From Orobanche coerulescens (lineage: Eukaryota; Streptophyta; Magnoliopsida; Lamiales; Orobanchaceae): DNA of 64,000 bases. Positions within the stretch are counted from its first letter, which is position 1. The number at the start of each line of letters is the position of its first letter. Below, piece after piece: positions 1-64,000 of this stretch. The position numbers were made by a program, and so were the translations under genes. A model generated the notes under the pieces. The model made no database searches. It saw only the letters and a list, made by a program, of their open reading frames with translations, and had not been told where the DNA came from. The stretch covers positions 56,762,001-56,826,000 of the forward strand of contig CM065818.1 of assembly GCA_033398695.1 (NCBI GenBank), given 5' to 3'.

Positions 1-802
1 AGAGTGGACTTATTTGTTTATCTTATCAATCCATTGCAAGGCTTGATTCCTTTTCAATTCCGACCGTTTGAAAGACTTTCTTGAGAGCGCCGTTATTCTT
101 GATTAGAATAGGTATAAAGTCTTCAGAGCGCGGATCTTGATGAATATTTAGTTCCTTGCTTTCCGGGAATCTTTCAAGTTTGTCTCCTACGTCCGCATGT
201 GATTTTCCGTGAATGTTGACTTTCAACGCTTGCTGACGTGGACTAAGTATCTTGGATGATAACTTTACTGAGAACTTTATCTGATACTTCTTGGTCAAAG
301 CTGCCTGAAGTGCAGTCAACCTTCTATGATGTAAAGTTCTCTGATTTGAAGTCCTCTGAATTTCTCTACTCTGGACTTCTCTGATCTGAACTTCTCTGAG
401 ATGATTTCTCTGCTATGAACTTCTCTGTTCTGGACTTCTCTGATCTGAACTTCTATGATCTGAAGTGAAGTTCTCTGTCCCGAAGTTCTATAACTTGAAG
501 TCTCTGACTTGAAGTTCTATGACTCAAAGTTCTCTAACTTGGACTTCTCTGAGGTAAAGTCCTCTGAGCTGGATGAACTTCTCTGATCTTCACTTATCTG
601 AACTTCTTTGAAATACAGTTCTCTGTTCTGTACTTAGTCGATTTTACAACTGATCAATAATAATAAGCCTAAAAACTTATAAGGCCTAAAGAAGATACTC
701 ATTTGGTTCTTCTTTACATTTTTCCAAGTACTTTAAACATACATTTGGATAATGAATCAATACGAGGATGACATCATCAAAATCTAATAGGTATTCCTAA
801 CA
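1..802 (-). mobile_element. Cop1 3' LTR (partial, runs off the window)
   Basis: Read on the minus strand, an LTR starts with TGTTAGGAA at 802, directly after a G-rich polypurine tract and downstream of the Cop1 coding region. It runs off the left edge. A coding-like stretch at 26-319 (97 codons, starting MTALQAALTKKYQ) resembles no family I know and is probably chance or an LTR leader peptide. By eye this LTR is only weakly similar to the LTR at 5023-6296, so the pair is either very old or belongs to two related elements. Boundary call is good; family pairing is uncertain. Confidence 0.65.
330..640. repeat. Degenerate ~15-bp tandem repeat in the Cop1 LTR
   Basis: Variants of GAACTTCTCTGATCT recur about every 15-16 bases for roughly 300 bases, with drift in each copy. 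It lies inside the Cop1 LTR, between its left part and the A/T-rich sequence near the polypurine tract. In minus orientation this is the U3 half of the LTR, so it may be an enhancer-type repeat; that role is inferred from position only. Confidence 0.75.
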
Positions 803-805
803 AAT

Positions 806-818
806 CCCCCCTATTTTG
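806..818 (-). other. Cop1 polypurine tract
   Basis: On the minus strand AAAATAGGGGGG is followed by ATT and then the LTR start TGTTAGG. This is the normal place for the plus-strand DNA primer of an LTR retrotransposon, and it fixes the element's orientation. Confidence 0.8.
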
Positions 819-1050
819 ATAATGGCAAAACTAAAGCATTCAAATACAAATAAGTCTGCACAAATAAAGTGCATGAAAGAAATCAAACTCATTCTTCCTT
901 TGAGACAACTAGTGGTTGTCATTCAAATGACTGTTAATATTACATTACAGTGCAGTCTTTGAATGATACAAAATACAAGTAGATGCCAGAAATTTTACAG
1001 GTAAATCTCAAACTAAAATTACAAGTAAATAAAATTGTAGGATAATCTAT

Positions 1051-2190
1051 CTATCTCCCTCTTCCTCTAGAAAACTTCAACTTGGATGAAGGGATAGACC
1101 TTAAAGGCTTTGCACCAATTGGCTTTTTGGAAACGGGAGCTAGTCCATATTTCCTTCTGACTACCAAGGATGCAAATTCTTGTTCCTCGGGAGATGTGAA
1201 GCTATTCTCAACACAGTTTCTTAATCTCCTTCTGAAGAGCCAGTTTATCCAGGTCATTATTCATCAAGGTGGGAGCATCTTCAGGTGTGAAATTGGGGAT
1301 CATAAGATAGGCATCAAACTTCTTGGCATATTTCTTCAGAATAGCCCAGAGCTTTGGCCAGGTTGAGGACATAAAATTTATGAATGACTGCTGTGGGGAA
1401 CAATCTTTCTCTTGGAGCAATTCCCAGAGATAGTATTTTTCTATAAACTGCTTCTTTGCTCCTCCCCACATATGTTCCATCTCAGCAGGCAAGAATTCCT
1501 AAACGAACCATAGATCTTTTCCCTCCGATTGAAATCTTTGCTCAGGTTCCTGCCTGGTCCTTCTCTTCTTAGCTGCAGGTTGATCTTCAGATGGTGCAGC
1601 CATCTCCTTTTGCTTCAGGTGAGAAGTTCCAGCTTGTATGAGAGGTAGGGTTTCTTCTCTACTCTTGCCTTTGCCTTCTATATCTTCCCTCTCTTCCCCC
1701 TGCCTAATCTCAGGTGCTCTGACGTGCTCTTTTCCTTTCTCTTCCCCCTTTTTGCGAGCATCAACAATCACTGTTAGCTGCTCCTCCACCCGATTCATAA
1801 AGTTAGACATGCCAAGAGGCATTTTGGAATTCATTGGTGTTGGAGAAGGGTCCTTCTTGTTGAGGAGAGTGTCTATCTTCAGGTTGTGGGACTGGAGATC
1901 GGGCTTCACTTCAGTTGCTAATAACTTGGCAACTGTCTCCTCGACAATCCGTCTGGTCAGTTCGGTCAGCTCAGGTGAGATAGGAATTGCAGGTGCCATC
2001 TGAGGGGCATTCTCACCCAAGTCCTCTTCGTCAACTAACCTTATTGCAGTGGATTTTTCTGAAGGTAGGCTTCGATCAGCTGGCTTCTGATCAGATGGGG
2101 TTTTGCCAGGTGTGCCTGATTTGTCCTCTTCAGGCTAATGCGAGCTAGATGCCTGATCAGGTGCACCATCAGCTCCATCATCTCTCTTCT
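1051..2190 (-). pseudogene. Cop1 unfamiliar C-terminal region replacing INT-RT-RH
   Basis: One minus-strand frame runs on from the protease through an acidic E/K tract into a region of about 330 codons that I do not recognise. Around 2140-2040 it is acidic and Pro/Ser-rich. Around 2020-1850 it looks helical (ELTELTRRIVEETVAKLL). Around 1590-1550 there is a basic cluster (AAKKRRTRQ) resembling a nuclear localisation signal. From 1492 to 1208 it is a Trp/Lys-rich, probably folded segment (EMEHMWGGAKKQFIEKYY). The frame is broken by single stops near 2137 and 1499 and by one frameshift near 1230, after which a basic tail ends in FSRGRGR at 1051. No integrase, RT or RNase H follows before the polypurine tract. 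A captured host fragment or a lineage-specific extra domain are both possible. Confidence 0.6.
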
Positions 2191-2345
2191 CATCTCCTTT
2201 ATTCTCTCCTTCTTCTTCCTTTTCTTCTCCTTTTTCTTCTTATTTTTCTTCTTATTTTTCTTCTTCTTTTTCTTCATTTTCTTTTTCTTTTTCTTTTTCT
2301 TTTTCATCTTCTTTTTCTTCTTCTGTTTTTTCAACTTCTTTTTCA
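2190..2345. repeat. Homopurine/homopyrimidine tract encoding a Glu/Lys-rich linker
   Basis: About 150 bases are almost purely C/T on the plus strand (TTCTTCTTTTTC-type units). On the minus strand, in the protease frame, they encode Glu/Lys runs, interrupted by two TAA codons created by single A-to-T changes. Slippage expansion is the likely origin. Long mirror-like purine tracts of this kind can form triplex DNA. Confidence 0.8.
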
Positions 2346-2600
2346 AATTCTATATAGAATTTGACCGAGAACTGTTTGTCACAGAAGTGGATAATACAAA
2401 GTAGAATATACTGTAAGCCTTCGACATAGGTTACGTCGGTGACTTTAAACTTTCCTACAAGCAGGGTTCCCTTCCCTCTTGTTCTTACTTTAAATTTTTC
2501 ACCGAATCGTACCTTTATACCACGACCTTGTACATAATCTGACAGCTTGCTAATATCTCCTGTCATGTGCCGAGAACATCCGTTGTCGAAGTACCAGATA
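2346..2600 (-). pseudogene. Cop1 copia protease domain
   Basis: The minus-strand frame reads WYFDNGCSRHMTGD near 2595-2560, matching the plant copia retropepsin start WYLDSGCSRHMTGD. The catalytic D-S-G is D-N-G here. The following stretch has the usual GKGTLLVGKF..VTYVEGLQYILL pattern of the domain. It would cleave the polyprotein in virus-like particles. The domain then continues without a stop into the acidic tract instead of the GAG-pre-integrase and integrase region. Confidence 0.8.
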
Positions 2601-4901
2601 TCCTTCTCCTTGATATCCTATAATTAAAGAAATTTGGTAGATTTAGGTCCCCTTTGATTATTAGATCCATGGGTGTTGGTGCCTTTTGGTACCCAAATTT
2701 GCCTGACAGCAATTGGTTTGTTGTAGGTTACTTTTGGTGCAGTCTTGCGAAATTTACGTACAGCAGGAACATATTCGCTGTTACCTTGATTATTATGCAT
2801 GAAAAATCTATGTTTTTGGTTCCAGTATGGTTGTCGTATCGTAGGGGGAACCATTTTCTTTGGTCTTACAGCTTGCCTTCTAGGTTTCCAACCGGATACC
2901 CATATCTGTTGGTGGTACTGCGTGACAGCCTATTTCCCGGATAGATATCGGGGCTCCTGTATCCAGTATCTAGGCGCATTGTACTGTTGGTAGTGTTGTG
3001 GTGTGTGCCTCTGATACTTAGATACATCCTTCTTTCTGGATGGCTGCTAGCACTATTGGTATGCTCGGGAAGCATACTATTAATTACGACTTACAGGTCT
3101 AGGAGGCTGAGATTTTTGCTACTTATGATAGGAACTTGGAGGCGGAATCGCAGCCTTTGCTGTACGACAGGCAGATGTAACCTTTGTGGGAATCGGGACC
3201 TCTTCGGGTTCAATAATAGGTTCCAATCCTCTGACGAACTCCGTACTAGTCCTTCCTTTGTGGGATAACGAGTTATATCCTAAGCCATGTTTATCATGGG
3301 CATACTTCCCAGTGCTTAGAATTTCTTCCATCCTTCTTGAAGATTTTTCAAATAATTTCAGGATGGTCTCGATTTCTCCTTCTCGTTTTTCGAGAGTTTG
3401 TACTCTAGCACTCTTGCACTCACTATAAGACTTTGCCTCATTTAGTTATTTTGCAAGTTGATGATTACCTTCCATGAGTTCTTCTTGAGTGACTTAGCTA
3501 TTTTTGCAATCCAAAGACATATTTTCATAGTTGTTTTTTAGCAAGTCGTTTTCGACTTTCAGCTCTAGGTTTATAATGCCAGCTGTATGTTTCCTTGTTT
3601 TAGCATCTCCTGGCCTTTTTGAATGGTTTTAAATTCATTCATCATATTTTCAAATGTATGAGATGAATTAATAGGAATAGTTGAGGTTGAGATTACCTCA
3701 TCATCGCTTTCATCATCATTCTCTATTTCTTTGGCCATAAAGCATATGTATGCTTTATTATCAATTTCATCGTCAGAGGAGTCACTATCAGTGATCGTCT
3801 GAAGGCACTCCTCGGTCTTGTTTGATGCGGGCGAGGCTTCTGATTCACCAATCAGGGCCTTGAGCTTATTTCTCCAGGCATGTCTCTTCTCATCCTTTTC
3901 CTGTTGCCCATCTTCAGGCAACTTTTGCACTTTTGGATGAGGACATTTATTTGCATATTGTCCTGGCTTCCTACAATTGTAGCGTAGGTTAGAATATCCA
4001 GATGAAGGCGATTCAGTGCTTACCCTGTTAAATGGCTTGGGCCTTTATGGGGCTTTTCCAGACTGTTTGATGAACTTTATGAATTTGTGCATGAGTAGGG
4101 CCATCTCGTCTTGTGACAGGATGTCATCGTCACTATCTGCTGCATTGATTGCCGATTTGGATGTGCTGGGTGCTGAACTCTGTCTCCTATCGGATACATC
4201 AGCCAGTGATGTAGTATAGGCAGGTAACTCTTCAGATTTCTCTCTCCTGTCGATATCATACTCGAATGCTTTCAGGTCATAGAAGAGATCAAAAGTGGAA
4301 ATATCATTTAAGTTACATGACACATGCATTGCTGTGGTTTTTATGTCCCATCAGGCAGGGAGTTATCTAAATATTTTCAAATTTTTTCCTTTTAGGAATA
4401 CATTTTACCCAATGATTCAACTTCACCGGCAATGTTGGTAAATGTGAGGTCAACCTCCCAAGCATTTCTGAAAATTTCATTTCAAAAGACTCAAATTGCC
4501 GAGTTAGTTTAGAAAATTTTATTTTCTTTTGAGAGCTCAGTAACATCGCAAATGAGCTTGAGTTCTTTCCAGATTTTTTTGGTTGTCTTACAGCTCTTTA
4601 CCTTAGAGAATGTGCTTTTGTCGAGAGTTAGAAACATCGCATTCTTTGCAATATTGTCCAGGTTCGCACGCTTGGGATCGTCCGTTGTCAACTGTTCGCG
4701 CGCCTTCTCAAGCATTTCAGCACGCGGCTGTCCTTCTATCCTAGCAACTGGATTGACCTTCATTATCTTTATTAGTCCTTCATGGATGGTGAAGATCATC
4801 TCTTCATGCATCGGTGCAAGATGAGCTTCCATCCTAATTCTCCAGTCATTGAACTCATTAATGGAAAACATAGGGATCTTATTGATCATGGAGGTGCCCA
4901 T
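2601..4901 (-). pseudogene. Cop1 copia gag, broken
   Basis: The Met at 4901 opens a typical copia N-terminal gag (FSINEFNDWRIRMEAHL; later KSCKTTKKIWKELKLIC, UBN2-type gag). Frameshifts and stops follow near 4509. The frame is picked up again at 4329-4045 (helical, ending LSQDEMALLMHKFIKFIKQ), in the zinc-knuckle region at about 3985-3938, at 3930-3571 (DSDSSDDEIDNKAYICFMA, a hallmark of this gag type), at 3331-3119 (coiled coil and DKHGLGYNS) and at 2854-2624 (RQIWVPKGTN). The zinc knuckle reads RYNCRKPGQYANKC, so the first Cys and the His are lost. Gag would package element RNA, but this copy cannot be functional. Confidence 0.85.
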
Positions 4902-5008
4902 TTTAGAAGTAGGATAAATTTTGAAAATATAATATTAAAGTTTTCAAAAGCTAGTGATTTGTAGATCTGATTCAGTTAAAAATCGACTTATTCTTTTTAG
5001 AATCAACC

Positions 5009-5020
5009 TCTCCGATACCA
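5009..5020 (-). other. Cop1 primer-binding site (tRNA-iMet type)
   Basis: The minus strand reads TGGTATCGGAGA two bases inside the LTR end, one or two changes from the usual initiator-tRNA-Met complement. It marks the 5' end of the Cop1 interior and supports minus-strand orientation. Confidence 0.85.
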
Positions 5021-5022
5021 TA

Positions 5023-6296
5023 TGTTGGCCATAGAGTATACAGTAAACATCTTGGAAAGGGGAGGTTGAATAAGTTGTATCTTTTTTCGAAGTTATTTGC
5101 ATAGCGGAAGTCTGATAATGAGTTGTTGTAAATACATCAACTAGGTAATCTCCTGTTTGTTTGATGCTTACATGGTTTTCATAATATATATACTCAAATC
5201 ACAGGTAAATATCAAAACAGTAAAGACATAATGTGAAATACGCACAGATATAAGTGGTTTGAGGTAAACCCCTCGACGTCCACTGGTCCTCCATGCCGGA
5301 GTAAAATATTTAATAAAATCACTACATATACATCTACGTAACTTTAACTAAACCAGTCTCTATATCATTCACATAAATTGATACAGTGACAACAGCTTGG
5401 GCCGTTCACACAGATTTTCTTTGGCTCTTTTGACTTGCTTTTTTTCACATAGATCGAAGCTTTATCTTCAATGCTATTCTTCTCACACAGGTCGGAATTA
5501 GCAAAGACTTAGTCCACACAGGGCTAAGGTTGATCTCAAAGTAAAGATAGGGTAGAATAAGTTCAAACAGCAGATGTATGCTATGATGATTGTTCGCTGT
5601 ACGATGTGTTGTTTGCATTGATGACTGTATATTTCTTCACTTTGAAGAGGTTGTATGCTCAGGAAATATACTGCTCTTTCTTAGCTGGATATTATGATTT
5701 GTCAGAGCTAAGTGTAAGATGATTGTGCGAGATAGTCACTTGTGTATCTGGAGTCCCTTCTTGACGATATTTATAACCTTGGGAATAGGTCCGTTACAAA
5801 TGTAACTGTTGGCTGGTCGGTGAGATTGAGACAGCTCTAATTGGCGGCTGCAGAATGTTTGAATTAAGGGCGATTCACATTTAATGCTTCAGACATTCTC
5901 TTTGACTTAGCATTAAATGCTCTTCAGTATGTTCATGCTGTTTTCTCTATCGACCTATTAAATGTTGTCCTAAATATTGCTTTAACCGTGAATAATTTAT
6001 GAATAAATAAAGTTTATTTCACAATGGTCTAAAGTTGTTCTCCAGTCCTGTTGGATATATTTTTTACTTTTCCGAAGTAAAATACCTACATCAAGATTGT
6101 TATATCCAACTTTCTTCATCTCTGCTATATAATATTGCAAGCACTATAGGAACGGACTATGTAGGAAGATCTCATGCTGTATGGGCAGGCTGTATGAAGT
6201 TTTCTAAGCTACCATACTTAGAGCAAAATGCTGAATTTGAAGACCTTATGCTGTAAGGTGACAATTACCAAAACAGGCTGTATATTTTTCCCAACA
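5023..6296 (-). mobile_element. Cop1 5' LTR (1274 bp)
   Basis: The segment is bounded by TGTTGGCC and TTCCCAACA, forming TGTTGG/CCAACA inverted ends, and abuts the primer-binding site at 5009-5020. Its right edge meets the RT coding sequence of Cop2, so Cop1 inserted into Cop2. A shorter TGTTGG..CCAACA interval (6049-6296) lies within it; I see no matching target duplication for that interval. The reading frame at 6035-6256 is not recognisable protein. Confidence 0.7.
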
Positions 6297-7615
6297 GTTG
6301 GTTGCCAAATGGTTTAAACAGAAAGAAGGTTATGATTCCTTCGATACAGATTCACAAGTACCTAGAGCAAATTCCATTAAAATGCTTATTGCTATTGATG
6401 CTTTGCACAGTCTCGAGATTCTTCAAATGGATGTGAAAAGCATGTTTTTGAATGGTGAATTAGAAGAAAAAAAATGTATGAAACAACCTGAAGGTTTCAT
6501 TGCACCTAGTCGGGTAAAGAAAGCGTGTAAACTTTTAAAATCATTGTATGGGCTAAAAAAAGCACCTAAACAATGGCATATGAAGTTTGACACAACTATT
6601 TTGGCAAATGGCTTTAAGATTGGTAAATGTGTCTATATTAAAGGCACATTTGAATCATTTGACATAGTTTGTCTATATATAGACGATATGTTGATCATGG
6701 GTAGTGGCAATGAAGTAATTGTGAATATAAAAAGGATGTTAAGTCAAAACTTTGACATGAAGGATTTGGGTTTAGCTGATTTAATTCTTGAAATTAAAAT
6801 TATCAAAACGTCGAAGGTATTTTCTTTTTGCAATCTCTATGTTGAAAATGTGCTCAAGAAATTCAACACTTTTGACACGCCACCTGTAAACATACCCATT
6901 GATAACAATATTCACTTAAGTAAGAATAGAAGTGATCCAGTGGGTCAAGTTAAATATTCAAGAGTAATCCAAAGCCTAATGAACGTTATAACTTGTACAA
7001 GGCCATATTTGGCAGTTTTTGTGAACAAGTTGAGTAGGTACACAAGTAATACGAGTAAAGAACACTAGAATGCATTGAATAGTGTTTTAAGATGCTTAAA
7101 GTACCACCAAAATTATGGATTATTTTATAGTAATTATCCTGCAGTGTTGGAAGAATATACTGATGCTAAATAGATTTTAGATACGAAAACTTCTTACTCT
7201 GCAAGTAGGCATGTATTTACCATTGGTGAAGCAGTGCCTTGAAATCCATCAAGTAAACTTGCATAGTCCGATCCATCATGGAATTGGAATTTATAGCTCT
7301 ATATAAGGCTGGAGAAGATGCTGAATGGATTCATAATTTCATGCAGATATTTCATGCTGGAAAAATAATGTGCTCAATGTTATGGTACACTACGATAGCC
7401 AAACTGCAATTAGAAGAGCACATGGCCTGATGTATAATGGTAAATCTCGATACATTCATTGAAGATATAATACCGTGAGATAATTGACCAAAAATAGAGT
7501 TATATCTATTGACTATGTGAGGTCAAATGTTCATTTGGAGGAATCACTCACAAAAGGTATGAGTGGATATCAATTTCATAAACTGGTAGAGGGAATAGGA
7601 TAAAAACCTATAGCT
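6297..7615 (+). pseudogene. Cop2 copia reverse transcriptase / RNase H remnant
   Basis: Open from 6298 to 7068 (256 codons), it starts inside RT at LVAKWFKQKEGYDSFDT and continues through QMDVKSMFLNGEL, KQPEGF, LYGLKKAPKQWH and the catalytic YIDDM motif near 6675-6700. After the stop at 7066 the RNase H part continues in pieces, interrupted by several stops. The C-terminal copia signature is still visible near 7490-7600 (RVISIDYVRSNVHLEESLTKG and, at the end, EGIG followed by a stop). Integrase and gag are missing because the element is interrupted on the left by Cop1 and its other half lies outside the window. It is dead. Confidence 0.9.
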
Positions 7616-8139
7616 TGAAAGAATGATCATAGTGGGTACTCAACCTTGAAGACTGGAGATTCCAGAAACCTAGTTCAACGAGAAAATAAATATATGAAAG
7701 TTCTATTGAAAGCACTTATTATAAATTTATTTCTACATAGATGTATAAAAGTTAAATCATGCGAGTCTAGTGAGATTAAGTCTTTAGACTTTTAATGGTT
7801 CCTTTTCCTTGAAGAGGAAAAGTATTGCAGGGTACTTTATAAAATGAGACCACCTATATAAGTGTGAGGACGGGCCGCCTCAAATAAACACTTAGAAAAC
7901 CATGGCCAAAACGGACACAACTATAAGAACAGAAGGTGTTGAGACATTGTTGTGTAAATATTGTTGACTCGATATACACTGAGGATGATTGGTTCAAGGT
8001 ACTGTATCTACTAAGTTGTTGGTATACTCGATGATATTTTACTTAGGAATGTTTAAAGCCACAAACTTTTTCACCATGCAGAAGTGTTTCATGGAAACTA
8101 GGTATGTGAGTCTACATTCATGCATACATTTCTTTCCAC
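7616..8139 (+). other. Cop2 3' untranslated interior
   Basis: About 520 A/T-rich bases lie between the end of the RNase H remnant and the polypurine tract. I see no coding potential or structural RNA in them. Confidence 0.6.
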
Positions 8140-8152
8140 TCATGTGGGGGAT
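8140..8152 (+). other. Cop2 polypurine tract
   Basis: CATGTGGGGGAT immediately precedes the LTR start TGTTGGAAAC, the standard copia arrangement. Confidence 0.85.
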
Positions 8153-9004
8153 TGTTGGAAACTAATTTAAGAAAATTGAGTTCTGACTCAATTTTGAACC
8201 AATTTAATGACAATAAAATATTAAATTTTGGGGAATTAAATGCTAAATTGTGAATCTACATTTTGAGATGATAAACATAGGATTTTATTTTTCTCAAAAT
8301 TAAATTCCGGTGAGAGAGAAATAAATGATTAAAGTTGGCTATTTAATTGAATTTAATGAAGAGGTAAAGTGGAATATGAAAGGTCATCTTATATTTAGAT
8401 AATAAAACTTTCTTGACTAGCTTATTAGTAAGAAGGTATATGGATAGTTCAACAAGCAAGTAGTCTATACTAGTGTGTCAGCACTCCGAAGCCCACATAC
8501 ACGTGTGTGCCAGTACTACCGCTACCCACCCTTCGATCTGTTCAGGCTCGGGCTATGTTCCTTTGACCTTTGACCTTGTCAGTTAGACTTTGGGCTGGAC
8601 TTGGGTGATTTGGGCCTTGGGGTTTGAGCTGAAACAACTGTGGTTTTTCCAGGTAGGCCCAATGAAATAATGTTCAAACTTTAACTAAACCCAATGGTGA
8701 AGCCTATGAATGACTCTTCTGAAACCTGAACCTAATTCTTTGAGTGACCTGACGTTACAGCTCAAGAGTTGGAGGTTACGGGGTTCATTATTTGCAGTGT
8801 TTTATAAGGCTATTACTTACAGTGAGTAATGGGCCATTGGCTCATATATTAAATGTCGTAATGCCTGTAAAACCCTCCATACGTGATGGATGAATTCTAG
8901 ACACTATAGAATGGGTCATATGCACTTCATTTTTGCACACAGAAAATAATAGTCATTTTCAGCATATTGATCATATCTTGTTTATTTCGTGCTTGTTTCC
9001 AACA
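8153..9004 (+). mobile_element. Cop2 3' LTR (852 bp)
   Basis: The LTR begins TGTTGGAAAC and ends with the exact reverse complement GTTTCCAACA, right after the polypurine tract. The partner LTR is not in the window, so its age and target duplication cannot be checked. An alternating purine/pyrimidine patch (ACACGTGTGTG) occurs near 8500. Confidence 0.88.
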
Positions 9005-11512
9005 GACAAAAGTTCGTCGGAATTCTGAGCTTTGTAGAGCACCTAACCCAGGAACATTGCAGCCGTATCTTGCAGACATGTTGCAAAGGTCGTCTGCTCT
9101 TATACAGGGATAAAATTGTCTTACAAAAGGAGTTCTACTCGCCTCTGCTTCCTTGAGTTCCAGTCCAGTTTTACATTTATTAGATATGAGATTCTTCAAG
9201 TTTCATTGTCATATTGTATCGTGACATATCTGGAGTCGGATACGTACTAATCATTCATGTGTAGGATTTTCAGGGCGGGCACGTGTTGTCATGTGTTGGT
9301 TTTAACCTCACATTTAGCTGTGCACACAAGACGTACTTCGTGAGGCTGATTAGGTATAAGACCACACGTATATTCGATTAATACCCGTTGGTCGCTTGTG
9401 CACGGACACATTTTTGAATCGGTCGTATCGTGATGTTTATCTTGAGCCTCATTGATTGGTCGTTCATTGTCCATGTATGACTGGGCATGTTCAATAATTG
9501 GGTTTGTCTTTGAAATTTCATATATGAGATTTGTATATGTTTGATGATTTTATTTTCTCGTATATGTGTCCCTAGGGTCCTTTATCGATTTCGTTGGAGT
9601 TTACCATATCATTAGTATTCTCATTCGTTATTGATTCTTTATCTATTTTGTTGGAGTTTACCATATCGTTGGTATTCTCATTCGCTGTTGATCCTTTATC
9701 GATTTCATTGGAGTTTACCATATCGTTGGTATTCTCATTCGTTGTTGATCCTTTATTGATTTCATTGGAGTTTACCATATTGTTGGTATTCTTGTTCGCT
9801 GTTGATCCTTTATTGACCTCGTCTGGAGTTTACCGTATCGTTGGTATCCTCGTTCGTTGTTGATCCTTTTATTGATCTTGTCTGGAGTTTATCGTATCGT
9901 TGGTATCCTCGTTCGTTGTTGATCCTTTATTGATCTTGTCTGGAGTTTACCGTATTGTTGGTATTCTCGTTCGATGTTGATCCTTTATTGATCTCGTTTG
10001 GAGATCATCACATCGTTGGTAATCTCGTTCGTTATTGATCCTTATTGATTTCGTTGGAGTTCACCATATCATTGGTAATCTTGTTCGTTATTGATCCTTA
10101 TTGATCTCGTTGGAGTTCACCACATTAAGGATCAATATCGTTCGTGATTGATCCTTGTTGATTTCGTTGGAGTTCACCATATTGTTGGTAATCTTGTTCG
10201 TTATTGATCTTTATTTATCTCGTTGGAGTTCACCATATCGTTGGTTGTCATTCGTTATTGATCCTTAATGATTTCGTTGGCATTCACCATATCGTTTGTA
10301 ATCTCGTTCGTTATTGAACCTTATTGATCCCGTTGGAGTTCACCATATCGTCGGTATTCTCGTTCGTTGTTGATCCTTTATTGATCTTGTTTGGAGTCTA
10401 CCTTGTCATTGGTATTCCCATTCGTCGTTGATCCTTTATTGATCTTGTTGGGGTTACCATATCGGCGGTATTCTCGTCCATTGTTGGTTCTTTGTTGATC
10501 TTGTGTGGAGTTTATCATGACGGCGATATCCTCGTTTGATGCATTGGTTGTTATTATTATTGATTGTGTGAGCATTCATACCTTGTATTGTTATTCGAAA
10601 CTTGTCATTGTTTCGGGCAGTTGATCTACAGATGTGTCGTGTATTATCGATTTTTATCATAATTGGGCTTCGATTGTGCGACCCAACGGACAGAATTGGA
10701 CATGGATGGATTATTCCATATTGGAAATATAATTATGTTTTGAGAATCTTGGCATCGTTTGAATACAGTACAGATGGTTATTTCTGAATTCATCGTCACT
10801 TGAGAATGCGAAGTGTGGATTGAGGTAAGGGTTGATATGATATGAGTTGCCACGAGTTGGTGAGGTTACTACGGTAAGATTTCATTGGAAATACTCTTAC
10901 TCTGTAATTATATTGATATGTAATTGTTTATGTTGATGTGATCGTTATCATTGTTGAGTATTATGGCGGACCCCATCGTTGGCTTTATCTTTTAGGTACT
11001 CGGAGTTCGAGCTAGTAGCGGTCGTGAAGGGATGATATTCCCGGGTGTTACTGGCTATGGCATGTATTTGAGACCGAGTATTTTCCTGACTGTTATGATT
11101 CCGCTGCAAATATATTTTTATCATGTCTATGTCTGTTGCGTGTGTTTTTTCAAATGGCTTTCCGGTATTTTAGAAACTCGCGTATACTTTTGAAACGGTC
11201 TTTTTGGTATCTTGCAAACTTGGTGTATTTTGCAAACTTTCTCAAACTATATTATCGGTTCGTGTAACTAATGACTTAACGTACGGTTGAAACTGTTGAA
11301 ACCTGGTGTTTTTGCCTTGTGCTTTCTAATGAAATTTTATGACGGTATTTGAGAACTATATTATGGAAATATTTAATTATTCGTAAAATATTACCATCAT
11401 TGCCTCTTTGGCGTGTTTGAAACGATTGCGACAATGATTTTAGCCTGTTGGGTTCCGGCGCGGGGCCCACGGCGCTGTAATATTCCCGGTTGGTTTTGGG
11501 GGTGTTACAACT
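9005..11512 (+). mobile_element. Old gypsy LTR fragment, plus strand
   Basis: The right end is a clear LTR terminus (GGGGGTGTTACA, ending 11512), like the end of Gyp3 at 47632. Around 9315-9370 the sequence (TGAGGCTGATTAGGTATAAG) matches the reverse complement of the Gyp1 LTR near 13490-13520, so this is a related LTR in opposite orientation. A U5-like block occurs at 10965-11100. The middle has expanded into a minisatellite. The left boundary is unclear: 9005-9290 may be flank of Cop2. Confidence 0.65.
9575..10525. repeat. 57-bp minisatellite, about 17 copies
   Basis: A unit of about 57 bases (TTGATCTCGTTGGAGTTTAC followed by CATATCGTTGGTATTCTCG and GTTCGTTGTTGATCC) recurs about 17 times, with unit starts spaced 54-59 bases and 5-20% drift by eye. 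The left units are nearly regular; later ones have small indels. Because 57 is a multiple of three, the minus strand of the leftmost units reads as a 19-residue repeat (ENTNDMVNSNEIDKGSTTN). It lies inside a gypsy LTR fragment, so coding is unlikely to be real. Confidence 0.9.
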
Positions 11513-12066
11513 GAGGGGTAGCGCGCGCTAACAAAACAAATATAGTTAGCGTGCACTAACAAAACACATATAGTTAGTGTGCACTAATTATAGTCGTTAG
11601 CGTGCGCTAACGAGACCTGCCGACCTAGTCCAGTAGCTTCTGGATAGTTATGCACTTACCAGGTGGCGTGCGCTAGAATAAGCAATAACGTGCGCTAAAA
11701 CAGTCAATAGCGTCCGCTAACTACCAACCTTAGCGTGCGCTATCTAGGCTCCAGCCCCAGTCCAGTAGCTCCTGGATTGCCTCTGGACTACCAGTTAGCG
11801 TGCACTAATTGGAAGATAGCGTACGCTATCAATACGCAAATAGCATGCACTATGAGGAAACGTAGCGTGCGCTACACCTGCTGTACAAGTGATAAAATCG
11901 CACCAAAATTCGACGCAACAACAATCCGAAACACAACCAAAACACGTGTCCAAACCTGGCACGTCCAAACATGACACACCACTCCACTCCAAAGACATGG
12001 ATGACAACAATCTTCTAAACCGCAGAAAAGCTCAACGAAACCGGAACGAAGATCTCAGGTATTACA
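11513..12066 (-). mobile_element. Gypsy LTR fragment with palindrome cluster
   Basis: The right end GGTATTACA at 12066 is followed by the C-rich, GTTTCGTCCCGAAAC-type pre-LTR sequence seen at every gypsy 3' end in this window. It is therefore the U3 end of a minus-strand LTR. It carries about ten near-palindromes of the TTAGCGTGCGCTAA type between 11518 and 11870. Its left side is cut by the plus-strand LTR ending at 11512. Confidence 0.7.
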
Positions 12067-12890
12067 TTCTACCCCCCGAAAAATAAGTTTCGTCCCGAAA
12101 CTTAAAACATGGAACAATCAAGGCAAGGAAACTCTAGATAACCCCCGTTATCTGTTGCTGACAACTCACAACAAACCTCATGAACCACTACAGTTCAATT
12201 CGCTATGCCAGAGTGATAACGAAATGCAATGAACAACCTCACTACGGTAGGTTAATTGGAATAGCACAACGACCAAAACACAAATCTAATGCTGAACAAG
12301 TATGAATTTCTGATAGCCCCAAAGTTTTGGAAGATCCGATACCAAGACCATCAGCTGAAACTCTGGAAATTACGAAAAGGTTAAGACGCTCAATAATCAC
12401 GATACGAGATCAAACGACAGCAATCGGACAATAACGATCAAACAACAACGATCAAAACAACAACGACTAAATAAAAACGCCAAGGTTTACACCTCAACTC
12501 AAGACATTAAATGATCTTGTAAGAATTACAAGATATTCAATCATATAGGGTTCATGGGAATCGCACCGAACTCGGAAAAAGTCACATCGGTAAACAGATT
12601 AATCCGAACAATATCAGAACTCGCTCGAACAACAAAAACAAAGAACAGAACAAGTTCAGAAAATACCAATGAGCACAAACGATTTGATAAAATTGAAAAT
12701 ACAGAAGTTCCAAAATCCGATCCACATCTAAATAAAGAAGTTTGTCCCCGAAATTTGAAACAATGACCGAGGAAATAACATAACAAGCAACTGGTAGACT
12801 ACACCTCTCAAGGAATTCTTAGAGTCGATCCTGATATCAGTACTCGAGTCCATGCCTCAGAAGGCTGGGTGACCAACCCAAAAAACTGAA
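12067..12890 (-). other. Decayed gypsy interior, no readable gene
   Basis: About 820 bases follow the LTR end. Fragments of gypsy 3' sequence are visible (AAGTTTCGTCCCGAAACTT near 12088; AATTTCGGGGACAAACTTC on the minus strand near 12755). No domain can be read. The open frame at 12541-12786 shows no recognisable motif. Confidence 0.5.
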
Positions 12891-12930
12891 TCTGGTGTCC
12901 CACGAGTCCGCACTTGCAACACGTTACTGG
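12891..12930 (-). pseudogene. Gyp0 gag zinc-knuckle remnant
   Basis: On the minus strand VTCCKCGLVGHQ fits the first part of a CX2CX4HX4C gag knuckle. It lies next to the left end of the Gyp1/Gyp2 array, while an upstream part of a gypsy gag lies next to its right end (30103-30389). The simplest reading is one gag gene split by the array. Confidence 0.6.
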
Positions 12931-12959
12931 CGGGGAAGGACAATGTGCACATACATGCC

Positions 12960-12964
12960 CCGAT
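12960..12964. repeat. Target-site duplication of the Gyp1/Gyp2 array, left copy
   Basis: CCGAT precedes the left LTR, and CCGAC (30103-30107) follows the right LTR. Four of five bases match, as expected for an old gypsy insertion. Confidence 0.65.
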
Positions 12965-15321
12965 TGTAACACCCCAAACTAGACAACTATTACAGTGTCG
13001 TGGACCCCTCGACTGGGACCCACCAGGTGAATGAAAATTTATGACTTAAATAATATAATTGTAGTAACGAATCATATTATATCATTAATTACTCCGATGA
13101 GGAGTTTCAAGTACAACATACCCAAGATAATACCGAATACATGTATATTTTATATGAAGATTAAATATACAACACTAAAATAAATGAGTATTCAAACGGA
13201 AATCTGCAGTGGAAATAAAATGAAGAAACACGAATGACTGAAAAGGACTGGGGCTCCCTACTAGTATCACTGGGACTCCTCGCTGTCAACGTTCTCTTCC
13301 CGTGCCTTAGCCTTGCCATGACCTGAAAACAACATCCCCCAACGGGGTCAGTTACACAGAACAACAATCCTCAAGAGTTGAATAAACACAATCATGATAT
13401 ATCTGAATTATGAAATTAAGCTAAAGAGGGGCATCACAGTACGCCCGTAATGGTATGTGCAAGTGCACAAGACGAGTGTCTGGACACACCCACCCTTATA
13501 CCTAATTAGTCTCACGGAGGTACGTTACTGTGTGCACAGTCCATTGTGTCAGTTAACCCGATCACATGACTATCATGTGCCCGACTAAAAATTCCACACA
13601 TCCCCAATCGGCCACGCAATATGAACCCAGAAGGTCATATGAATAGGAATGACCATAATGAACATTAATGAATAACAATCCGACAAGATCAAGAATGACT
13701 CACCGAGATGAAATAATAGTGAAATGAATGATAGCTCACTGAAATGATCGGAACCGTCGTTCCTCGTGAATTGAATGATTATTTTGGTAATTACAAGTCT
13801 CAACATGATTATTATACTATGAATGAATATGATTTATGAATGAACAACAATGAAAGGAATGAGTATCCTTTTAACCGAGTAAGAATTAACTTACTTAACA
13901 CCGGTGAAGAATGTCCTTCCTCGAACAAACGTCCCACAATGAGATGTCGGTCGCTCGAACAACCTTGAATAACACAATTACCCACAATCCGTTCAATATA
14001 CATATCAAGCATGATTATAACTCACTAAAAACGTCGATACGAATAATCCAAGTTAATTGGGGCATTATAACAAACACATTGTAACCAATATTCGAGTGTT
14101 TACAACCAATCCTCAAATATATCGATACCAACCTCCAAGGAGTGATTCAATCCAACAAAACATCTTCAACAAAATCAATTATCCAAAATGAATACACAAT
14201 TCGAGATTTCAACAACATCTAATTGAAAACCCCCAAATCCAAATCAATATTCAAAGTGTTCTTGAATAATCCCAATTAATCCGATGATAATCCTTATTAA
14301 TTCGTAATCACAAGTATATCACTTCATATATCATGATTATCACATCCACAACATCATATCCCAACTCAAAATCGAAAACCAAGGTGTTGAAGAATTTACC
14401 TTTGAAGATCCAAACACTTCGATCCGGTGAAATCGTGTTAAATCGACTATCCAAGCTTCCCAATCCGAGATATATGCTTAGAACACTCCTACCCAAGTGA
14501 TGTGTTGAAGAAAATCTCTCCCAAGAACTTCTCTGTCGGAACTCAAGTGAAGAAGGGGTGAAATGAGTGCAAAAATCCCGTCCAGGTCTATATAAACTGC
14601 TGAATGTTACGGCCGTAACTCGGCCTACTTACGGCCATAAACTCTCCAAGTCAACGGCGTTACGTCCATGACCAGCCACATCATACGGGCGTAACTCGGT
14701 TTAGTCGAAAGTCTGCCGATAGACTTACGGCCATACCGCATATGCCTTACGGGCGTAACTCGACTGATACGGACGTACTCGGCACATTCTTACGGGTGTA
14801 TGAAGCCTTCGTCGAAACTGACCGAACACCCTGCTCGAAATCGTACGGCCGTACCTGCCTCAACTTTCGGCCGTATGCCGCAACCTTTACGGCCGTAAGT
14901 ACCCTTCGTCCGTCATTACCTGAAAACAACGAATGCATGTTACTGCCATAATGCAAGCATGTTACGTCCGTAACTCGCTGTTAGACGCCAGCAAAATGAC
15001 AATTCCGTCTACTCGATACATATCGCTGAATGATCCGACATACCATACTTGTATGAATATAATTGAGTCTGATAACATGTAATAGATGATACTTCCAATA
15101 CAAGACTACCCATCACGATGATTATGAAGATACTCTCGTCTCGATACTCAAATGAAGATGAATGATGATTGGTAATTGATACACGGCTAAAAATACACCA
15201 ACGATAATACAATGAATGAACGTGAATGATGAATGATTATTAATGAGTGAAAATTACTGAGTGACAATTACTGAATGATAATTACTGAATGATAATAAAT
15301 GAATTAAAACCGGGTATTACA
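12965..15321 (-). mobile_element. Gyp1 LTR-a (3' LTR, 2357 bp)
   Basis: It runs from TGTAACACCCC to GGGTATTACA. Read on the minus strand it has a U3 with TTACGGCCGTAA-type palindromes (about 14975-14605), then a TATA box TTTATATAGA at 14587-14596, then R/U5. The sequence matches LTR-b (20514-22647) and LTR-c (27762-30102) over nearly its whole length with scattered differences. Confidence 0.92.
14587..14975 (-). promoter_or_regulatory. LTR-a promoter: TATA box with upstream palindrome array
   Basis: On the minus strand the TATA box TTTATATAGA (14587-14596) is preceded within 10-380 bases by many copies of TTACGGCCGTAA and single-base variants, for example at 14887-14898. The placement directly upstream of TATA suggests binding sites for a dimeric transcription factor; this is inferred, not known. 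Confidence 0.7.
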
Positions 15322-15824
15322 TACTCCCCCCCTTAAAAGGAGTTTCGTCCCCGAAACTAAGGGTCAAACAACTCTGGATAACTCTCCCGCATACTATCCT
15401 CGGTTTCCCAAGAAGCCTCTTCGACTCCATGTCTAGACCACTGAATTTTAACCAAAGGAATCGTCTTGTTCCTCAACTATTTGATTCGCCACTCTAAAAC
15501 TCATATAGGACGCTCCTCATACGAATGATCATCCGCGATCTCGATTTCATCGAACTGAAGTATGTGGCTCGAGTCGGCACCATACTTCCTCAACTGAGAG
15601 ACGTGAAACACATTATGAATTCAGCTCAATGATGGAGGTAGAGCCAATCGATAAGCCAGACTGCCTACTCGATCCAGAATCTCAAATGGTCCAATGAATC
15701 TCGGACTCGACTTTCCCCGCTTCCCAAAACGGAAGATACCTCGACTCGGGGATACCTTGACCAAAATGTGGTCACCTGCCTCGAACTCTAATGGTAGACG
15801 TCGATTATCTACATATGATTTCTG
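15322..15824 (-). pseudogene. Gyp1 integrase C-terminus / chromodomain region, broken
   Basis: Just inside the LTR is a polypurine tract (eight G on the minus strand, 15326-15333). The minus strand then encodes, in broken frames, the tail of the gypsy polyprotein: the PFEILDRVGSLAYRL and SLSRIHNVFHVSQLRKY blocks and a PIRVLEWRIKQLRNKTI block leading to the chromodomain-like end. Stops interrupt it. The intact version of this block is easier to read in Gyp2 and Gyp4. In chromoviruses this tail targets integration to heterochromatin. Confidence 0.75.
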
Positions 15825-16760
15825 TCAACTCTGAGCGGTCAACAAACGACTTCTGATCAAAGCTACCTTCTCACGGGCGGCTATAAGGATATCGGGCTCG
15901 GTGCCGATTGATTCTGATAAGTCATCCCAACATAAAGTAGATCGACAACGACGACCGTACAAGGCCTCGTAGGGTGCCATCTTAATCGGAGCATGCCAAC
16001 TATTATTGTACGTGAACTCAATCAACGGTAGTTGGGCTTCCCAATCGTCTTTCCAATCGAGGACATATGCTCTCAACATGTCCTCCATCGTCTGAATAGT
16101 TCGCTCTGATTGTCCGTCGGACTGAGGATGAAAAGCTGTGCTGAAATTACGCTGAGTTCCCATAGCACGATGAACTGATTTCCAAAAATGTGACACGAAT
16201 CGCCCGTCACGATCAGAAATGATACTCTTCGGAGTACCGTGCAGTCTCACTATCTCTTTGATGAAACTGGGCAAGTCACTCGGGACCCCACATATCCTTA
16301 ATCTCAAGGAAATGAGCTGACTTAGTTAAACGGTCCACAATTACCCAAATTGTATTCATGCCTTGATGACTCGTCGGCAAACTCGTGATGAAGTCCATAG
16401 AATATCTTCGCACTTCCACTCTGGGATAGGGAGCGGTTTCAGCATAACCGCCGGTCGCTGATGTTCTATCTTGACTTACTTACAGGTTAAGCATCTCGAA
16501 ACAAATTCTGCGACTTCTCGCTTCATATTACTCCACCAGTAATTTTGTTTCAAGTCTTTGTACATCTTGTTAGACCCCGGATGAATGGAATAAGGGGTAG
16601 CATGAGCTTCTCTCAAAATCGAGTTTTTCAACTCGTCGTTCGCCGGTACGCATAACCGATTCTTAAATCGCAAAAGTCCATCCTTGTGGACCACAAATCC
16701 AGGGTCTTTCCCCTGAGCCACATCCTCTCAGATGCGCGCCAAAAATGGGTCTGAACCCTG
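15825..16760 (-). pseudogene. Gyp1 integrase, broken
   Basis: The minus strand at 16721-16476 carries the HHCC zinc-binding N-domain (H and H in EAHATPYSIHPGSNKM, then CLTCK). The core follows after stops: 16307-15825 includes GTPKSIISDRDGRFVSHFW with the second catalytic Asp, HPQSDGQSERTIQ with the catalytic Glu, then FTYNNSWHAPIKMAPYEALY. The first-Asp part lies in the damaged stretch 16475-16308. It would have joined element cDNA to chromatin. Non-functional. Confidence 0.9.
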
Positions 16761-16916
16761 ATTCACTCTGATAGCCTCCTCAAGTGGCGATGAAATCTCT
16801 AACATACAAAGTTACCCTTGTACTCGCTGTAACCAGACCTCAATCTCGGTTCTTAGGAATTCCTGCTGAAGCGCCTTCTGAACTGTTAAACGAGCAAGCA
16901 TTTGCTCCTAAACGGA

Positions 16917-17570
16917 CTAACGACTCAAGGCGTCGGCGACCACATTCGCCTTGCCTGGGTGGTACAGGATCTCAATATCATAATATTTGATTAGTTCTAA
17001 CCACCGCCTCTGTCGCATATTTAACTCCTGAGTAAATATATACTTCAAACTCTTATGATCGGTGAAAATCTGGTAGGTGACGCCATAAAGGTAATGACGC
17101 CAAATCTTCAACGCGAAAACCACGGTTGCTAGTTCAAGGTCGTGGGTCGGGTAATTGACCTCGTAAGGTCTCAATTGCCGGGAAGCATAGGCAATAACTT
17201 TCCTGTTATGCATTAATACACATCCAAGACCGTGTCTGGATGCGTCACTATAAACCACGAATCCTTCCGTCCCTTGCGGTAAAGAAAGGATAGGTGCTGA
17301 AATTAACCGGCTCTTGAGTTCCTCAAAACTCTGTTGACATGCGTCGGACCACGTGTATTTCTTATCCTTCTGCAAAAGGTTCGTCATGGGTTGAGCAATT
17401 TTAGAAAATCCTTGCACAAATTGCCGATAATAACCAGCTAATCCGAGGAAACTTTTGATCTCCTTAACATTCTTCGTAGGTTGCCAATCTCGGATAGCCT
17501 CCGTCTTTTGAGGGTCGACACGTACTCCGTCTGATGAAATCACATGTCTGAGAAACGTCACTTTGGACAT
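16917..17570 (-). pseudogene. Gyp1 RT thumb and RNase H
   Basis: 217 codons are open from [26 protein letters not shown] to the RNase H domain ([44 protein letters not shown]) and ending [16 protein letters not shown]. The SDAS Asp and the TDHKSL Asp of the RNase H active site are present. One codon appears missing near FTQ(K)ELNMRQRRW compared with Gyp2. A stop separates it from the RT body. Confidence 0.92.
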
Positions 17571-17609
17571 CCAAAACTCATGTTTGGAAAACTTCCCATA
17601 AAGTTGCTC

Positions 17610-18185
17610 TCATCTCAACACTTCGAGAACCCGATGAACGTGAAATTCGTGCTCCTCCCGGTCACAAGAATAAATCAAAATGTCGTCAATGAAGACAATC
17701 ACGAATAGATCCAAATAGTCGATGAAAACCCGATTCATTAATTCCATGAACACCGCAGGTGCATTAGTTAATCCAAAAGGCATTACCACAAACTCATAAT
17801 GACCATAGCGTGTTCGAAACGCCGTTCTAGCGATATCCGACTCTCGAATTTGCAACTGATGATATCTCGATCTTAAATCGATCTTGGAATATACTGAAGC
17901 TCCCTGAAGTTGATCTAAGAGATCATCGATATGGGGTAGACGATATTTATTGTTGATCGTCACCCTGTTCAATTCCCGGTAATCAATACACAAGCGAAAC
18001 GAACCATCCTTCTTCTTGATAAATAACACAGGTGCTCCCCACGGGGACGCACTCGGTCGGATACAACCTTTCTCGGTTAAATCCTTCAATTGATTCTTCA
18101 GTTCTTGCATTTCGGTCGGGGCCATCCGATACAGTGCCTTCGATATTGGGGATGTACCAGGCTCCAACTCTATTGTGAATTCCAC
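17610..18185 (-). pseudogene. Gyp1 reverse transcriptase core
   Basis: 191 codons carry the RT fingers and palm: [51 protein letters not shown] (first catalytic Asp), [13 protein letters not shown], and [12 protein letters not shown] with the FIDD catalytic pair. Compared with its relatives the SGYHQ motif reads SRYHQ. A TAG stop just before 18185 (after GLPP) separates it from the protease. It copied element RNA into cDNA. Confidence 0.93.
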
Positions 18186-18343
18186 ATCTCTCTATGGGGG
18201 CAAACCAGGTAACTCGTCTTGCAATACATCGGCATATTCTCTCACTATAGGAATATCCGCCAACATCATTGATGATTTCTCGGTTTTGGTCATATAGCAC
18301 CAATAACCAACACACCCCTGATTGAGTAATTTCACTGCATTCA

Positions 18344-18775
18344 TCATATTAATGACTCTACCGGACGGCTGGGATTACCTCCATGAAATACACATTCGAC
18401 TCCATTGTCTGAAATGATAATCACCATACGCTTGAGGACACTAATGATGGCATCGTCACGATCCATCCAATCAGTACCCAAGATAACGCCGTCTCTCGGT
18501 AAATCTACCATGATTAGGTTCGCCAACCAAACACGGCCATTAAGCTGAATCGGACAATTCTTAATCTCACGATCTTCGATAATTCTTCTATCGTCAGGTA
18601 AACCAATGATATAAGGTTCACAACTTGTAGCACTATCCAAATGAAGTCTACTCAAGCATGACTCGGAAATGAATGAATGCGATGCACCAGTATCAAAAAA
18701 GGTACACACAAGTTGAGATAGAATTTTGAGTGTACCTGAGATCATCCGGGCCTCCAGATCATCGGTCCTCTTCAT
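18344..18775 (-). pseudogene. Gyp1 aspartic protease
   Basis: 143 codons contain the retropepsin motif [20 protein letters not shown] (catalytic Asp in DTGA) and the later VILGTDWMDRDDAIIS block, which corresponds to the family's ILGMDWL motif. It processes the Gag-Pol polyprotein. A frameshift lies upstream, between gag and this domain, and another downstream near 18345. Confidence 0.9.
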
Positions 18776-19012
18776 CTCATAAATCCGGGGCTTGCTAGTC
18801 CCCGCACCGGACGCTCCTATCTGATGACTATGGGCTCCGCCTTTGTTTGCTCATGTCGTATTGAACGATGCGGACTGAGTGGTCTGATTCTGAACCGCTG
18901 ACTGTATCAGGGCCTGAGATGACGCTGGAGTAGGTTTGGAATCTCTTCGGAAAAAACGGGCCTTATGCCCAGCAATCCCAGAGTTATTGCACGTGATAGC
19001 TGCCTCGGACAC

Positions 19013-20014
19013 TTAGTGCTGAAATGACCAAGTTCTCCACAGTTGAAACAGGTGATGGACGAACTGGACGCTCGGGACTGAGATTCTTGAAGGTTGCCTG
19101 ACTGCCTTCAGATTGATTATGATTCTTAGACTTCTTGCTAGCAGATGAAGGTTGCTGCTTAGCAATCTCCTTAGCAGTAAGCTCATAAGAGCTTTCTCGA
19201 TGAATTCGTCCAGGGTGGTGCAATTGTGACTAAGAAATTGCATCCACATACGAGGCTTCAACCTCTTGCTGAAATACTTGATCTTGTCTACCTCAGAGTG
19301 AATAATAGATGAGGCGAAAGGAAGTAGCTCCTCGAATTTCTCGGCGATGGCGAGAACATCATCGTCCACTGAGGGTTCATGAGTGAGTAATTCTGATAAC
19401 TTGGCCTCTCTGAGTAGGGCCGGATAATACCACTCCATCATGAGAGTCTTGAATTGATCCCAAGTACAAGATCCGTCAATGGGCTTCAACGATAACCACC
19501 ATGAGTGAGCGCCCTTACCCAGATAGTAAGCCGCAACTGAAACTTTGTGCCCTTCGGGACTCTCCACCATAGTAAATAACTTCTCGAAATGCTCAAGCCA
19601 GTGAACAATATCTGCCGGCTCAGACGAGCCCTCAAAATTAGATGGTTTTTGGTGAGAGATGTCACCGATAATACTGCTCACACTCCTCTCTTGACCCTGA
19701 GGTGGCGGCGGAGGAGCATCCTGATTCTGAGTAGTTGAGTTCTGCATCGTCTCCATGAGGCATGCCATCTGTGTCATCTGGCCCATCATGCCCTGCATAA
19801 ACGCGAGTGGGTCAACCCGAACACCTTCTGATTGAGCTGTGTCCCGGGTACGACTCCCTGACAGTGAATGATCATTTCCGGGTGAATGAGTGGCAGCGTC
19901 GCTGCTCGATGAATTAGCATTAATCCTCACGTTCGCGCGTGTATTCAGAAGAGCTCTCGGGTTTCGGCCTGCACCGCGGCCTCTTCCCCCACGTCCTCTG
20001 CCAGCTCTCTCCAT
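19013..20014 (-). pseudogene. Gyp1 gag
   Basis: 333 codons start with [20 protein letters not shown], an RG-rich nucleic-acid-binding N-terminus. The capsid-type retrotransposon gag domain lies at about residues 130-290 ([48 protein letters not shown]). A frameshift near residue 290 removes the zinc knuckle from this frame; the neighbouring frame at 19223-18984 holds its damaged remains. The start is chosen by alignment with Gyp2, whose gag starts at the same Met. Confidence 0.93.
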
Positions 20015-20497
20015 ACTGAAGTAGGAAAGTCACATGATAGTTATAGATCTCGCATGAGTACCGCATTATGATTACGTTATGAAATGAAAATAATGAATAT
20101 ACGCGCTCTAACACAATGATTACACGAATGATCAACTGAGGTGACATGATTATCTGATGAAATTCTTGAAATGATTATCTTGAACAAGTTAACAAGATAA
20201 ATGATATGATCCTTACGATCAACAACTGAGCAATGAAATGAACTATGTGATTAATGAGTTAACATGATCGATATGATCAAAATGAAAAATGATGATTGAG
20301 GATTTTTGACTGTTGAATGATGAATGAGTGATTCTTATTGAAAGAAATTATACCATGGCGTCAGAAATCTAACTGTTCTTTGGTCTAAGGGGCTCGGCTC
20401 TTGCACAGGTCACACGTGACGCGAAAGTCCAATGATACTAGTCTGATGAATGATGATTTCAATGAGACATGACTCGGAAGGTAGTATTCAAAACCAC
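20015..20497 (-). other. Gyp1 5' leader
   Basis: A non-coding leader of about 480 bases lies between the primer-binding site and the gag start, rich in short ATGA/TGAATG-type repeats. I see no protein. Confidence 0.7.
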
Positions 20498-20509
20498 GCT
20501 CCGATACCA
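20498..20509 (-). other. Gyp1 primer-binding site (tRNA-iMet type)
   Basis: The minus strand reads TGGTATCGGAGC four bases inside LTR-b. This complements the 3' end of initiator tRNA-Met with one change from the usual TGGTATCAGAGC. Confidence 0.9.
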
Positions 20510-20513
20510 ACTC

Positions 20514-22647
20514 TGTAACACCCCAAACTAGGCAACTGTTACAGTGCCATGGACCCCCCGACTGGGACCCACCAAGCGAATGAAAATTTATGACTTAAAT
20601 AATATAATTGTAGTACCGAACCACATTATATCATTAATTACTCCGATGAGGAGTTTCAAGTACAACATACCCAAGATAATACCGAATACATGTATATTTT
20701 ATATGAAGATAAAATATACAACACTGAAATAAATGAGTATTCAAACGGAAATCTGCAGCGGAAATAAAATGAAGAAACACGAATGACTAAAAAGGACTTG
20801 GGCCCCTACTAGTATCACTGGGACTCCTCGCCGTCAACGTTCTCTTCCCGTGCCTTAGCGTTGCCATGACCTGAAAACAACATCCCCCAAAAGGTCAGTT
20901 ACAAAGAACAACAATCCTCAAGAGTTGAATAAACACAATCATGATATATCTGAATTATGAAATTAAGCTGAAGAGGGGCATCACAGTACGCCCGTGATGG
21001 TATGTGCAAGTGCACAAGACGAGTGTCCGGACACACCCGCCTTTGTACCTAATTATTCTCACGGAGGTACGTTACCGTGTGCACCGTCCATTGTGTCGGT
21101 GAACCCGATCACATGACTATCATGTGCCCGACTAAAAATTACACATACCCACACGGCCACACAATATGAACTCAGAAGGTCATATGAACAGGAATGACCA
21201 TAATGAACATTAATGAATAACAATCCGACAAGGTCAACAGTGGCTTACTGAGATGAAATAATAGTGAAACGAATGATAGCTCACTGAAATGATCGGAACC
21301 ATCGTTCCTCATGAATTGAATGATTAGTTTGGTAATTGCAAGTCTCAAAATGATTATTATACTATGAATGAATATGATTTATGAATGAACAACAACGAAA
21401 GGAATGAGTATCCTTTTAACCGAGTAAGAATTAACTTACTCAACACCGGTGAAGAATGTCCTTCCTCGAACAAACGTCCCACAATGAGATGTCGGTCGCT
21501 CGAACAACCTTGAATAACACAATTACCCACAATCCGTTCAATATACGTATCAAGCACGATTATAAATCACTCAAAACGTCGATACGAGCAATCCAAGTTC
21601 ATTGGGGCATTATAACAAACACGTTGTAACCAATCTTCAAGTGTTTACAACCAATCCTCAAATATATCGATACCAACCTCCAAGGAGTGATTCAATCCAA
21701 CAAAACACCTTCAACACAATCAATAATCCAGAATGAATACACAATTTGAGATTTCAACAACATCTAATCAAAAAACCCCAAATCCAAATCAATATTCAAA
21801 GTGTTCTTGAATAATCCCAATTAATCCGATGATAATCCTTAACAATTCGTAATCACAAGTATATCACTTCATATATCATGATTATCACATCCAAAACATC
21901 ATATCCCAACTTAAAATCGAAAACCAAGGTGTTGAAGAATTTACCTTTGAAGATCTAAACACTTCGATCCGGTGAAATCGTGTTAAATCGATAATACAAG
22001 CTTCCCAATCCAAGATATATGCTTATAACACTCCTACCCAAGAGATGTGATGAATAAAATCTCTCCCAAGAACTTCTCTGTCGGAACTCAAGTGAAGAAG
22101 GGGTGAAATGAGTGCAAAAATCCCGTCCAGGTCTATATAAACTGCCGAATGTTACGGCCGTAACTCAGCCTACTTACGGTCGTAACCTCTCCAAGTCAAC
22201 GGCCTTACGGCCGTGACCAGCCACATCGTACGGGCGTAACTCAGTTTAGTCGAAAGTCTGCCGATAGACTTACGGCCGTACCCGCACATGCCTTACGGGC
22301 ATAACTCGACTGATACGGCCGTACTCGGCACATTCTTACGATACACATCGCTGAATGATCCGACATACCATACTTGTATGAATATAATTGAGTCCGATAA
22401 CATGCAATAGATGATACTTCCAATACAAGACTACCCATCACGATGATTATGAAGATATTGTCATCTCGATACTCAAACGGAGATGAATGACGATTGGTAA
22501 TTGATACACGGCTAAAAATACGCCAACGATAAATACAATGAATGAACGTGAATGATGAATTATTATTAATGAGTGAAAATTACTGAGTGACAATTACTGA
22601 ATGATAATTACTGAATGATAATAAATGAATTACAACCCGGTATTACA
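20514..22647 (-). mobile_element. Shared middle LTR-b (2134 bp; Gyp1 5' LTR and Gyp2 3' LTR)
   Basis: It runs from TGTAACACCCC to GGTATTACA. It has the Gyp1 primer-binding site on its left and the Gyp2 pol 3' end on its right, so it serves both interiors. Compared with LTR-a and LTR-c it lacks about 230 bases of the palindrome-rich U3 at 22340 (TTACG joined to ATACACATCG). Its TATA box is at 22132-22141. Confidence 0.92.
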
Positions 22648-23344
22648 TACTCCGCCCCTTAAAATGAGTTTCGTCCCCGAAACTAAGGGTCAAACAACTC
22701 TGGATAACTCTCCCGCATACTATCCTCGGTTTCCCAAGTAGCCTCTTCGACTCCGTGTCTAGACCACTGAATTTTGGAATCGTCTTGTTCCTCAACTGTT
22801 TGATTCGCCACTCTAAAACTCGTATAGGACGCTCCTGATACGAATGATCATCCGCGATCTCGATTTCATCGAACTGAAGTATGTGGCTCGGGTCGGCAAC
22901 ATACTTCCTCAGCTGAGAGATGTGAAACACATTATGAATTCGGCTCAACGATGGAGGTAGAGACAATCGATAAGCCAGACTGCCGACTCGATCCAGAATC
23001 TCAAACGGTCCAATGAATCTTGGACTCAACTTTCCCTGCTTCCCGAAACGGGAGATACCTCGACTCGGGGATACCTTGACAAAAAAGTGGTCACCTACCT
23101 CGAACTCTAATGGTCGACGTCGATTATCTACATATGATTTCTGTCGACTTTGAGCAGTCAACAAACGACTTCTGATCAAACCTACCTTCTCACGGAAGGC
23201 TATAAGCATATCGGGCTTGGTGCCGATTGATTCTAATAAGTCATCCCAATATAAAGGAGATCGACAAAGACGACCGTACAAGGCCTCGTAGGGTGCCATT
23301 TTAATCGAAGCATGCCAACTATTATTATACGTGAACTCAATCAA
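22648..23344 (-). pseudogene. Gyp2 integrase C-terminal part and tail
   Basis: About 233 codons are open on the minus strand: FTYNNSWHASIKMAPYEALYGR, LLTAQSRQKSYVDNRRRPLEF, the GPFEILDRVGSLAYRLSLPPSL block and SQLRKYVADPSHIL, then RVLEWRIKQLRNKTI, after which the chromodomain-like end is lost by frameshift. The frame runs to within a few bases of the LTR. Upstream stops separate it from the integrase core. Confidence 0.9.
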
Positions 23345-24000
23345 CTATAGTTGGGCTTCCCAATCGTCTTTCCAATCGAGGACACATGCTCTCAACATGT
23401 CCTCCATCGTCTGAATAGTTCGCTCTGATTATCCGTCGGACTGAGGATGAAAAGCTGTGCTGAAATTAAGCTGAGTTCCAATAGCACGATGAACTGATTT
23501 CCAAAAATGTGACACGAATCGCCCGTCACGATCAGAAACGATACTCTTAGGAGTACCATGCAATCTCACTATCTCTTTGATGAACAACTGGGCAAGTCTC
23601 TCGGGACCCCACGTATCCTTAATCTCAAGGAAATGAGCTGACTTAGTTAAACGGTCCACAATTAACCAAATTATATTCATGCCCCGACGACTCGTCGGCA
23701 ACTCGTGATGAAGTCCATAAAAATATCTTTCCAGTTCCACTCTGGGATAGGGAGCGGTTTCAGCATACCCTTCGGTCGCAGATGTTCTATCTTGACTTGC
23801 TGACAGGTTAAGCATCTCGAAACAAATTCTGCGACTTCTCGCTTCATATTACTCCACCACTAATTTTGTTTCAAGTCTTTGTACATCTTGCTAGACCCCG
23901 AATGAATGGAATAAGGGGTAGCATGAGCTTCTCGCAAAATCGAGTTTTTCAACTCGTCGTTCGCCGGTACGCATAACCGATTCTTAAATCACAAAAGTCC
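23345..24000 (-). pseudogene. Gyp2 integrase zinc-binding domain and core
   Basis: The segment 23815-23429 carries IIWLIVDRLTKSAHFLEIKDTWGPERL and GTPKSIVSDRDGRFVSHFW, ending at FHPQSDG just before a stop (the next codon, normally Gln, is TAA). The HHCC domain at about 23985-23800 is readable in a second frame (EAHATPYSIHSGSSKM) but broken by stops. The stretch 23665-23700 holds the DRLTK block with the first catalytic Asp region. Confidence 0.88.
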
Positions 24001-25113
24001 ATCCCCGTGGACCACAAATCCAGGGGCTTTCCCCTGAGCCACATCCTCTCGGATGCGCGCCAAAAACGGGTCTGAACCCTGATTCACTCTGATCGCCACC
24101 TCAAGTGGCGATGAAATCTCTAACATACAAAGTTGCCCTTGTACTCGCTGTAAGCAGACCTCGATCTCAGTTCTTAGGAATTCCTGCTGAAGCTCCTTTT
24201 GAACTGTTAAACGAGCAAGCATTTGCTCCTGATCGGACGTACGACTCAAGGAGTCGGAGACCACGTTCGCCTTGCCCGGGTGGTACAGGATCTCAATATC
24301 ATAATCTTTGATTAGTTCCAACCACCACCTCTGTCGCATATTTAACTCCTTCTGAGTAAATATATACTTCAAACTCTTATGATCGGTGAAAATCTAGCAG
24401 GTGACGCCATAAAGGTAATGATGCCAAATCTTCAACGCGAAAACCACGGCTGCTAGTTCAAGGTCATGGGTCTGGTAATTGACCTCGTAAGGTCTCAATT
24501 GCCGCGAAGCATAGGCAATAACTTTCCTGTTCTGCATTAATACACATCCAAGACCGTGTCCGGATGCGTCACTATAAACCACGAATCATTCCGTCCCTTG
24601 CGGTAAAGAAAGGACAGGTGCTGAAATTAACCGACTCTTAAGTTCCTCAAAATTCTGTTGACATACGTCGGACCACGTGTATTTCTTATCCTTCCATAAA
24701 AGGTTCGTCATGGGTTGAGCAATTTTAGAAAATCCTTCCACAAATCACCGATAATAACTAGCTAATCCGAGGAAACATCTAATTTCCTTAACATTCTTTG
24801 GAGGTTGCCAATCTCGGATAGCCTCCGTCTTCTGTGGGTCGACACGTACTCCGTCTGATGAAATCACATGTCCGAGAAACGTCACTTCGGACATCCAAAA
24901 CTCATATTTGGAAAACTTCCAATAAAGTTGCTCTCGTCTCAACACTTCGAGAACCTGATGAAGGTGAAATCCGTGCTCCTCTCGGTCATGAGAATAAATC
25001 AAAATGTCGTCAATGAAGACAACCACGAACTGATCCAAATAGTCGATGAAAACCCAATTCATTAATTCCATGAACACCGCAGGTGCATTAGTTAATCCAA
25101 ACGGCATTACCAT
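23989..25113 (-). pseudogene. Gyp2 RT (3' half) and RNase H, in three open pieces
   Basis: 25113-24745: [27 protein letters not shown] (catalytic pair intact), thumb with [20 protein letters not shown]. 24582-24394: RNase [21 protein letters not shown] and [14 protein letters not shown]. 24372-23989: [16 protein letters not shown] through [16 protein letters not shown] into the linker before integrase. Each junction is a single stop or a small indel. Confidence 0.92.
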
Positions 25114-25218
25114 AAACTCATAATGACAATAGCGTGTTCAAAACGCCATTCTAGCGATATCTGACTCTCGAATTCGCAACTGATGATATCCAGATCTTAA
25201 ATCGATCTTGGAAAATAC

Positions 25219-27402
25219 TTAAGCTCCCTGAAGTTGATCTAAGAGATCATCGATACGGGGTAGAGGATATTTATTATTGATCGTCACCCTGTTCAATTCC
25301 CGGTGATCAATACACAAGTGAAACGAACCATCCTTCTTCTTGACAAATAACACAGGTGCTCCCCACGGGGACACACTCGGTTGGATATAACCTTTCTCGG
25401 TCAAATACTCCAATTGATTCTTCAGTTCTTGCATTTCGGTCGGGGCCATCCGATATAGTGCCTCCGATATTGGGGATATACCAGGCTCCAACTCTATTGT
25501 GAATTCCACATCCCTCTGTGGGGGCAAACCAGGTAACTCATCTGAGAATACATCAGCATATTCTCTCACTACCGGAATATCCGCCAGCATCAGTGATGAT
25601 TTCTCGGTTTTGGTCATATAGCACCAATAACCAACATATCTCTGATTGAGTAATTTCACTGCTTTCATCATATTAATGACTCTACCGGAACGGCTGGGAT
25701 TACCTCCCTGAAATACACATTCGACTACAACGTCTGAAATGATAGTGACCATACGCTTGCGGACACTAATGATAGCATCGTTACGATCCATCCAATCAAT
25801 ACCCAAGATAATGTCGTCTCTCGGTAAATCTATCATGATCAGGTTTGCCAACCAAACACCGCCATTAAGCTGAATCGGAAAATTCTTAATCTCACGATCT
25901 CCAATAATTCTTCTACCGTCAGGTAGACCAATGATATAAGGTTCACAACTAGTAGCACTATCCAGATGAAGTCTACTCAAGCATGACTCGAAAATGAATG
26001 AATGCGATGCACCAGTATCAAAAAGGGTACACACAGGTTGAGATAGAATTTCCAGTGTACCTGAGATCATCCGGGCCTCCGGATCGTCAGTCCTCTTCAT
26101 CTCATAAATTCGGGGCTTGCTAGTCCCCGCACCGGACGCTCCTGTCTGATGACTATGGGCTCCGCCTTTGTTTGCTCCTGTCGTCTTGAACGACGCGGAC
26201 TGAGTGGCCTGATTCTGAACCGCTGACTGTATCGGGGCCTGAGATGACGCCGGAGTATGTTTGGAGTCTCTTCGGCAAAAACGGGCCTTATGCCCGGCAA
26301 TCCCATAGTTATTGCATGTGATAGTCTGTCTCGGACACTTGGTGCTGAAATGACCAAGTTCTCCACAGTTGAAGCAGGTGATGGCCGAACTGGCTGCTCG
26401 GGACTGAGATTCCGCGGGTCTAGGTGACATAGGAGGTCTCTCAGAAAAAGTAGGTCCCACACAAGGCTTCTTGAAGCTTTCCTGATTGCCTTCAGGTTGA
26501 TTACGATTCTTAGACTTCTTGCTAGCAGATGTAGGTTCCTGCTTAGCAATCTCCTTAGCAGTAAGCTCATAAGTAAGAGCTTTCTCGATGAATTCGGCCA
26601 TGGTGGTGCAATTGTGATTAAGAAATTTCATCTGCATACGAGGATTCAATCTCTTGCTGAAATACTTGATCTTGTCCGCCTCAGAGTGAATAATAGATGA
26701 GGCGAAAGGAAGTAGCTCCTGGAATTTCTCGGCGATGGCGAGAACATCATCGTCCGCTGAGAGGTCGGAAGTGAGTAATTCTGATAACTTGGCCTCTCTA
26801 AGTGAGGCCGGATAATACCTCTCCATCATGAGAGTCTTGAATTGATCCCAAGTACAAGATCCGTCGGTGGGCTTCAACGATAACCACCATGAGTGAGCGC
26901 CCTTACCCAAATAGTAAGCCGCAACTGAAACTTTGTGCCCTTCGGGACACTCCACCATAACAAATAACTTCTCGAAATGCTCAAGCCAGTGAACAATATC
27001 CGCCAGCTCAGACGAGCCCTCAAAAGTAGGTGGTCTTTGGCAAGAGATGTCGCCGATAATACTGCTCACACTCCTCTCTTGACCCTGAGGTGGCGGCGGA
27101 GGAGCATCCTGATTCTGAGTAGCTGAGTTCTGCATCGTCTCCATGAGGCGTGCCATCTGTGTCATATGGGCCATCGTGCCCTGCATAAACGCGAGTGGGT
27201 CAACCCGAACACCTTCTGATTGAGCTGTGTCCCGGGTACGAATCCCTGACAGTGAATGATCATTTCCGGGTGAATGAGTGGCAGCGTCGCTGCTCGATGA
27301 ATTAGCATTATTCCTCACGTTCGCGCGTGTATTCAGAAGAGCTCTCGGGTTTCGGCCTGCACCGCGGCCTCTTCCCCCGCGTCCTCTGCTAGCTCTCTCC
27401 AT
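25219..27402 (-). pseudogene. Gyp2 gag-protease-RT(N) polyprotein, 727 codons open
   Basis: This is the longest open frame in the window. It starts with an RG-rich tail (residues 1-20). The capsid domain is at about 130-290. Two zinc knuckles follow: [14 protein letters not shown] near residue 340 is intact, and [14 protein letters not shown] near 358 has its second Cys changed to Tyr. The protease has [13 protein letters not shown] (DTGA near 461), and the RT N-terminus has [18 protein letters not shown] near 680. It ends at a TAA in the QLQGA-stop-VFSKIDL context, right at the RT active-site motif. Gag and Pol are fused in one frame, as in this chromovirus group. The remaining RT carries further stops, so no active enzyme is made. 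Confidence 0.95.
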
Positions 27403-27761
27403 ACTGAAGTAGGAAAGTCACATGATAGTTATAGATCTCGCATGAGTACCGCATTATGATTACGTTATGAAATGATAATAATGAGCATACGCGCTCTAAC
27501 ATAATGATTACATGAATGATCAACTGAGGTGACATGATTATGTGATGAAATTATTGAAATGATTATCTTGAACAAGTTAACAAGATTAATGATACGATAC
27601 TTACAATCAGCAACTGAGCAATGAAATGAACTGAGTCATTAATGAATTAACATGATCGATATGATCAAAATGAAAATGATAATTGAGGATTGTTGACTGT
27701 TGAATGATGAATGAGTGATTCTTATTGCCAGAAATTATACCATTGCGTCAGAAATCTTATG
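27403..27761 (-). other. Gyp2 leader, truncated, no primer-binding site
   Basis: The leader matches that of Gyp1 (20015-20380) up to GCGTCAGAAATCT, then jumps to LTR sequence TACAGTGG. About 130 bases of leader, the primer-binding site and the first two dozen bases of the LTR are gone. Gyp2 could not prime reverse transcription. Confidence 0.8.
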
Positions 27762-30102
27762 TACAGTGGCGTGGACTTCCCGACTGGGACCCACCAGGCG
27801 AATGAAAATTTATGACTTAAATAATATAATTGTAGTACCGAACCACATTATATCATTAATTACTCCGATGAGGAGTTTCAAGTACAACATACCCAAGATA
27901 ATACCGAATACATGTATATTTTATATGAAGATAAAATATACAACACTGAAATAAATGAGTATTCAAACGAAAATCTGCAGCGGAAATAAAATGAAGAAAC
28001 ACGAATGACTGCAAAGGACTGGGGGCCCCTACTAGTATCACTGGGACTCCTCGCCGTCAACGTTCTCTTCCCGTGCCTTAGTCTTGCCATGACCTGAAAA
28101 CAACATCCCCCAATGGGGTCAGTTACACAGAACAACAATCCTCAAGAGTTGAATAAACACAATCATGATATATCTAAATTATGAAATTAAGCTGAAGAGG
28201 GGCATCACAGTACGCCCGTAATGGTATGTGCAAGTGCACAAGACGAGTGTCCGGACACACCCGCCCTTGTACCTCATTAGTATCACGGAGGTACGTTACC
28301 GTGTGCACAGTTCATTGTGTCGGTGAACCCGATCACATGACTATCATGTGCCGACTAAAATTTCCACACATCCCCACCCGGCCACGCAATATGAACCTAG
28401 AAGGTCATATGAATAGGAATGATCATAATGAACATTAATGAATAACAATCCGACAAGGTCAAGAATGACTCACCGAGATGAAATAATAGTGAAATGAATG
28501 ATAGCTCACTGAAATGATCGGAACCGTCGTTCCTCGTGAATTGAATGATTAGTTTGGTAATTACAAGTCTCAACATGATTATTATACTATGAATGAATAT
28601 GATTTATGAATGAACAACAACAAAAGGAATGAGTATCCTTTTAACCTAGTAAGAATTAACTTACTCAACACCGGTGAAGAATGTCCTTCCTCGAACAAAC
28701 GTCCCATAATGAGATGTCCGTCGCTCGAACAACCTTGAATAACATAATTACCCACAATCCGTTCAATATACGTATCAAGCACGATTATAACTCACTCAAA
28801 ACATCGATACGAATAATCCAAGTTCATTGGGGCATTATAACAAACACGTTGTAACCAATCTTCGAGTGTTTACAACCAATCCTCAAATATATCGATACCA
28901 ACCTCCATGGAGTGATTCAATCCAACAAAACATCTTCAACACAATCAATAATCCAAAATGAATACACAATTCGAGATTTCAACAACATCTAATTGAAAAC
29001 CCCCAAATCCAAATCAATATTCAAAGTGTTCTTGAATAATCCCAATTAATCCGATGATAATCCTTAACAATTCGTAATCACAAGTATATCACTTCATATA
29101 TCATGATTATCACATCCAAAACATCATATCCCAACTCAAAATCAAAAACCAAGGTGTTGAAAAATTTACTTTTGAAGATCCAAACACTTCGATCCGGTGA
29201 AATCGTGTTAAATCGACTATCCAAGCTTGCCAATCCAATATATATGCTTAGAACACTCCTACACAAGTGATGTGATGAAGAAAATCTCTCCCAAGAACTT
29301 CTCTGTCGGAACTCAAGTGAAGAAGGGGTGAAATGAGTGCAAAAATCCCGTCTAGGTCTATATAAACTGCCGAATGTTACGGCCGTAACTCGGCCTACTT
29401 ACGGCCGTAACCTCTCCAAGTCAACAGCCTTACAGCCGTGACCAGCCACATCGTACGGGCATAACTCGGTTTCGTCGAAAGTCTGCCGACAGACTTACAA
29501 CCGTACCCGCACATGCCTTACGGGCGTAACTCGACTGATACGGTCGTACTCGGCACATTCTTACGGGTGTATGAAGCCTTCGTCGAAACTGACCGGACAC
29601 CCTGCTCGAAATCGTACGACTGTAACCGGCCAAGCCTTATGGCCGTACCTGCCTCAACTTACGGCCGTATGCTGCAACCTTTATGGCCGTAAGTACCCTT
29701 CGTCCGACATTACCTAAAAACAACGAATGCAAGTTACGGCCGTAATGCAAGCATGTTATGGCCGTAACTCGCTGTTGTATGCCAACGAAACGATAATTCT
29801 GTCTACTCGATACACATCGCTGAATGATCCGACATACCATAATTGTATGAATATAATTGAGTCCGATAACATGCAATAGATGATACTTCCAATATAAGAC
29901 TACCCATCATGATGATTATGAAGATACTCTCGTCTCGATACTCAAACGGAGATGAATCACGATAGGTAATTGATACACGGCTAAAAATACGCCAACGATG
30001 AATACAATGAATGAACGTGAATGCTGAATGATTATTAATGAATGAAAATTACTGAGTGACAATTACTGAATGATAATGAATGAATTACAACCGGGTATTA
30101 CA
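27762..30102 (-). mobile_element. Gyp2 LTR-c (5' LTR, edge-deleted)
   Basis: It matches LTR-a from TACAGTG onward and ends GGGTATTACA at 30102. The palindrome array (29380-29770) and TATA box (29358-29367) are complete. The first bases (TGTAACACCCCAAACTAG...) are deleted together with the adjoining leader. CCGAC follows it, matching CCGAT before LTR-a in four of five bases. Confidence 0.9.
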
Positions 30103-30389
30103 CCGACACATTACAGTTAAAAAGCTGATGACTTGGAACTCTTAGTCCGCTCATCGAGCGACGGAGCTTCACGGCAGAAAGATTGCAGCCTAGAAACACC
30201 AACTCTTGTTGTGACCATAAGCTCATCAGATTTCCTCTATCTTCGACTCGGGCACTCGTTCAGATGATGACGAAGCTAGCTCGTAGACTAAGGCTCAATT
30301 CTGATAATCTCTCAACATAGTGCAAGTGAGTCCCGCCATATACTTGCGAATCTCCGGCTTCATCCGCATGTCAAAATGATGGATCTTCT
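30103..30389 (-). pseudogene. Gyp0 gag fragment
   Basis: The minus strand reads KIHHFDMRMKPEIRKYMAGL, then a decayed LRDYQN..ALVYEL stretch with stops. This matches the MIHFDMRMKLEVQRYM block of the Gyp4 gag. It is cut on the right by Cop3 and on the left by the Gyp1/Gyp2 array; the downstream zinc knuckle is at 12891-12930. Confidence 0.8.
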
Positions 30390-31897
30390 TGTTGGGAACA
30401 GTACACTAGGACATTCGATGTGTCTAGATTTATAATTGTCACATTTAAGTAAAAAGTTATTTGATATCATTTATTTCTCGTTGATTATTATAATGTGTGC
30501 ATGTTTTAATATTATAATAATCGAATAATAGTTATTCACGAATAATAGTTATTCACGAATAATAAGATTATTCAAATGTCCCTAGTACAACTGCGTTGAG
30601 TAGAGACTCAAGTGATTAATATACTAGTATAATTTTGATTGTTAATCATCGGATGATTATGTGTATGGTACAGATCAATCTTATGGGTATTGGTTGGAAA
30701 ACTAATACTGGACAGACCCGCATTGAGATCACTGCATGGAAATGTCATAAGTGAATATCAATATAATAGTATGTCAATAAATCCTTGAACCTGAGATTAT
30801 CCTAAATTCCAACATGATAACTGATGTGCCTTGATGTAATCCAACGTCATCTGAAACATGGTGATCATAAAGGATAGCGATCGGGATTAGTGGGAGTCAT
30901 GTAGAGGGCAATGAATAATCAAGATGGGGATTTGTCCCTCTCTTTTGTGAGAGAGATATCTGCTGGGCCACTCGATAAGTTGGACTGAAAGAAATGCATG
31001 GTCATGCTCAAATGAAGAGTCATTTGATTCAATCAGTCTACTTAAGATCGAGAAAGCATTTTAACATAATAAGTATGACAATCTCTATAACTTAGTTCAA
31101 ATATGATATCGCGTGACAAAGGGATTTGACACATTAAAAGGTTTAATAGACTATTAACTTATATTATTTGGGTAATCATAATGTCTTGATAGAGGCCGTT
31201 TATGATTTATTATTTAATAAGGTATTAAATAATTGCCAACATAATATAAGCCTTTGGGTCGCACATACGAAAATTATAGACAAGCAGGAATAAATATCAA
31301 CTGGGAATAATAAATATAATATTGGATATTATATTTATAAGGAGATTAAATAATAAGTAATATATAATATTGGATATTATATATATTATATTATTTAATA
31401 AGATGAGGGGTAACTAAGCAAATACTAGATTCTTGAATCTAGGGATTACTTAGTATAAATAAGAGATCCATGACAAGGAGTTGTCATAAGAAATCAACAT
31501 AAAATCCTCCCCCCCCCCCCAAAGAAGAAAGAAAAAAATCGGCCTCCACCTCTTACTGTTGGAGAACGAAGTCGGTCATCTTCTTCCCTTAGTTGATCTT
31601 GATCAATAGTACAATCCTTCTAGTAAGGAATTTGTGTTGTACTATTTATCAATATTATTCGTAAGGATCTAGCAATCCGGCTTGTGGAATTGTTCGTGTG
31701 TGGATCACCCAAAGAGGAAGGAGATATTCATCTGCTTATAGCCGGATCTAGACCTGTTCGTCGGAGTAAGGTAATTCGATTAACCTTTCAAACAAACAAT
31801 TAAATTACTGCATGAGATCCTTAACTAGATTTTCATACTTATTCTTCCGCTGCGTTTTACTCTTGATTTATGTATTCGATGCATGAAAAGCCCAACA
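30390..31897 (+). mobile_element. Cop3 5' LTR (1508 bp)
   Basis: It begins TGTTGGGAAC and ends AAGCCCAACA (TGTTGGG/CCCAACA inverted ends), followed at once by a primer-binding site. A TATA box TATAAATAAG is at 31454-31463. A run of 12 C lies near 31509-31520 in the R region. The partner 3' LTR is absent because the element is replaced by gypsy sequence at about 34225. Confidence 0.9.
31454..31463 (+). promoter_or_regulatory. Cop3 LTR TATA box
   Basis: TATAAATAAG lies about 435 bases before the LTR end, a normal U3/R position. Transcription would start near 31485-31495; this start is inferred from spacing. Confidence 0.6.
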
Positions 31898-31898
31898 G

Positions 31899-31910
31899 TG
31901 GTATCGGAGA
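31899..31910 (+). other. Cop3 primer-binding site (tRNA-iMet type)
   Basis: TGGTATCGGAGA follows the LTR end by one base, complementary to the 3' end of initiator tRNA-Met with one or two changes. Confidence 0.88.
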
Positions 31911-32169
31911 CAACCTGCAAGTAATTTAATTGTTTATATAGAACATGTTTATGTGTAAATTATGTTCTTGATTATGTTTATAAAATATAGATTGCAAAAA
32001 ATAATTTTTCCTAGTTTAATTTGATTAAATTGGATCGTCAAAAATTAATTTTCTGGACTGTTTTCGCGAATTTCTGCTCCAGAACTATTCTGGAACAGAT
32101 CTGTTTCGAGACGGGTCGGGTCGGGTCGGATCTGGACCAGCGGGTCGTTTTAATTAGCAAAAGACTTTT

Positions 32170-32240
32170 GTTATGAGAGGAGTTTGATCCCTTGACAATA
32201 GGAAACACCGGAACTGACTTACCAAGTGGTCTACCATTTT
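32170..32240 (-). other. tRNA-like module 1 (antisense)
   Basis: On the minus strand an A-box-like motif TAGACCACTTGG (32222-32233) is followed 31 bases later by a B-box-like motif GGGATCAAACTCC (32179-32191). The D-arm pairs GAC with GTC around a GG-containing loop. The anticodon arm is degenerate and no clean acceptor stem is seen. Not a functional tRNA gene. Confidence 0.55.
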
Positions 32241-32311
32241 ATTTTGGAAATAACACACGGAAGTTTTTATAAAAGGTAAAGAAATCTGCTTTAAATATTG
32301 CAAAATATTTT

Positions 32312-32382
32312 GCAAAATGCGGGGATCGATCCCGAACCTCTCGGCTTTATATCCGGCGCTTTTCCATCTACGCTGGCCGTGT
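32312..32382 (-). other. tRNA-like module 2 (antisense)
   Basis: The minus strand has CAGCGTAGATGG (A-box-like, 32364-32375) and GGGATCGATCCCC (B-box-like, 32321-32333). The T-arm folds as CGGG/CCCG around ATCGATC, and the D-arm as GCG/CGC around TAGATGGAAAA. A weak anticodon stem CGG/CCG is possible. It sits 142 bases after module 1, box to box. Confidence 0.6.
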
Positions 32383-32454
32383 GAAGGTGATAATGTATCA
32401 CAGATTTTATATTATAAGATCAATATGTTTCAAACCAAATGTTCCAAACTGATT

Positions 32455-32530
32455 TGTAGCTCGCGGGTTTCGAACCCGCGTGGTTCTGTTGTAGAACTCT
32501 GACTGGACCAATTGGGCTGCAGGTCTGGAT
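32455..32530 (-). other. tRNA-like module 3 (antisense), best preserved
   Basis: The minus strand has CAGCCCAATTGG (A-box-like, 32508-32519) and GGGTTCGAAACCC (good B box, 32465-32477). The T-arm GCGGG/CCCGC with loop TTCGAAA is perfect. The anticodon arm GTTC/GAAC has a seven-base loop (32483-32497). It sits 144 bases after module 2. Confidence 0.7.
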
Positions 32531-33586
32531 TGTTGATTTGTAACACAATTTTTTTATTTATTGTCTGATTGTCACACAGATTTATTATTTAGTATATTAC
32601 GTGCTTTTATTAATTATTTGATAATTATTTATGGTATATGTATGGTGTGTGGCATGACCATAAATTGACCAATATGATTGGATATATTATTTCTTTATGG
32701 GTTGGTTCTACGGCTTGCATGTCGTTTAATTATAATTGGTTTTACGGCCTGCGAGTCATCTATTGTTTTACGGCCTATGTGTCGTTTTCACCTTTTGTAA
32801 TTTAATTTACTAGTGTAGTGTTAAATTTTATTAACGTAATGAAGACAAGAAGGACGAGGAGGACATACTCGAGGAGACAATTGATCGTGTAGGACGTCCC
32901 AAGGAGTTGGGCAGATCAATGAAGAACAAATGCAACCTTTTAGATTGACCCTTGTGATTTTCATGTTGGCTCATGGAAATCACGTTAGGAATTATGGTCA
33001 TGCTATACACGGTCATATGCTTTTATTGTCATGTGATGCGATGTATGTTTAAATTTATGCATGTATGTGATGCTATGTATGTTTAAATGTATGTTAGCAA
33101 ACATAGACATATACATAGGATAAAATCCCTCGTTAAAATTTTTAAATATCGTTCAATTAAAACACCTATCAAGACTTCGATCATCTTGAGCAGGTCATGC
33201 CAAAGCTGGGTGCCTGGATTATATTAGTAAGGTGGGATGGGTAGTGGTGATACCTATATGTTTTTATGAACTAAGAATTCAAAAGAGTTTTGAACCTTAA
33301 GGCATAAGATGGGATTATAACATGCTTGGGCATAAGATGTCAAATCCCATGAATATAATCTAAGAGTTACATATGATGTAATCGATAAAGAGTTATCCAC
33401 CTAAAATAGCACAATTATAGGCGTCATACCAAAGCTAAGTTTTGAATTGTGCAAAATGGGGTCTTAGCCCACTAAAATTACAATTGTAGTAAAATTGAGG
33501 GTACTTTGTTTTAGTGTGAGTATTTTTAGAGAAATAAAATAATGTAAGTAAATACTTTGCATAATGAATTTTATATATAATATAGA

Positions 33587-34225
33587 ATGGCATCAAACAA
33601 CATGTCCACCATTTCACTGCGATCCGTCCTTGAGAAGGACATGCTCAAAGAAAACAGCAGCAATTATCTGGATTGGATCCAGATCTTGAGAACAGTTCTC
33701 AATCAAGAAAGAAAGTTGTATGTTCTTGAGGAAGAAATTCCCGATGTGCCTGCTGGCAATGCTAACAAAGAAATAAAAGACAAATGAAAGAAATATTGTG
33801 ATGATTCCATTGATGTCAGTTGTCTTATGTTGGCTACCATTTGTCCAGAACTTGAGAAGAATCTGGAGAAAATGGAAGCTTATGAGCTAAATGCACACCT
33901 CAAGGAAACTTTCTCGAAGCATGCTAGGCAAGAGAGGTATGAGACCTTTCAAGCCTTGTATGCTTGCAAGATGGTTGAGGGGACATTTGTCAGCGCTCAT
34001 GTACTCAAGATGAAAGGATATATTGATCATCTTGAGAGGCTTGGTTTTCCACTTTCTAAGGAGCACTCCATGGATGTGATCCAAAACTCATTGCCCGATA
34101 GTTTCGGTCAGTTCATTATGAACTATAATATGAATGAAATGGAGAAGTCTATTGCTGAGCTGCATGTGATGCTTAAAACGGCTGAGCAGAATATTAAGAA
34201 GAAACCAAGCCACGTGCTGATGGTC
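33587..34225 (+). pseudogene. Cop3 copia gag (one stop, 3' end replaced)
   Basis: The ATG at 33587 opens a copia gag: MASNNMSTISLRSVLEKDML, then NSSNYLDWIQILRTVLNQER (typical N-terminal gag). A TGA stop at about 33785 sits where relatives have Trp (DK-stop-KKYCDD). The frame then continues, with LATICPELEKNLEKMEAYEL, ETFQALYACKMVEG, HVLKMKGYIDHLERLGFPLS and NSLPDSFGQFIMNYNMN. After about 34225 the sequence switches to gypsy RNase H. Zinc knuckle, protease and pol are absent. Confidence 0.9.
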
Positions 34226-34611
34226 AGCAAATGGAAGTCCTTGTGGTGTTTGCATTGAAGATTTGGAGACACTATTTATATGGTTCTTCTTGTCGAGTGT
34301 ATACGGATCATAAGAGATTGAAGTATATATTCACGCAGAAGGAGTTTAATATGCATCAATGGCGATGGTTGGAATTGATTAAAGATTATGATCTTGACAT
34401 TCTTTACCATCCAGGTAAAGCGAATGGCGTTGCCGATGCTTTGAGCTGCAAGTCAGTCGTGTTGCGGAGATTGGAATTACTTACCATTCAACCAGAGCTC
34501 AGACGTGAGTTATTTGATCTAGAGATTGAAGTTTGGCCTCAAAGATCTCAAGGAAAATTACGTTTCCTCGAGATTACGTCCTCTGTAATGGAAGATATTA
34601 AGTCCAAATAG
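34226..34611 (+). pseudogene. Gyp3 RNase H (3' part)
   Basis: The gypsy sequence starts inside RNase [38 protein letters not shown] (catalytic Asp in TDHK), [19 protein letters not shown], then the linker to integrase, ending in a TAG stop at 34609. Gag, protease, RT and 5' LTR are missing. The join with Cop3 gag at about 34225 has no visible LTR or target duplication. Confidence 0.9.
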
Positions 34612-35600
34612 TTGAACGATCTCTTATTTATGCAGCTTCGGGAAGACGTTGTTAAACGAAAGGCTCCTGGATTTTTAATCGATCAAGACGGAGTTCTTTG
34701 GTTTCGAGGTAGAACTTGTGTACCTAAGTGGGATGATCTCAAGCAAGTGATTTTGAATGAAGCACATTCTACTCCGTACTCGATTCATCCGGGTACGAGT
34801 AAAATGTATAAAGACTTGAAGAAAAAATTTTGGTGGTGGAACATGAAGAAGGATGTAACGGAATTCGTGTCGAAATGCTTGACTTGTCAACAGGTTAAAG
34901 CTGAGCATCAAAGATCTGCCGGGAAGTTACAACCGTTACCAATTCCGGAATGGAAGTGGGAAGACATCGCGATGGATTTTATTGTGGGAATGTCAAGGAC
35001 ACAAATCGGAACGAATATGATTTGGGTAATCGTAGATTGGTTAACCAAATCAGCACATTTTCTGGGCATTAGAGATACTTGAGGACCAGAGAGGTTAGCT
35101 CGTTTGTTCATTGCAGAGATTGTGAGACTCCATGATACCCCAAAGAGTATTGCTTCGGATCGCGATGGTTGTTTGGTGTCACATTTCTGGCATGCAGTAC
35201 ATCAAGCACTACCGAACTGAATTTTAGTACCGCTTATCATCTTCAGACGGATGGACAGTCGGAGAGAATGATCCAAACATTGGAATACATGTTAAGGGCT
35301 TGTGTGTTGGATTGGAAAGAAGATTGGTAGATTCATTTACCATTGATCATATTTGCGTATAATAATAGTTGGCATTGTTCGATTGGAATGGCTCTGTTTG
35401 AAACATTATATGGAAGACGATGTAGATCGCCAATTTGTTGGGATGAACCATACGAGTTACTTGGAGTTGAACCGGACTTAATGATTCAAACACGGGAAAA
35501 AGTCGCAGTTATTCGACAAAGGTTCTTGACCGCCTAAAGTCGACAGAAGTCATGTGCCGACGTTCGACATCGACCATTAGAGTTTCAGGCAGGAGATCAT
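34612..35600 (+). pseudogene. Gyp3 integrase, broken
   Basis: 34612-35082: HHCC domain (NEAHSTPYSIHPGTSKMYKDL, KCLTCQQ) and core start (AMDFIVGMSRTQIGTNMIWV; VDWLTKSAHFLGI where relatives have VDRLTK). A TGA stop at 35080 replaces the Trp of DTWGPERLA. 35083-35340 is broken by a frameshift near 35215 (KSIASDRDGCLVSHFW still readable). 35343-35537 holds FAYNNSWHCSIGMALFETLYGRR. A stop near 35535 replaces Gln of LTAQSRQ. Confidence 0.9.
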
Positions 35601-36035
35601 GTGTTGTTGAAAGTATCGCTAACTCATGGATTTCTTCGGTTTGGTAAGAAGGGGAAGCTTAGTCCTCGTTATATTGGTCCCTTCGAGATCCTGGACAAGG
35701 TAGGTGATGTAGCTTATCGACTAGTGTTACCTCCGACGCTTAGTCATGTTCATAACGTGTTCCATGTTTCTCAATTGCGTAAGTATGTTCCCGATCCCAG
35801 TCATGTTATTGATTATCAAGAGATTGAAGTTAATGATGATGTTTCATATGAAGAGCAACCGGTAGCCATATTGGAGCAGCGAGTGAAAACAATTGCGACG
35901 GAAAGCGATTCTGCTAGTGAAGGTCCAATGGTCTAAACATGGAATTAAGGAAGCCACGTGGGAAACCGAAGATAGTGTGAGTTCCCGATACCTTGAACTT
36001 TTCGAATGTTAAGTTTCGGGATGAAACTTCTTTTT
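35601..36035 (+). pseudogene. Gyp3 integrase tail / chromodomain-like end
   Basis: 111 codons (to 35936) carry GKKGKLSPRYIGPFEILDKV, LPPTLSHVHNVFHVSQLRKY and PVAILEQRVKTIATESDSA. A frameshift then leads to VKWSKHGIKEATWETEDSVS-type sequence in the next frame (35925-36000), which is the chromodomain-like end. Typical of Tekay/Del chromoviruses, where this tail is thought to direct integration. Confidence 0.88.
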
Positions 36036-36047
36036 ATGGGGTAAGGG
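36036..36047 (+). other. Gyp3 polypurine tract
   Basis: ATGGGGTAAGGG immediately precedes the LTR start TGTAATATCCG. Confidence 0.75.
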
Positions 36048-37588
36048 TGTAATATCCGTGTATTTTACATATATTATTTTGGTTGTATCTTGTTGTAATG
36101 TGGATTATGTGGAGATGAGTGTATTGATGAATTGATATTTGGAATGTTCATGATTTTTAATCGTCGAGTTTTGTGATTTTCGGAGGTGTTCGTTCTGGAC
36201 AGACTGCAGGATTTGGGGCATAGGGGTTACGGCCGTAAGGCATTTTGAGTTACGGCCGTAAGGCACTGCCGATTACGCCCGCAACGCACCCGCAAAAAAT
36301 GGACAGAAGCCTCGGCAGGACTCGCTATGGCCGTAAGGGAAGGCCGGTTACGGCCGTAAGATACAGGTCGAGTACGGCCGTAATGTAGCTGCCGAGTACG
36401 ACCGTAAGGTGTCGAGCATTACGGCCGTAATGTTTGGCTGAGTAACGGCCGTAATACGCGTGGGTGTTTTTTGCAGTAGCCTGTCAGGACCCGTTACCGC
36501 CGTAAGGCACTGCTGGTTACGGCCGTAACACACTTGGCTGTATAAGTCCGAGTGACGGGTCTTGTAAACATTTTATTCATTTTTCTTCCTCCTTCTCGAT
36601 TCTTCGGGAGATTTTGATAATTTTGATCCAGAGCATCACTGAGCATTATTTTGGGAAGTTTGATTCGTGTCTAACATCATTCTCCACTCAAGTTCCATCC
36701 GAATCAAGGTAAAATTCCTTCAAATCCCTAGTTCATATGTTGGGGTTTTCGCTTAGATCTTCAATTTTACTCCGTTCCAGCTCTAATTAATGTTAGATTA
36801 TGATGTTATAATCAGGGTCCTTCATTTTTCCATGAAGTTCATGTTAAATTCCAAGTTTTCCTCCATAGTTTGAACTCGAACCACCTTTTGTCTTCATAGT
36901 GTTCGATTAAATGCCCCTAAGGGTAAAACTTAGGGTGAATCCTTACGTTTCCATGGTGTTGTGTTTAATTTGGTATTTCGATATGTTAGGATCGAATTGT
37001 TGTAGGAAGTCGGACCGTACGTTCAACCGTTCGTTGTTTCTCGTGTCGTTCGAATTGAGGCAAGTACTTTGATTGTGTTTAATGTACTTCTTGTGAATAT
37101 ATGAGAAAACGTGATTTTGAGAAAATGTGATTTGTGCCAAAGTGATGTTTTCAAAAGTTCGACGTGTGTCGCGTGCCAAGTAAAACTAGTGTGGGTCCCC
37201 TGGGTTCCGTAGACTGAGGCCTCTGCGGCTCACTTGGCTGGGTTTGTACAACCAGGGAGGCCTGACGAGGGCTCACTGGGGAGAGGTATATCTCGCGTGG
37301 GGTACAGTACCTGTACAGCCCCCGTTGATGTTTTTATGATGATGATTATGATGTAGTATTCCAAAATATCTGTGATGGAACTGTGATTTTTGTGATTTAC
37401 GTTGATTATTCACTTGTTGTACATATTCTAGAATCATTGTACTTGCACCGGCTTCTGCTGACCCCTTCGGGGGTGGATATACTTTTGTGTATTCAGGTAC
37501 AGGTCCAGTGGGAGAGCCAGCACAGGGCGGACACGAGCTTGGTGGGCAACATTGATATCGTGCACTATTTTGAGTCGGTGGTCGTATG
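36048..37588 (+). mobile_element. Gyp3 3' LTR, first part
   Basis: It starts TGTAATATCCG after the polypurine tract and is interrupted at 37588 by Gyp4. It resumes at 47315 and ends GGGGTGTTACA at 47632. Combined length is about 1.86 kb. It contains TTACGGCCGTAA-type palindromes (36225-36530) directly before a TATA box. Confidence 0.88.
36225..36547 (+). promoter_or_regulatory. Gyp3 LTR palindrome array and TATA box
   Basis: About ten copies of TTACGGCCGTAA or near variants occur in 300 bases, followed by TATAAGTCC at 36541. This is the same order as in the Gyp1 LTRs, on the opposite strand and in a different LTR family. Confidence 0.7.
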
Positions 37589-39993
37589 TGTAACACCCCC
37601 GATATATTTAGGAATATTACAGCGCCGTAAATCCTTTCCATAAGAATTTACAAGGCTGGAGAAATGAAAAGACAATAACAGATACCAATAAATGAAAGTA
37701 ACTGAAATAAAATACAATAGTTCTTAGCCAATACTGGAAATACAAACGTCCAAATAAAGAATATTAATACATAACCAAATCCAACATCACAAACAATGAT
37801 GTACTCGAGTACTTATTAAAAAAACACAAACATCAAACAATTAAACCAGGCCGGAACATCACTCTGCACCCTCATCGTCATGCTGTTCCAGTGGTTGTTT
37901 TCCTGCTCTCCTGTATCCTGAACATAAACAAATGTTCACCCCCGAAGGGGTTTGCACAACGATGCTAGTACAAGTACCGCAACATATTATTCAACGACTC
38001 ACGAAGGACAATACTAACATAAATGACAAAATACTAACGAGTCTCTTCCTACGAGAAACTCATAAATATCATACACAAATGATAATCACAACATGACATC
38101 ACAACATACACATGGTAATTCCGATGATCCAGCGTTCACTGCCTAGATCCCACGATGATCCCATCAGACCAACACGAGGTGGAAAAACCTGTCCGATGAT
38201 CCAGCGCATGCTAGCATAGATCCCCCGATGATCCCATCAGACCAACACGAGCTGGACATACAACAACGACATATATGCACGACAATATGTATAACATCAA
38301 TACATAAAACAATTAAAGTACTTGCCTCAAATTGATGACAATAATAAAACTTCGACGAATATCAATACACTCGAAGGTCACCCCTTCGATCAATCACATA
38401 GTAAGATTCGGACCTAAAACAGAAGAAATAATATAGAGTTCATCTTACATCGAGTAATTAACGTACGAACATCTAGCAATCCAAACTACGACCGAAAGTT
38501 CAACAAAATGTATCCTGCCTGATCTGCATAACGTACGTTACGTACCCAACGTATCGTACGTTAAGCCTGCTAGTTAGTGTACATAAGATACGAAGTCTAG
38601 CGTATGCTAATCATGCATTTGACAGTTCACTTCTCTGATCTGATGACTGACTCGTCTGATGATATAGTGTACGTAATTCTCAGTGGTTAACGTATGTTAT
38701 CCTCATACATACTATACTCATGCAAACTTGAATGATCTTACGGTTTAAGACATCTGCGAATTCAAGGATAAATATAACATCACAATGTTATACTCAATCT
38801 TGATTACAACTTCTCTTTCGTAGTTCAATTAATCTGAGGTTGATACACTTGTTACCAATATCATCAATACATTCAAACTTCATCATGAAGATTATTTAAC
38901 CAATCCAACTTACAAGAAATGATATAGCCTTCCGTTTAGAAAAAAGTGATATCAATACCAAGTCTACGATCATTATATCAACACCATTCAATACGGATTA
39001 TGAGTCTCAGAATAATACTCTTTTTGTTTGCCATAACAAGATTCCAAATATAATGTTTTCAACAATGGTAACTTAAGCATAATCATCTCAACTTCCTAAA
39101 CATGATATTGGTTTAATAAATCATCTATGGAACGTAATATCCTTGGTAGCATGATCATAACATCCTTAAGAACACGAATCCAAGGTTGGAGATAGCATAA
39201 CATACCTTAAGATGAAGAAAATGCTGAGACGATAGGTAGAATCCAAATCCGGTTGCTTGTATGCCATTCCAAGATGTTTCTCAACTTCAATGATCAAGTA
39301 TAAGTGATATCCAATCTTCAATGATCAAGTATAGATGGTCTATGTGTGTTTTAGGTGGTTGGGAACTCTCTGGAGATGGAGTAAGTTGAAGGCCAAGTAA
39401 AAAAACCCGAAATGAAATGAAATGGTGTGTTGTCCCTTTTATAATTTTTCTGACTTTACGTACGTTAGCCTTCATGCATAACATACGTAATCCTCTTAGC
39501 GTACGCTATCTTTTACCCTTAGCGTACGTTAATGTTCAATAATAGCCTTCTCTCCCATTCCTGTACACTCTTACGTATGCTACCTCATCCAAGTTACGTA
39601 CGTAATCGATTTGAATTAGCGTGCGCTATACACATCACTTAGTGTACGCTAACATCAGTTGATCCCAAAACTGTCCAGGTTCATCCGTGGGAATCTTATC
39701 CGGACCCATCGACCAGCTGGCTCATGTGCTAGCCGCCCCGCTGAATTATTGGCTGCCTTACGTACGCTACGCTTCATTCGTAGCGTACACTAACCTTGGG
39801 ATATAACGTACGTTAAGCTCTCTTCTTAGCGTACGTTGTCACGTAATTTCATGTGAAAATTTACATGTTGATATTAACATGTAAATGGATACGAATACGA
39901 GAAAGGTCATACTTCGATTATTGATATCACGAATCCGAATAATACAGGGTTCAATTACAGACGAAATACTCAATAATTAATCTGGATATTACA
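37589..39993 (-). mobile_element. Gyp4 3' LTR (2405 bp)
   Basis: It runs from TGTAACACCCCC to GGATATTACA. Target duplication GTATG (37584-37588) compares with ATATG (47315-47319). On the minus strand it has palindromes of the TTAGCGTACGCTAA type (39850-39460), a TATA box near 39440 (ATTATAAAAGGG) and a second palindrome patch (38720-38520). Two C-rich PCR-like phrases (GATGATCCAGCG..., GATCCCATCAGACC) repeat near 38125 and 38195. Confidence 0.92.
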
Positions 39994-40319
39994 TACTCTC
40001 GTTCTAAAAAGGAGTTTCGTCCCAAAACTCAAGACGCAAATAATTCTGGGTATCTGGATTTCATACTATCCTCCGTCTCCCAAGTGGCTTCTTCCACTCC
40101 GTGGCGCGACCACTGAATCTTAAACAAAGCGATCGGTTTATTTCTCAATTGTTTAACTCGACTTTCGAATATCTTGATCGGTTTCTCTTCAAATGTACCA
40201 TCCTTAACGACTTCAATCTCGCCGAAATCAATTACATGACTGGTATCTGGTATGTATTTCCATAACTGATACACGTGGAACACGTTATGAATCTGACTCA
40301 GCGATGGCGGTAATGCCAA
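39994..40319 (-). pseudogene. Gyp4 integrase tail with chromodomain-like end
   Basis: 96 codons read LPPSLSQIHNVFHVYQLWKY, PIKIFESRVKQLRNKPIALF and IQWSRHGVEEATWETEDSMK, ending SRYPELFAS. The last block is the aromatic-poor chromodomain variant of Tekay/Del elements, kept here in one frame to its natural stop at 40029. A stop just upstream at about 40320 separates it from the core (LAYRL became LA-stop). Confidence 0.9.
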
Positions 40320-41290
40320 CCTCTACGCTAATTCTCCAACTCTTTCAAGAATCTCGAATGGTCCGATGTATCTCGGACTCAGCTTCCCCTTCTTTCCAAA
40401 ATGAAAAATTCCCCCAGTAGGAGAAACCTTTAAAAACACGTGATCTCCAATACTGAACTCTAATGGGTGATGGCGCACATCTTCATAAGATTTCTGTCGA
40501 CTCTGGGCGGTCAATAGTCTTTCACTAATCAAAGGTATCTTCTCTCGTGTCTGTACGATCATTTCTGGTTCCGTCCCTATCAAGTCTGATGAATCATTCC
40601 AACATAGGGGCGATCTACAGCTCCTCCCATATAATGCCTCAAATGGTGCCATCTTAATGGAAGCATGCCAACTATTGTTGTAGGTGAATTCAATCAATGG
40701 TAGATGAACTTCCCAATCAGTCGACCAATCTAAGGCACAAGCTCTCAACTTGTCTTCCACTGTTTGAATAGTCCTCTCGGACTGTCCGTCTGTCTGCGGA
40801 TGATAAGTTATGCTGAAGTTCAATTCAGTTCCAAGGCCTTATGCACTACTTTCCAAAAATGTGACACGAAACGACCATCTCGATCAGAAATAATAGTCTT
40901 CGGAGTACCATGCAATCGGACTATCTCTGCAATAAACACTCGTGCCAACTTCTCTGGTCCCCAAGTGTCCTTAATGCCCACGAAATGAGCCGATTTGGTT
41001 AGACGGTCAACTATCACCCAAATCATGTTCATTCCTATTATGGACCTCGGCATATTAGTGATAAAGTCCATCGATATGTCCTCCCACTTACATTCAGGAA
41101 TCGGGAGTGGATTCAGCATTCCGGCAAGTCATTGATGCTCGATCGTAACCTGCTCACAAATCAAATATTTCGAGACGTAATCTGCTACGTCTTTCTTCAT
41201 GTTGCCCCACCAGAAATTCTGCTTCAGATCCTTATACATCTTACTGGTGCCTGGGTGGATAGATTAGGGTGTGCTATGAGCTTCCCTCAT
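40320..41290 (-). pseudogene. Gyp4 integrase
   Basis: 41290-41130 holds the damaged HHCC zinc domain. 41119-40820 holds DISMDFITNMPRSIIGMNMI (first Asp), VDRLTKSAHFVGIKDTWGPE and GTPKTIISDRDGRFVSHFW (second Asp), ending with a one-base frameshift after HKALELN. 40823-40323 has NFSITYHPQTDGQSERTIQ (Glu) and FTYNNSWHASIKMAPFEALY. Only a few lesions separate these parts, so the element is younger than Gyp1. Confidence 0.92.
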
Positions 41291-41890
41291 GATTGTCTGC
41301 TTCAACACATCGACATCGGGAACACAAAGTCGGCTCTGGAATCTCAAAACTCCATCAGCATGAATTACAAATCCTGGGGCTTTTCCCTTGTTCACTTCAT
41401 CGCGTAACCGAATCATCAAAGAATCATCTAATTGCTTAGATTTGATTTCTTCGGTTAATGATGAAGTTAATTCCATCACACACAGTTGTCCCTGGACTCT
41501 TTGCAACCATACTTCAATTCCTTCGCGAATCAATTCTCGTTGAATGCTGGGCTGGGAGGTAAGAGTCTCCAGCATTCGAATAGAAACAGGCTTTCGGCTT
41601 AATGCATCAGCCACCACATTTGCTTTATCTGGATGATAAAGAATTTCCAAGTCATAGTCCTTAATCCATCTCCTCTACCACATGTTCAACTCTTTCTGAC
41701 TAAAGATGTATTTGAGACTCTTATGATCCATGAAGATCTGACAGTGAGTCCTATACAAATAATGTCTCCAAATTTTCAAGGCGAAAACCACATCTGCCAG
41801 ATGCATAGGCGATCACCTTCTCATTCTGCATTAGTACACACCCGAGACCTTGGTTTGAAGCGTCACTGTAAACTATGAATCCTTCAGTTC
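41264..41890 (-). pseudogene. Gyp4 RNase H and linker
   Basis: RNase H is split. Fragments [20 protein letters not shown] and the [20 protein letters not shown] region (41890-41690) lie in two frames, with a short deletion near 41800 where [18 protein letters not shown] should be. The TDHKSL Asp is retained as MDHKSL. 41650-41264 reads [20 protein letters not shown] and the pre-integrase linker to an early stop in YSIHPG. Confidence 0.85.
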
Positions 41891-41891
41891 C

Positions 41892-42742
41892 CTATGGTAG
41901 TGCTAAAATTGGTGCCATTGTCAATCTCTTCTTCAATTCATCAAAAATGGTCTGGCACATCTCGTTCCACTCAAACTTTTGGGTCTTCTGTAGTAATCGA
42001 GTAAGTGGGCGGGAAATTTTGGAAAACCCTTCCGCAAACCGACGATAATACCCAGCAAATCCTAAGAAACTCCTGACTTCCTTCACATTCTTAGGAGACT
42101 TCCAATCCATAATTGCTTCGATTTTCTGGGGATCTACTCGGACTCCTTCTGCTGATACCACATGACCGAGGAATATTACTTCCTTTAGCCAGAATTCACA
42201 CTTAGAAAGTTTGGCATACAATTGTTCGCTTCTCAATAGGTCCAAAACAATCCGTAAGTGTTGTGCATGCTCTTCCGGTCTCTTAGAATAAACCAGAATG
42301 TCATAAATAAACACAACCACTAATTTGTCCAAATACTTTATGAACACTCAATTCATCAATTGCATAAACACGGCAGGTGCATTAGTGAGACCAAACGGCA
42401 TCACTACAAACTCATAATGTCAGTAGCAAGTTCTAAATACTGACTTCGGAACATCAGATTCCCTAATCCTCAACTGATGATATCCCGATCTCAGATCGAT
42501 CTTAGAAAATACTGTTGCTCCTTACAATTGGTCAAAAAAATCATCAATCCGTGGTAACGGATACTTTTTTTGATCGTCATCTTATTCAGTTCTTGATAGT
42601 CACTACACAATCGAAGAGATCTATCTTTCTTCCGGACAAAAAGAACTGGTGCACCCCAGGGCGAAATGCTTGGATGAATATAGCCTTTGTCCAATAACTC
42701 TTCCAGTTGCTTCTTCAATTCGTACATCTCAGTAGGTGCCAT
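41892..42742 (-). pseudogene. Gyp4 reverse transcriptase
   Basis: 42742-42491: [38 protein letters not shown], then a frameshift at MTIK(N)K. 42490-42350 holds [12 protein letters not shown] and [15 protein letters not shown] in other frames with stops. 42347-41892 starts at [20 protein letters not shown]. The catalytic FIDD is FIYD here, which alone would abolish activity. The thumb ([20 protein letters not shown]) is intact. Confidence 0.92.
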
Positions 42743-43370
42743 ACGATACGGCGTCTTAGAAATTGGTGTAGCTCCTGGTTCTAGCTCGATGGTGAATTAT
42801 ACATCTCTTCGTGGAGATAGTCCAGGCAATTCATCAAGAGACACATCGGGAAATTTGTTCACAACAGGAATGGATGAAAGTTCTACTTTTCCATCTTCCT
42901 TCTTCATTGCGTAACACCGATTATCGATGCTGACCACTGTTTTAGCGGTTTGTGACTTTCATCACTTTGATCATCTTTCCTGAGCTTCCTGGTCTCCATC
43001 CTTCGAACAATATTTCGGATCCATCTTCAGCTATCATCGAGATATTCCTCTTCCGGTAGTTTACAATAGCTCCATATCGATTAAGCGAATCATCTCCGAG
43101 AATCAGGTCGTCTCCTTACATTTCTTTCACAATCAGATTTGAGGGCCAATCTCTACCTCCAATTGATATTGGAAAATCTCTAGTTTCTAAGTTTCCCAAA
43201 ATTCTCTCTCCACTCGGTAAAACCACAACATAAGGCTTATAATTATGAAAACTATAAATGTTCAAACGATTACCACAAGACAATAATATAAATGAATGTG
43301 TGGCCCCTGTATCGAACAATACGCTAACTGGTTGAGAAAGAATCTAGAACGGTAACTGATGCAACAGCAG
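42743..43370 (-). pseudogene. Gyp4 aspartic protease region
   Basis: 43319-43116 has VLMFDTGATHSFI-type sequence (DTGA catalytic motif) and GERILGNLETRDFPISIGGR. The ILGDDWLNRYGAIVN-type block continues in pieces to about 43020. The linker to RT is degraded, with several stops between 43000 and 42760. Confidence 0.88.
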
Positions 43371-43391
43371 CATCCTGATCATCTGCCCTCC

Positions 43392-44660
43392 TCATTTCAT
43401 ACAGGCGTGGAGGAACGGATCCGGCACTCGATGTCCCCTTTTGGTCGAACTGTCCTCTGCCTCGTCCACGACCAAAAGTCTGGGGTAGATGGACACTCTG
43501 CTGCGTCTGCTGAACACTCGCTTCTTTTTTAGCTGGCTGTGATGTACGAGCTCTAAAAGATTTGCAACCTCTTCACAGAACACCGCATGATGTCCCTCTT
43601 GACCACAATCATAACAAGTCACGGCGGGAAGGGAGCAATTTCATCGATAGTGTCCTGTCTGACCACAGTTAAAGCACTTTCTTGTTACATTTGTCGTGGC
43701 TGATACTGCTCCGAAGTTCTTTCCGCTCTTGGATGGGTGCGGAGGTTTCTTGAATGAATGGAAAGATGACTGGGCCTTGCGAGGACCACTACTCTTGTGT
43801 TCCATGAAATTGCCAGACACTTTCTGTTTCTTGGATTCGGCGAACTTTTCCATCACTACTTCCTTAATATCATATGACAACGCTTTGTCCTGATACTGAC
43901 GGAGAGTGGTACATTTAAAACCATACATGTACCTCTGTACCTCCAGTTTCATCCTCATATCAAAATGGATCATCATTTCCGCATCTGTTCTGACCAGGTG
44001 TAGAACAAATGCCATCTGCTTATTAAACATTTTAATCGTCTGGGATACTGACACGTCTGACGGCTGTGCAGAGAAAAATTCTCTAACTTTAGCTTCCCTT
44101 AATAGATGGGGACAGTATTGAGCTTCCATCATCAATTTAAATTCTCTCCAGTCGGCATCACGATCTGTAGGTCGGATGGCTTCCCACCACTCGGACGCTT
44201 CCCCTGTCAGAAAGTACTGGGCTATGGGAACTCTCCGGTAATCTGGGCAGTTAATCCCTGTGAACACTTTCTCCAACTCTTTGAGCCAATGATCCCACGT
44301 CGGCGTCTCTGAGAAACCGTCAAACTTTGGTAGATGCATTTTCACCATTTCCTGGAGCCATCGGTCTCCTCGATTTCCCAAGTTTGGGATGTCTTGCTGT
44401 CTCTCTCCCTGTTGCAATCCTACTACTACCTTCATCCGGTCTACAACCTGAGCAAACTGAGTCATCTGGTTGACCACCTGACGAAGGATTTTGGGAACAG
44501 TAGGTTCTGGTTCATTCTTAATAGATTCTTGTGGCTCGCCTGAGCTGTGGTTGGCCTGATTAGAAGGCGAAGCTTCTCTTTCAGCATTCCTTCGTCCACG
44601 TCCGCGACCGCGACCACGTCCACGTCCTCCTCTCAACATACTGCAACCATAAATACTCAA
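43392..44660 (-). pseudogene. Gyp4 gag
   Basis: 339 codons are open from 44660: RG-rich N-terminus (RGGRGRGRGRGRGRRN), capsid domain at about residues 105-290 (WLKELEKVFTGINCPDYRRV, YFLTGEASEWWEAIRPTDRD, IHFDMRMKLEVQRYM), and a basic linker. The first zinc knuckle CFNCGQTGHYR is cut by a TGA inside the knuckle itself. The second knuckle CYDCGQEGHHAVFC lies at 43622-43580 beyond the stop. Gag packages element RNA. Confidence 0.93.
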
Positions 44661-44857
44661 TATACAGGAAACAATATCGTTCTAATGTTCAAGTATAAAG
44701 AGGTATAACATGTAAAGGACGAGATAGAGTTTAGGAACTTACAACCACCACTCGCACGAAGACGTAGGCAGTATAGTGATGTTATTCGCGGCCGGTTACC
44801 TCAAAAGACATATACAACCTCTATTTTAACCCAACGGCCAAGATATCCATAATCTTA

Positions 44858-44869
44858 GCTCCGATACCA
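44858..44869 (-). other. Gyp4 primer-binding site (tRNA-iMet type)
   Basis: TGGTATCGGAGC on the minus strand lies five bases inside the LTR. It is identical to that of Gyp5 and Gyp1. Confidence 0.92.
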
Positions 44870-44874
44870 TATTC

Positions 44875-47314
44875 TGTAACACCCCTGATATATTCAGGAA
44901 TATTACAACGTCGTAAATCCTTTACATAAGAATTTACAAGGCTGGAGAAATAAAAAGACAATAACAGATACCAATATATGAAAGTAACTGAAATAAAATA
45001 CAACGATTAAGGCAATCGAAAATACAAATGTCCAGATGAAGAATATTAATACATAACCAAATCCAACATCACAAACGACGACGTACTCAAGTACTTATTA
45101 AAACAACACAAACATCAGACAATTAAACCCGGTCGGAACATCACTTTGCACCCTCGTCGTCATACAGTTCCAGTGGTTGTTTTCCTGCACTCCTGGATCC
45201 TGAACATAAATAAATGTTCACCCTCGAAGGGGTTTGCACAACGATGCTAGTACAAGTACCACAACATATTATTCAACGACTCACGAAGAAGAATACTAGC
45301 ATAAATGACAAAATACTAACGAGTCTCTTCCTACAAGAAACTCATAAATATCATACACAAATGATAATCACAACATGACATCACAACATACACATGGTAA
45401 TTCCGATGATCCAGCGTTCACTGTCTAGATCCCACGATGATCCCGTCAAGCCAACACGAGGTGGAAAAAACTGCCCGATGATCCAGTGCAAGCTAGCATA
45501 GATCCCCCGATGATCCCGTTGGACCAACACGAGGTGGACATACAACAACGATATATATGCACGACAATATGTATAACATCAATACGTAAAACAATTAAAG
45601 TACTTGCCTCAAATTGATGACAAGGATAAAACTTCGATGAATATCAATACACTCGAAGGTCTCCCCTTCGATCAATCACGTAGTAAGATTCGGACCTAAA
45701 ACAGAAGAAATAATAAAGAGTTCATCTTACATCGAGTAATTAACGTACGAATATCTAGCAATCCAAACTACGGCCGAAAGTTTAACAAAATGTATCGTGC
45801 CTGATCTGCGTAACGTACGTTATGTACCCAACGTAGCGTACATTAAGCCTGATAGTTAGCGTACGTAAGCTACGAAGTCTAGCGTATGTAATCTATGAAG
45901 TCTAGCAAACGCTAATCATGCATTTGACAGATCAGTTCTCTGATCAGATGACTGACTCGTCTGATGATATAGCGTATGTAATTCTCAGTGGTTAACGTAC
46001 GTTATCCTCATACATACTATACTAATGCAAACTTGAATGATCTTATGGTTTAAGACATCTTCGAATTCAAGGATAAATATAACATCACAACGTTATACTC
46101 AATCTTGATTACAACTTCTCTTTCGTAGTTCGGTTAATCTGAGGTTGATACACTTGTTACCAATATCATCAATACATTCAAACTTCATCATGAAGATTAT
46201 TTAACCAATCTAACTTATAAGAAATGATACAGCCTTTGATGATCCTTTTCCTAAGTCCGTTTAGAAAAAAGTGATATCAATACGTCTATGATCATTATAG
46301 CAACACCATTCAATATGGATTATCAGTCTCAGAACACTACTCTTTTTGTTTGCCAGAACAAGATTCCAAATATAATGTTCTCAACAATGGTAACTTAAGC
46401 ATAATCATCTCAACTTCCTAAACATGATGTTGGTTGAATAAATCATCTATGGAACTTAATATCATTGGTATCATGATCATAAAATCCTTAAGAACACGAA
46501 TCCAAGGTTCGAGATAGCATCACATACTTTAAGATGAAGAAAATACTGAGACAATAGGTAGAATCCAAATTCGGATGCTTGTGTGCCAATCCAAGATGTT
46601 TCTCAACTTCACTGATCAAGTATAAGTGATATCAAATCTTTAATGATCAAGTAGAGATGGTCTATGGGTGTTTTAGGTGGTTGGGAACTCTCTGTAGATG
46701 GGGTAAGTTCAAGGCCAAGTGAAAGAAACGAAATGAAATGAAATGGTGTGTTGTCCCTTTTATAATTTTTCTGACTTTACGTATGTTAGCCTTCATGCAT
46801 AACGTACGTAATCCTCTTAGCGTACGCTATCTTTTATCCTTAGCGTACGTTAATGTTCAATAATAGCCTTCTGCCCCATTCTTGTACACTCTTACGTACG
46901 CTACCTCATCCAAGTTAAGTACATAATCGATTAGAATTAGCGTACATTATACACATCACTTAGCGTACGCTAACACCCGTTGACCCCAAAACTGTCCAGG
47001 TTCATCCGCGGGAATCTTATCCGAACCCATCGACCAGCTGGCTCATGTGCTAGCTACCCTGCTCAATTATTGGTTGCCTTACGTACGCTACACTTCATTC
47101 GTAGCGTACGCTAACCTTAGCATATAACGTACGTTAAACTCTCTTCTTAGCGTACGTTATCACGTAATTGCATGTGAAAATTTACATGTTGATATTATCA
47201 TGCACATGGATATGAATACGAGAAAGGTCATACTTCGATTATTGATTTCACGAATCCGAATAATATAGGGTTTAATTACAGATGAAATCCTCAATAATTA
47301 ATCTGGATATTATA
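44875..47314 (-). mobile_element. Gyp4 5' LTR (2440 bp)
   Basis: It runs from TGTAACACCCC to GGATATTATA; the last CA has become TA. It is collinear with 37589-39993, with about a dozen single-base differences in the first 190 bases. The promoter lies at 46756-46766 (TATAAAAGG on the minus strand) with TAGCGTACGCTA-type palindromes at 46780-47170. ATATG follows, matching GTATG at the other end. Confidence 0.92.
46756..47170 (-). promoter_or_regulatory. Gyp4 LTR promoter with palindrome array
   Basis: On the minus strand a TATA box (TTATAAAAGGG) is preceded by a cluster of TTAGCGTACGCTAA, ACGTACGTTA and related palindromes over about 390 bases. The CGTACG core differs from the CGGCCG core of Gyp1 and Gyp3, but the layout is the same. 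Confidence 0.7.
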
Positions 47315-47632
47315 ATATGGTCATGGTCAAAGTCGTATTTTGGTTTTGTACTCGCGCGGGTACTATCCGGTGTTATATGTCGTGTTATTGTTGATGGTTA
47401 ATTATGTTGTTGTATTCCAGTTGTGAACGGTTGTATTGGTTATAATCCTACGGGATGATGTGTTGTTCGGTATTATGATGTATGTCATGTGGAAGTTGAA
47501 GTTGGTTTTAAATGCGTGAATGTTTCCGGTTTTGTTGTAGTTTAATGTGTTTCATTATGGTATAAGCCTGGTAGGTTCTACAAAAAGAATCTACGGTGTT
47601 GTAATAACTCCGTAAATCACGGGGGTGTTACA
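47315..47632 (+). mobile_element. Gyp3 3' LTR, second part
   Basis: This is the continuation of the LTR split by Gyp4; it ends in the ACGGGGGTGTTACA terminus. A reverse-complement-like echo of the LTR start (GTAATAACTCCGTAAATC) lies just before the end. Confidence 0.82.
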
Positions 47633-49012
47633 GCTACTTTCCCGTCAAGATGCACGTCGAGGTTGACCCCCATCTTCCGATTTTCTGGGTCGAACTACTC
47701 TAATAAAAATCTTAACGTCACAAGCACATCCCTACTAAATCCTCAAGTCGAAGGTTCACGGATACCTATCACAACCTTTCAATTCCGTCATTGACTGTCC
47801 CAGAGTGAAATCCATGCGACGAATCGAGGGTGAGTGAGTTCGAGTATACTAATGTCATTAGCATACCTATAACGTGTGCTCCCACTAGCCATTAGCATTT
47901 GACAGGTACTCTCCAAGTCAAAGAGCACGTCATACAAGTCTTCACATAAACTTAACGCCCAGTCAAGGTTCATCGACTTGCGAACGATTAAGTATTTGAG
48001 CCATAAATCTTTCCAGTGTTGATCCCTTTATCCAATAAGGAATGGAACGTTTTGCTCTCAAATACAAGGACTAGTTTCTATCTAGATATTTATTAGTCAG
48101 GAATGTCAGTGACTACCTGTAAATAAAGAAACATACAATTGCCTTCTGATAATGATTTACATATTAACAAGTACAATGCCCTCTCTTAAATATCCTCTGA
48201 GTGGTATTCAAGGGCAAACTCCTAACAGTTAGCGCACGCTAACCATAAGCCATTAGCGCATGCTAAACCGTATGGCTATATATACCCGAGAGTTGACCTC
48301 AGATTGTAATATTTCTCACTTCATCTCCTTCCCCACGGCTTGTGCGAACCAGCAGCGATCTTGTTGGAGCAAAATCGGTATTTGTGCCATTGTGCGGAAG
48401 TGGAAATTAAAAGACACAAGGATTTATAGAGGTTCGGCTATAATCGATCCTACGTCCTCTCTCGGTACCTTTTTCAATAGGTTGAAGAAAAACCTCTACA
48501 CCTCTCTTCTATCGGTCGAGGGATAACTGTTACAATCATGTCTTCAATTGGTCCGTGATAAACCACTCGTACTTGTCTTTATGTCGGTTAAAGTTAAACC
48601 ATTTTTATTTTCTATTGGACAAGGAATCAATGACTCTAGATTTCTATCGGTACTAGATAAACCTCACTAAGATAGCGATTGCGATTCTAACAATGTCGGA
48701 TCCTTGATCCCAATAACACCGAATCCAATCGTATCTTTTCTTTTACCTCTCGTGTATATGTTGAATGTATAAACACTCAAACTAACAATATAAGCTCAAT
48801 ATCACAACAACAATGTAAGTATATCAATCTCATATGAATGTATCGTTTGCTTGAAGTTGTTGTAGTGAAACAATACTATAGGAATGGTAATTATAGGCTT
48901 CTTACTCAAACTAGCCGTTAGCTCTATGTGTCTTCATTACGTACGCTATATCGTTTACGTACGTTAACCTTGAAGGGTTACGTACGTTAGTCTCTTCATA
49001 AACCAGTTCAGT
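47633..49012. other. Unclassified LTR-like debris
   Basis: There is no readable protein in about 1.4 kb. A promoter-like arrangement at 48228-48281 has two TTAGCGCACGCTAA-type palindromes followed by a TATATATA box. A stretch at 48400-48470 (GGATTTATAGAGGTTCGGCT) resembles the U5 of plant copia LTRs. Three CGTACGTTA-type motifs occur at 48938-48990. It is probably two or more truncated LTRs. Confidence 0.5.
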
Positions 49013-49635
49013 TGTAACATCCCCGATATATTCAGGAATATTACAGCGCCGTAAATCCTTTACATAAGGATTTACAAGGCTAAAAACATTAATAAATACT
49101 AACGAATGGAAATATCGGAATTAAGATACAACATTTCTGACCAAATACTGAAAGTACAACTGTTCAACAGGAACTTAATAATACATTACCAAATTCAAAT
49201 TCATCATAAATGACTTCGTACTCGAGTACTTATTGAAATAACCAATAAACAACAGACAAATAAACCCGGCCGGAACATCACTCTGCACCCTCGTCGTCAT
49301 GCAGCTCCAGTGGTTGTTTTCCCGCTCTCCTGGATCCTGAACATAAACAAAATGTTCACCCCCGAAGGGGTTAGCACAACGATGCTAGTACAAGTACTGC
49401 AACATATTATTCAACGTCACACGCAGAATAATGATAATAACTTAAATGATAAAATGTCAAATGAGTCTTCTCCTGCGAGAAACTCAAACATAACATACAC
49501 AACTGATAATCACATCATGATTACATAACATACACATGGTAATTCCGACGATCCAGCGTTCACTGCCTAGAACCCACGATAATCCCGTCAGACCAACCCG
49601 TGGTGGAAAAACCCGTCCGATGATCCAGCGCACGC

Positions 49636-50220
49636 TAGGAATGGCAATGGGGCGGGTTCGGGGCGGGGCAGGCTATCCCCGTCCCCGAACCCGAAATCTG
49701 AATCCTGCCCCGTCCCCGCTCCGTTCCCCGTCGGGGATCTTATCGGGGCGCCCCATTGGGGCTACAGAATACCCCGAACCCCCGTTCCCCATTCCCCGTT
49801 TTTGCCCCGTTTTATATATTTATATAGAATTATATTATATATATAATATACAAAATATATATAAAATAATATATATAATATATTATTTTATAAAAAAATA
49901 TATATAATATATTATATATAAAAATATATATATATAAAAAAATATATTATATATATTATTTTATATATATTATTTTGCCTCGTTCTATATATATATAAAA
50001 AATATATATATAATATATATATATAATATAAAAAATATATATAATATAATATCGGGGCGGGGCGGGGCGCGATCACCCCAGTCACTACCCCGAACCCCGA
50101 AAAAATCCCCGTTAACGCCCCGATCCCCGCCCCGTAACCCGATAATATCTGCCCCGCCCCGCCCCGTTAAGATCGAGTTTCAGGTTTCCCCGTCGGGTTC
50201 GGGTTTTTTTGCCATCCCTA
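49636..50220. mobile_element. Non-autonomous hAT-type element, 585 bp
   Basis: Ends TAGGAATGGCAA and TTGCCATCCCTA are imperfect inverted repeats. They are flanked by a perfect 8-bp duplication GCGCACGC (49628-49635 and 50221-50228), the hAT signature. The empty site survives in the partner LTR at 57515 (CCAGCGCACGCTAGCATAG). The arms are extremely G/C-rich (GGGGCGGGGC types) around a 240-base A/T-only core. No transposase is encoded. Confidence 0.95.
49820..50055. repeat. A/T-only core of the hAT-type element
   Basis: It is almost pure TATATA/ATATAAA sequence, interrupted by one short TTTTGCCTCGTTC patch near 49973. It separates two arms of opposite composition. Confidence 0.85.
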
Positions 50221-51979
50221 GCGCACGCTAGCATAGATCCCCCGATGATCCCGTCGGACCAACACGAGGTGGACATACAACAATGACATACATGCACGAC
50301 AATATGTATAACATCAATACATAAAACAATTAAGGTACTTGCCTCGATTTGAAGACAAGAACAATACTTCCACGAAAACGAACACTCGAAGATCATCCTC
50401 CTCAATTAATCACGTAACAGGACCAAACCTTAACAAAAGAAATGATATAGGATTTACCTCACGTCGTACGAATGTTTAACAATTCGATTTACGGCCAAAA
50501 GTTCATAAAATGTAATCTGCCTGAACTGCTTAGCGCACGCTAAGTACTCTGTGTAGCGTGCGTTAAGTCTGCTCGATAGCGCACGCAAACAGCAAAGCCT
50601 AGCGTACGCTAACTATGCATGGTCAGTACTTCACTGATCAGTCGACTGACTCGTCTGATGGCCTAGCGTACGTTACGTACCAAACGTAGCGTACGCTAAC
50701 TCGTGCTCGATAGCGCACGTTAATCTACATAGCTTAGCGTGCGCTATCTGTGCATGGCAGTTTACTGCTGGGCAGTAGACTGTTCTCGTCATGATCAAAA
50801 CAATGAAATCTTCCGTGATAATTCATGTTACCTCCATGAATATCATGTTCATACGATTATGAATGATCTTACGGATAACAACAACTTCGGATTCAAGGAT
50901 ATGTATACCATTATAAAACCATATTCCATTTCGACTACAAATCTTCATACGACGATTCGAAAGGCTTAACGGTTGATATCAACACCTTTATATCCATCAA
51001 CATTATCATGCTGTAGTTGTTTAACATTCCATCTATACTAGATAAATCCTTCCATGATCAATCCCTTAGATTCATCTAACAATAATGATGTTAAAGTCAA
51101 GTCCATGATTGTTATGAAGTCATCTACTAGATTCGGATTACCAATGATAGAAGCTTCCTCTACTTGTTCAATGTAATAAGATTCGAATCATGATGTTCAT
51201 AATCCAGGTACTTAAGGCTTATTCATCTCAATATTCCAAACGTGATGTACTTAGGATAATTCACTAATGAAAATCAATATCTCGTTAACATGATCATCCA
51301 ATTCTTTAGAATCCAACTCTAAGTTTGGAGATAGGTTGAACATACCTTAATATGACGAAAATTACTGAACCGTAAGGTAGAATCCAACTCCGGTTGGTTG
51401 TATGCCACTCCAAGGTGTTACTCCACTTCAATGATCACTCACAAGTGATAACCAATATACAAAGACCAATAAGAAGTGATCTAAGTGTGTAGAAGGATTA
51501 TTATAGCTCTCTGGCCTCTCAAGAATGAAGAATGGACGAATGAAATGTAAGCCAAAACGGGTTGTTGTCCCATTTATAATATTCTGCATTTTAACTGATT
51601 AGCGCACGCTACTAAGCTTTCCTTAGCATGCGCTAATAAGAGTTGACTTCAAAACAGTCCAGGTTCGTCCGCGGGAATCTTATCCGGACCCATGTCCCGG
51701 CTGGCGCATGTGCTAGCCGTCCAGTTCAATAATTGAGTTCTTAGCGCACGCAACTCCTACATGCATAGCGTGCGCTTGTAGTAGCCCGATAGCGCGCGTT
51801 AAGCTACATTCTTAGCGTGCGCTATCACGAGTTTGCATGAGAGATTTTGCATGATGTTATACTTATGTACAAAGATATCAATGCAAGAAATATCATACTC
51901 CAATAATCAAAACCACAAATCTGAATAATACAGGGTTTGAATACAGATGAAATACACCGTAATAAATCCGGATATTACA

Positions 51980-52741
51980 TACTCTCCTACTAAAAAGGAG
52001 TTTCGTCCCGAAACTCAAGACGAAAATAACTCGGGATATCTGGACTTCATATCAGCTTCCGTTTCCCAGGTGGATTCTTCCATTCCGTGACGTGACCATT
52101 AAACTTTGACCAAAACGATTGGTTTGTTCCTTAGCTGCTTAACTCGACTCTCGAGTATCTTGACCGGTCTTTCTTCAAACGTCCCATCCTGCGCGACTTA
52201 GATCTCGCCGAAATCAATGATATGGTGGATCGGTATATACCTCGAATCGGGATACGTGGAACACGTTATGAACATGGCACAATGACTGCGGCAATGCCAA
52301 TATGTATGCCAACTCCCCAACTCTCTCAAGGATCTCAAATGGTCCGATATATCTCGGACTCAGCTTTCCTTTCCTTCCGAAACAAGAGATTCCCCGAGTA
52401 GGAGAAACCTTCAAAAGTATATGATCTCCAGTACCGAACTCTAATGGGCGATGGCGTACGTCTGCGTAAGATTTCTGGCGACTCTGGGTGGTCAACAGCC
52501 TTTCACGAATCAAGGCTATCTTTTCTCGAGTCTGCACGATCAACTCTGGTTCTGTTCCGATCAAGTATGACGAATCATCCCAACATAGGGGAGATCTACA
52601 TCTCCTCCCGTATAATGCCTCAAACGGTGCCATCTTAATGGAAGCATGCCAACTATTGTTGTAGGTAAATTCAATCAATGGTAGATGAACTTCCCAATCG
52701 TTTGACCAATCTAAGGCACAGGCCCTTAGCATGTATTCCAC
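51980..52741 (-). pseudogene. Gyp5 integrase C-terminal part and tail
   Basis: 175 codons (52741-52214) carry LRACALDWSNDWEVHLPLIE, FTYNNSWHASIKMAPFEALY and GPFEILERVGELAYILALPQ, ending in a frameshift within HVSRFEVYTDPPYH. The remaining tail to the LTR (52213-51980) is readable only in fragments of other frames (chromodomain-like FKVQWSRHGMEEST pieces). Confidence 0.88.
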
Positions 52742-52774
52742 CGTTTGAATAGTCCTCTCGGATTGTCCGTCAGT

Positions 52775-53628
52775 CTACGGGTGATAAGATGTGCTGAAGT
52801 TCAATTCGGTCCCTAAGGCCTTATGAACTGCTTTCCAAAAGTGAGACACAAAACGGCCGTCTCGATCAGAAACAATGGTCTTTGGCGTACCATGTAATCG
52901 AACTATCTCCGAAATAAATACTCGTGCCAACCTCTCTGGTCCCCACGTATCCTTAATGCCTAGAAAATGAGCTGATTTGGTTAAACGATCAACTATCACC
53001 CAAATCATGTTCATTCCTGTCCTGGTTCTCGGCATATTAGTGATAAAGTCCATCGATATGTCCTCCCACTTCCATTCAGGAATTGGGAGCGGCTTCAACA
53101 TTCCGGCAGGCCGTTGATGCTCGATTTTAACCTGCTGACAAGTCAAGCATTTCGAAACATAGTCCGCTACATCTTTCTTCATGTTGCCCCACGTAAGTGC
53201 CGCTTCAAGTCCTTATACATTTCTTGGTGCCGGTGGATAGAATAAGGCGAACTGTGAGCTTCCTTCATAATCGTCTGTTTCAGAACATCATCATCGGGAA
53301 CGCAGAGTCGGTTCTGAAATCTCAAAACTCCATCATCATGAATTATGAATCCGGGGGCCTTTCCTTTGATCACTTCATCACGTAACCGAATCATCAGAGG
53401 ATCATCTGCCTGTCTAGATTTGATTCCTTCGGTTAATGATGAAGTTATTTCCATCACGCACAGTTGTCCTTGGACTCTTTGTAACCACACTTCAATTCCT
53501 TCTCGAATCATCTCTCGTTGAAGGCTAAGTTGGGAGGTCAGCGTCTCCAGCATCTGAATAGAAATAGGCTTGCGGCTGAGTGCATCGGCCACTACATTCG
53601 CTTTGCCTAGATGATATAAAATCTCCAA
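52775..53628 (-). pseudogene. Gyp5 integrase N-terminal part and RNase H linker
   Basis: 53628-53179: [20 protein letters not shown], the linker, then the zinc domain up to YSIHRHQEMYKDLKRH with a small deletion (PGTSK lost). 53182-52775: MKKDVADYVSKCLTCQQVKI (CC of HHCC), SMDFITNMPRTRTGMNMIWV, VDRLTKSAHFLGIKDTWGPE, GTPKTIVSDRDGRFVSHFW and ELNFSTSYHP, then a stop where relatives have QTDGQSE. Confidence 0.92.
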
Positions 53629-53629
53629 G

Positions 53630-54070
53630 TCATAACTTAATTAGTTCTAACCATCTTCTTTGCCGCGTGTTCAATTCTTTCTGACTGAAGATGTATTTGA
53701 GACTCTTGTGATCCGTAAAAATTTGACAGTGAGTCCCGTACAGATAATGCCTCCAGATCTTCAAAGCAAAAACTACTGCTGCTCGCTCCAAATCATGTGT
53801 TGGGTAATTCACTTCATAAGGTTTCAGCTGTCGCGACGCATAAGCGATCACCTTATCATTCTACATCAACACGCACCCAAGTCCTTGGTTCGAAGCATCA
53901 CTGTAAACTATAAATCCTCCAGTTCCCTGTGGAAGTGATAAAATCGGTGCCGTCGTCAATCTCTTCTTTAACTCATCAAAACTAGTCTGACACGACTCGT
54001 TCCACTCAAACTTTTGTGTTTTCTGCAGCAGTCGAGTAAGTGGGCGGGACATTTTATAAAACCCTTCCAC
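53630..54070 (-). pseudogene. Gyp5 RNase H
   Basis: 54070-53861: [20 protein letters not shown] then GGFIVYSDASNQGLGCVLM (catalytic Asp). A stop follows in place of Gln (VLM-stop-NDK). 53851-53630: [56 protein letters not shown]. The lesions are few. Confidence 0.92.
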
Positions 54071-54106
54071 GAATCGACGATAATACCCAGCAAGTCCTAA
54101 GAAGCT

Positions 54107-54940
54107 TCAGACTTTTTTCACATTCTTTGGAGGCTTCCAATCCATAATTGCTTCAATCTTCTGAGGATCTACTAGGACTCCTTTAGCTGACACCACATGG
54201 CCGAGGAACATTACTTCCTTTAGCCAGAATTCACACTTAGAAAGTTTGGCGTACAATTGCTCGCTTCTCAAAAGTTCCAATACAATCCGCAAATGCTGCG
54301 CATGTTCTTCCGGGCTAGAATGCACCAGAATGTCATCAATGAACACGACCACAAATTTATCCAAGAATTCGATGAACACTCGGTTCATCAATTGCATAAA
54401 TACAGCAGGTGCGTTAGTGAGACCAAACGGCATCACTACAAACTCATAATGTCCGTAGCGAGTTCTGAACGCTGATTTCAGAACATCAGATTCCTTAATC
54501 CTCAGCTAATGATACCCTGAACTCAGATCGATTTTAGAAAATACTGTTGCCCCTTGCAACTGGTCAAACAGATCATCAATCCGTGGCAACGGATACTTGT
54601 TCTTAATCGTCATCTTGTTCATCTCTCGATAGTCAATACACAGTCGAAGCGATCCATCCTTCTTTCGGACAAAAAGAACTGGCGCTCCCCAGGGTGAAAC
54701 GCTTGGCTGAATATAGCCTTTGTCCAGTAACTCCTCCAGTTGTTTCTTCAGTTCGTACATCTCAGTAGGTGCCATACGATACGGCGCCTTAGAAATTGGT
54801 GTAGCTTCGGGTTCCAGCTCAATGGTAAATTCTACATCCCTTCGTGGGGGTAGTCCAGGTAACTCATCAGGAAATACATCTGGAAATTCGTTCACAACAG
54901 GAATGGATGAAAGTTCCACAATTTCGTCTTCTTTCTTCAT
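54107..54940 (-). pseudogene. Gyp5 reverse transcriptase
   Basis: 54940-54506 (144 codons): [60 protein letters not shown] and [11 protein letters not shown], then TAG in place of Gln. 54436-54107: [20 protein letters not shown] and [13 protein letters not shown] (FIDD intact; two residues missing after HS), then the thumb with [20 protein letters not shown]. The first catalytic Asp and the FIDD pair are both present. Confidence 0.93.
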
Positions 54941-54952
54941 TGCATAGCACCA

Positions 54953-55552
54953 TTACCCGATACAGCCCTGTTTCAACAATTTGACAGCTTTCATCGCCTT
55001 GATAAATTTTTCTGAGCTTCCCGTTTTCCACCCCTCGAACAATATTTCGGAACCATCGTCAGCGATCATCGAGATATTCCTCCTTCGGTAGTTTACAATT
55101 GCTCCATATCGATTAAGCCAATCGTCTCCGAGTATCAGGTCGTCTCCTTGCATTTCTATCACGATCAGATTTGAGAGCCACTCTCTGCCTCCAAATGATA
55201 CAGGGAAATTTCTAGTTTCTAAGTTTCCGACAATCCTCTCTCCACTCGGTAAACCAATAATATAAGGTTCACAAGTATGAAAACCGGAAATATTCAAATG
55301 ATTTACACAAGACAAAGATATAAAAGAATGCGTAGCTCCTGTATCGAATAAAACGCTAACTGGCTGGGAAAGGATCTGGCAAGACTGGCGCGACAAAGAA
55401 GACATCCGATCGTCTGTCCTCATCATCTCGTACAAGCGTGGGGAACAGATCCGCACTCGATGTCCCCTTTCGGTCCCATTGTCCTCTGCCTCGTCGCGGC
55501 CAAAATTTCGAGGCATCCGAACACTTTGCTGCGTGTTGGATCTTGGCTTCAT
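54953..55552 (-). pseudogene. Gyp5 aspartic protease
   Basis: 199 codons include SVLFDTGATHSFISLSCVNH (DTGA), the GERIVGNLETRNFPVSFGGR block, and GDDLILGDDWLNRYGAIVNY. It runs to KLLKQGCIG just before the RT frame. It is the best-kept protease of the window apart from that of Gyp2. Upstream it is out of frame with gag. Confidence 0.92.
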
Positions 55553-56674
55553 ACGGGTATTTGTGGTGTACGGGCTCTAAAAGACTTTGCGGCCTCTTCA
55601 CAAAACACGGCCCGATGTCCCTCTCGTCCACAATCAAAACAAGTCACGGCGGTAGGGGGCAATTAGTCGATAGTGCCGTCTGGGCGCAGATTAAAGCATT
55701 TCTGGTAACATCGGTAATAGTTGATGTCGCTCCGAAGTTCTTTCCACTCCTAGCTGGGTGCGGAGGTTTCTTGAAAGAGTGAAAGGATGACTGGGCCTTA
55801 CGGGGCCCATTGTTCTTGTGCTCTGTAAAAGTACCAGAGACTTTATGTTTCTTAGATTAGAAAATTTCTCCATAGCATTGCTTCCTTGATCTCATACGCC
55901 AACGCCTTATCCTGGTATTGATGGAGTGTGGTACATTCAAAACCGGACATGTACCTCTGGATTTCTGGTTTCATCCTCATATCGAAATGGATCATCATTT
56001 CGCATACATTCGACCGGATGTCGAACAAATTCATTTCCGGTTAAACGTCTTAATTGCAGGATACGGCACATCGGAAGGCCGAGCGGAGAAAAACTCCCGA
56101 ACTTTGGCTTCCCTTACGGACGAGGGCAATACTGAGCTTCCATCATCAATCTAAACTATGTCCAATCAGCATCATGGTCTACAGGCCGGATGGCTTCCCA
56201 CCATTCGGACGCTTCCCCTATCAGAAAATATTGAGCGATAGAGGCTCTCCGGTCGTCTGGGCAGTTAATTCCGGCAAAGATTTTCTCCAGTTCCTTCAAC
56301 CAATGGTCCTAGGTGGGAGTCTCAGAAATACCGTCGAATTTGGTTGGTTGCATCTTCGCCACCTCTTGCAGCCACCGGTCACCTCGATTTCCCATGTCTG
56401 GGATCCCTTGCTGTCTCTCTCCCTGCTGTAGTCCCACCGCCACTTGCATTCGGTCCACGACTTGGGCGAATTGAGTCATCTGGTTCACCACCTAACGAAG
56501 GATCTCTGGTACAGTAGGTTCCGGTTCATTATTAATAGATTGTTGCGGCTCGCCTGAGCTATGATTGGCCTGATTAGAAGGCGACGCTTCCCTTTCAGCA
56601 TTTCTTCGTCCGCGTCCACGACCGCGACCACGTCCACGTCCGCCTCTCAACATACTGTAAGCATAAATACTCAA
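55553..56674 (-). pseudogene. Gyp5 gag, broken
   Basis: 56674-56492: RG-rich start (MSIYAYSMLRGGRGRGRGRG), stopping at a TAG in place of Gln. 56491-56309: MVNQMTQFAQVVDRMQVAVG to MQPTKFDGISETPT. The capsid domain 56300-55850 is in several frames (MMIHFDMRMKPEIQRYMSGF readable at about 55995). The zinc-knuckle part at 55700-55610 is damaged. It carries more lesions than the Gyp4 gag. Confidence 0.88.
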
Positions 56675-56871
56675 TATACAGGAAACAACATCGTTCTAAT
56701 ATTCGAGTATAAATGGACATAACATGTAAAGAACGAGATAGAGTTTAGGAACTTACAACCACCGTTCGCATGAAGATGTAGGCAGTGCAGTGATGTCATT
56801 CACGGCCGGTTACCTCAAAAGACATAAATGACCCCTATTTTAACCCAACGGCCAAGATATCCATAATCTTA

Positions 56872-56883
56872 GCTCCGATACCA
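56872..56883 (-). other. Gyp5 primer-binding site (tRNA-iMet type)
   Basis: TGGTATCGGAGC on the minus strand, five bases inside the LTR at 56889. Confidence 0.92.
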
Positions 56884-56888
56884 TATTC

Positions 56889-59184
56889 TGTAACACCCCC
56901 AATATATTCAGGAATATTACAGCGCCGTAAATCCTTTACATAAGGATTTACAAGGCTGAAGAATTGAACAGACATTAAGAAATACTAACGAATGGAAATA
57001 TCGGAATTAAGATACAACAGTTCTGACCAAATACTGAAAGTGCAACTGTTCAACAGGAACTTAATAATACATTACCAAATTCAAATTCATCATAAATGAC
57101 TTCGTACTCGAGTACTTATTGAAATAACCAATAAACAACAGACAAATAAACCCGGCCGGAACATCACTCTGCACCCTCGTCGTCATGCAGCTCCAGTGGT
57201 TGTTTTCCCGCTCTCCTGGATCCTGAACATAAACAAAATGTTCACCCCCGAAGGGGTTAGCACAACGATGCTAGTACAAGTACCGCAACATATTATTCAA
57301 CGTCACACACAGAATAATAATAATAACGTAAATGATAAAATGTCAAATGAGTCTTCTCCTGCGAGAAACTCAAACATAACATACACAACTGATAATCACA
57401 TCATGATTACATAACATACACATGGTAATTCCGACGATCTAGCGTTCACTTCCTAGAACCCACGATGATCCCGTCAGACCAACCCGTGGTGGAAAAACCC
57501 ATCCGATGATCCAGCGCACGCTAGCATAGATCCCCCAATGATCCCGTCGGACCAACACGAGGTGGACATACAACAATGACATACATGCACGACAATATGT
57601 ATAACATCAATACATAAAACAATTAAGGTACTTGCCTCGATTTGAAGACAAGAACAATACTTCCACGAAAACGAACACTTGAAGGTCGTCCTCCTCAATT
57701 AATCACGTAACAGGACCAAACCTTAACAAAAGAAATGATATAGGATTTATCTCACATCGTACGAATGTTTAACAATTCGATTTACGGCCAAAAGTTCATA
57801 AAATGTAATCTGCCTGAACTGCTTAGCGCACGCTAAGTAGTCTGTGTAGCGTGCGTTAAGTCTGCTCGATAGCGCACGCAAACAGCAAAGCCTAGCGTAC
57901 GCCAACTATGCATGGTCGATTACTTCGATCGGTCCGATCGACTTCGTCGATGGCCTAGCGTCGTTACGTACCAAGCGTAGCGTACGCTAACTCGTGCTCG
58001 ATAGCGCACGTTAATCTACATAGCTTAGCGTGCGCTATCATGCATGGCGATCGGGCGATGATCGTTCTCGTCATGACCAAAACAATGAAATCTTCCGTGA
58101 TAATTCATGTTACCTCCATGAATATCATGTTCATACGATTATGAATGATCTTACGGATAACAACAACTTCGGATTCAAGGATATGTATACCATTATAAAA
58201 CCATATTCCATTTCGACTACAAATCTTCATACGACGATTCGAAAGGCTTAACGGTTGATATCAACACCTTTATATCCATCAACATTATCATGCTGTAGTT
58301 GTTTAACATTCCATCTATACTAGATAAATCCTTCCATGATCAATCCCTTAGATTCATCTAACAATAATGATGTTAAAGTCAAGTCCATGATTGTTATGAA
58401 GTCATCTACTAGATTCAGATTACCAATGATAGAAGCTTCCTCTACTTGTTCAATGTAATAAGATTCGAATCATGATGTTCATAGTCAAGGTACTTAAGGC
58501 TTATTCATCTCAATATTCCAAACGTGATGTACTTAGGATAATTCACTAATGAAAATCAATATCTCGTTAACATGATCATCCAATTCTTTAGAATCCAAAT
58601 CTAAGTCTGGAGATAGGTTGAACATACCTTAATATGACGAAAATTACTGAACCGTAAGGTAGAATCCGACTTCGGTTGGTTGTATGCCACTCCAAGGTGT
58701 TACTCCACTTCAATGATCACTCACAAGTGATAACCAATATACAAAGACCAATAAGAAGTGATTTAAGTGTGTAGAAGGATTATTATAGCTCTCTGGCCTC
58801 TCAAGAATGAAGAATGGACGAATGAAATGTAAGCCAAAACGGGTTGTTGTCCCATTTATAATATTCTGCATTTTAACTGATTAGCGCACGCTACTAAGCT
58901 TTCCTTAGCGCGCGCTAATAAGAGTTGACTTCAAAACTGTCAGGGTTCGTCATGAGAATCTTATCCGGACCCATGTCATTTGGCGCATGTGCTAGCCGTC
59001 CAGTTCAATAATTGAGTTCTTAGTGCACGCAACTCCTACATGCATAGCGTGCGCTAGTAGTAGCCCGATAGCGCGCGTTAAGCTACATTCTTAGCGTGCG
59101 CTATCACGAGTTTGCATGAGAAATTTTGCATGATGTTATACTTATGTACAAAGATATCAATGCAAGAAATATCATACTCCAATA
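56889..59184 (-). mobile_element. Gyp5 5' LTR, outer end missing
   Basis: It runs from TGTAACACCCCC and matches the other LTR up to CATACTCCAATA at 59184, where similarity ends. About 90 bases of the U3 end are gone and no target duplication can be found. It holds the empty site of the hAT-type insertion. A TATA box on the minus strand lies at 58854-58865, with palindromes upstream at 58880-59110. Confidence 0.9.
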
Positions 59185-59594
59185 AACATCAAAAACATCC
59201 ATAACATCTTTTATCATCAATAATTCTATTAATTTACACTTTTTACTACATATGGCCTATCACTCGGTCATAATAATATGAGATTATTTCTTCATTCACC
59301 GTACTCTATTAAAACTCATACCGTATAATGTATATAGTGAGTCATGTTTTTTATGGACGTACAGGGTCCAAAAGTAATGGCATGATTTCCGAGGCACATC
59401 TATAAAAGGAGCAGTGCCTCCCTTCAAAGTCCAACCCTCCACCAGCCACAGAGTCAGTCTCTCTCACCCCCGCCACTCCTTCCCACTTTGCTATAAAGTA
59501 AACACGAACTTTTTTCCTTACAACCACTAAAGGTTCTCTCGGATCCTCATCACAACTACATTTTCACGGGGTAAAAGAACTGAATCCGAAACAG
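59185..59594 (+). promoter_or_regulatory. NPF gene promoter and 5' UTR
   Basis: TATAAAAGGA at 59401 is a good TATA box, placing the transcription start near 59430 and giving a 5' UTR of about 165 bases. Only about 216 bases of non-retroelement sequence remain between the truncated Gyp5 LTR (59184) and the TATA box. A CACGAAC-like patch and C/T-rich sequence lie in the UTR. The start site is inferred from spacing. Confidence 0.7.
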
Positions 59595-61425
59595 ATGGCA
59601 ACTCACCATGATCAAACTAAACAAGAGGTTGAAACCGTTCCAGACGCCTGGGACTACAAGGGCCGCGCCGCCATCAAATCCTCCTCCGGCGGGTGGACTA
59701 GTGCCGCCATGATTCTTGGTAGGTGCAGGTCCCCGGCAATGAACTCATTTTATTTCTAGTGTGTGATGGTGGTCGCTAATGATTTAATTTTCTTTAATTT
59801 GGTTGTTTATTGTTGTGATGAGCAGTGGTTGAGGTCTGTGAGAGACTAACTACGCTGGGAATAGCGGTGAATCTTCTGACATATTTGAAAGACACCATGC
59901 ATTTGGGCAGTGCCGCTTCTGCTAATACTGTTACCAACTTTCTTGGGACTTCTTTCATGCTGTCTTTGCTTGGAGGTTTTATAGCTGATACGTACTTGGG
60001 AAGGTATCATTTATTCTCTTTTTTATTATTATTAGTTGAACTTCAGCTTATCTATGATCGATGCATATTTTGTGTTTGCTGAAACTCTCAACTTGATCAT
60101 TTTGGGGATTTTTTCCACGTCCTCTTTCTTTGGCAGGTATTTGACCATTGGCATCTTTGTCACTGTTCAGGCAACGGTAAGATCAATCGAAATGCTGGTG
60201 TTTTTTAAAAAATATTCAAAGAGCTTCCATGTTCAAGTGCTATTGTTAAAAAGTAGTATATGTGTCTCCAATACCTAGACCCGCCTTGCGAAGTGAAGGA
60301 GACTCTTGAAAAGTATAATTTCAAAACATAATTTTATTATTAATTAAATAAAAACCTTAGTATTATGTGATAGTACTTTTTAAAATTAATATTTTTATTA
60401 TATAAATTATAATATTAATTGATTGAAAGCAATCAAAAGAATGAATAAAAATATTTTTTGAAAAGAAATATAACTTTGTTAAAGTTACTAAAATTAAAAA
60501 AAAAAACTACCTTAACCAAATAGGCTATTCACATGGCATGTAACTATAATATATAGAATATTATTTTTGAGAATGGCCGGTGTAATATAATACCTAGCCC
60601 CCTTTTGAAACAAATGATTGGATGTATAATTTTATAACTTGTGTAACTATTATTGATGATTGTGTGATGAAAATTAAAATTTAAAAATATATTGATTGTA
60701 GATATATAGTAGAAAATAAATTTATATAATTAGTAAAAACTGGTAGAATAGATAATTTTCTTAAGAATCTCCAAAATACTGTGTCCTGGTTGGTACTTAA
60801 TTGTAATAAATTAATTTTTATTCTGGGTGTGTTTTCTTGATCAGGGCGTTATAATCTTGACGATATCAACCATAATCCCCAGCCTTCGGCCGCCAAAATG
60901 CATCTCCGGCAGCGGAACCTGCATTCCGGCGGGCGGCAAACAGCTTACCGTCCTCTACCTAGCTCTCTATCTCACCGCTCTCGGCACCGGCGGCCTGAAA
61001 TCCAGCGTCTCCGGTTTTGGTTCGGATCAATTCGACGAATCCGACCACAAGGAAAAGAAACAAATGATGAAATTCTTCAACTGGTTCTTCTTCTTCATCA
61101 GCATTGGAGCACTCGCGGCTGTCACTGTTCTTGTGTACATTCAGGATAATATTGGCAGAGAATGGGGGTACGGGATTTGTGCCTTCACCATTTTAGTGGG
61201 GTTGCTGGTTTTCTTGTCCGGCACAAAACGTTACCGTTTCAAGAAACTTGTCGGCAGCCCGCTGACGCAGATCGCCGCCGTGTTTGTGGCGGCGTGGAGG
61301 AAGAGACGCCTTGAGGTGCCGTCCGATTCCTCACTTCTGTTTGATGTCGATGATGTTGTTGGTGACGATGGGCAGGGGATAGAAAAGAAAAGGAAGCAAA
61401 GACTACCACACAGCAAGGAATTCGG
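59595..61425 (+). CDS. NPF6-type nitrate/peptide transporter, exons 1-4 (partial)
   Basis: Four exons are joined by GT-AG introns: 59595-59718, 59826-60003, 60137-60176, 60845-61425. They encode 307 residues plus two bases, the N-terminal half of a proton-coupled NRT1/PTR (NPF) plasma-membrane transporter. The protein starts MATHHDQTKQEVETVPDAWD. The proton-coupling ExxER motif is EVCER (residues 44-48). The first transmembrane helices follow (NTVTNFLGTSFMLSLLGGFI). Thr104 in RYLTIGIF matches the regulatory threonine (Thr101) of Arabidopsis NPF6.3/CHL1. Exon 4 gives ALYLTALGTGGLKSSVSGFG, FGSDQFDES and the start of the charged central loop, ending LPHSKEFG. Similarity points to the NPF6.3/NPF6.4 group. 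The C-terminal six helices, including the nitrate-binding His of NPF6.3, are not in the window. Confidence 0.93.
60177..60844 (+). other. NPF gene intron 3
   Basis: 668 A/T-rich bases run from GTAAGA to TGATCAG. I see no element or gene in them. Confidence 0.85.
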
Positions 61426-61597
61426 GTGAGTCTTTATTTTCGTCGTCATGATTTCCGGCTTTTGGCAGATTATCTCTCTATTTTGCAAAATGAGTCATTA
61501 TTCCCTTTGCGAATTAAACAGCCACGTTGTCCCCTGTAATTTATGAAAATGATCCAATTACCTTTATTTTCATATGGAGTGATTTATTTACTGATTA

Positions 61598-62075
61598 CTA
61601 AACACCATTTTAAATTATTAGTTATCGTCCTTAAAAATTATATTTTTACTCTTCATTACTATTGAACCTCTCTCTTCTCTCTCACTATTTTTCTCTCTCG
61701 CTGTTGTATCTCACTTCTCTCTACCTGCCATTATCACCGCCGCCGCACTACTCACTTCAGTGAAATTGACGTCTACACCATGGTGCAGGCGTCTACAATA
61801 GACGCATGTATGGTACAGGCGGAAACTCCAGGCGCCTGCACCATGGTGCATGCGGAAATCCCAGACGCCTGCGTCAATTTCACCGAAGTGAGAGTAGTGT
61901 GGCGGTGCGACGGCACACTGGCGGTGGTGCGGCGACACGACAGCGGCGGTGCGGCGATGGCTGGTAGAGAGAAGTGAGAGAAAAGTAGTGAGAGAAGATG
62001 GAGAGGTTCAATAGTAATGAAAGACAAAAATATAGTTTTTAAGGACGGTAACTAGTAATTTAGGGCGGTATTTAG
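61598..62075. mobile_element. 478-bp foldback (long inverted-repeat) element
   Basis: The left arm (CTAAACACC, then TAGTTATCGTCCTTAAAAA and CATTACTATTGAACCTCTC) is repeated in inverted order on the right (ending GGTATTTAG at 62075). The arms extend for about 200 bases each, to a short centre rich in GTCTACAATAGACGC and CACCATGGTGCA palindromes. I see no clear target duplication. It resembles a foldback or Mutator-like MITE. A transcript would form one long hairpin. Confidence 0.85.
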
Positions 62076-62095
62076 GCTCTGTTCTTTTAATTTGA

Positions 62096-62430
62096 ATGAA
62101 TACGGCCGAAATGAATCGAATCAATCGAATGAATGGATTCGAATCGAATGAATCGATGAATCGAATGGAACCAATCGAATCGAATTTGGATATATATATT
62201 AAGGGTAAATAATAATAATAATAATAATAATAATGGTAAATAATAATAATAATAATAATTAACAACAACAACGATAATAGTAATATTATTAGTAATAATA
62301 ACAATAATAATAATTAAGATTAATAATAGTAATAAGAAGAAGAAGAATCGAATTGAGCCCAGGCCAGATGAATCGAATCGAAATCGAATCGAATGGACTG
62401 AATTGGCCCAGGCGAATCGAATCGAATCAA
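62096..62430. repeat. Microsatellites: (GAATC)n and (AAT)n
   Basis: GAATCGAATC-type units fill 62096-62195 and 62345-62425, with an AAT/TAATAA tract at 62205-62330 between them. The (GAATC) flanks on both sides of the AAT core suggest one compound expansion. Confidence 0.88.
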
Positions 62431-63433
62431 GGCGAAAAATAAGTTGAAAAGAGCTAAGCGTATTTTTATTTAATTTAAATAAACAGCCTGTTTTATAAAA
62501 CGTTCCTTTTAATTGTTACAATTACAACTGCCTGCTTTGATTTGTGGCAGTCAGTTAGATTGTTGACTTTAACTTCTTACTCTCTTGATGAGATTGGCCG
62601 ATTGGGAGGTTCCAATCTAGTAAAAGTAAATTGTGGCACTTGGTATTTTATTTTAGTAATTTTAACATATTTATCGTCGTTTTTAACTATATATATTATT
62701 TTTTATTTATATAACAGAAATTATTAATTTTAAAATATTACTTAAATTTTGATTATATATCAATATTTTATTTTGAATGTAAATTCTTCTTCTAAAATAA
62801 ATTAGTTTTACTATATGACTTTTCAAATTGAAACAGAGTTGTATTTTTTATGTAGATTTCTACAATAAGTCAGATTAGTCTAAAAGACTTGCAAGTAAGT
62901 GGGAAGAGAAATATACTACTTATGTATAATTGTAACATCTGAACTTTCACGCTTATCAATACACAATTTTGACTATTAATATCTTTAATTCTTTATTTTT
63001 AAAAATTATAAAAATTTGATATTTTGAAAATATATTTCGTGGTGAATCTAACAAGATCTCACGTGACTATATTTTTTCATATGTATGAATCACAAAAGAT
63101 GGTCAAAAGACAGTATGTAAACAGTATAATAATCAACATGTTGCAATAATAAAAGAACGGAAGAAGTATAATATAATAATATTAAAAGTAAGGGTATAAT
63201 TTGGTACTGATGGAGTTTTCAAATTACGGTATTTTTTGGACCAAAAACCTCATTTAATATACCATATAAACCATCGTTTCAATGTTGTAGCTTTTAAACT
63301 ACAATAATTAAATAACTTTAAAATCACAACTATTTTAAATAAAAAATGTTGTTTGCGGTCACTTTATAGTCTTACAATAATTCAAGAGCAGGCAATTACT
63401 AAAAAATTTATACCATAATAATGACGACCCTAA
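62431..63433. other. A/T-rich intergenic or intronic sequence
   Basis: I see no gene, RNA or recognisable element. The short open frame at 62542-62727 is hydrophobic by A/T bias only. Confidence 0.6.
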
Positions 63434-63761
63434 GACCATCTCCAATGAGGAGATGCATAGGAGATGCGTCCCCAAGACCAAGAGTTACAATTGGGTGTTT
63501 AAGTTGGAGGTAGGAGGAGGTGTTCCGGAGGAGTGGGAACGTGGTATTGCCTCTAAAATTTTCAGAAATTAGGTCCCATTAAATTACTTTATTATTTTTT
63601 TCTCTTCCTTTCGTTATTTTTAAAGTCCCATAGCGATGTCAGCAAAAATTTGAGTTTGACGAGGTATTGTTGGGGTAAAATTAAGAGGAAGAGAATATGG
63701 TGATGTGTCTGCAATAGTGAGAGCAAAAACTTGAGCTGAAGAGTTATTGTTGGAGATGCTC
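63434..63761. mobile_element. PIF/Harbinger-type MITE, 328 bp
   Basis: Ends GACCATCTCCAA and TTGGAGATGCTC are inverted repeats with one mismatch. They are flanked by TAA on both sides (63431-63433, 63762-63764), the 3-bp duplication typical of Tourist-like MITEs. An internal repeat of the GCAAAAACTTGAGCTGAAGA type occurs twice near the right end. No transposase. Confidence 0.85.
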
Positions 63762-63796
63762 TAAGTGTATTGTCTCGTTGTTAGATTGTTTGGAGG

Positions 63797-64000
63797 TAGG
63801 GCTGGGACTTGGGACCCGAATAATCGAAGATACGAATTGAAATTGACATTTCGGTTCGGTTCGGTTTGGGTTTTAAGAAAAAAATTATTTATAAATTTTG
63901 GGTTCGGGTTCTGCAATAAATTTTGGGTTCGGGTTCGGTTATTGTAATTTCAAAATTTCAATAACCGTACTACCCGAAATTAGTGACAAGAACCGAACAA
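63797..64000. mobile_element. hAT-like G/T-rich repeat (partial)
   Basis: It starts TAGGGCTGGGAC and continues with CGGTTCGGTTCGG and GGGTTCGGGTTC tracts, a common plant non-autonomous hAT layout. It runs off the right edge, so ends and duplication cannot be confirmed. Confidence 0.55.

What the first reader, a model, noticed from the sequence alone, without database searches (positions are those of the whole stretch)
32170..32530. Three evenly spaced antisense tRNA-like modules in a copia leader
On the minus strand of the Cop3 leader, A-box-like motifs start at 32222, 32364 and 32508, and B-box-like motifs at 32179, 32321 and 32465. Both series are spaced 142 and 144 bases. All three have T-arm-like hairpins; module 3 has a perfect one. 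This is a three-copy array, not chance. It could be a trimeric SINE-like insertion, a set of internal Pol III promoters giving antisense RNA over the leader, or RNA structure used in packaging or priming control. I know of no named element with this layout, but I cannot search.
Basis: partly seen in the sequence, partly recalled or inferred. Interest (0 to 1): 0.82.

Follow-up and report, generated by a model that had tools for sequence, protein, structure and literature searches.

The report
Antisense Pol III units in retrotransposon
The untranslated leader of a plant jumping gene carries a short row of small RNA-gene promoters, mostly with a stop signal behind each, all pointing backwards against the element; this layout did not turn up in our searches and suggests that the element makes its own small antisense RNAs.

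Summary
In detail: three antisense modules, A-to-B distance 43 in each, spacings 142 and 144; modules 3 and 2 are the best A/B-box sites of the 64 kb. The window lies in an unnamed 3.65-Gb genome (a plant, judged by gag relatives). The modules recur there in 39 further leader copies and in 15 clusters under 85% identity. Of modules scoring 20 or more in 51 orientable loci, 54 are antisense and 0 sense.

They are not tRNAs: ARAGORN and Rfam's tRNA model find none, acceptor stems are absent, and middles fold no better than shuffles. Between two families the boxes are kept (74-81% identity) while the sequence between them is near random (34-37%). Independently of detection, TTTT follows within 40 nt in 136 of 145 modules, against 20% of random places; CAA precedes most M1 and M3 units.

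Best reading: a conserved tandem array of RNA polymerase III type-2 transcription units, antisense in the leader. Transcription and function are inferred, not shown.

The parts
30390..31897 (+). 5' LTR of the copia element, TGTTGGG ... CCCAACA termini
   Evidence: sequence, termini located; no second copy of this LTR in the window
31899..31909 (+). primer binding site TGGTATCGGAG, one base away from the complement of the 3' end (with CCA) of initiator tRNA-Met
   Evidence: the tRNA-iMet gene sequence was recalled and occurs exactly twice in the genome
31910..33586 (+). untranslated leader that holds the array
   Evidence: between PBS and gag start
32508..32519 (-). unit 3 A box CAGCCCAATTGG
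32466..32476 (-). unit 3 B box GGTTCGAAACC, inside a 5-of-5 T-stem
32530..32535 (-). two CAA triplets upstream of unit 3 (possible start site)
   Evidence: read; CAA in the 16 nt upstream in 70 of 73 M3-class modules. The window copy has no TTTT between the unit 3 A box and the unit 2 B box
32364..32375 (-). unit 2 A box CAGCGTAGATGG
32322..32332 (-). unit 2 B box GGATCGATCCC
32314..32317 (-). unit 2 oligo-T terminator, 4 nt after the B box
   Evidence: TTTT within 13 nt after the unit 2 B box in 38 of 40 family copies
32222..32233 (-). unit 1 A box TAGACCACTTGG
32180..32190 (-). unit 1 B box GGATCAAACTC (weak form I; many copies carry form II GGTTCGAACCC)
32159..32162 (-). unit 1 oligo-T (possible terminator), 17 nt after the B box
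33587..34230 (+). copia gag (Retrotran_gag_2 in the second piece) with an in-frame stop at 33785-33787; at about 34230 it gives way to Ty3/gypsy RNase H sequence
   Evidence: the junction is read by eye

Best explanation
The leader of this plant copia lineage carries a tandem array of RNA polymerase III type-2 transcription units, all antisense to the element (three in the window family, two in the Z family, up to four seen). Each unit has an A box, a B box about 44 nt further on and, in nearly all modules, an oligo-T stretch 4-20 nt (medians) after the B box; a CAA triplet lies just upstream of most unit 1 and unit 3 modules. TFIIIC should bind the boxes and place Pol III to make short antisense RNAs (about 70-105 nt) over the leader, between PBS and gag. 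Boxes, distance, T-runs and orientation are kept between families while the RNA body is not, so selection acts on the promoter and on being transcribed (or on TFIIIC/Pol III occupancy), not on a tRNA fold or one RNA sequence. Shown: anatomy, recurrence, orientation, box conservation, absence of a tRNA fold. Inferred: transcription in cells. Inferred further: the benefit to the element, most likely control of its own RNA or chromatin by Pol III occupancy or by leader-antisense RNA. Antisense placement would also keep Pol III signals out of the sense RNA.
For: Boxes conserved, middle not. Window-family set (40) versus Z-family set (30): A2 .744, B2 .771, A3 .808, B3 .807 against .336 and .365 for the middles and .578 for the unit 3-unit 2 spacer; boxes .78 vs the rest of the array .47, Mann-Whitney p 4e-5; unit 2 alone, whose boxes were not part of the search pattern, p .0036. 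Among 15 cluster representatives: boxes .76-.89, middles .46-.58. A-B distance 44 in 48 of 64 modules, range 40-47, the scan allowing 38-48. Orientation 54 antisense to 0 sense in 51 orientable loci of 60. Features not used for detection (classes by T-stem and loop letters): TTTT within 40 nt after the B box in 65 of 73 M3, 45 of 46 M2 and 26 of 26 M1 modules, against .203 of 14,146 random positions on the same strand; CAA in the 16 nt upstream in 70 of 73 M3, 22 of 26 M1 and 22 of 46 M2, against .312 for random 15-nt windows. Angiosperm tRNA genes show poly(T) in 67-73% and CAA within 50 nt in 79-82% (within 10 nt 36-45%; PMC11700998, passages). No TTTT inside M1 (0 of 25) or M3 (0 of 72) bodies. 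Genome pattern search: 128 matches against 1 for the reversed-pattern control.
Against: No expression, Pol III or TFIIIC data here. AAAA, a control, lies within 40 nt after .92 of 25 M1 B boxes (.31 for M3.36 for M2), so for M1 the T-run may only reflect AT-rich sequence; CAA in control windows 40-55 nt upstream is .54 for M3.24 for M2 and .15 for M1, so the CAA excess for M3 is less than the random figure suggests. TTTT occurs inside 5 of 42 M2 bodies. In the window copy unit 3 has lost its own TTTT and unit 1 has weak boxes. CAA is not regular in M2. Outer T-stem pairs are partly kept in M1 and M3. Among recent copies the boxes of units 2 and 3 are no more conserved than their surroundings, as expected for dead copies, and between families other parts of the leader are as conserved as the boxes (.73-.81). 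Copies are not independent and all come from one genome. Pattern-fetched loci, and the choice of the Z seed L057, are biased towards intact M1 or M3 boxes.
Confidence: 0.7

Rival explanations
1. TFIIIC-only sites: the boxes are kept to bind TFIIIC as a chromatin boundary, tether or roadblock ('extra TFIIIC' sites, recalled), with little or no transcription.
For: Box and distance conservation with a free middle needs only TFIIIC binding; 21 of 25 neighbour spacings are 130-159 nt, close to a nucleosome length (recalled).
Against: A T-run after almost every B box and CAA upstream of most unit 1 and unit 3 modules are features of transcribed units; TTTT is absent from M1 and M3 bodies.
Confidence: 0.15
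2. Passenger: an old tRNA-derived or SINE-like unit inserted antisense in an ancestral leader, duplicated in tandem and carried along without function.
For: A/B boxes with tRNA spacing point to tRNA descent; unit 2 of the window family aligns best with recalled tRNA-Ala and tRNA-Phe (46 and 43 for copy L017); the three units are alignable; the Z family shows short extra matches beside the main one.
Against: Between families boxes and T-runs are kept while the middles are near random; unit 1 exists in two forms with unrelated middles but A and B boxes in both; a passenger should decay evenly.
Confidence: 0.12
3. Priming or packaging signal: the sense leader RNA, antisense to tRNA, anneals to D and T arms of the primer tRNA, as the extra complementary boxes of yeast Ty1 and Ty3 do.
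For: Polarity is right; Ty1 and Ty3 use complementarity to the T and D arms of tRNA-iMet (PMC4974528, PMC5371799, passages). Duplexes with iMet beat shuffled modules by about 2.5 s.d. or more for three unit 2 sequences (window, L017, L059) and for the L067-type M3 (-60.7 against -42.2, s.d. 5.1). The unit 2 B box has the A54 of initiator tRNA (recalled).
Against: For 11 of 12 modules tested iMet is not the best alignment partner, and for all 12 it is not the best duplex partner, among ten tRNAs (nine are recalled, unverified controls). The T-runs and CAA motifs of the antisense strand are unexplained.
Confidence: 0.06
4. Structured RNA element (tRNA-like structure) on either strand, used for RNA stability, movement or particle packaging.
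For: Unit 3 of the window folds better than shuffles on the minus strand (z -2.82), and the 381-nt minus strand of the whole array does too (z -2.63); T-stem pairing is kept across module types (411 of 540 against 366.8 re-dealt).
Against: Units 1 and 2 of the window fold no better than shuffles; no RF00005 hit (and 64 with 8 of the 39 copies); ARAGORN 0 in 39 copies; middles fold at z about 0 on both strands; acceptor stem 2.60 of 7 pairs against 2.69 re-dealt; within one module type T-stem pairing does not exceed re-dealing.
Confidence: 0.04

Closest known systems
Helenus (TRIMp3; tRNA-derived Pol III promoter in an LTR retroelement; Kojima 2024, PMC10886601: outline, passages and section 10 part 1 of 2 read)
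   Same: tRNA-derived A and B boxes inside an LTR element, boxes conserved while the tRNA is usually not functional; Copia-mobilised in fungi
   Different: Helenus are short non-coding TRIMs with the tRNA-like part in the LTR; here the boxes are in the leader of a gag-bearing copia, antisense and in arrays, most with a T-run behind them. The word 'antisense' occurs 0 times in that paper's main text
Cassandra (5S rRNA promoter in the LTR of a plant TRIM; seen in the passages)
   Same: Pol III promoter carried by a plant LTR element
   Different: 5S-type promoter, in the LTR of a non-coding TRIM; not described there as an antisense array
Pol III miRNA units of bovine leukemia and foamy viruses (search listing only)
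   Same: Pol III units inside reverse-transcribing elements, as a miRNA cluster in bovine leukemia virus
   Different: animal viruses whose products are miRNAs; here the RNA body is not conserved and the units are antisense. The strand of the viral units was not checked here
Antisense MIR in intron 1 of Polr3e (Yeganeh et al., Genes Dev 2017, PMC5358760; start of abstract in the listing)
   Same: a conserved antisense Pol III unit that interferes with expression of the gene around it
   Different: a single SINE in a mammalian host gene, not part of a retrotransposon's own leader
Plant tRNA genes (PMC11700998, passages) and tRNA-derived SINEs (recalled)
   Same: CAA upstream, A box, B box, poly(T) downstream
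   Different: no acceptor stem or tRNA fold; 29 of 30 fetched pattern loci lie in related copia leaders
Ty1 and Ty3 extended primer-tRNA complementarity (PMC4974528, PMC5371799, passages)
   Same: element RNA complementary to D and T arms of tRNA, in Ty1 downstream of the PBS
   Different: no preference for iMet in most modules; repeated units with T-runs

Membership tests
RNA polymerase III type-2 transcription unit | A box and B box at tRNA-like distance | tested here: met
   A-B distance 44 in 48 of 64 modules, range 40-47 with 38-48 allowed; boxes conserved between families
RNA polymerase III type-2 transcription unit | oligo-T terminator shortly downstream | tested here: met
   136 of 145 modules within 40 nt, against .203 at random places; for M1 the AAAA control is nearly as frequent; the window's own unit 3 lacks one
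RNA polymerase III type-2 transcription unit | CAA start motif upstream (plants) | tested here: inconclusive
   M3 70 of 73, M1 22 of 26, M2 22 of 46, random .312; control windows .54.15 and .24 for M3, M1 and M2
RNA polymerase III type-2 transcription unit | transcribed by Pol III | not testable with these tools
   no expression or ChIP data
tRNA gene or tRNA-like structure | cloverleaf with acceptor and anticodon stems | tested here: not met
tRNA-derived SINE insertion | free insertion, copies at many unrelated sites and in both orientations | tested here: not met
   29 of 30 fetched pattern loci group with copia leaders; 54 antisense, 0 sense
tRNA-derived SINE insertion | target-site duplication and 3' tail around the array | not tested
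   no systematic search was made
Helenus / TRIMp3 | tRNA-derived sequence in the LTRs of a short non-coding TRIM | tested here: not met
   boxes lie in the leader, 283-622 nt after the LTR, of an element with gag
Ty1/copia LTR retrotransposon (host element) | TG...CA LTR, tRNA-Met PBS, copia-type gag | tested here: met
   pol is missing in this copy, so the lineage was not assigned
Ty1/Ty3-type primer annealing boxes | complementarity specific to the primer tRNA-iMet | tested here: not met
   iMet is the best alignment partner in 1 of 12 modules and the best duplex partner in 0 of 12

The most novel reading that the evidence does not exclude
A lineage of coding plant copia retrotransposons encodes its own family of small antisense RNA genes: tandem Pol III units in the leader, read against the genomic RNA, kept by selection on promoter and terminator while the RNA sequence drifts. 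They would act as a built-in regulator, by Pol III/TFIIIC occupancy and leader-antisense RNA, of transcription, reverse transcription or silencing of the element. No such antisense Pol III array was seen in the listings of the ten literature searches made here, seven of them on this topic.
Probability: 0.45. Interest if true: 0.87.

Novelty: new variant of a known kind. Interest (0 to 1): 0.75.

Why it matters
LTR retrotransposons are generally regarded as Pol II elements; the Pol III exceptions found in the reading done here are short non-coding TRIMs with the promoter in the LTR, and some animal retroviruses with miRNA units. A conserved antisense Pol III array in the leader of a coding copia lineage would mean that the element carries a second transcription programme against itself. 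It would give a direct handle on how such elements control copy number or escape silencing, and it points to a class of Pol III-promoter-like loci that tRNA annotation passes over because they do not fold as tRNAs. It could be tested at once with small-RNA, Pol III and TFIIIC data from plants.

Tried and rejected
tRNA genes: ARAGORN found none in the window or in 39 copies. Rfam at gathering score on the window, and at E up to 10 on the leader, the three modules and 8 of the 39 copies, gave no RF00005, only T-arm fragments of tmRNA and plastid UTR models and other weak hits. A D-stem plus T-stem score of my own did not separate single modules from Markov sequences; the box log-odds scan replaced it.

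Relatives outside the genome: viral contigs gave none in three scans; genome contigs gave one contig, probably a contaminant, with only about 140 nt before gag (L001); a protein search with a leader ORF gave nothing. Primer-tRNA annealing was tested with iMet and nine recalled plant tRNAs and is not supported for most modules. Strand test in T-stems: G.T 56 against A.C 36, a mild lean to the minus strand, not relied on. A read-through dimer RNA from unit 3 to unit 2 is not the rule, as only 2 of 40 and 3 of 38 copies lack TTTT between them. The shuffled expectation for TTTT was replaced by random positions in the same leaders, a fairer control. Classes go by T-stem and loop letters, so a few unit 1 modules with A54 (L043, L045, L059, L065) are counted under M2, and a few rows (such as L042, L074, L093, L106) may be chance sites; none was dropped from the counts.

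Papers: the ten searches are on this topic; on analogues; one search returned none, and the listings of 22, 54, 79, 89 and 99 were capped below their totals. No paper with an antisense Pol III array in an LTR-element leader was seen in them. Only open-licence full texts are held, so absence from print is not shown.

Full report
Setting. The element is a Ty1/copia fragment: 5' LTR 30390-31897 with TGTTGGG/CCCAACA ends, a PBS one base away from the complement of the initiator tRNA-Met 3' end, a leader of about 1.7 kb, and gag from 33587 with an in-frame stop at 33785-33787. The second gag piece matches Retrotran_gag_2 and has 194 homologues, of which 120 were listed; those that bear a name are from plants. 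At about 34230 the sequence changes to Ty3/gypsy RNase H and integrase, so pol and the 3' LTR of the copia are missing in this copy.

The observation. Modules, coordinates and spacings are as stated. Single modules are not remarkable by a loose structural score, but by A/B-box log-odds modules 3 and 2 are the best sites in the window, with equal inner distance and the stated spacing. The three units also align as diverged tandem copies, mainly through the box parts.

Recurrence. The leader DNA finds 45 matches in the genome (3068 first-look candidates, only 40 scored, so a lower bound). I fetched 39 further places. Units 2 and 3 are recognisable in nearly all of them. Main exceptions: L048 lacks most of unit 1, L047 is rearranged there, L035 lacks the B-box end of unit 1, L041 lacks the A box of unit 1, and L033 lacks the A box of unit 2. 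Unit 1 comes in two forms whose middles are unrelated but which both carry A and B boxes. A pattern built from antisense B box, 25-40 free bases and antisense A box matches 128 places against 1 for the reversed control. Of the 30 of these that were delivered as loci, 29 join one group of related leaders by DNA similarity and L075 stands alone; some of the 30 are elements already fetched before. They carry arrays; 21 of 25 neighbour spacings are 130-159 nt, and where a PBS is found it mostly lies a few hundred nt before the array. A query from a diverged family (Z, seed L057) gave 49 matches and 30 loci, with unit 3 and unit 2 types and no unit 1; under strict scoring many of the 30 show only one unit, and three (L086, L094, L108) none. 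Nine of the 49 are short extra matches beside a long one, which suggests added copies of part of a unit.

Orientation. Of 60 loci (seven overlapping duplicates left out), 51 could be oriented by gag or PBS and nine could not. The 51 hold 54 modules scoring 20 or more on the strand opposite to gag and none on the same strand. At a cut-off of 14, four of the 51 have no antisense module, 28 have one, 14 two, four three and one four; strict scoring of decayed copies misses units.

What is conserved. Among recent copies of one family the boxes of units 2 and 3 show no special conservation (.94-.96 against .92-.95 for the spacers), as expected for dead copies; in unit 1 the boxes (.83-.84) exceed the middle (.74) because of the two forms. 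Between families the picture changes. Fifteen clusters at 85% identity give mean pairwise identity of .82.78.89.76.79 and .82 for A1, B1, A2, B2, A3 and B3, against .58.46 and .47 for the three middles and .54-.66 for the spacers. These loci were fetched by an M1 or M3 box pattern, so only unit 2 is free of that bias. The comparison of two sets fetched by long DNA queries gives the same: boxes .74-.81, middles .34-.37, unit 3-unit 2 spacer .58, the rest of the leader .73-.81 (the Z seed itself came from the pattern search). So the array is a fast-evolving island in a conserved leader, and inside that island the boxes stand out.

Not a tRNA. The middles have no fold above shuffles on either strand (mean z -0.16, 0.00, 0.20 for M3, M2, M1 on the minus strand; 0.99 for the three L067-type middles), and acceptor stems pair at the level of re-dealt partners (2.60 against 2.69 of 7). 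T-stem pairs are kept across module types (411 of 540, re-dealt 366.8) but not beyond re-dealing within a type. Against this, unit 3 of the window folds better than shuffles (z -2.82), and so does the 381-nt minus strand of the whole array (z -2.63).

Transcription-unit features that were not used to find the modules. TTTT follows the B box within 40 nt in 65 of 73 M3, 45 of 46 M2 and 26 of 26 M1 modules, against 20.3% of 14,146 random positions on the same strand. Grouped by downstream sequence, a majority of members has it in 13 of 15, 12 of 13 and 13 of 13 groups. CAA lies in the 16 nt before the unit in 70 of 73, 22 of 46 and 22 of 26, against 31.2% for random 15-nt windows (sums over the groups listed there). 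Two controls temper this: AAAA is nearly as frequent as TTTT behind M1 (.92 of 25.31 for M3 and .36 for M2), and CAA in windows 40-55 nt upstream is .54 for M3.24 for M2 and .15 for M1. For comparison, angiosperm tRNA genes have poly(T) downstream in 67-73%, CAA within 50 nt upstream in 79-82% and within 10 nt in 36-45% (PMC11700998, passages). TTTT is absent from the bodies of M1 and M3 (0 of 25, 0 of 72) and present in 5 of 42 M2 bodies. In the window copy unit 2 has its T-run at 32314-32317 and unit 1 one at 32159-32162, while unit 3 has none before unit 2.

Mechanism. The simplest account is a tandem array of Pol III type-2 units reading antisense through the leader. TFIIIC would bridge A and B boxes, Pol III would start near the CAA just before the unit and stop at the T-run. 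The anatomy is shown; transcription and function are inferred. Because the RNA body drifts, a trans-acting RNA of fixed sequence is unlikely. An effect in cis (occupancy, interference with sense Pol II, opening of chromatin) or an RNA that always matches its own leader (antisense pairing) fits better. The orientation bias fits an element that must keep Pol III and tRNA-processing signals out of its genomic RNA (inference).

Rivals. TFIIIC-only binding is the closest rival; T-runs and CAA motifs argue against it. A passive relic is argued against by the contrast of boxes and middles. The primer-tRNA idea, inspired by Ty1 and Ty3, was tested: iMet is the best alignment partner of 1 of 12 modules and the best duplex partner of none, although its duplexes with three unit 2 sequences and the L067-type M3 do beat shuffles. 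Nine of the ten reference tRNAs were recalled; only iMet was verified.

Known relatives. Helenus and Cassandra are TRIMs with Pol III promoters in their LTRs. Some animal retroviruses carry Pol III miRNA units (listing only). The listings of the ten searches, seven on this topic, showed no antisense Pol III array in the leader of a coding LTR element. The survey of plant LTR elements PMC6317226 has 0 occurrences of the word 'leader' in its main text (only passages read). I therefore call this a new variant of a known kind (Pol III promoters carried by LTR elements).

Limits. One genome, non-independent copies, no expression data, lineage not assigned, and loci biased in part by the pattern search.

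Noticed in passing
window 34198-36048: The copia gag runs into Ty3/gypsy RNase H and integrase on the same strand at about 34230, apparently followed by a gypsy LTR start (read by eye): a chimeric junction or nested remnant.
   Followed up: partly
window 12965-30085: Long segments with gypsy-type coding sequence are repeated in tandem at 93-95% identity (such as 12965-14794 with 20514-22340 and 15014-19086 with 22339-26412, again from 27758), which looks like a large tandem duplication.
   Followed up: no
window 9578-10518: Tandem array of a 57-bp unit, 16.5 copies.
   Followed up: no
L001 (NZ_VCHY01000049.1), 1-3620: A contig filed under the bacterium Labilibacter sediminis encodes a copia gag (51% identity): probably plant contamination in that assembly.
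   Followed up: partly
unit 2 in the window and in most copies and families seen: The B box of unit 2 has A at tRNA position 54 (GGATCGA), a mark of initiator tRNA (recalled), yet window-family unit 2 aligns better with recalled tRNA-Ala and tRNA-Phe than with iMet.
   Followed up: yes
G000 C18:24739451, C7:154867788, C17:142639009, C1:172495501 and others: In the Z family extra copies of part of the unit 2 region lie beside the main match, so unit number may change by tandem duplication.
   Followed up: no
window 32180-32519 and related loci: Unit spacing of about 141-159 nt is close to the length of nucleosomal DNA (recalled); whether this is more than coincidence was not tested.
   Followed up: no
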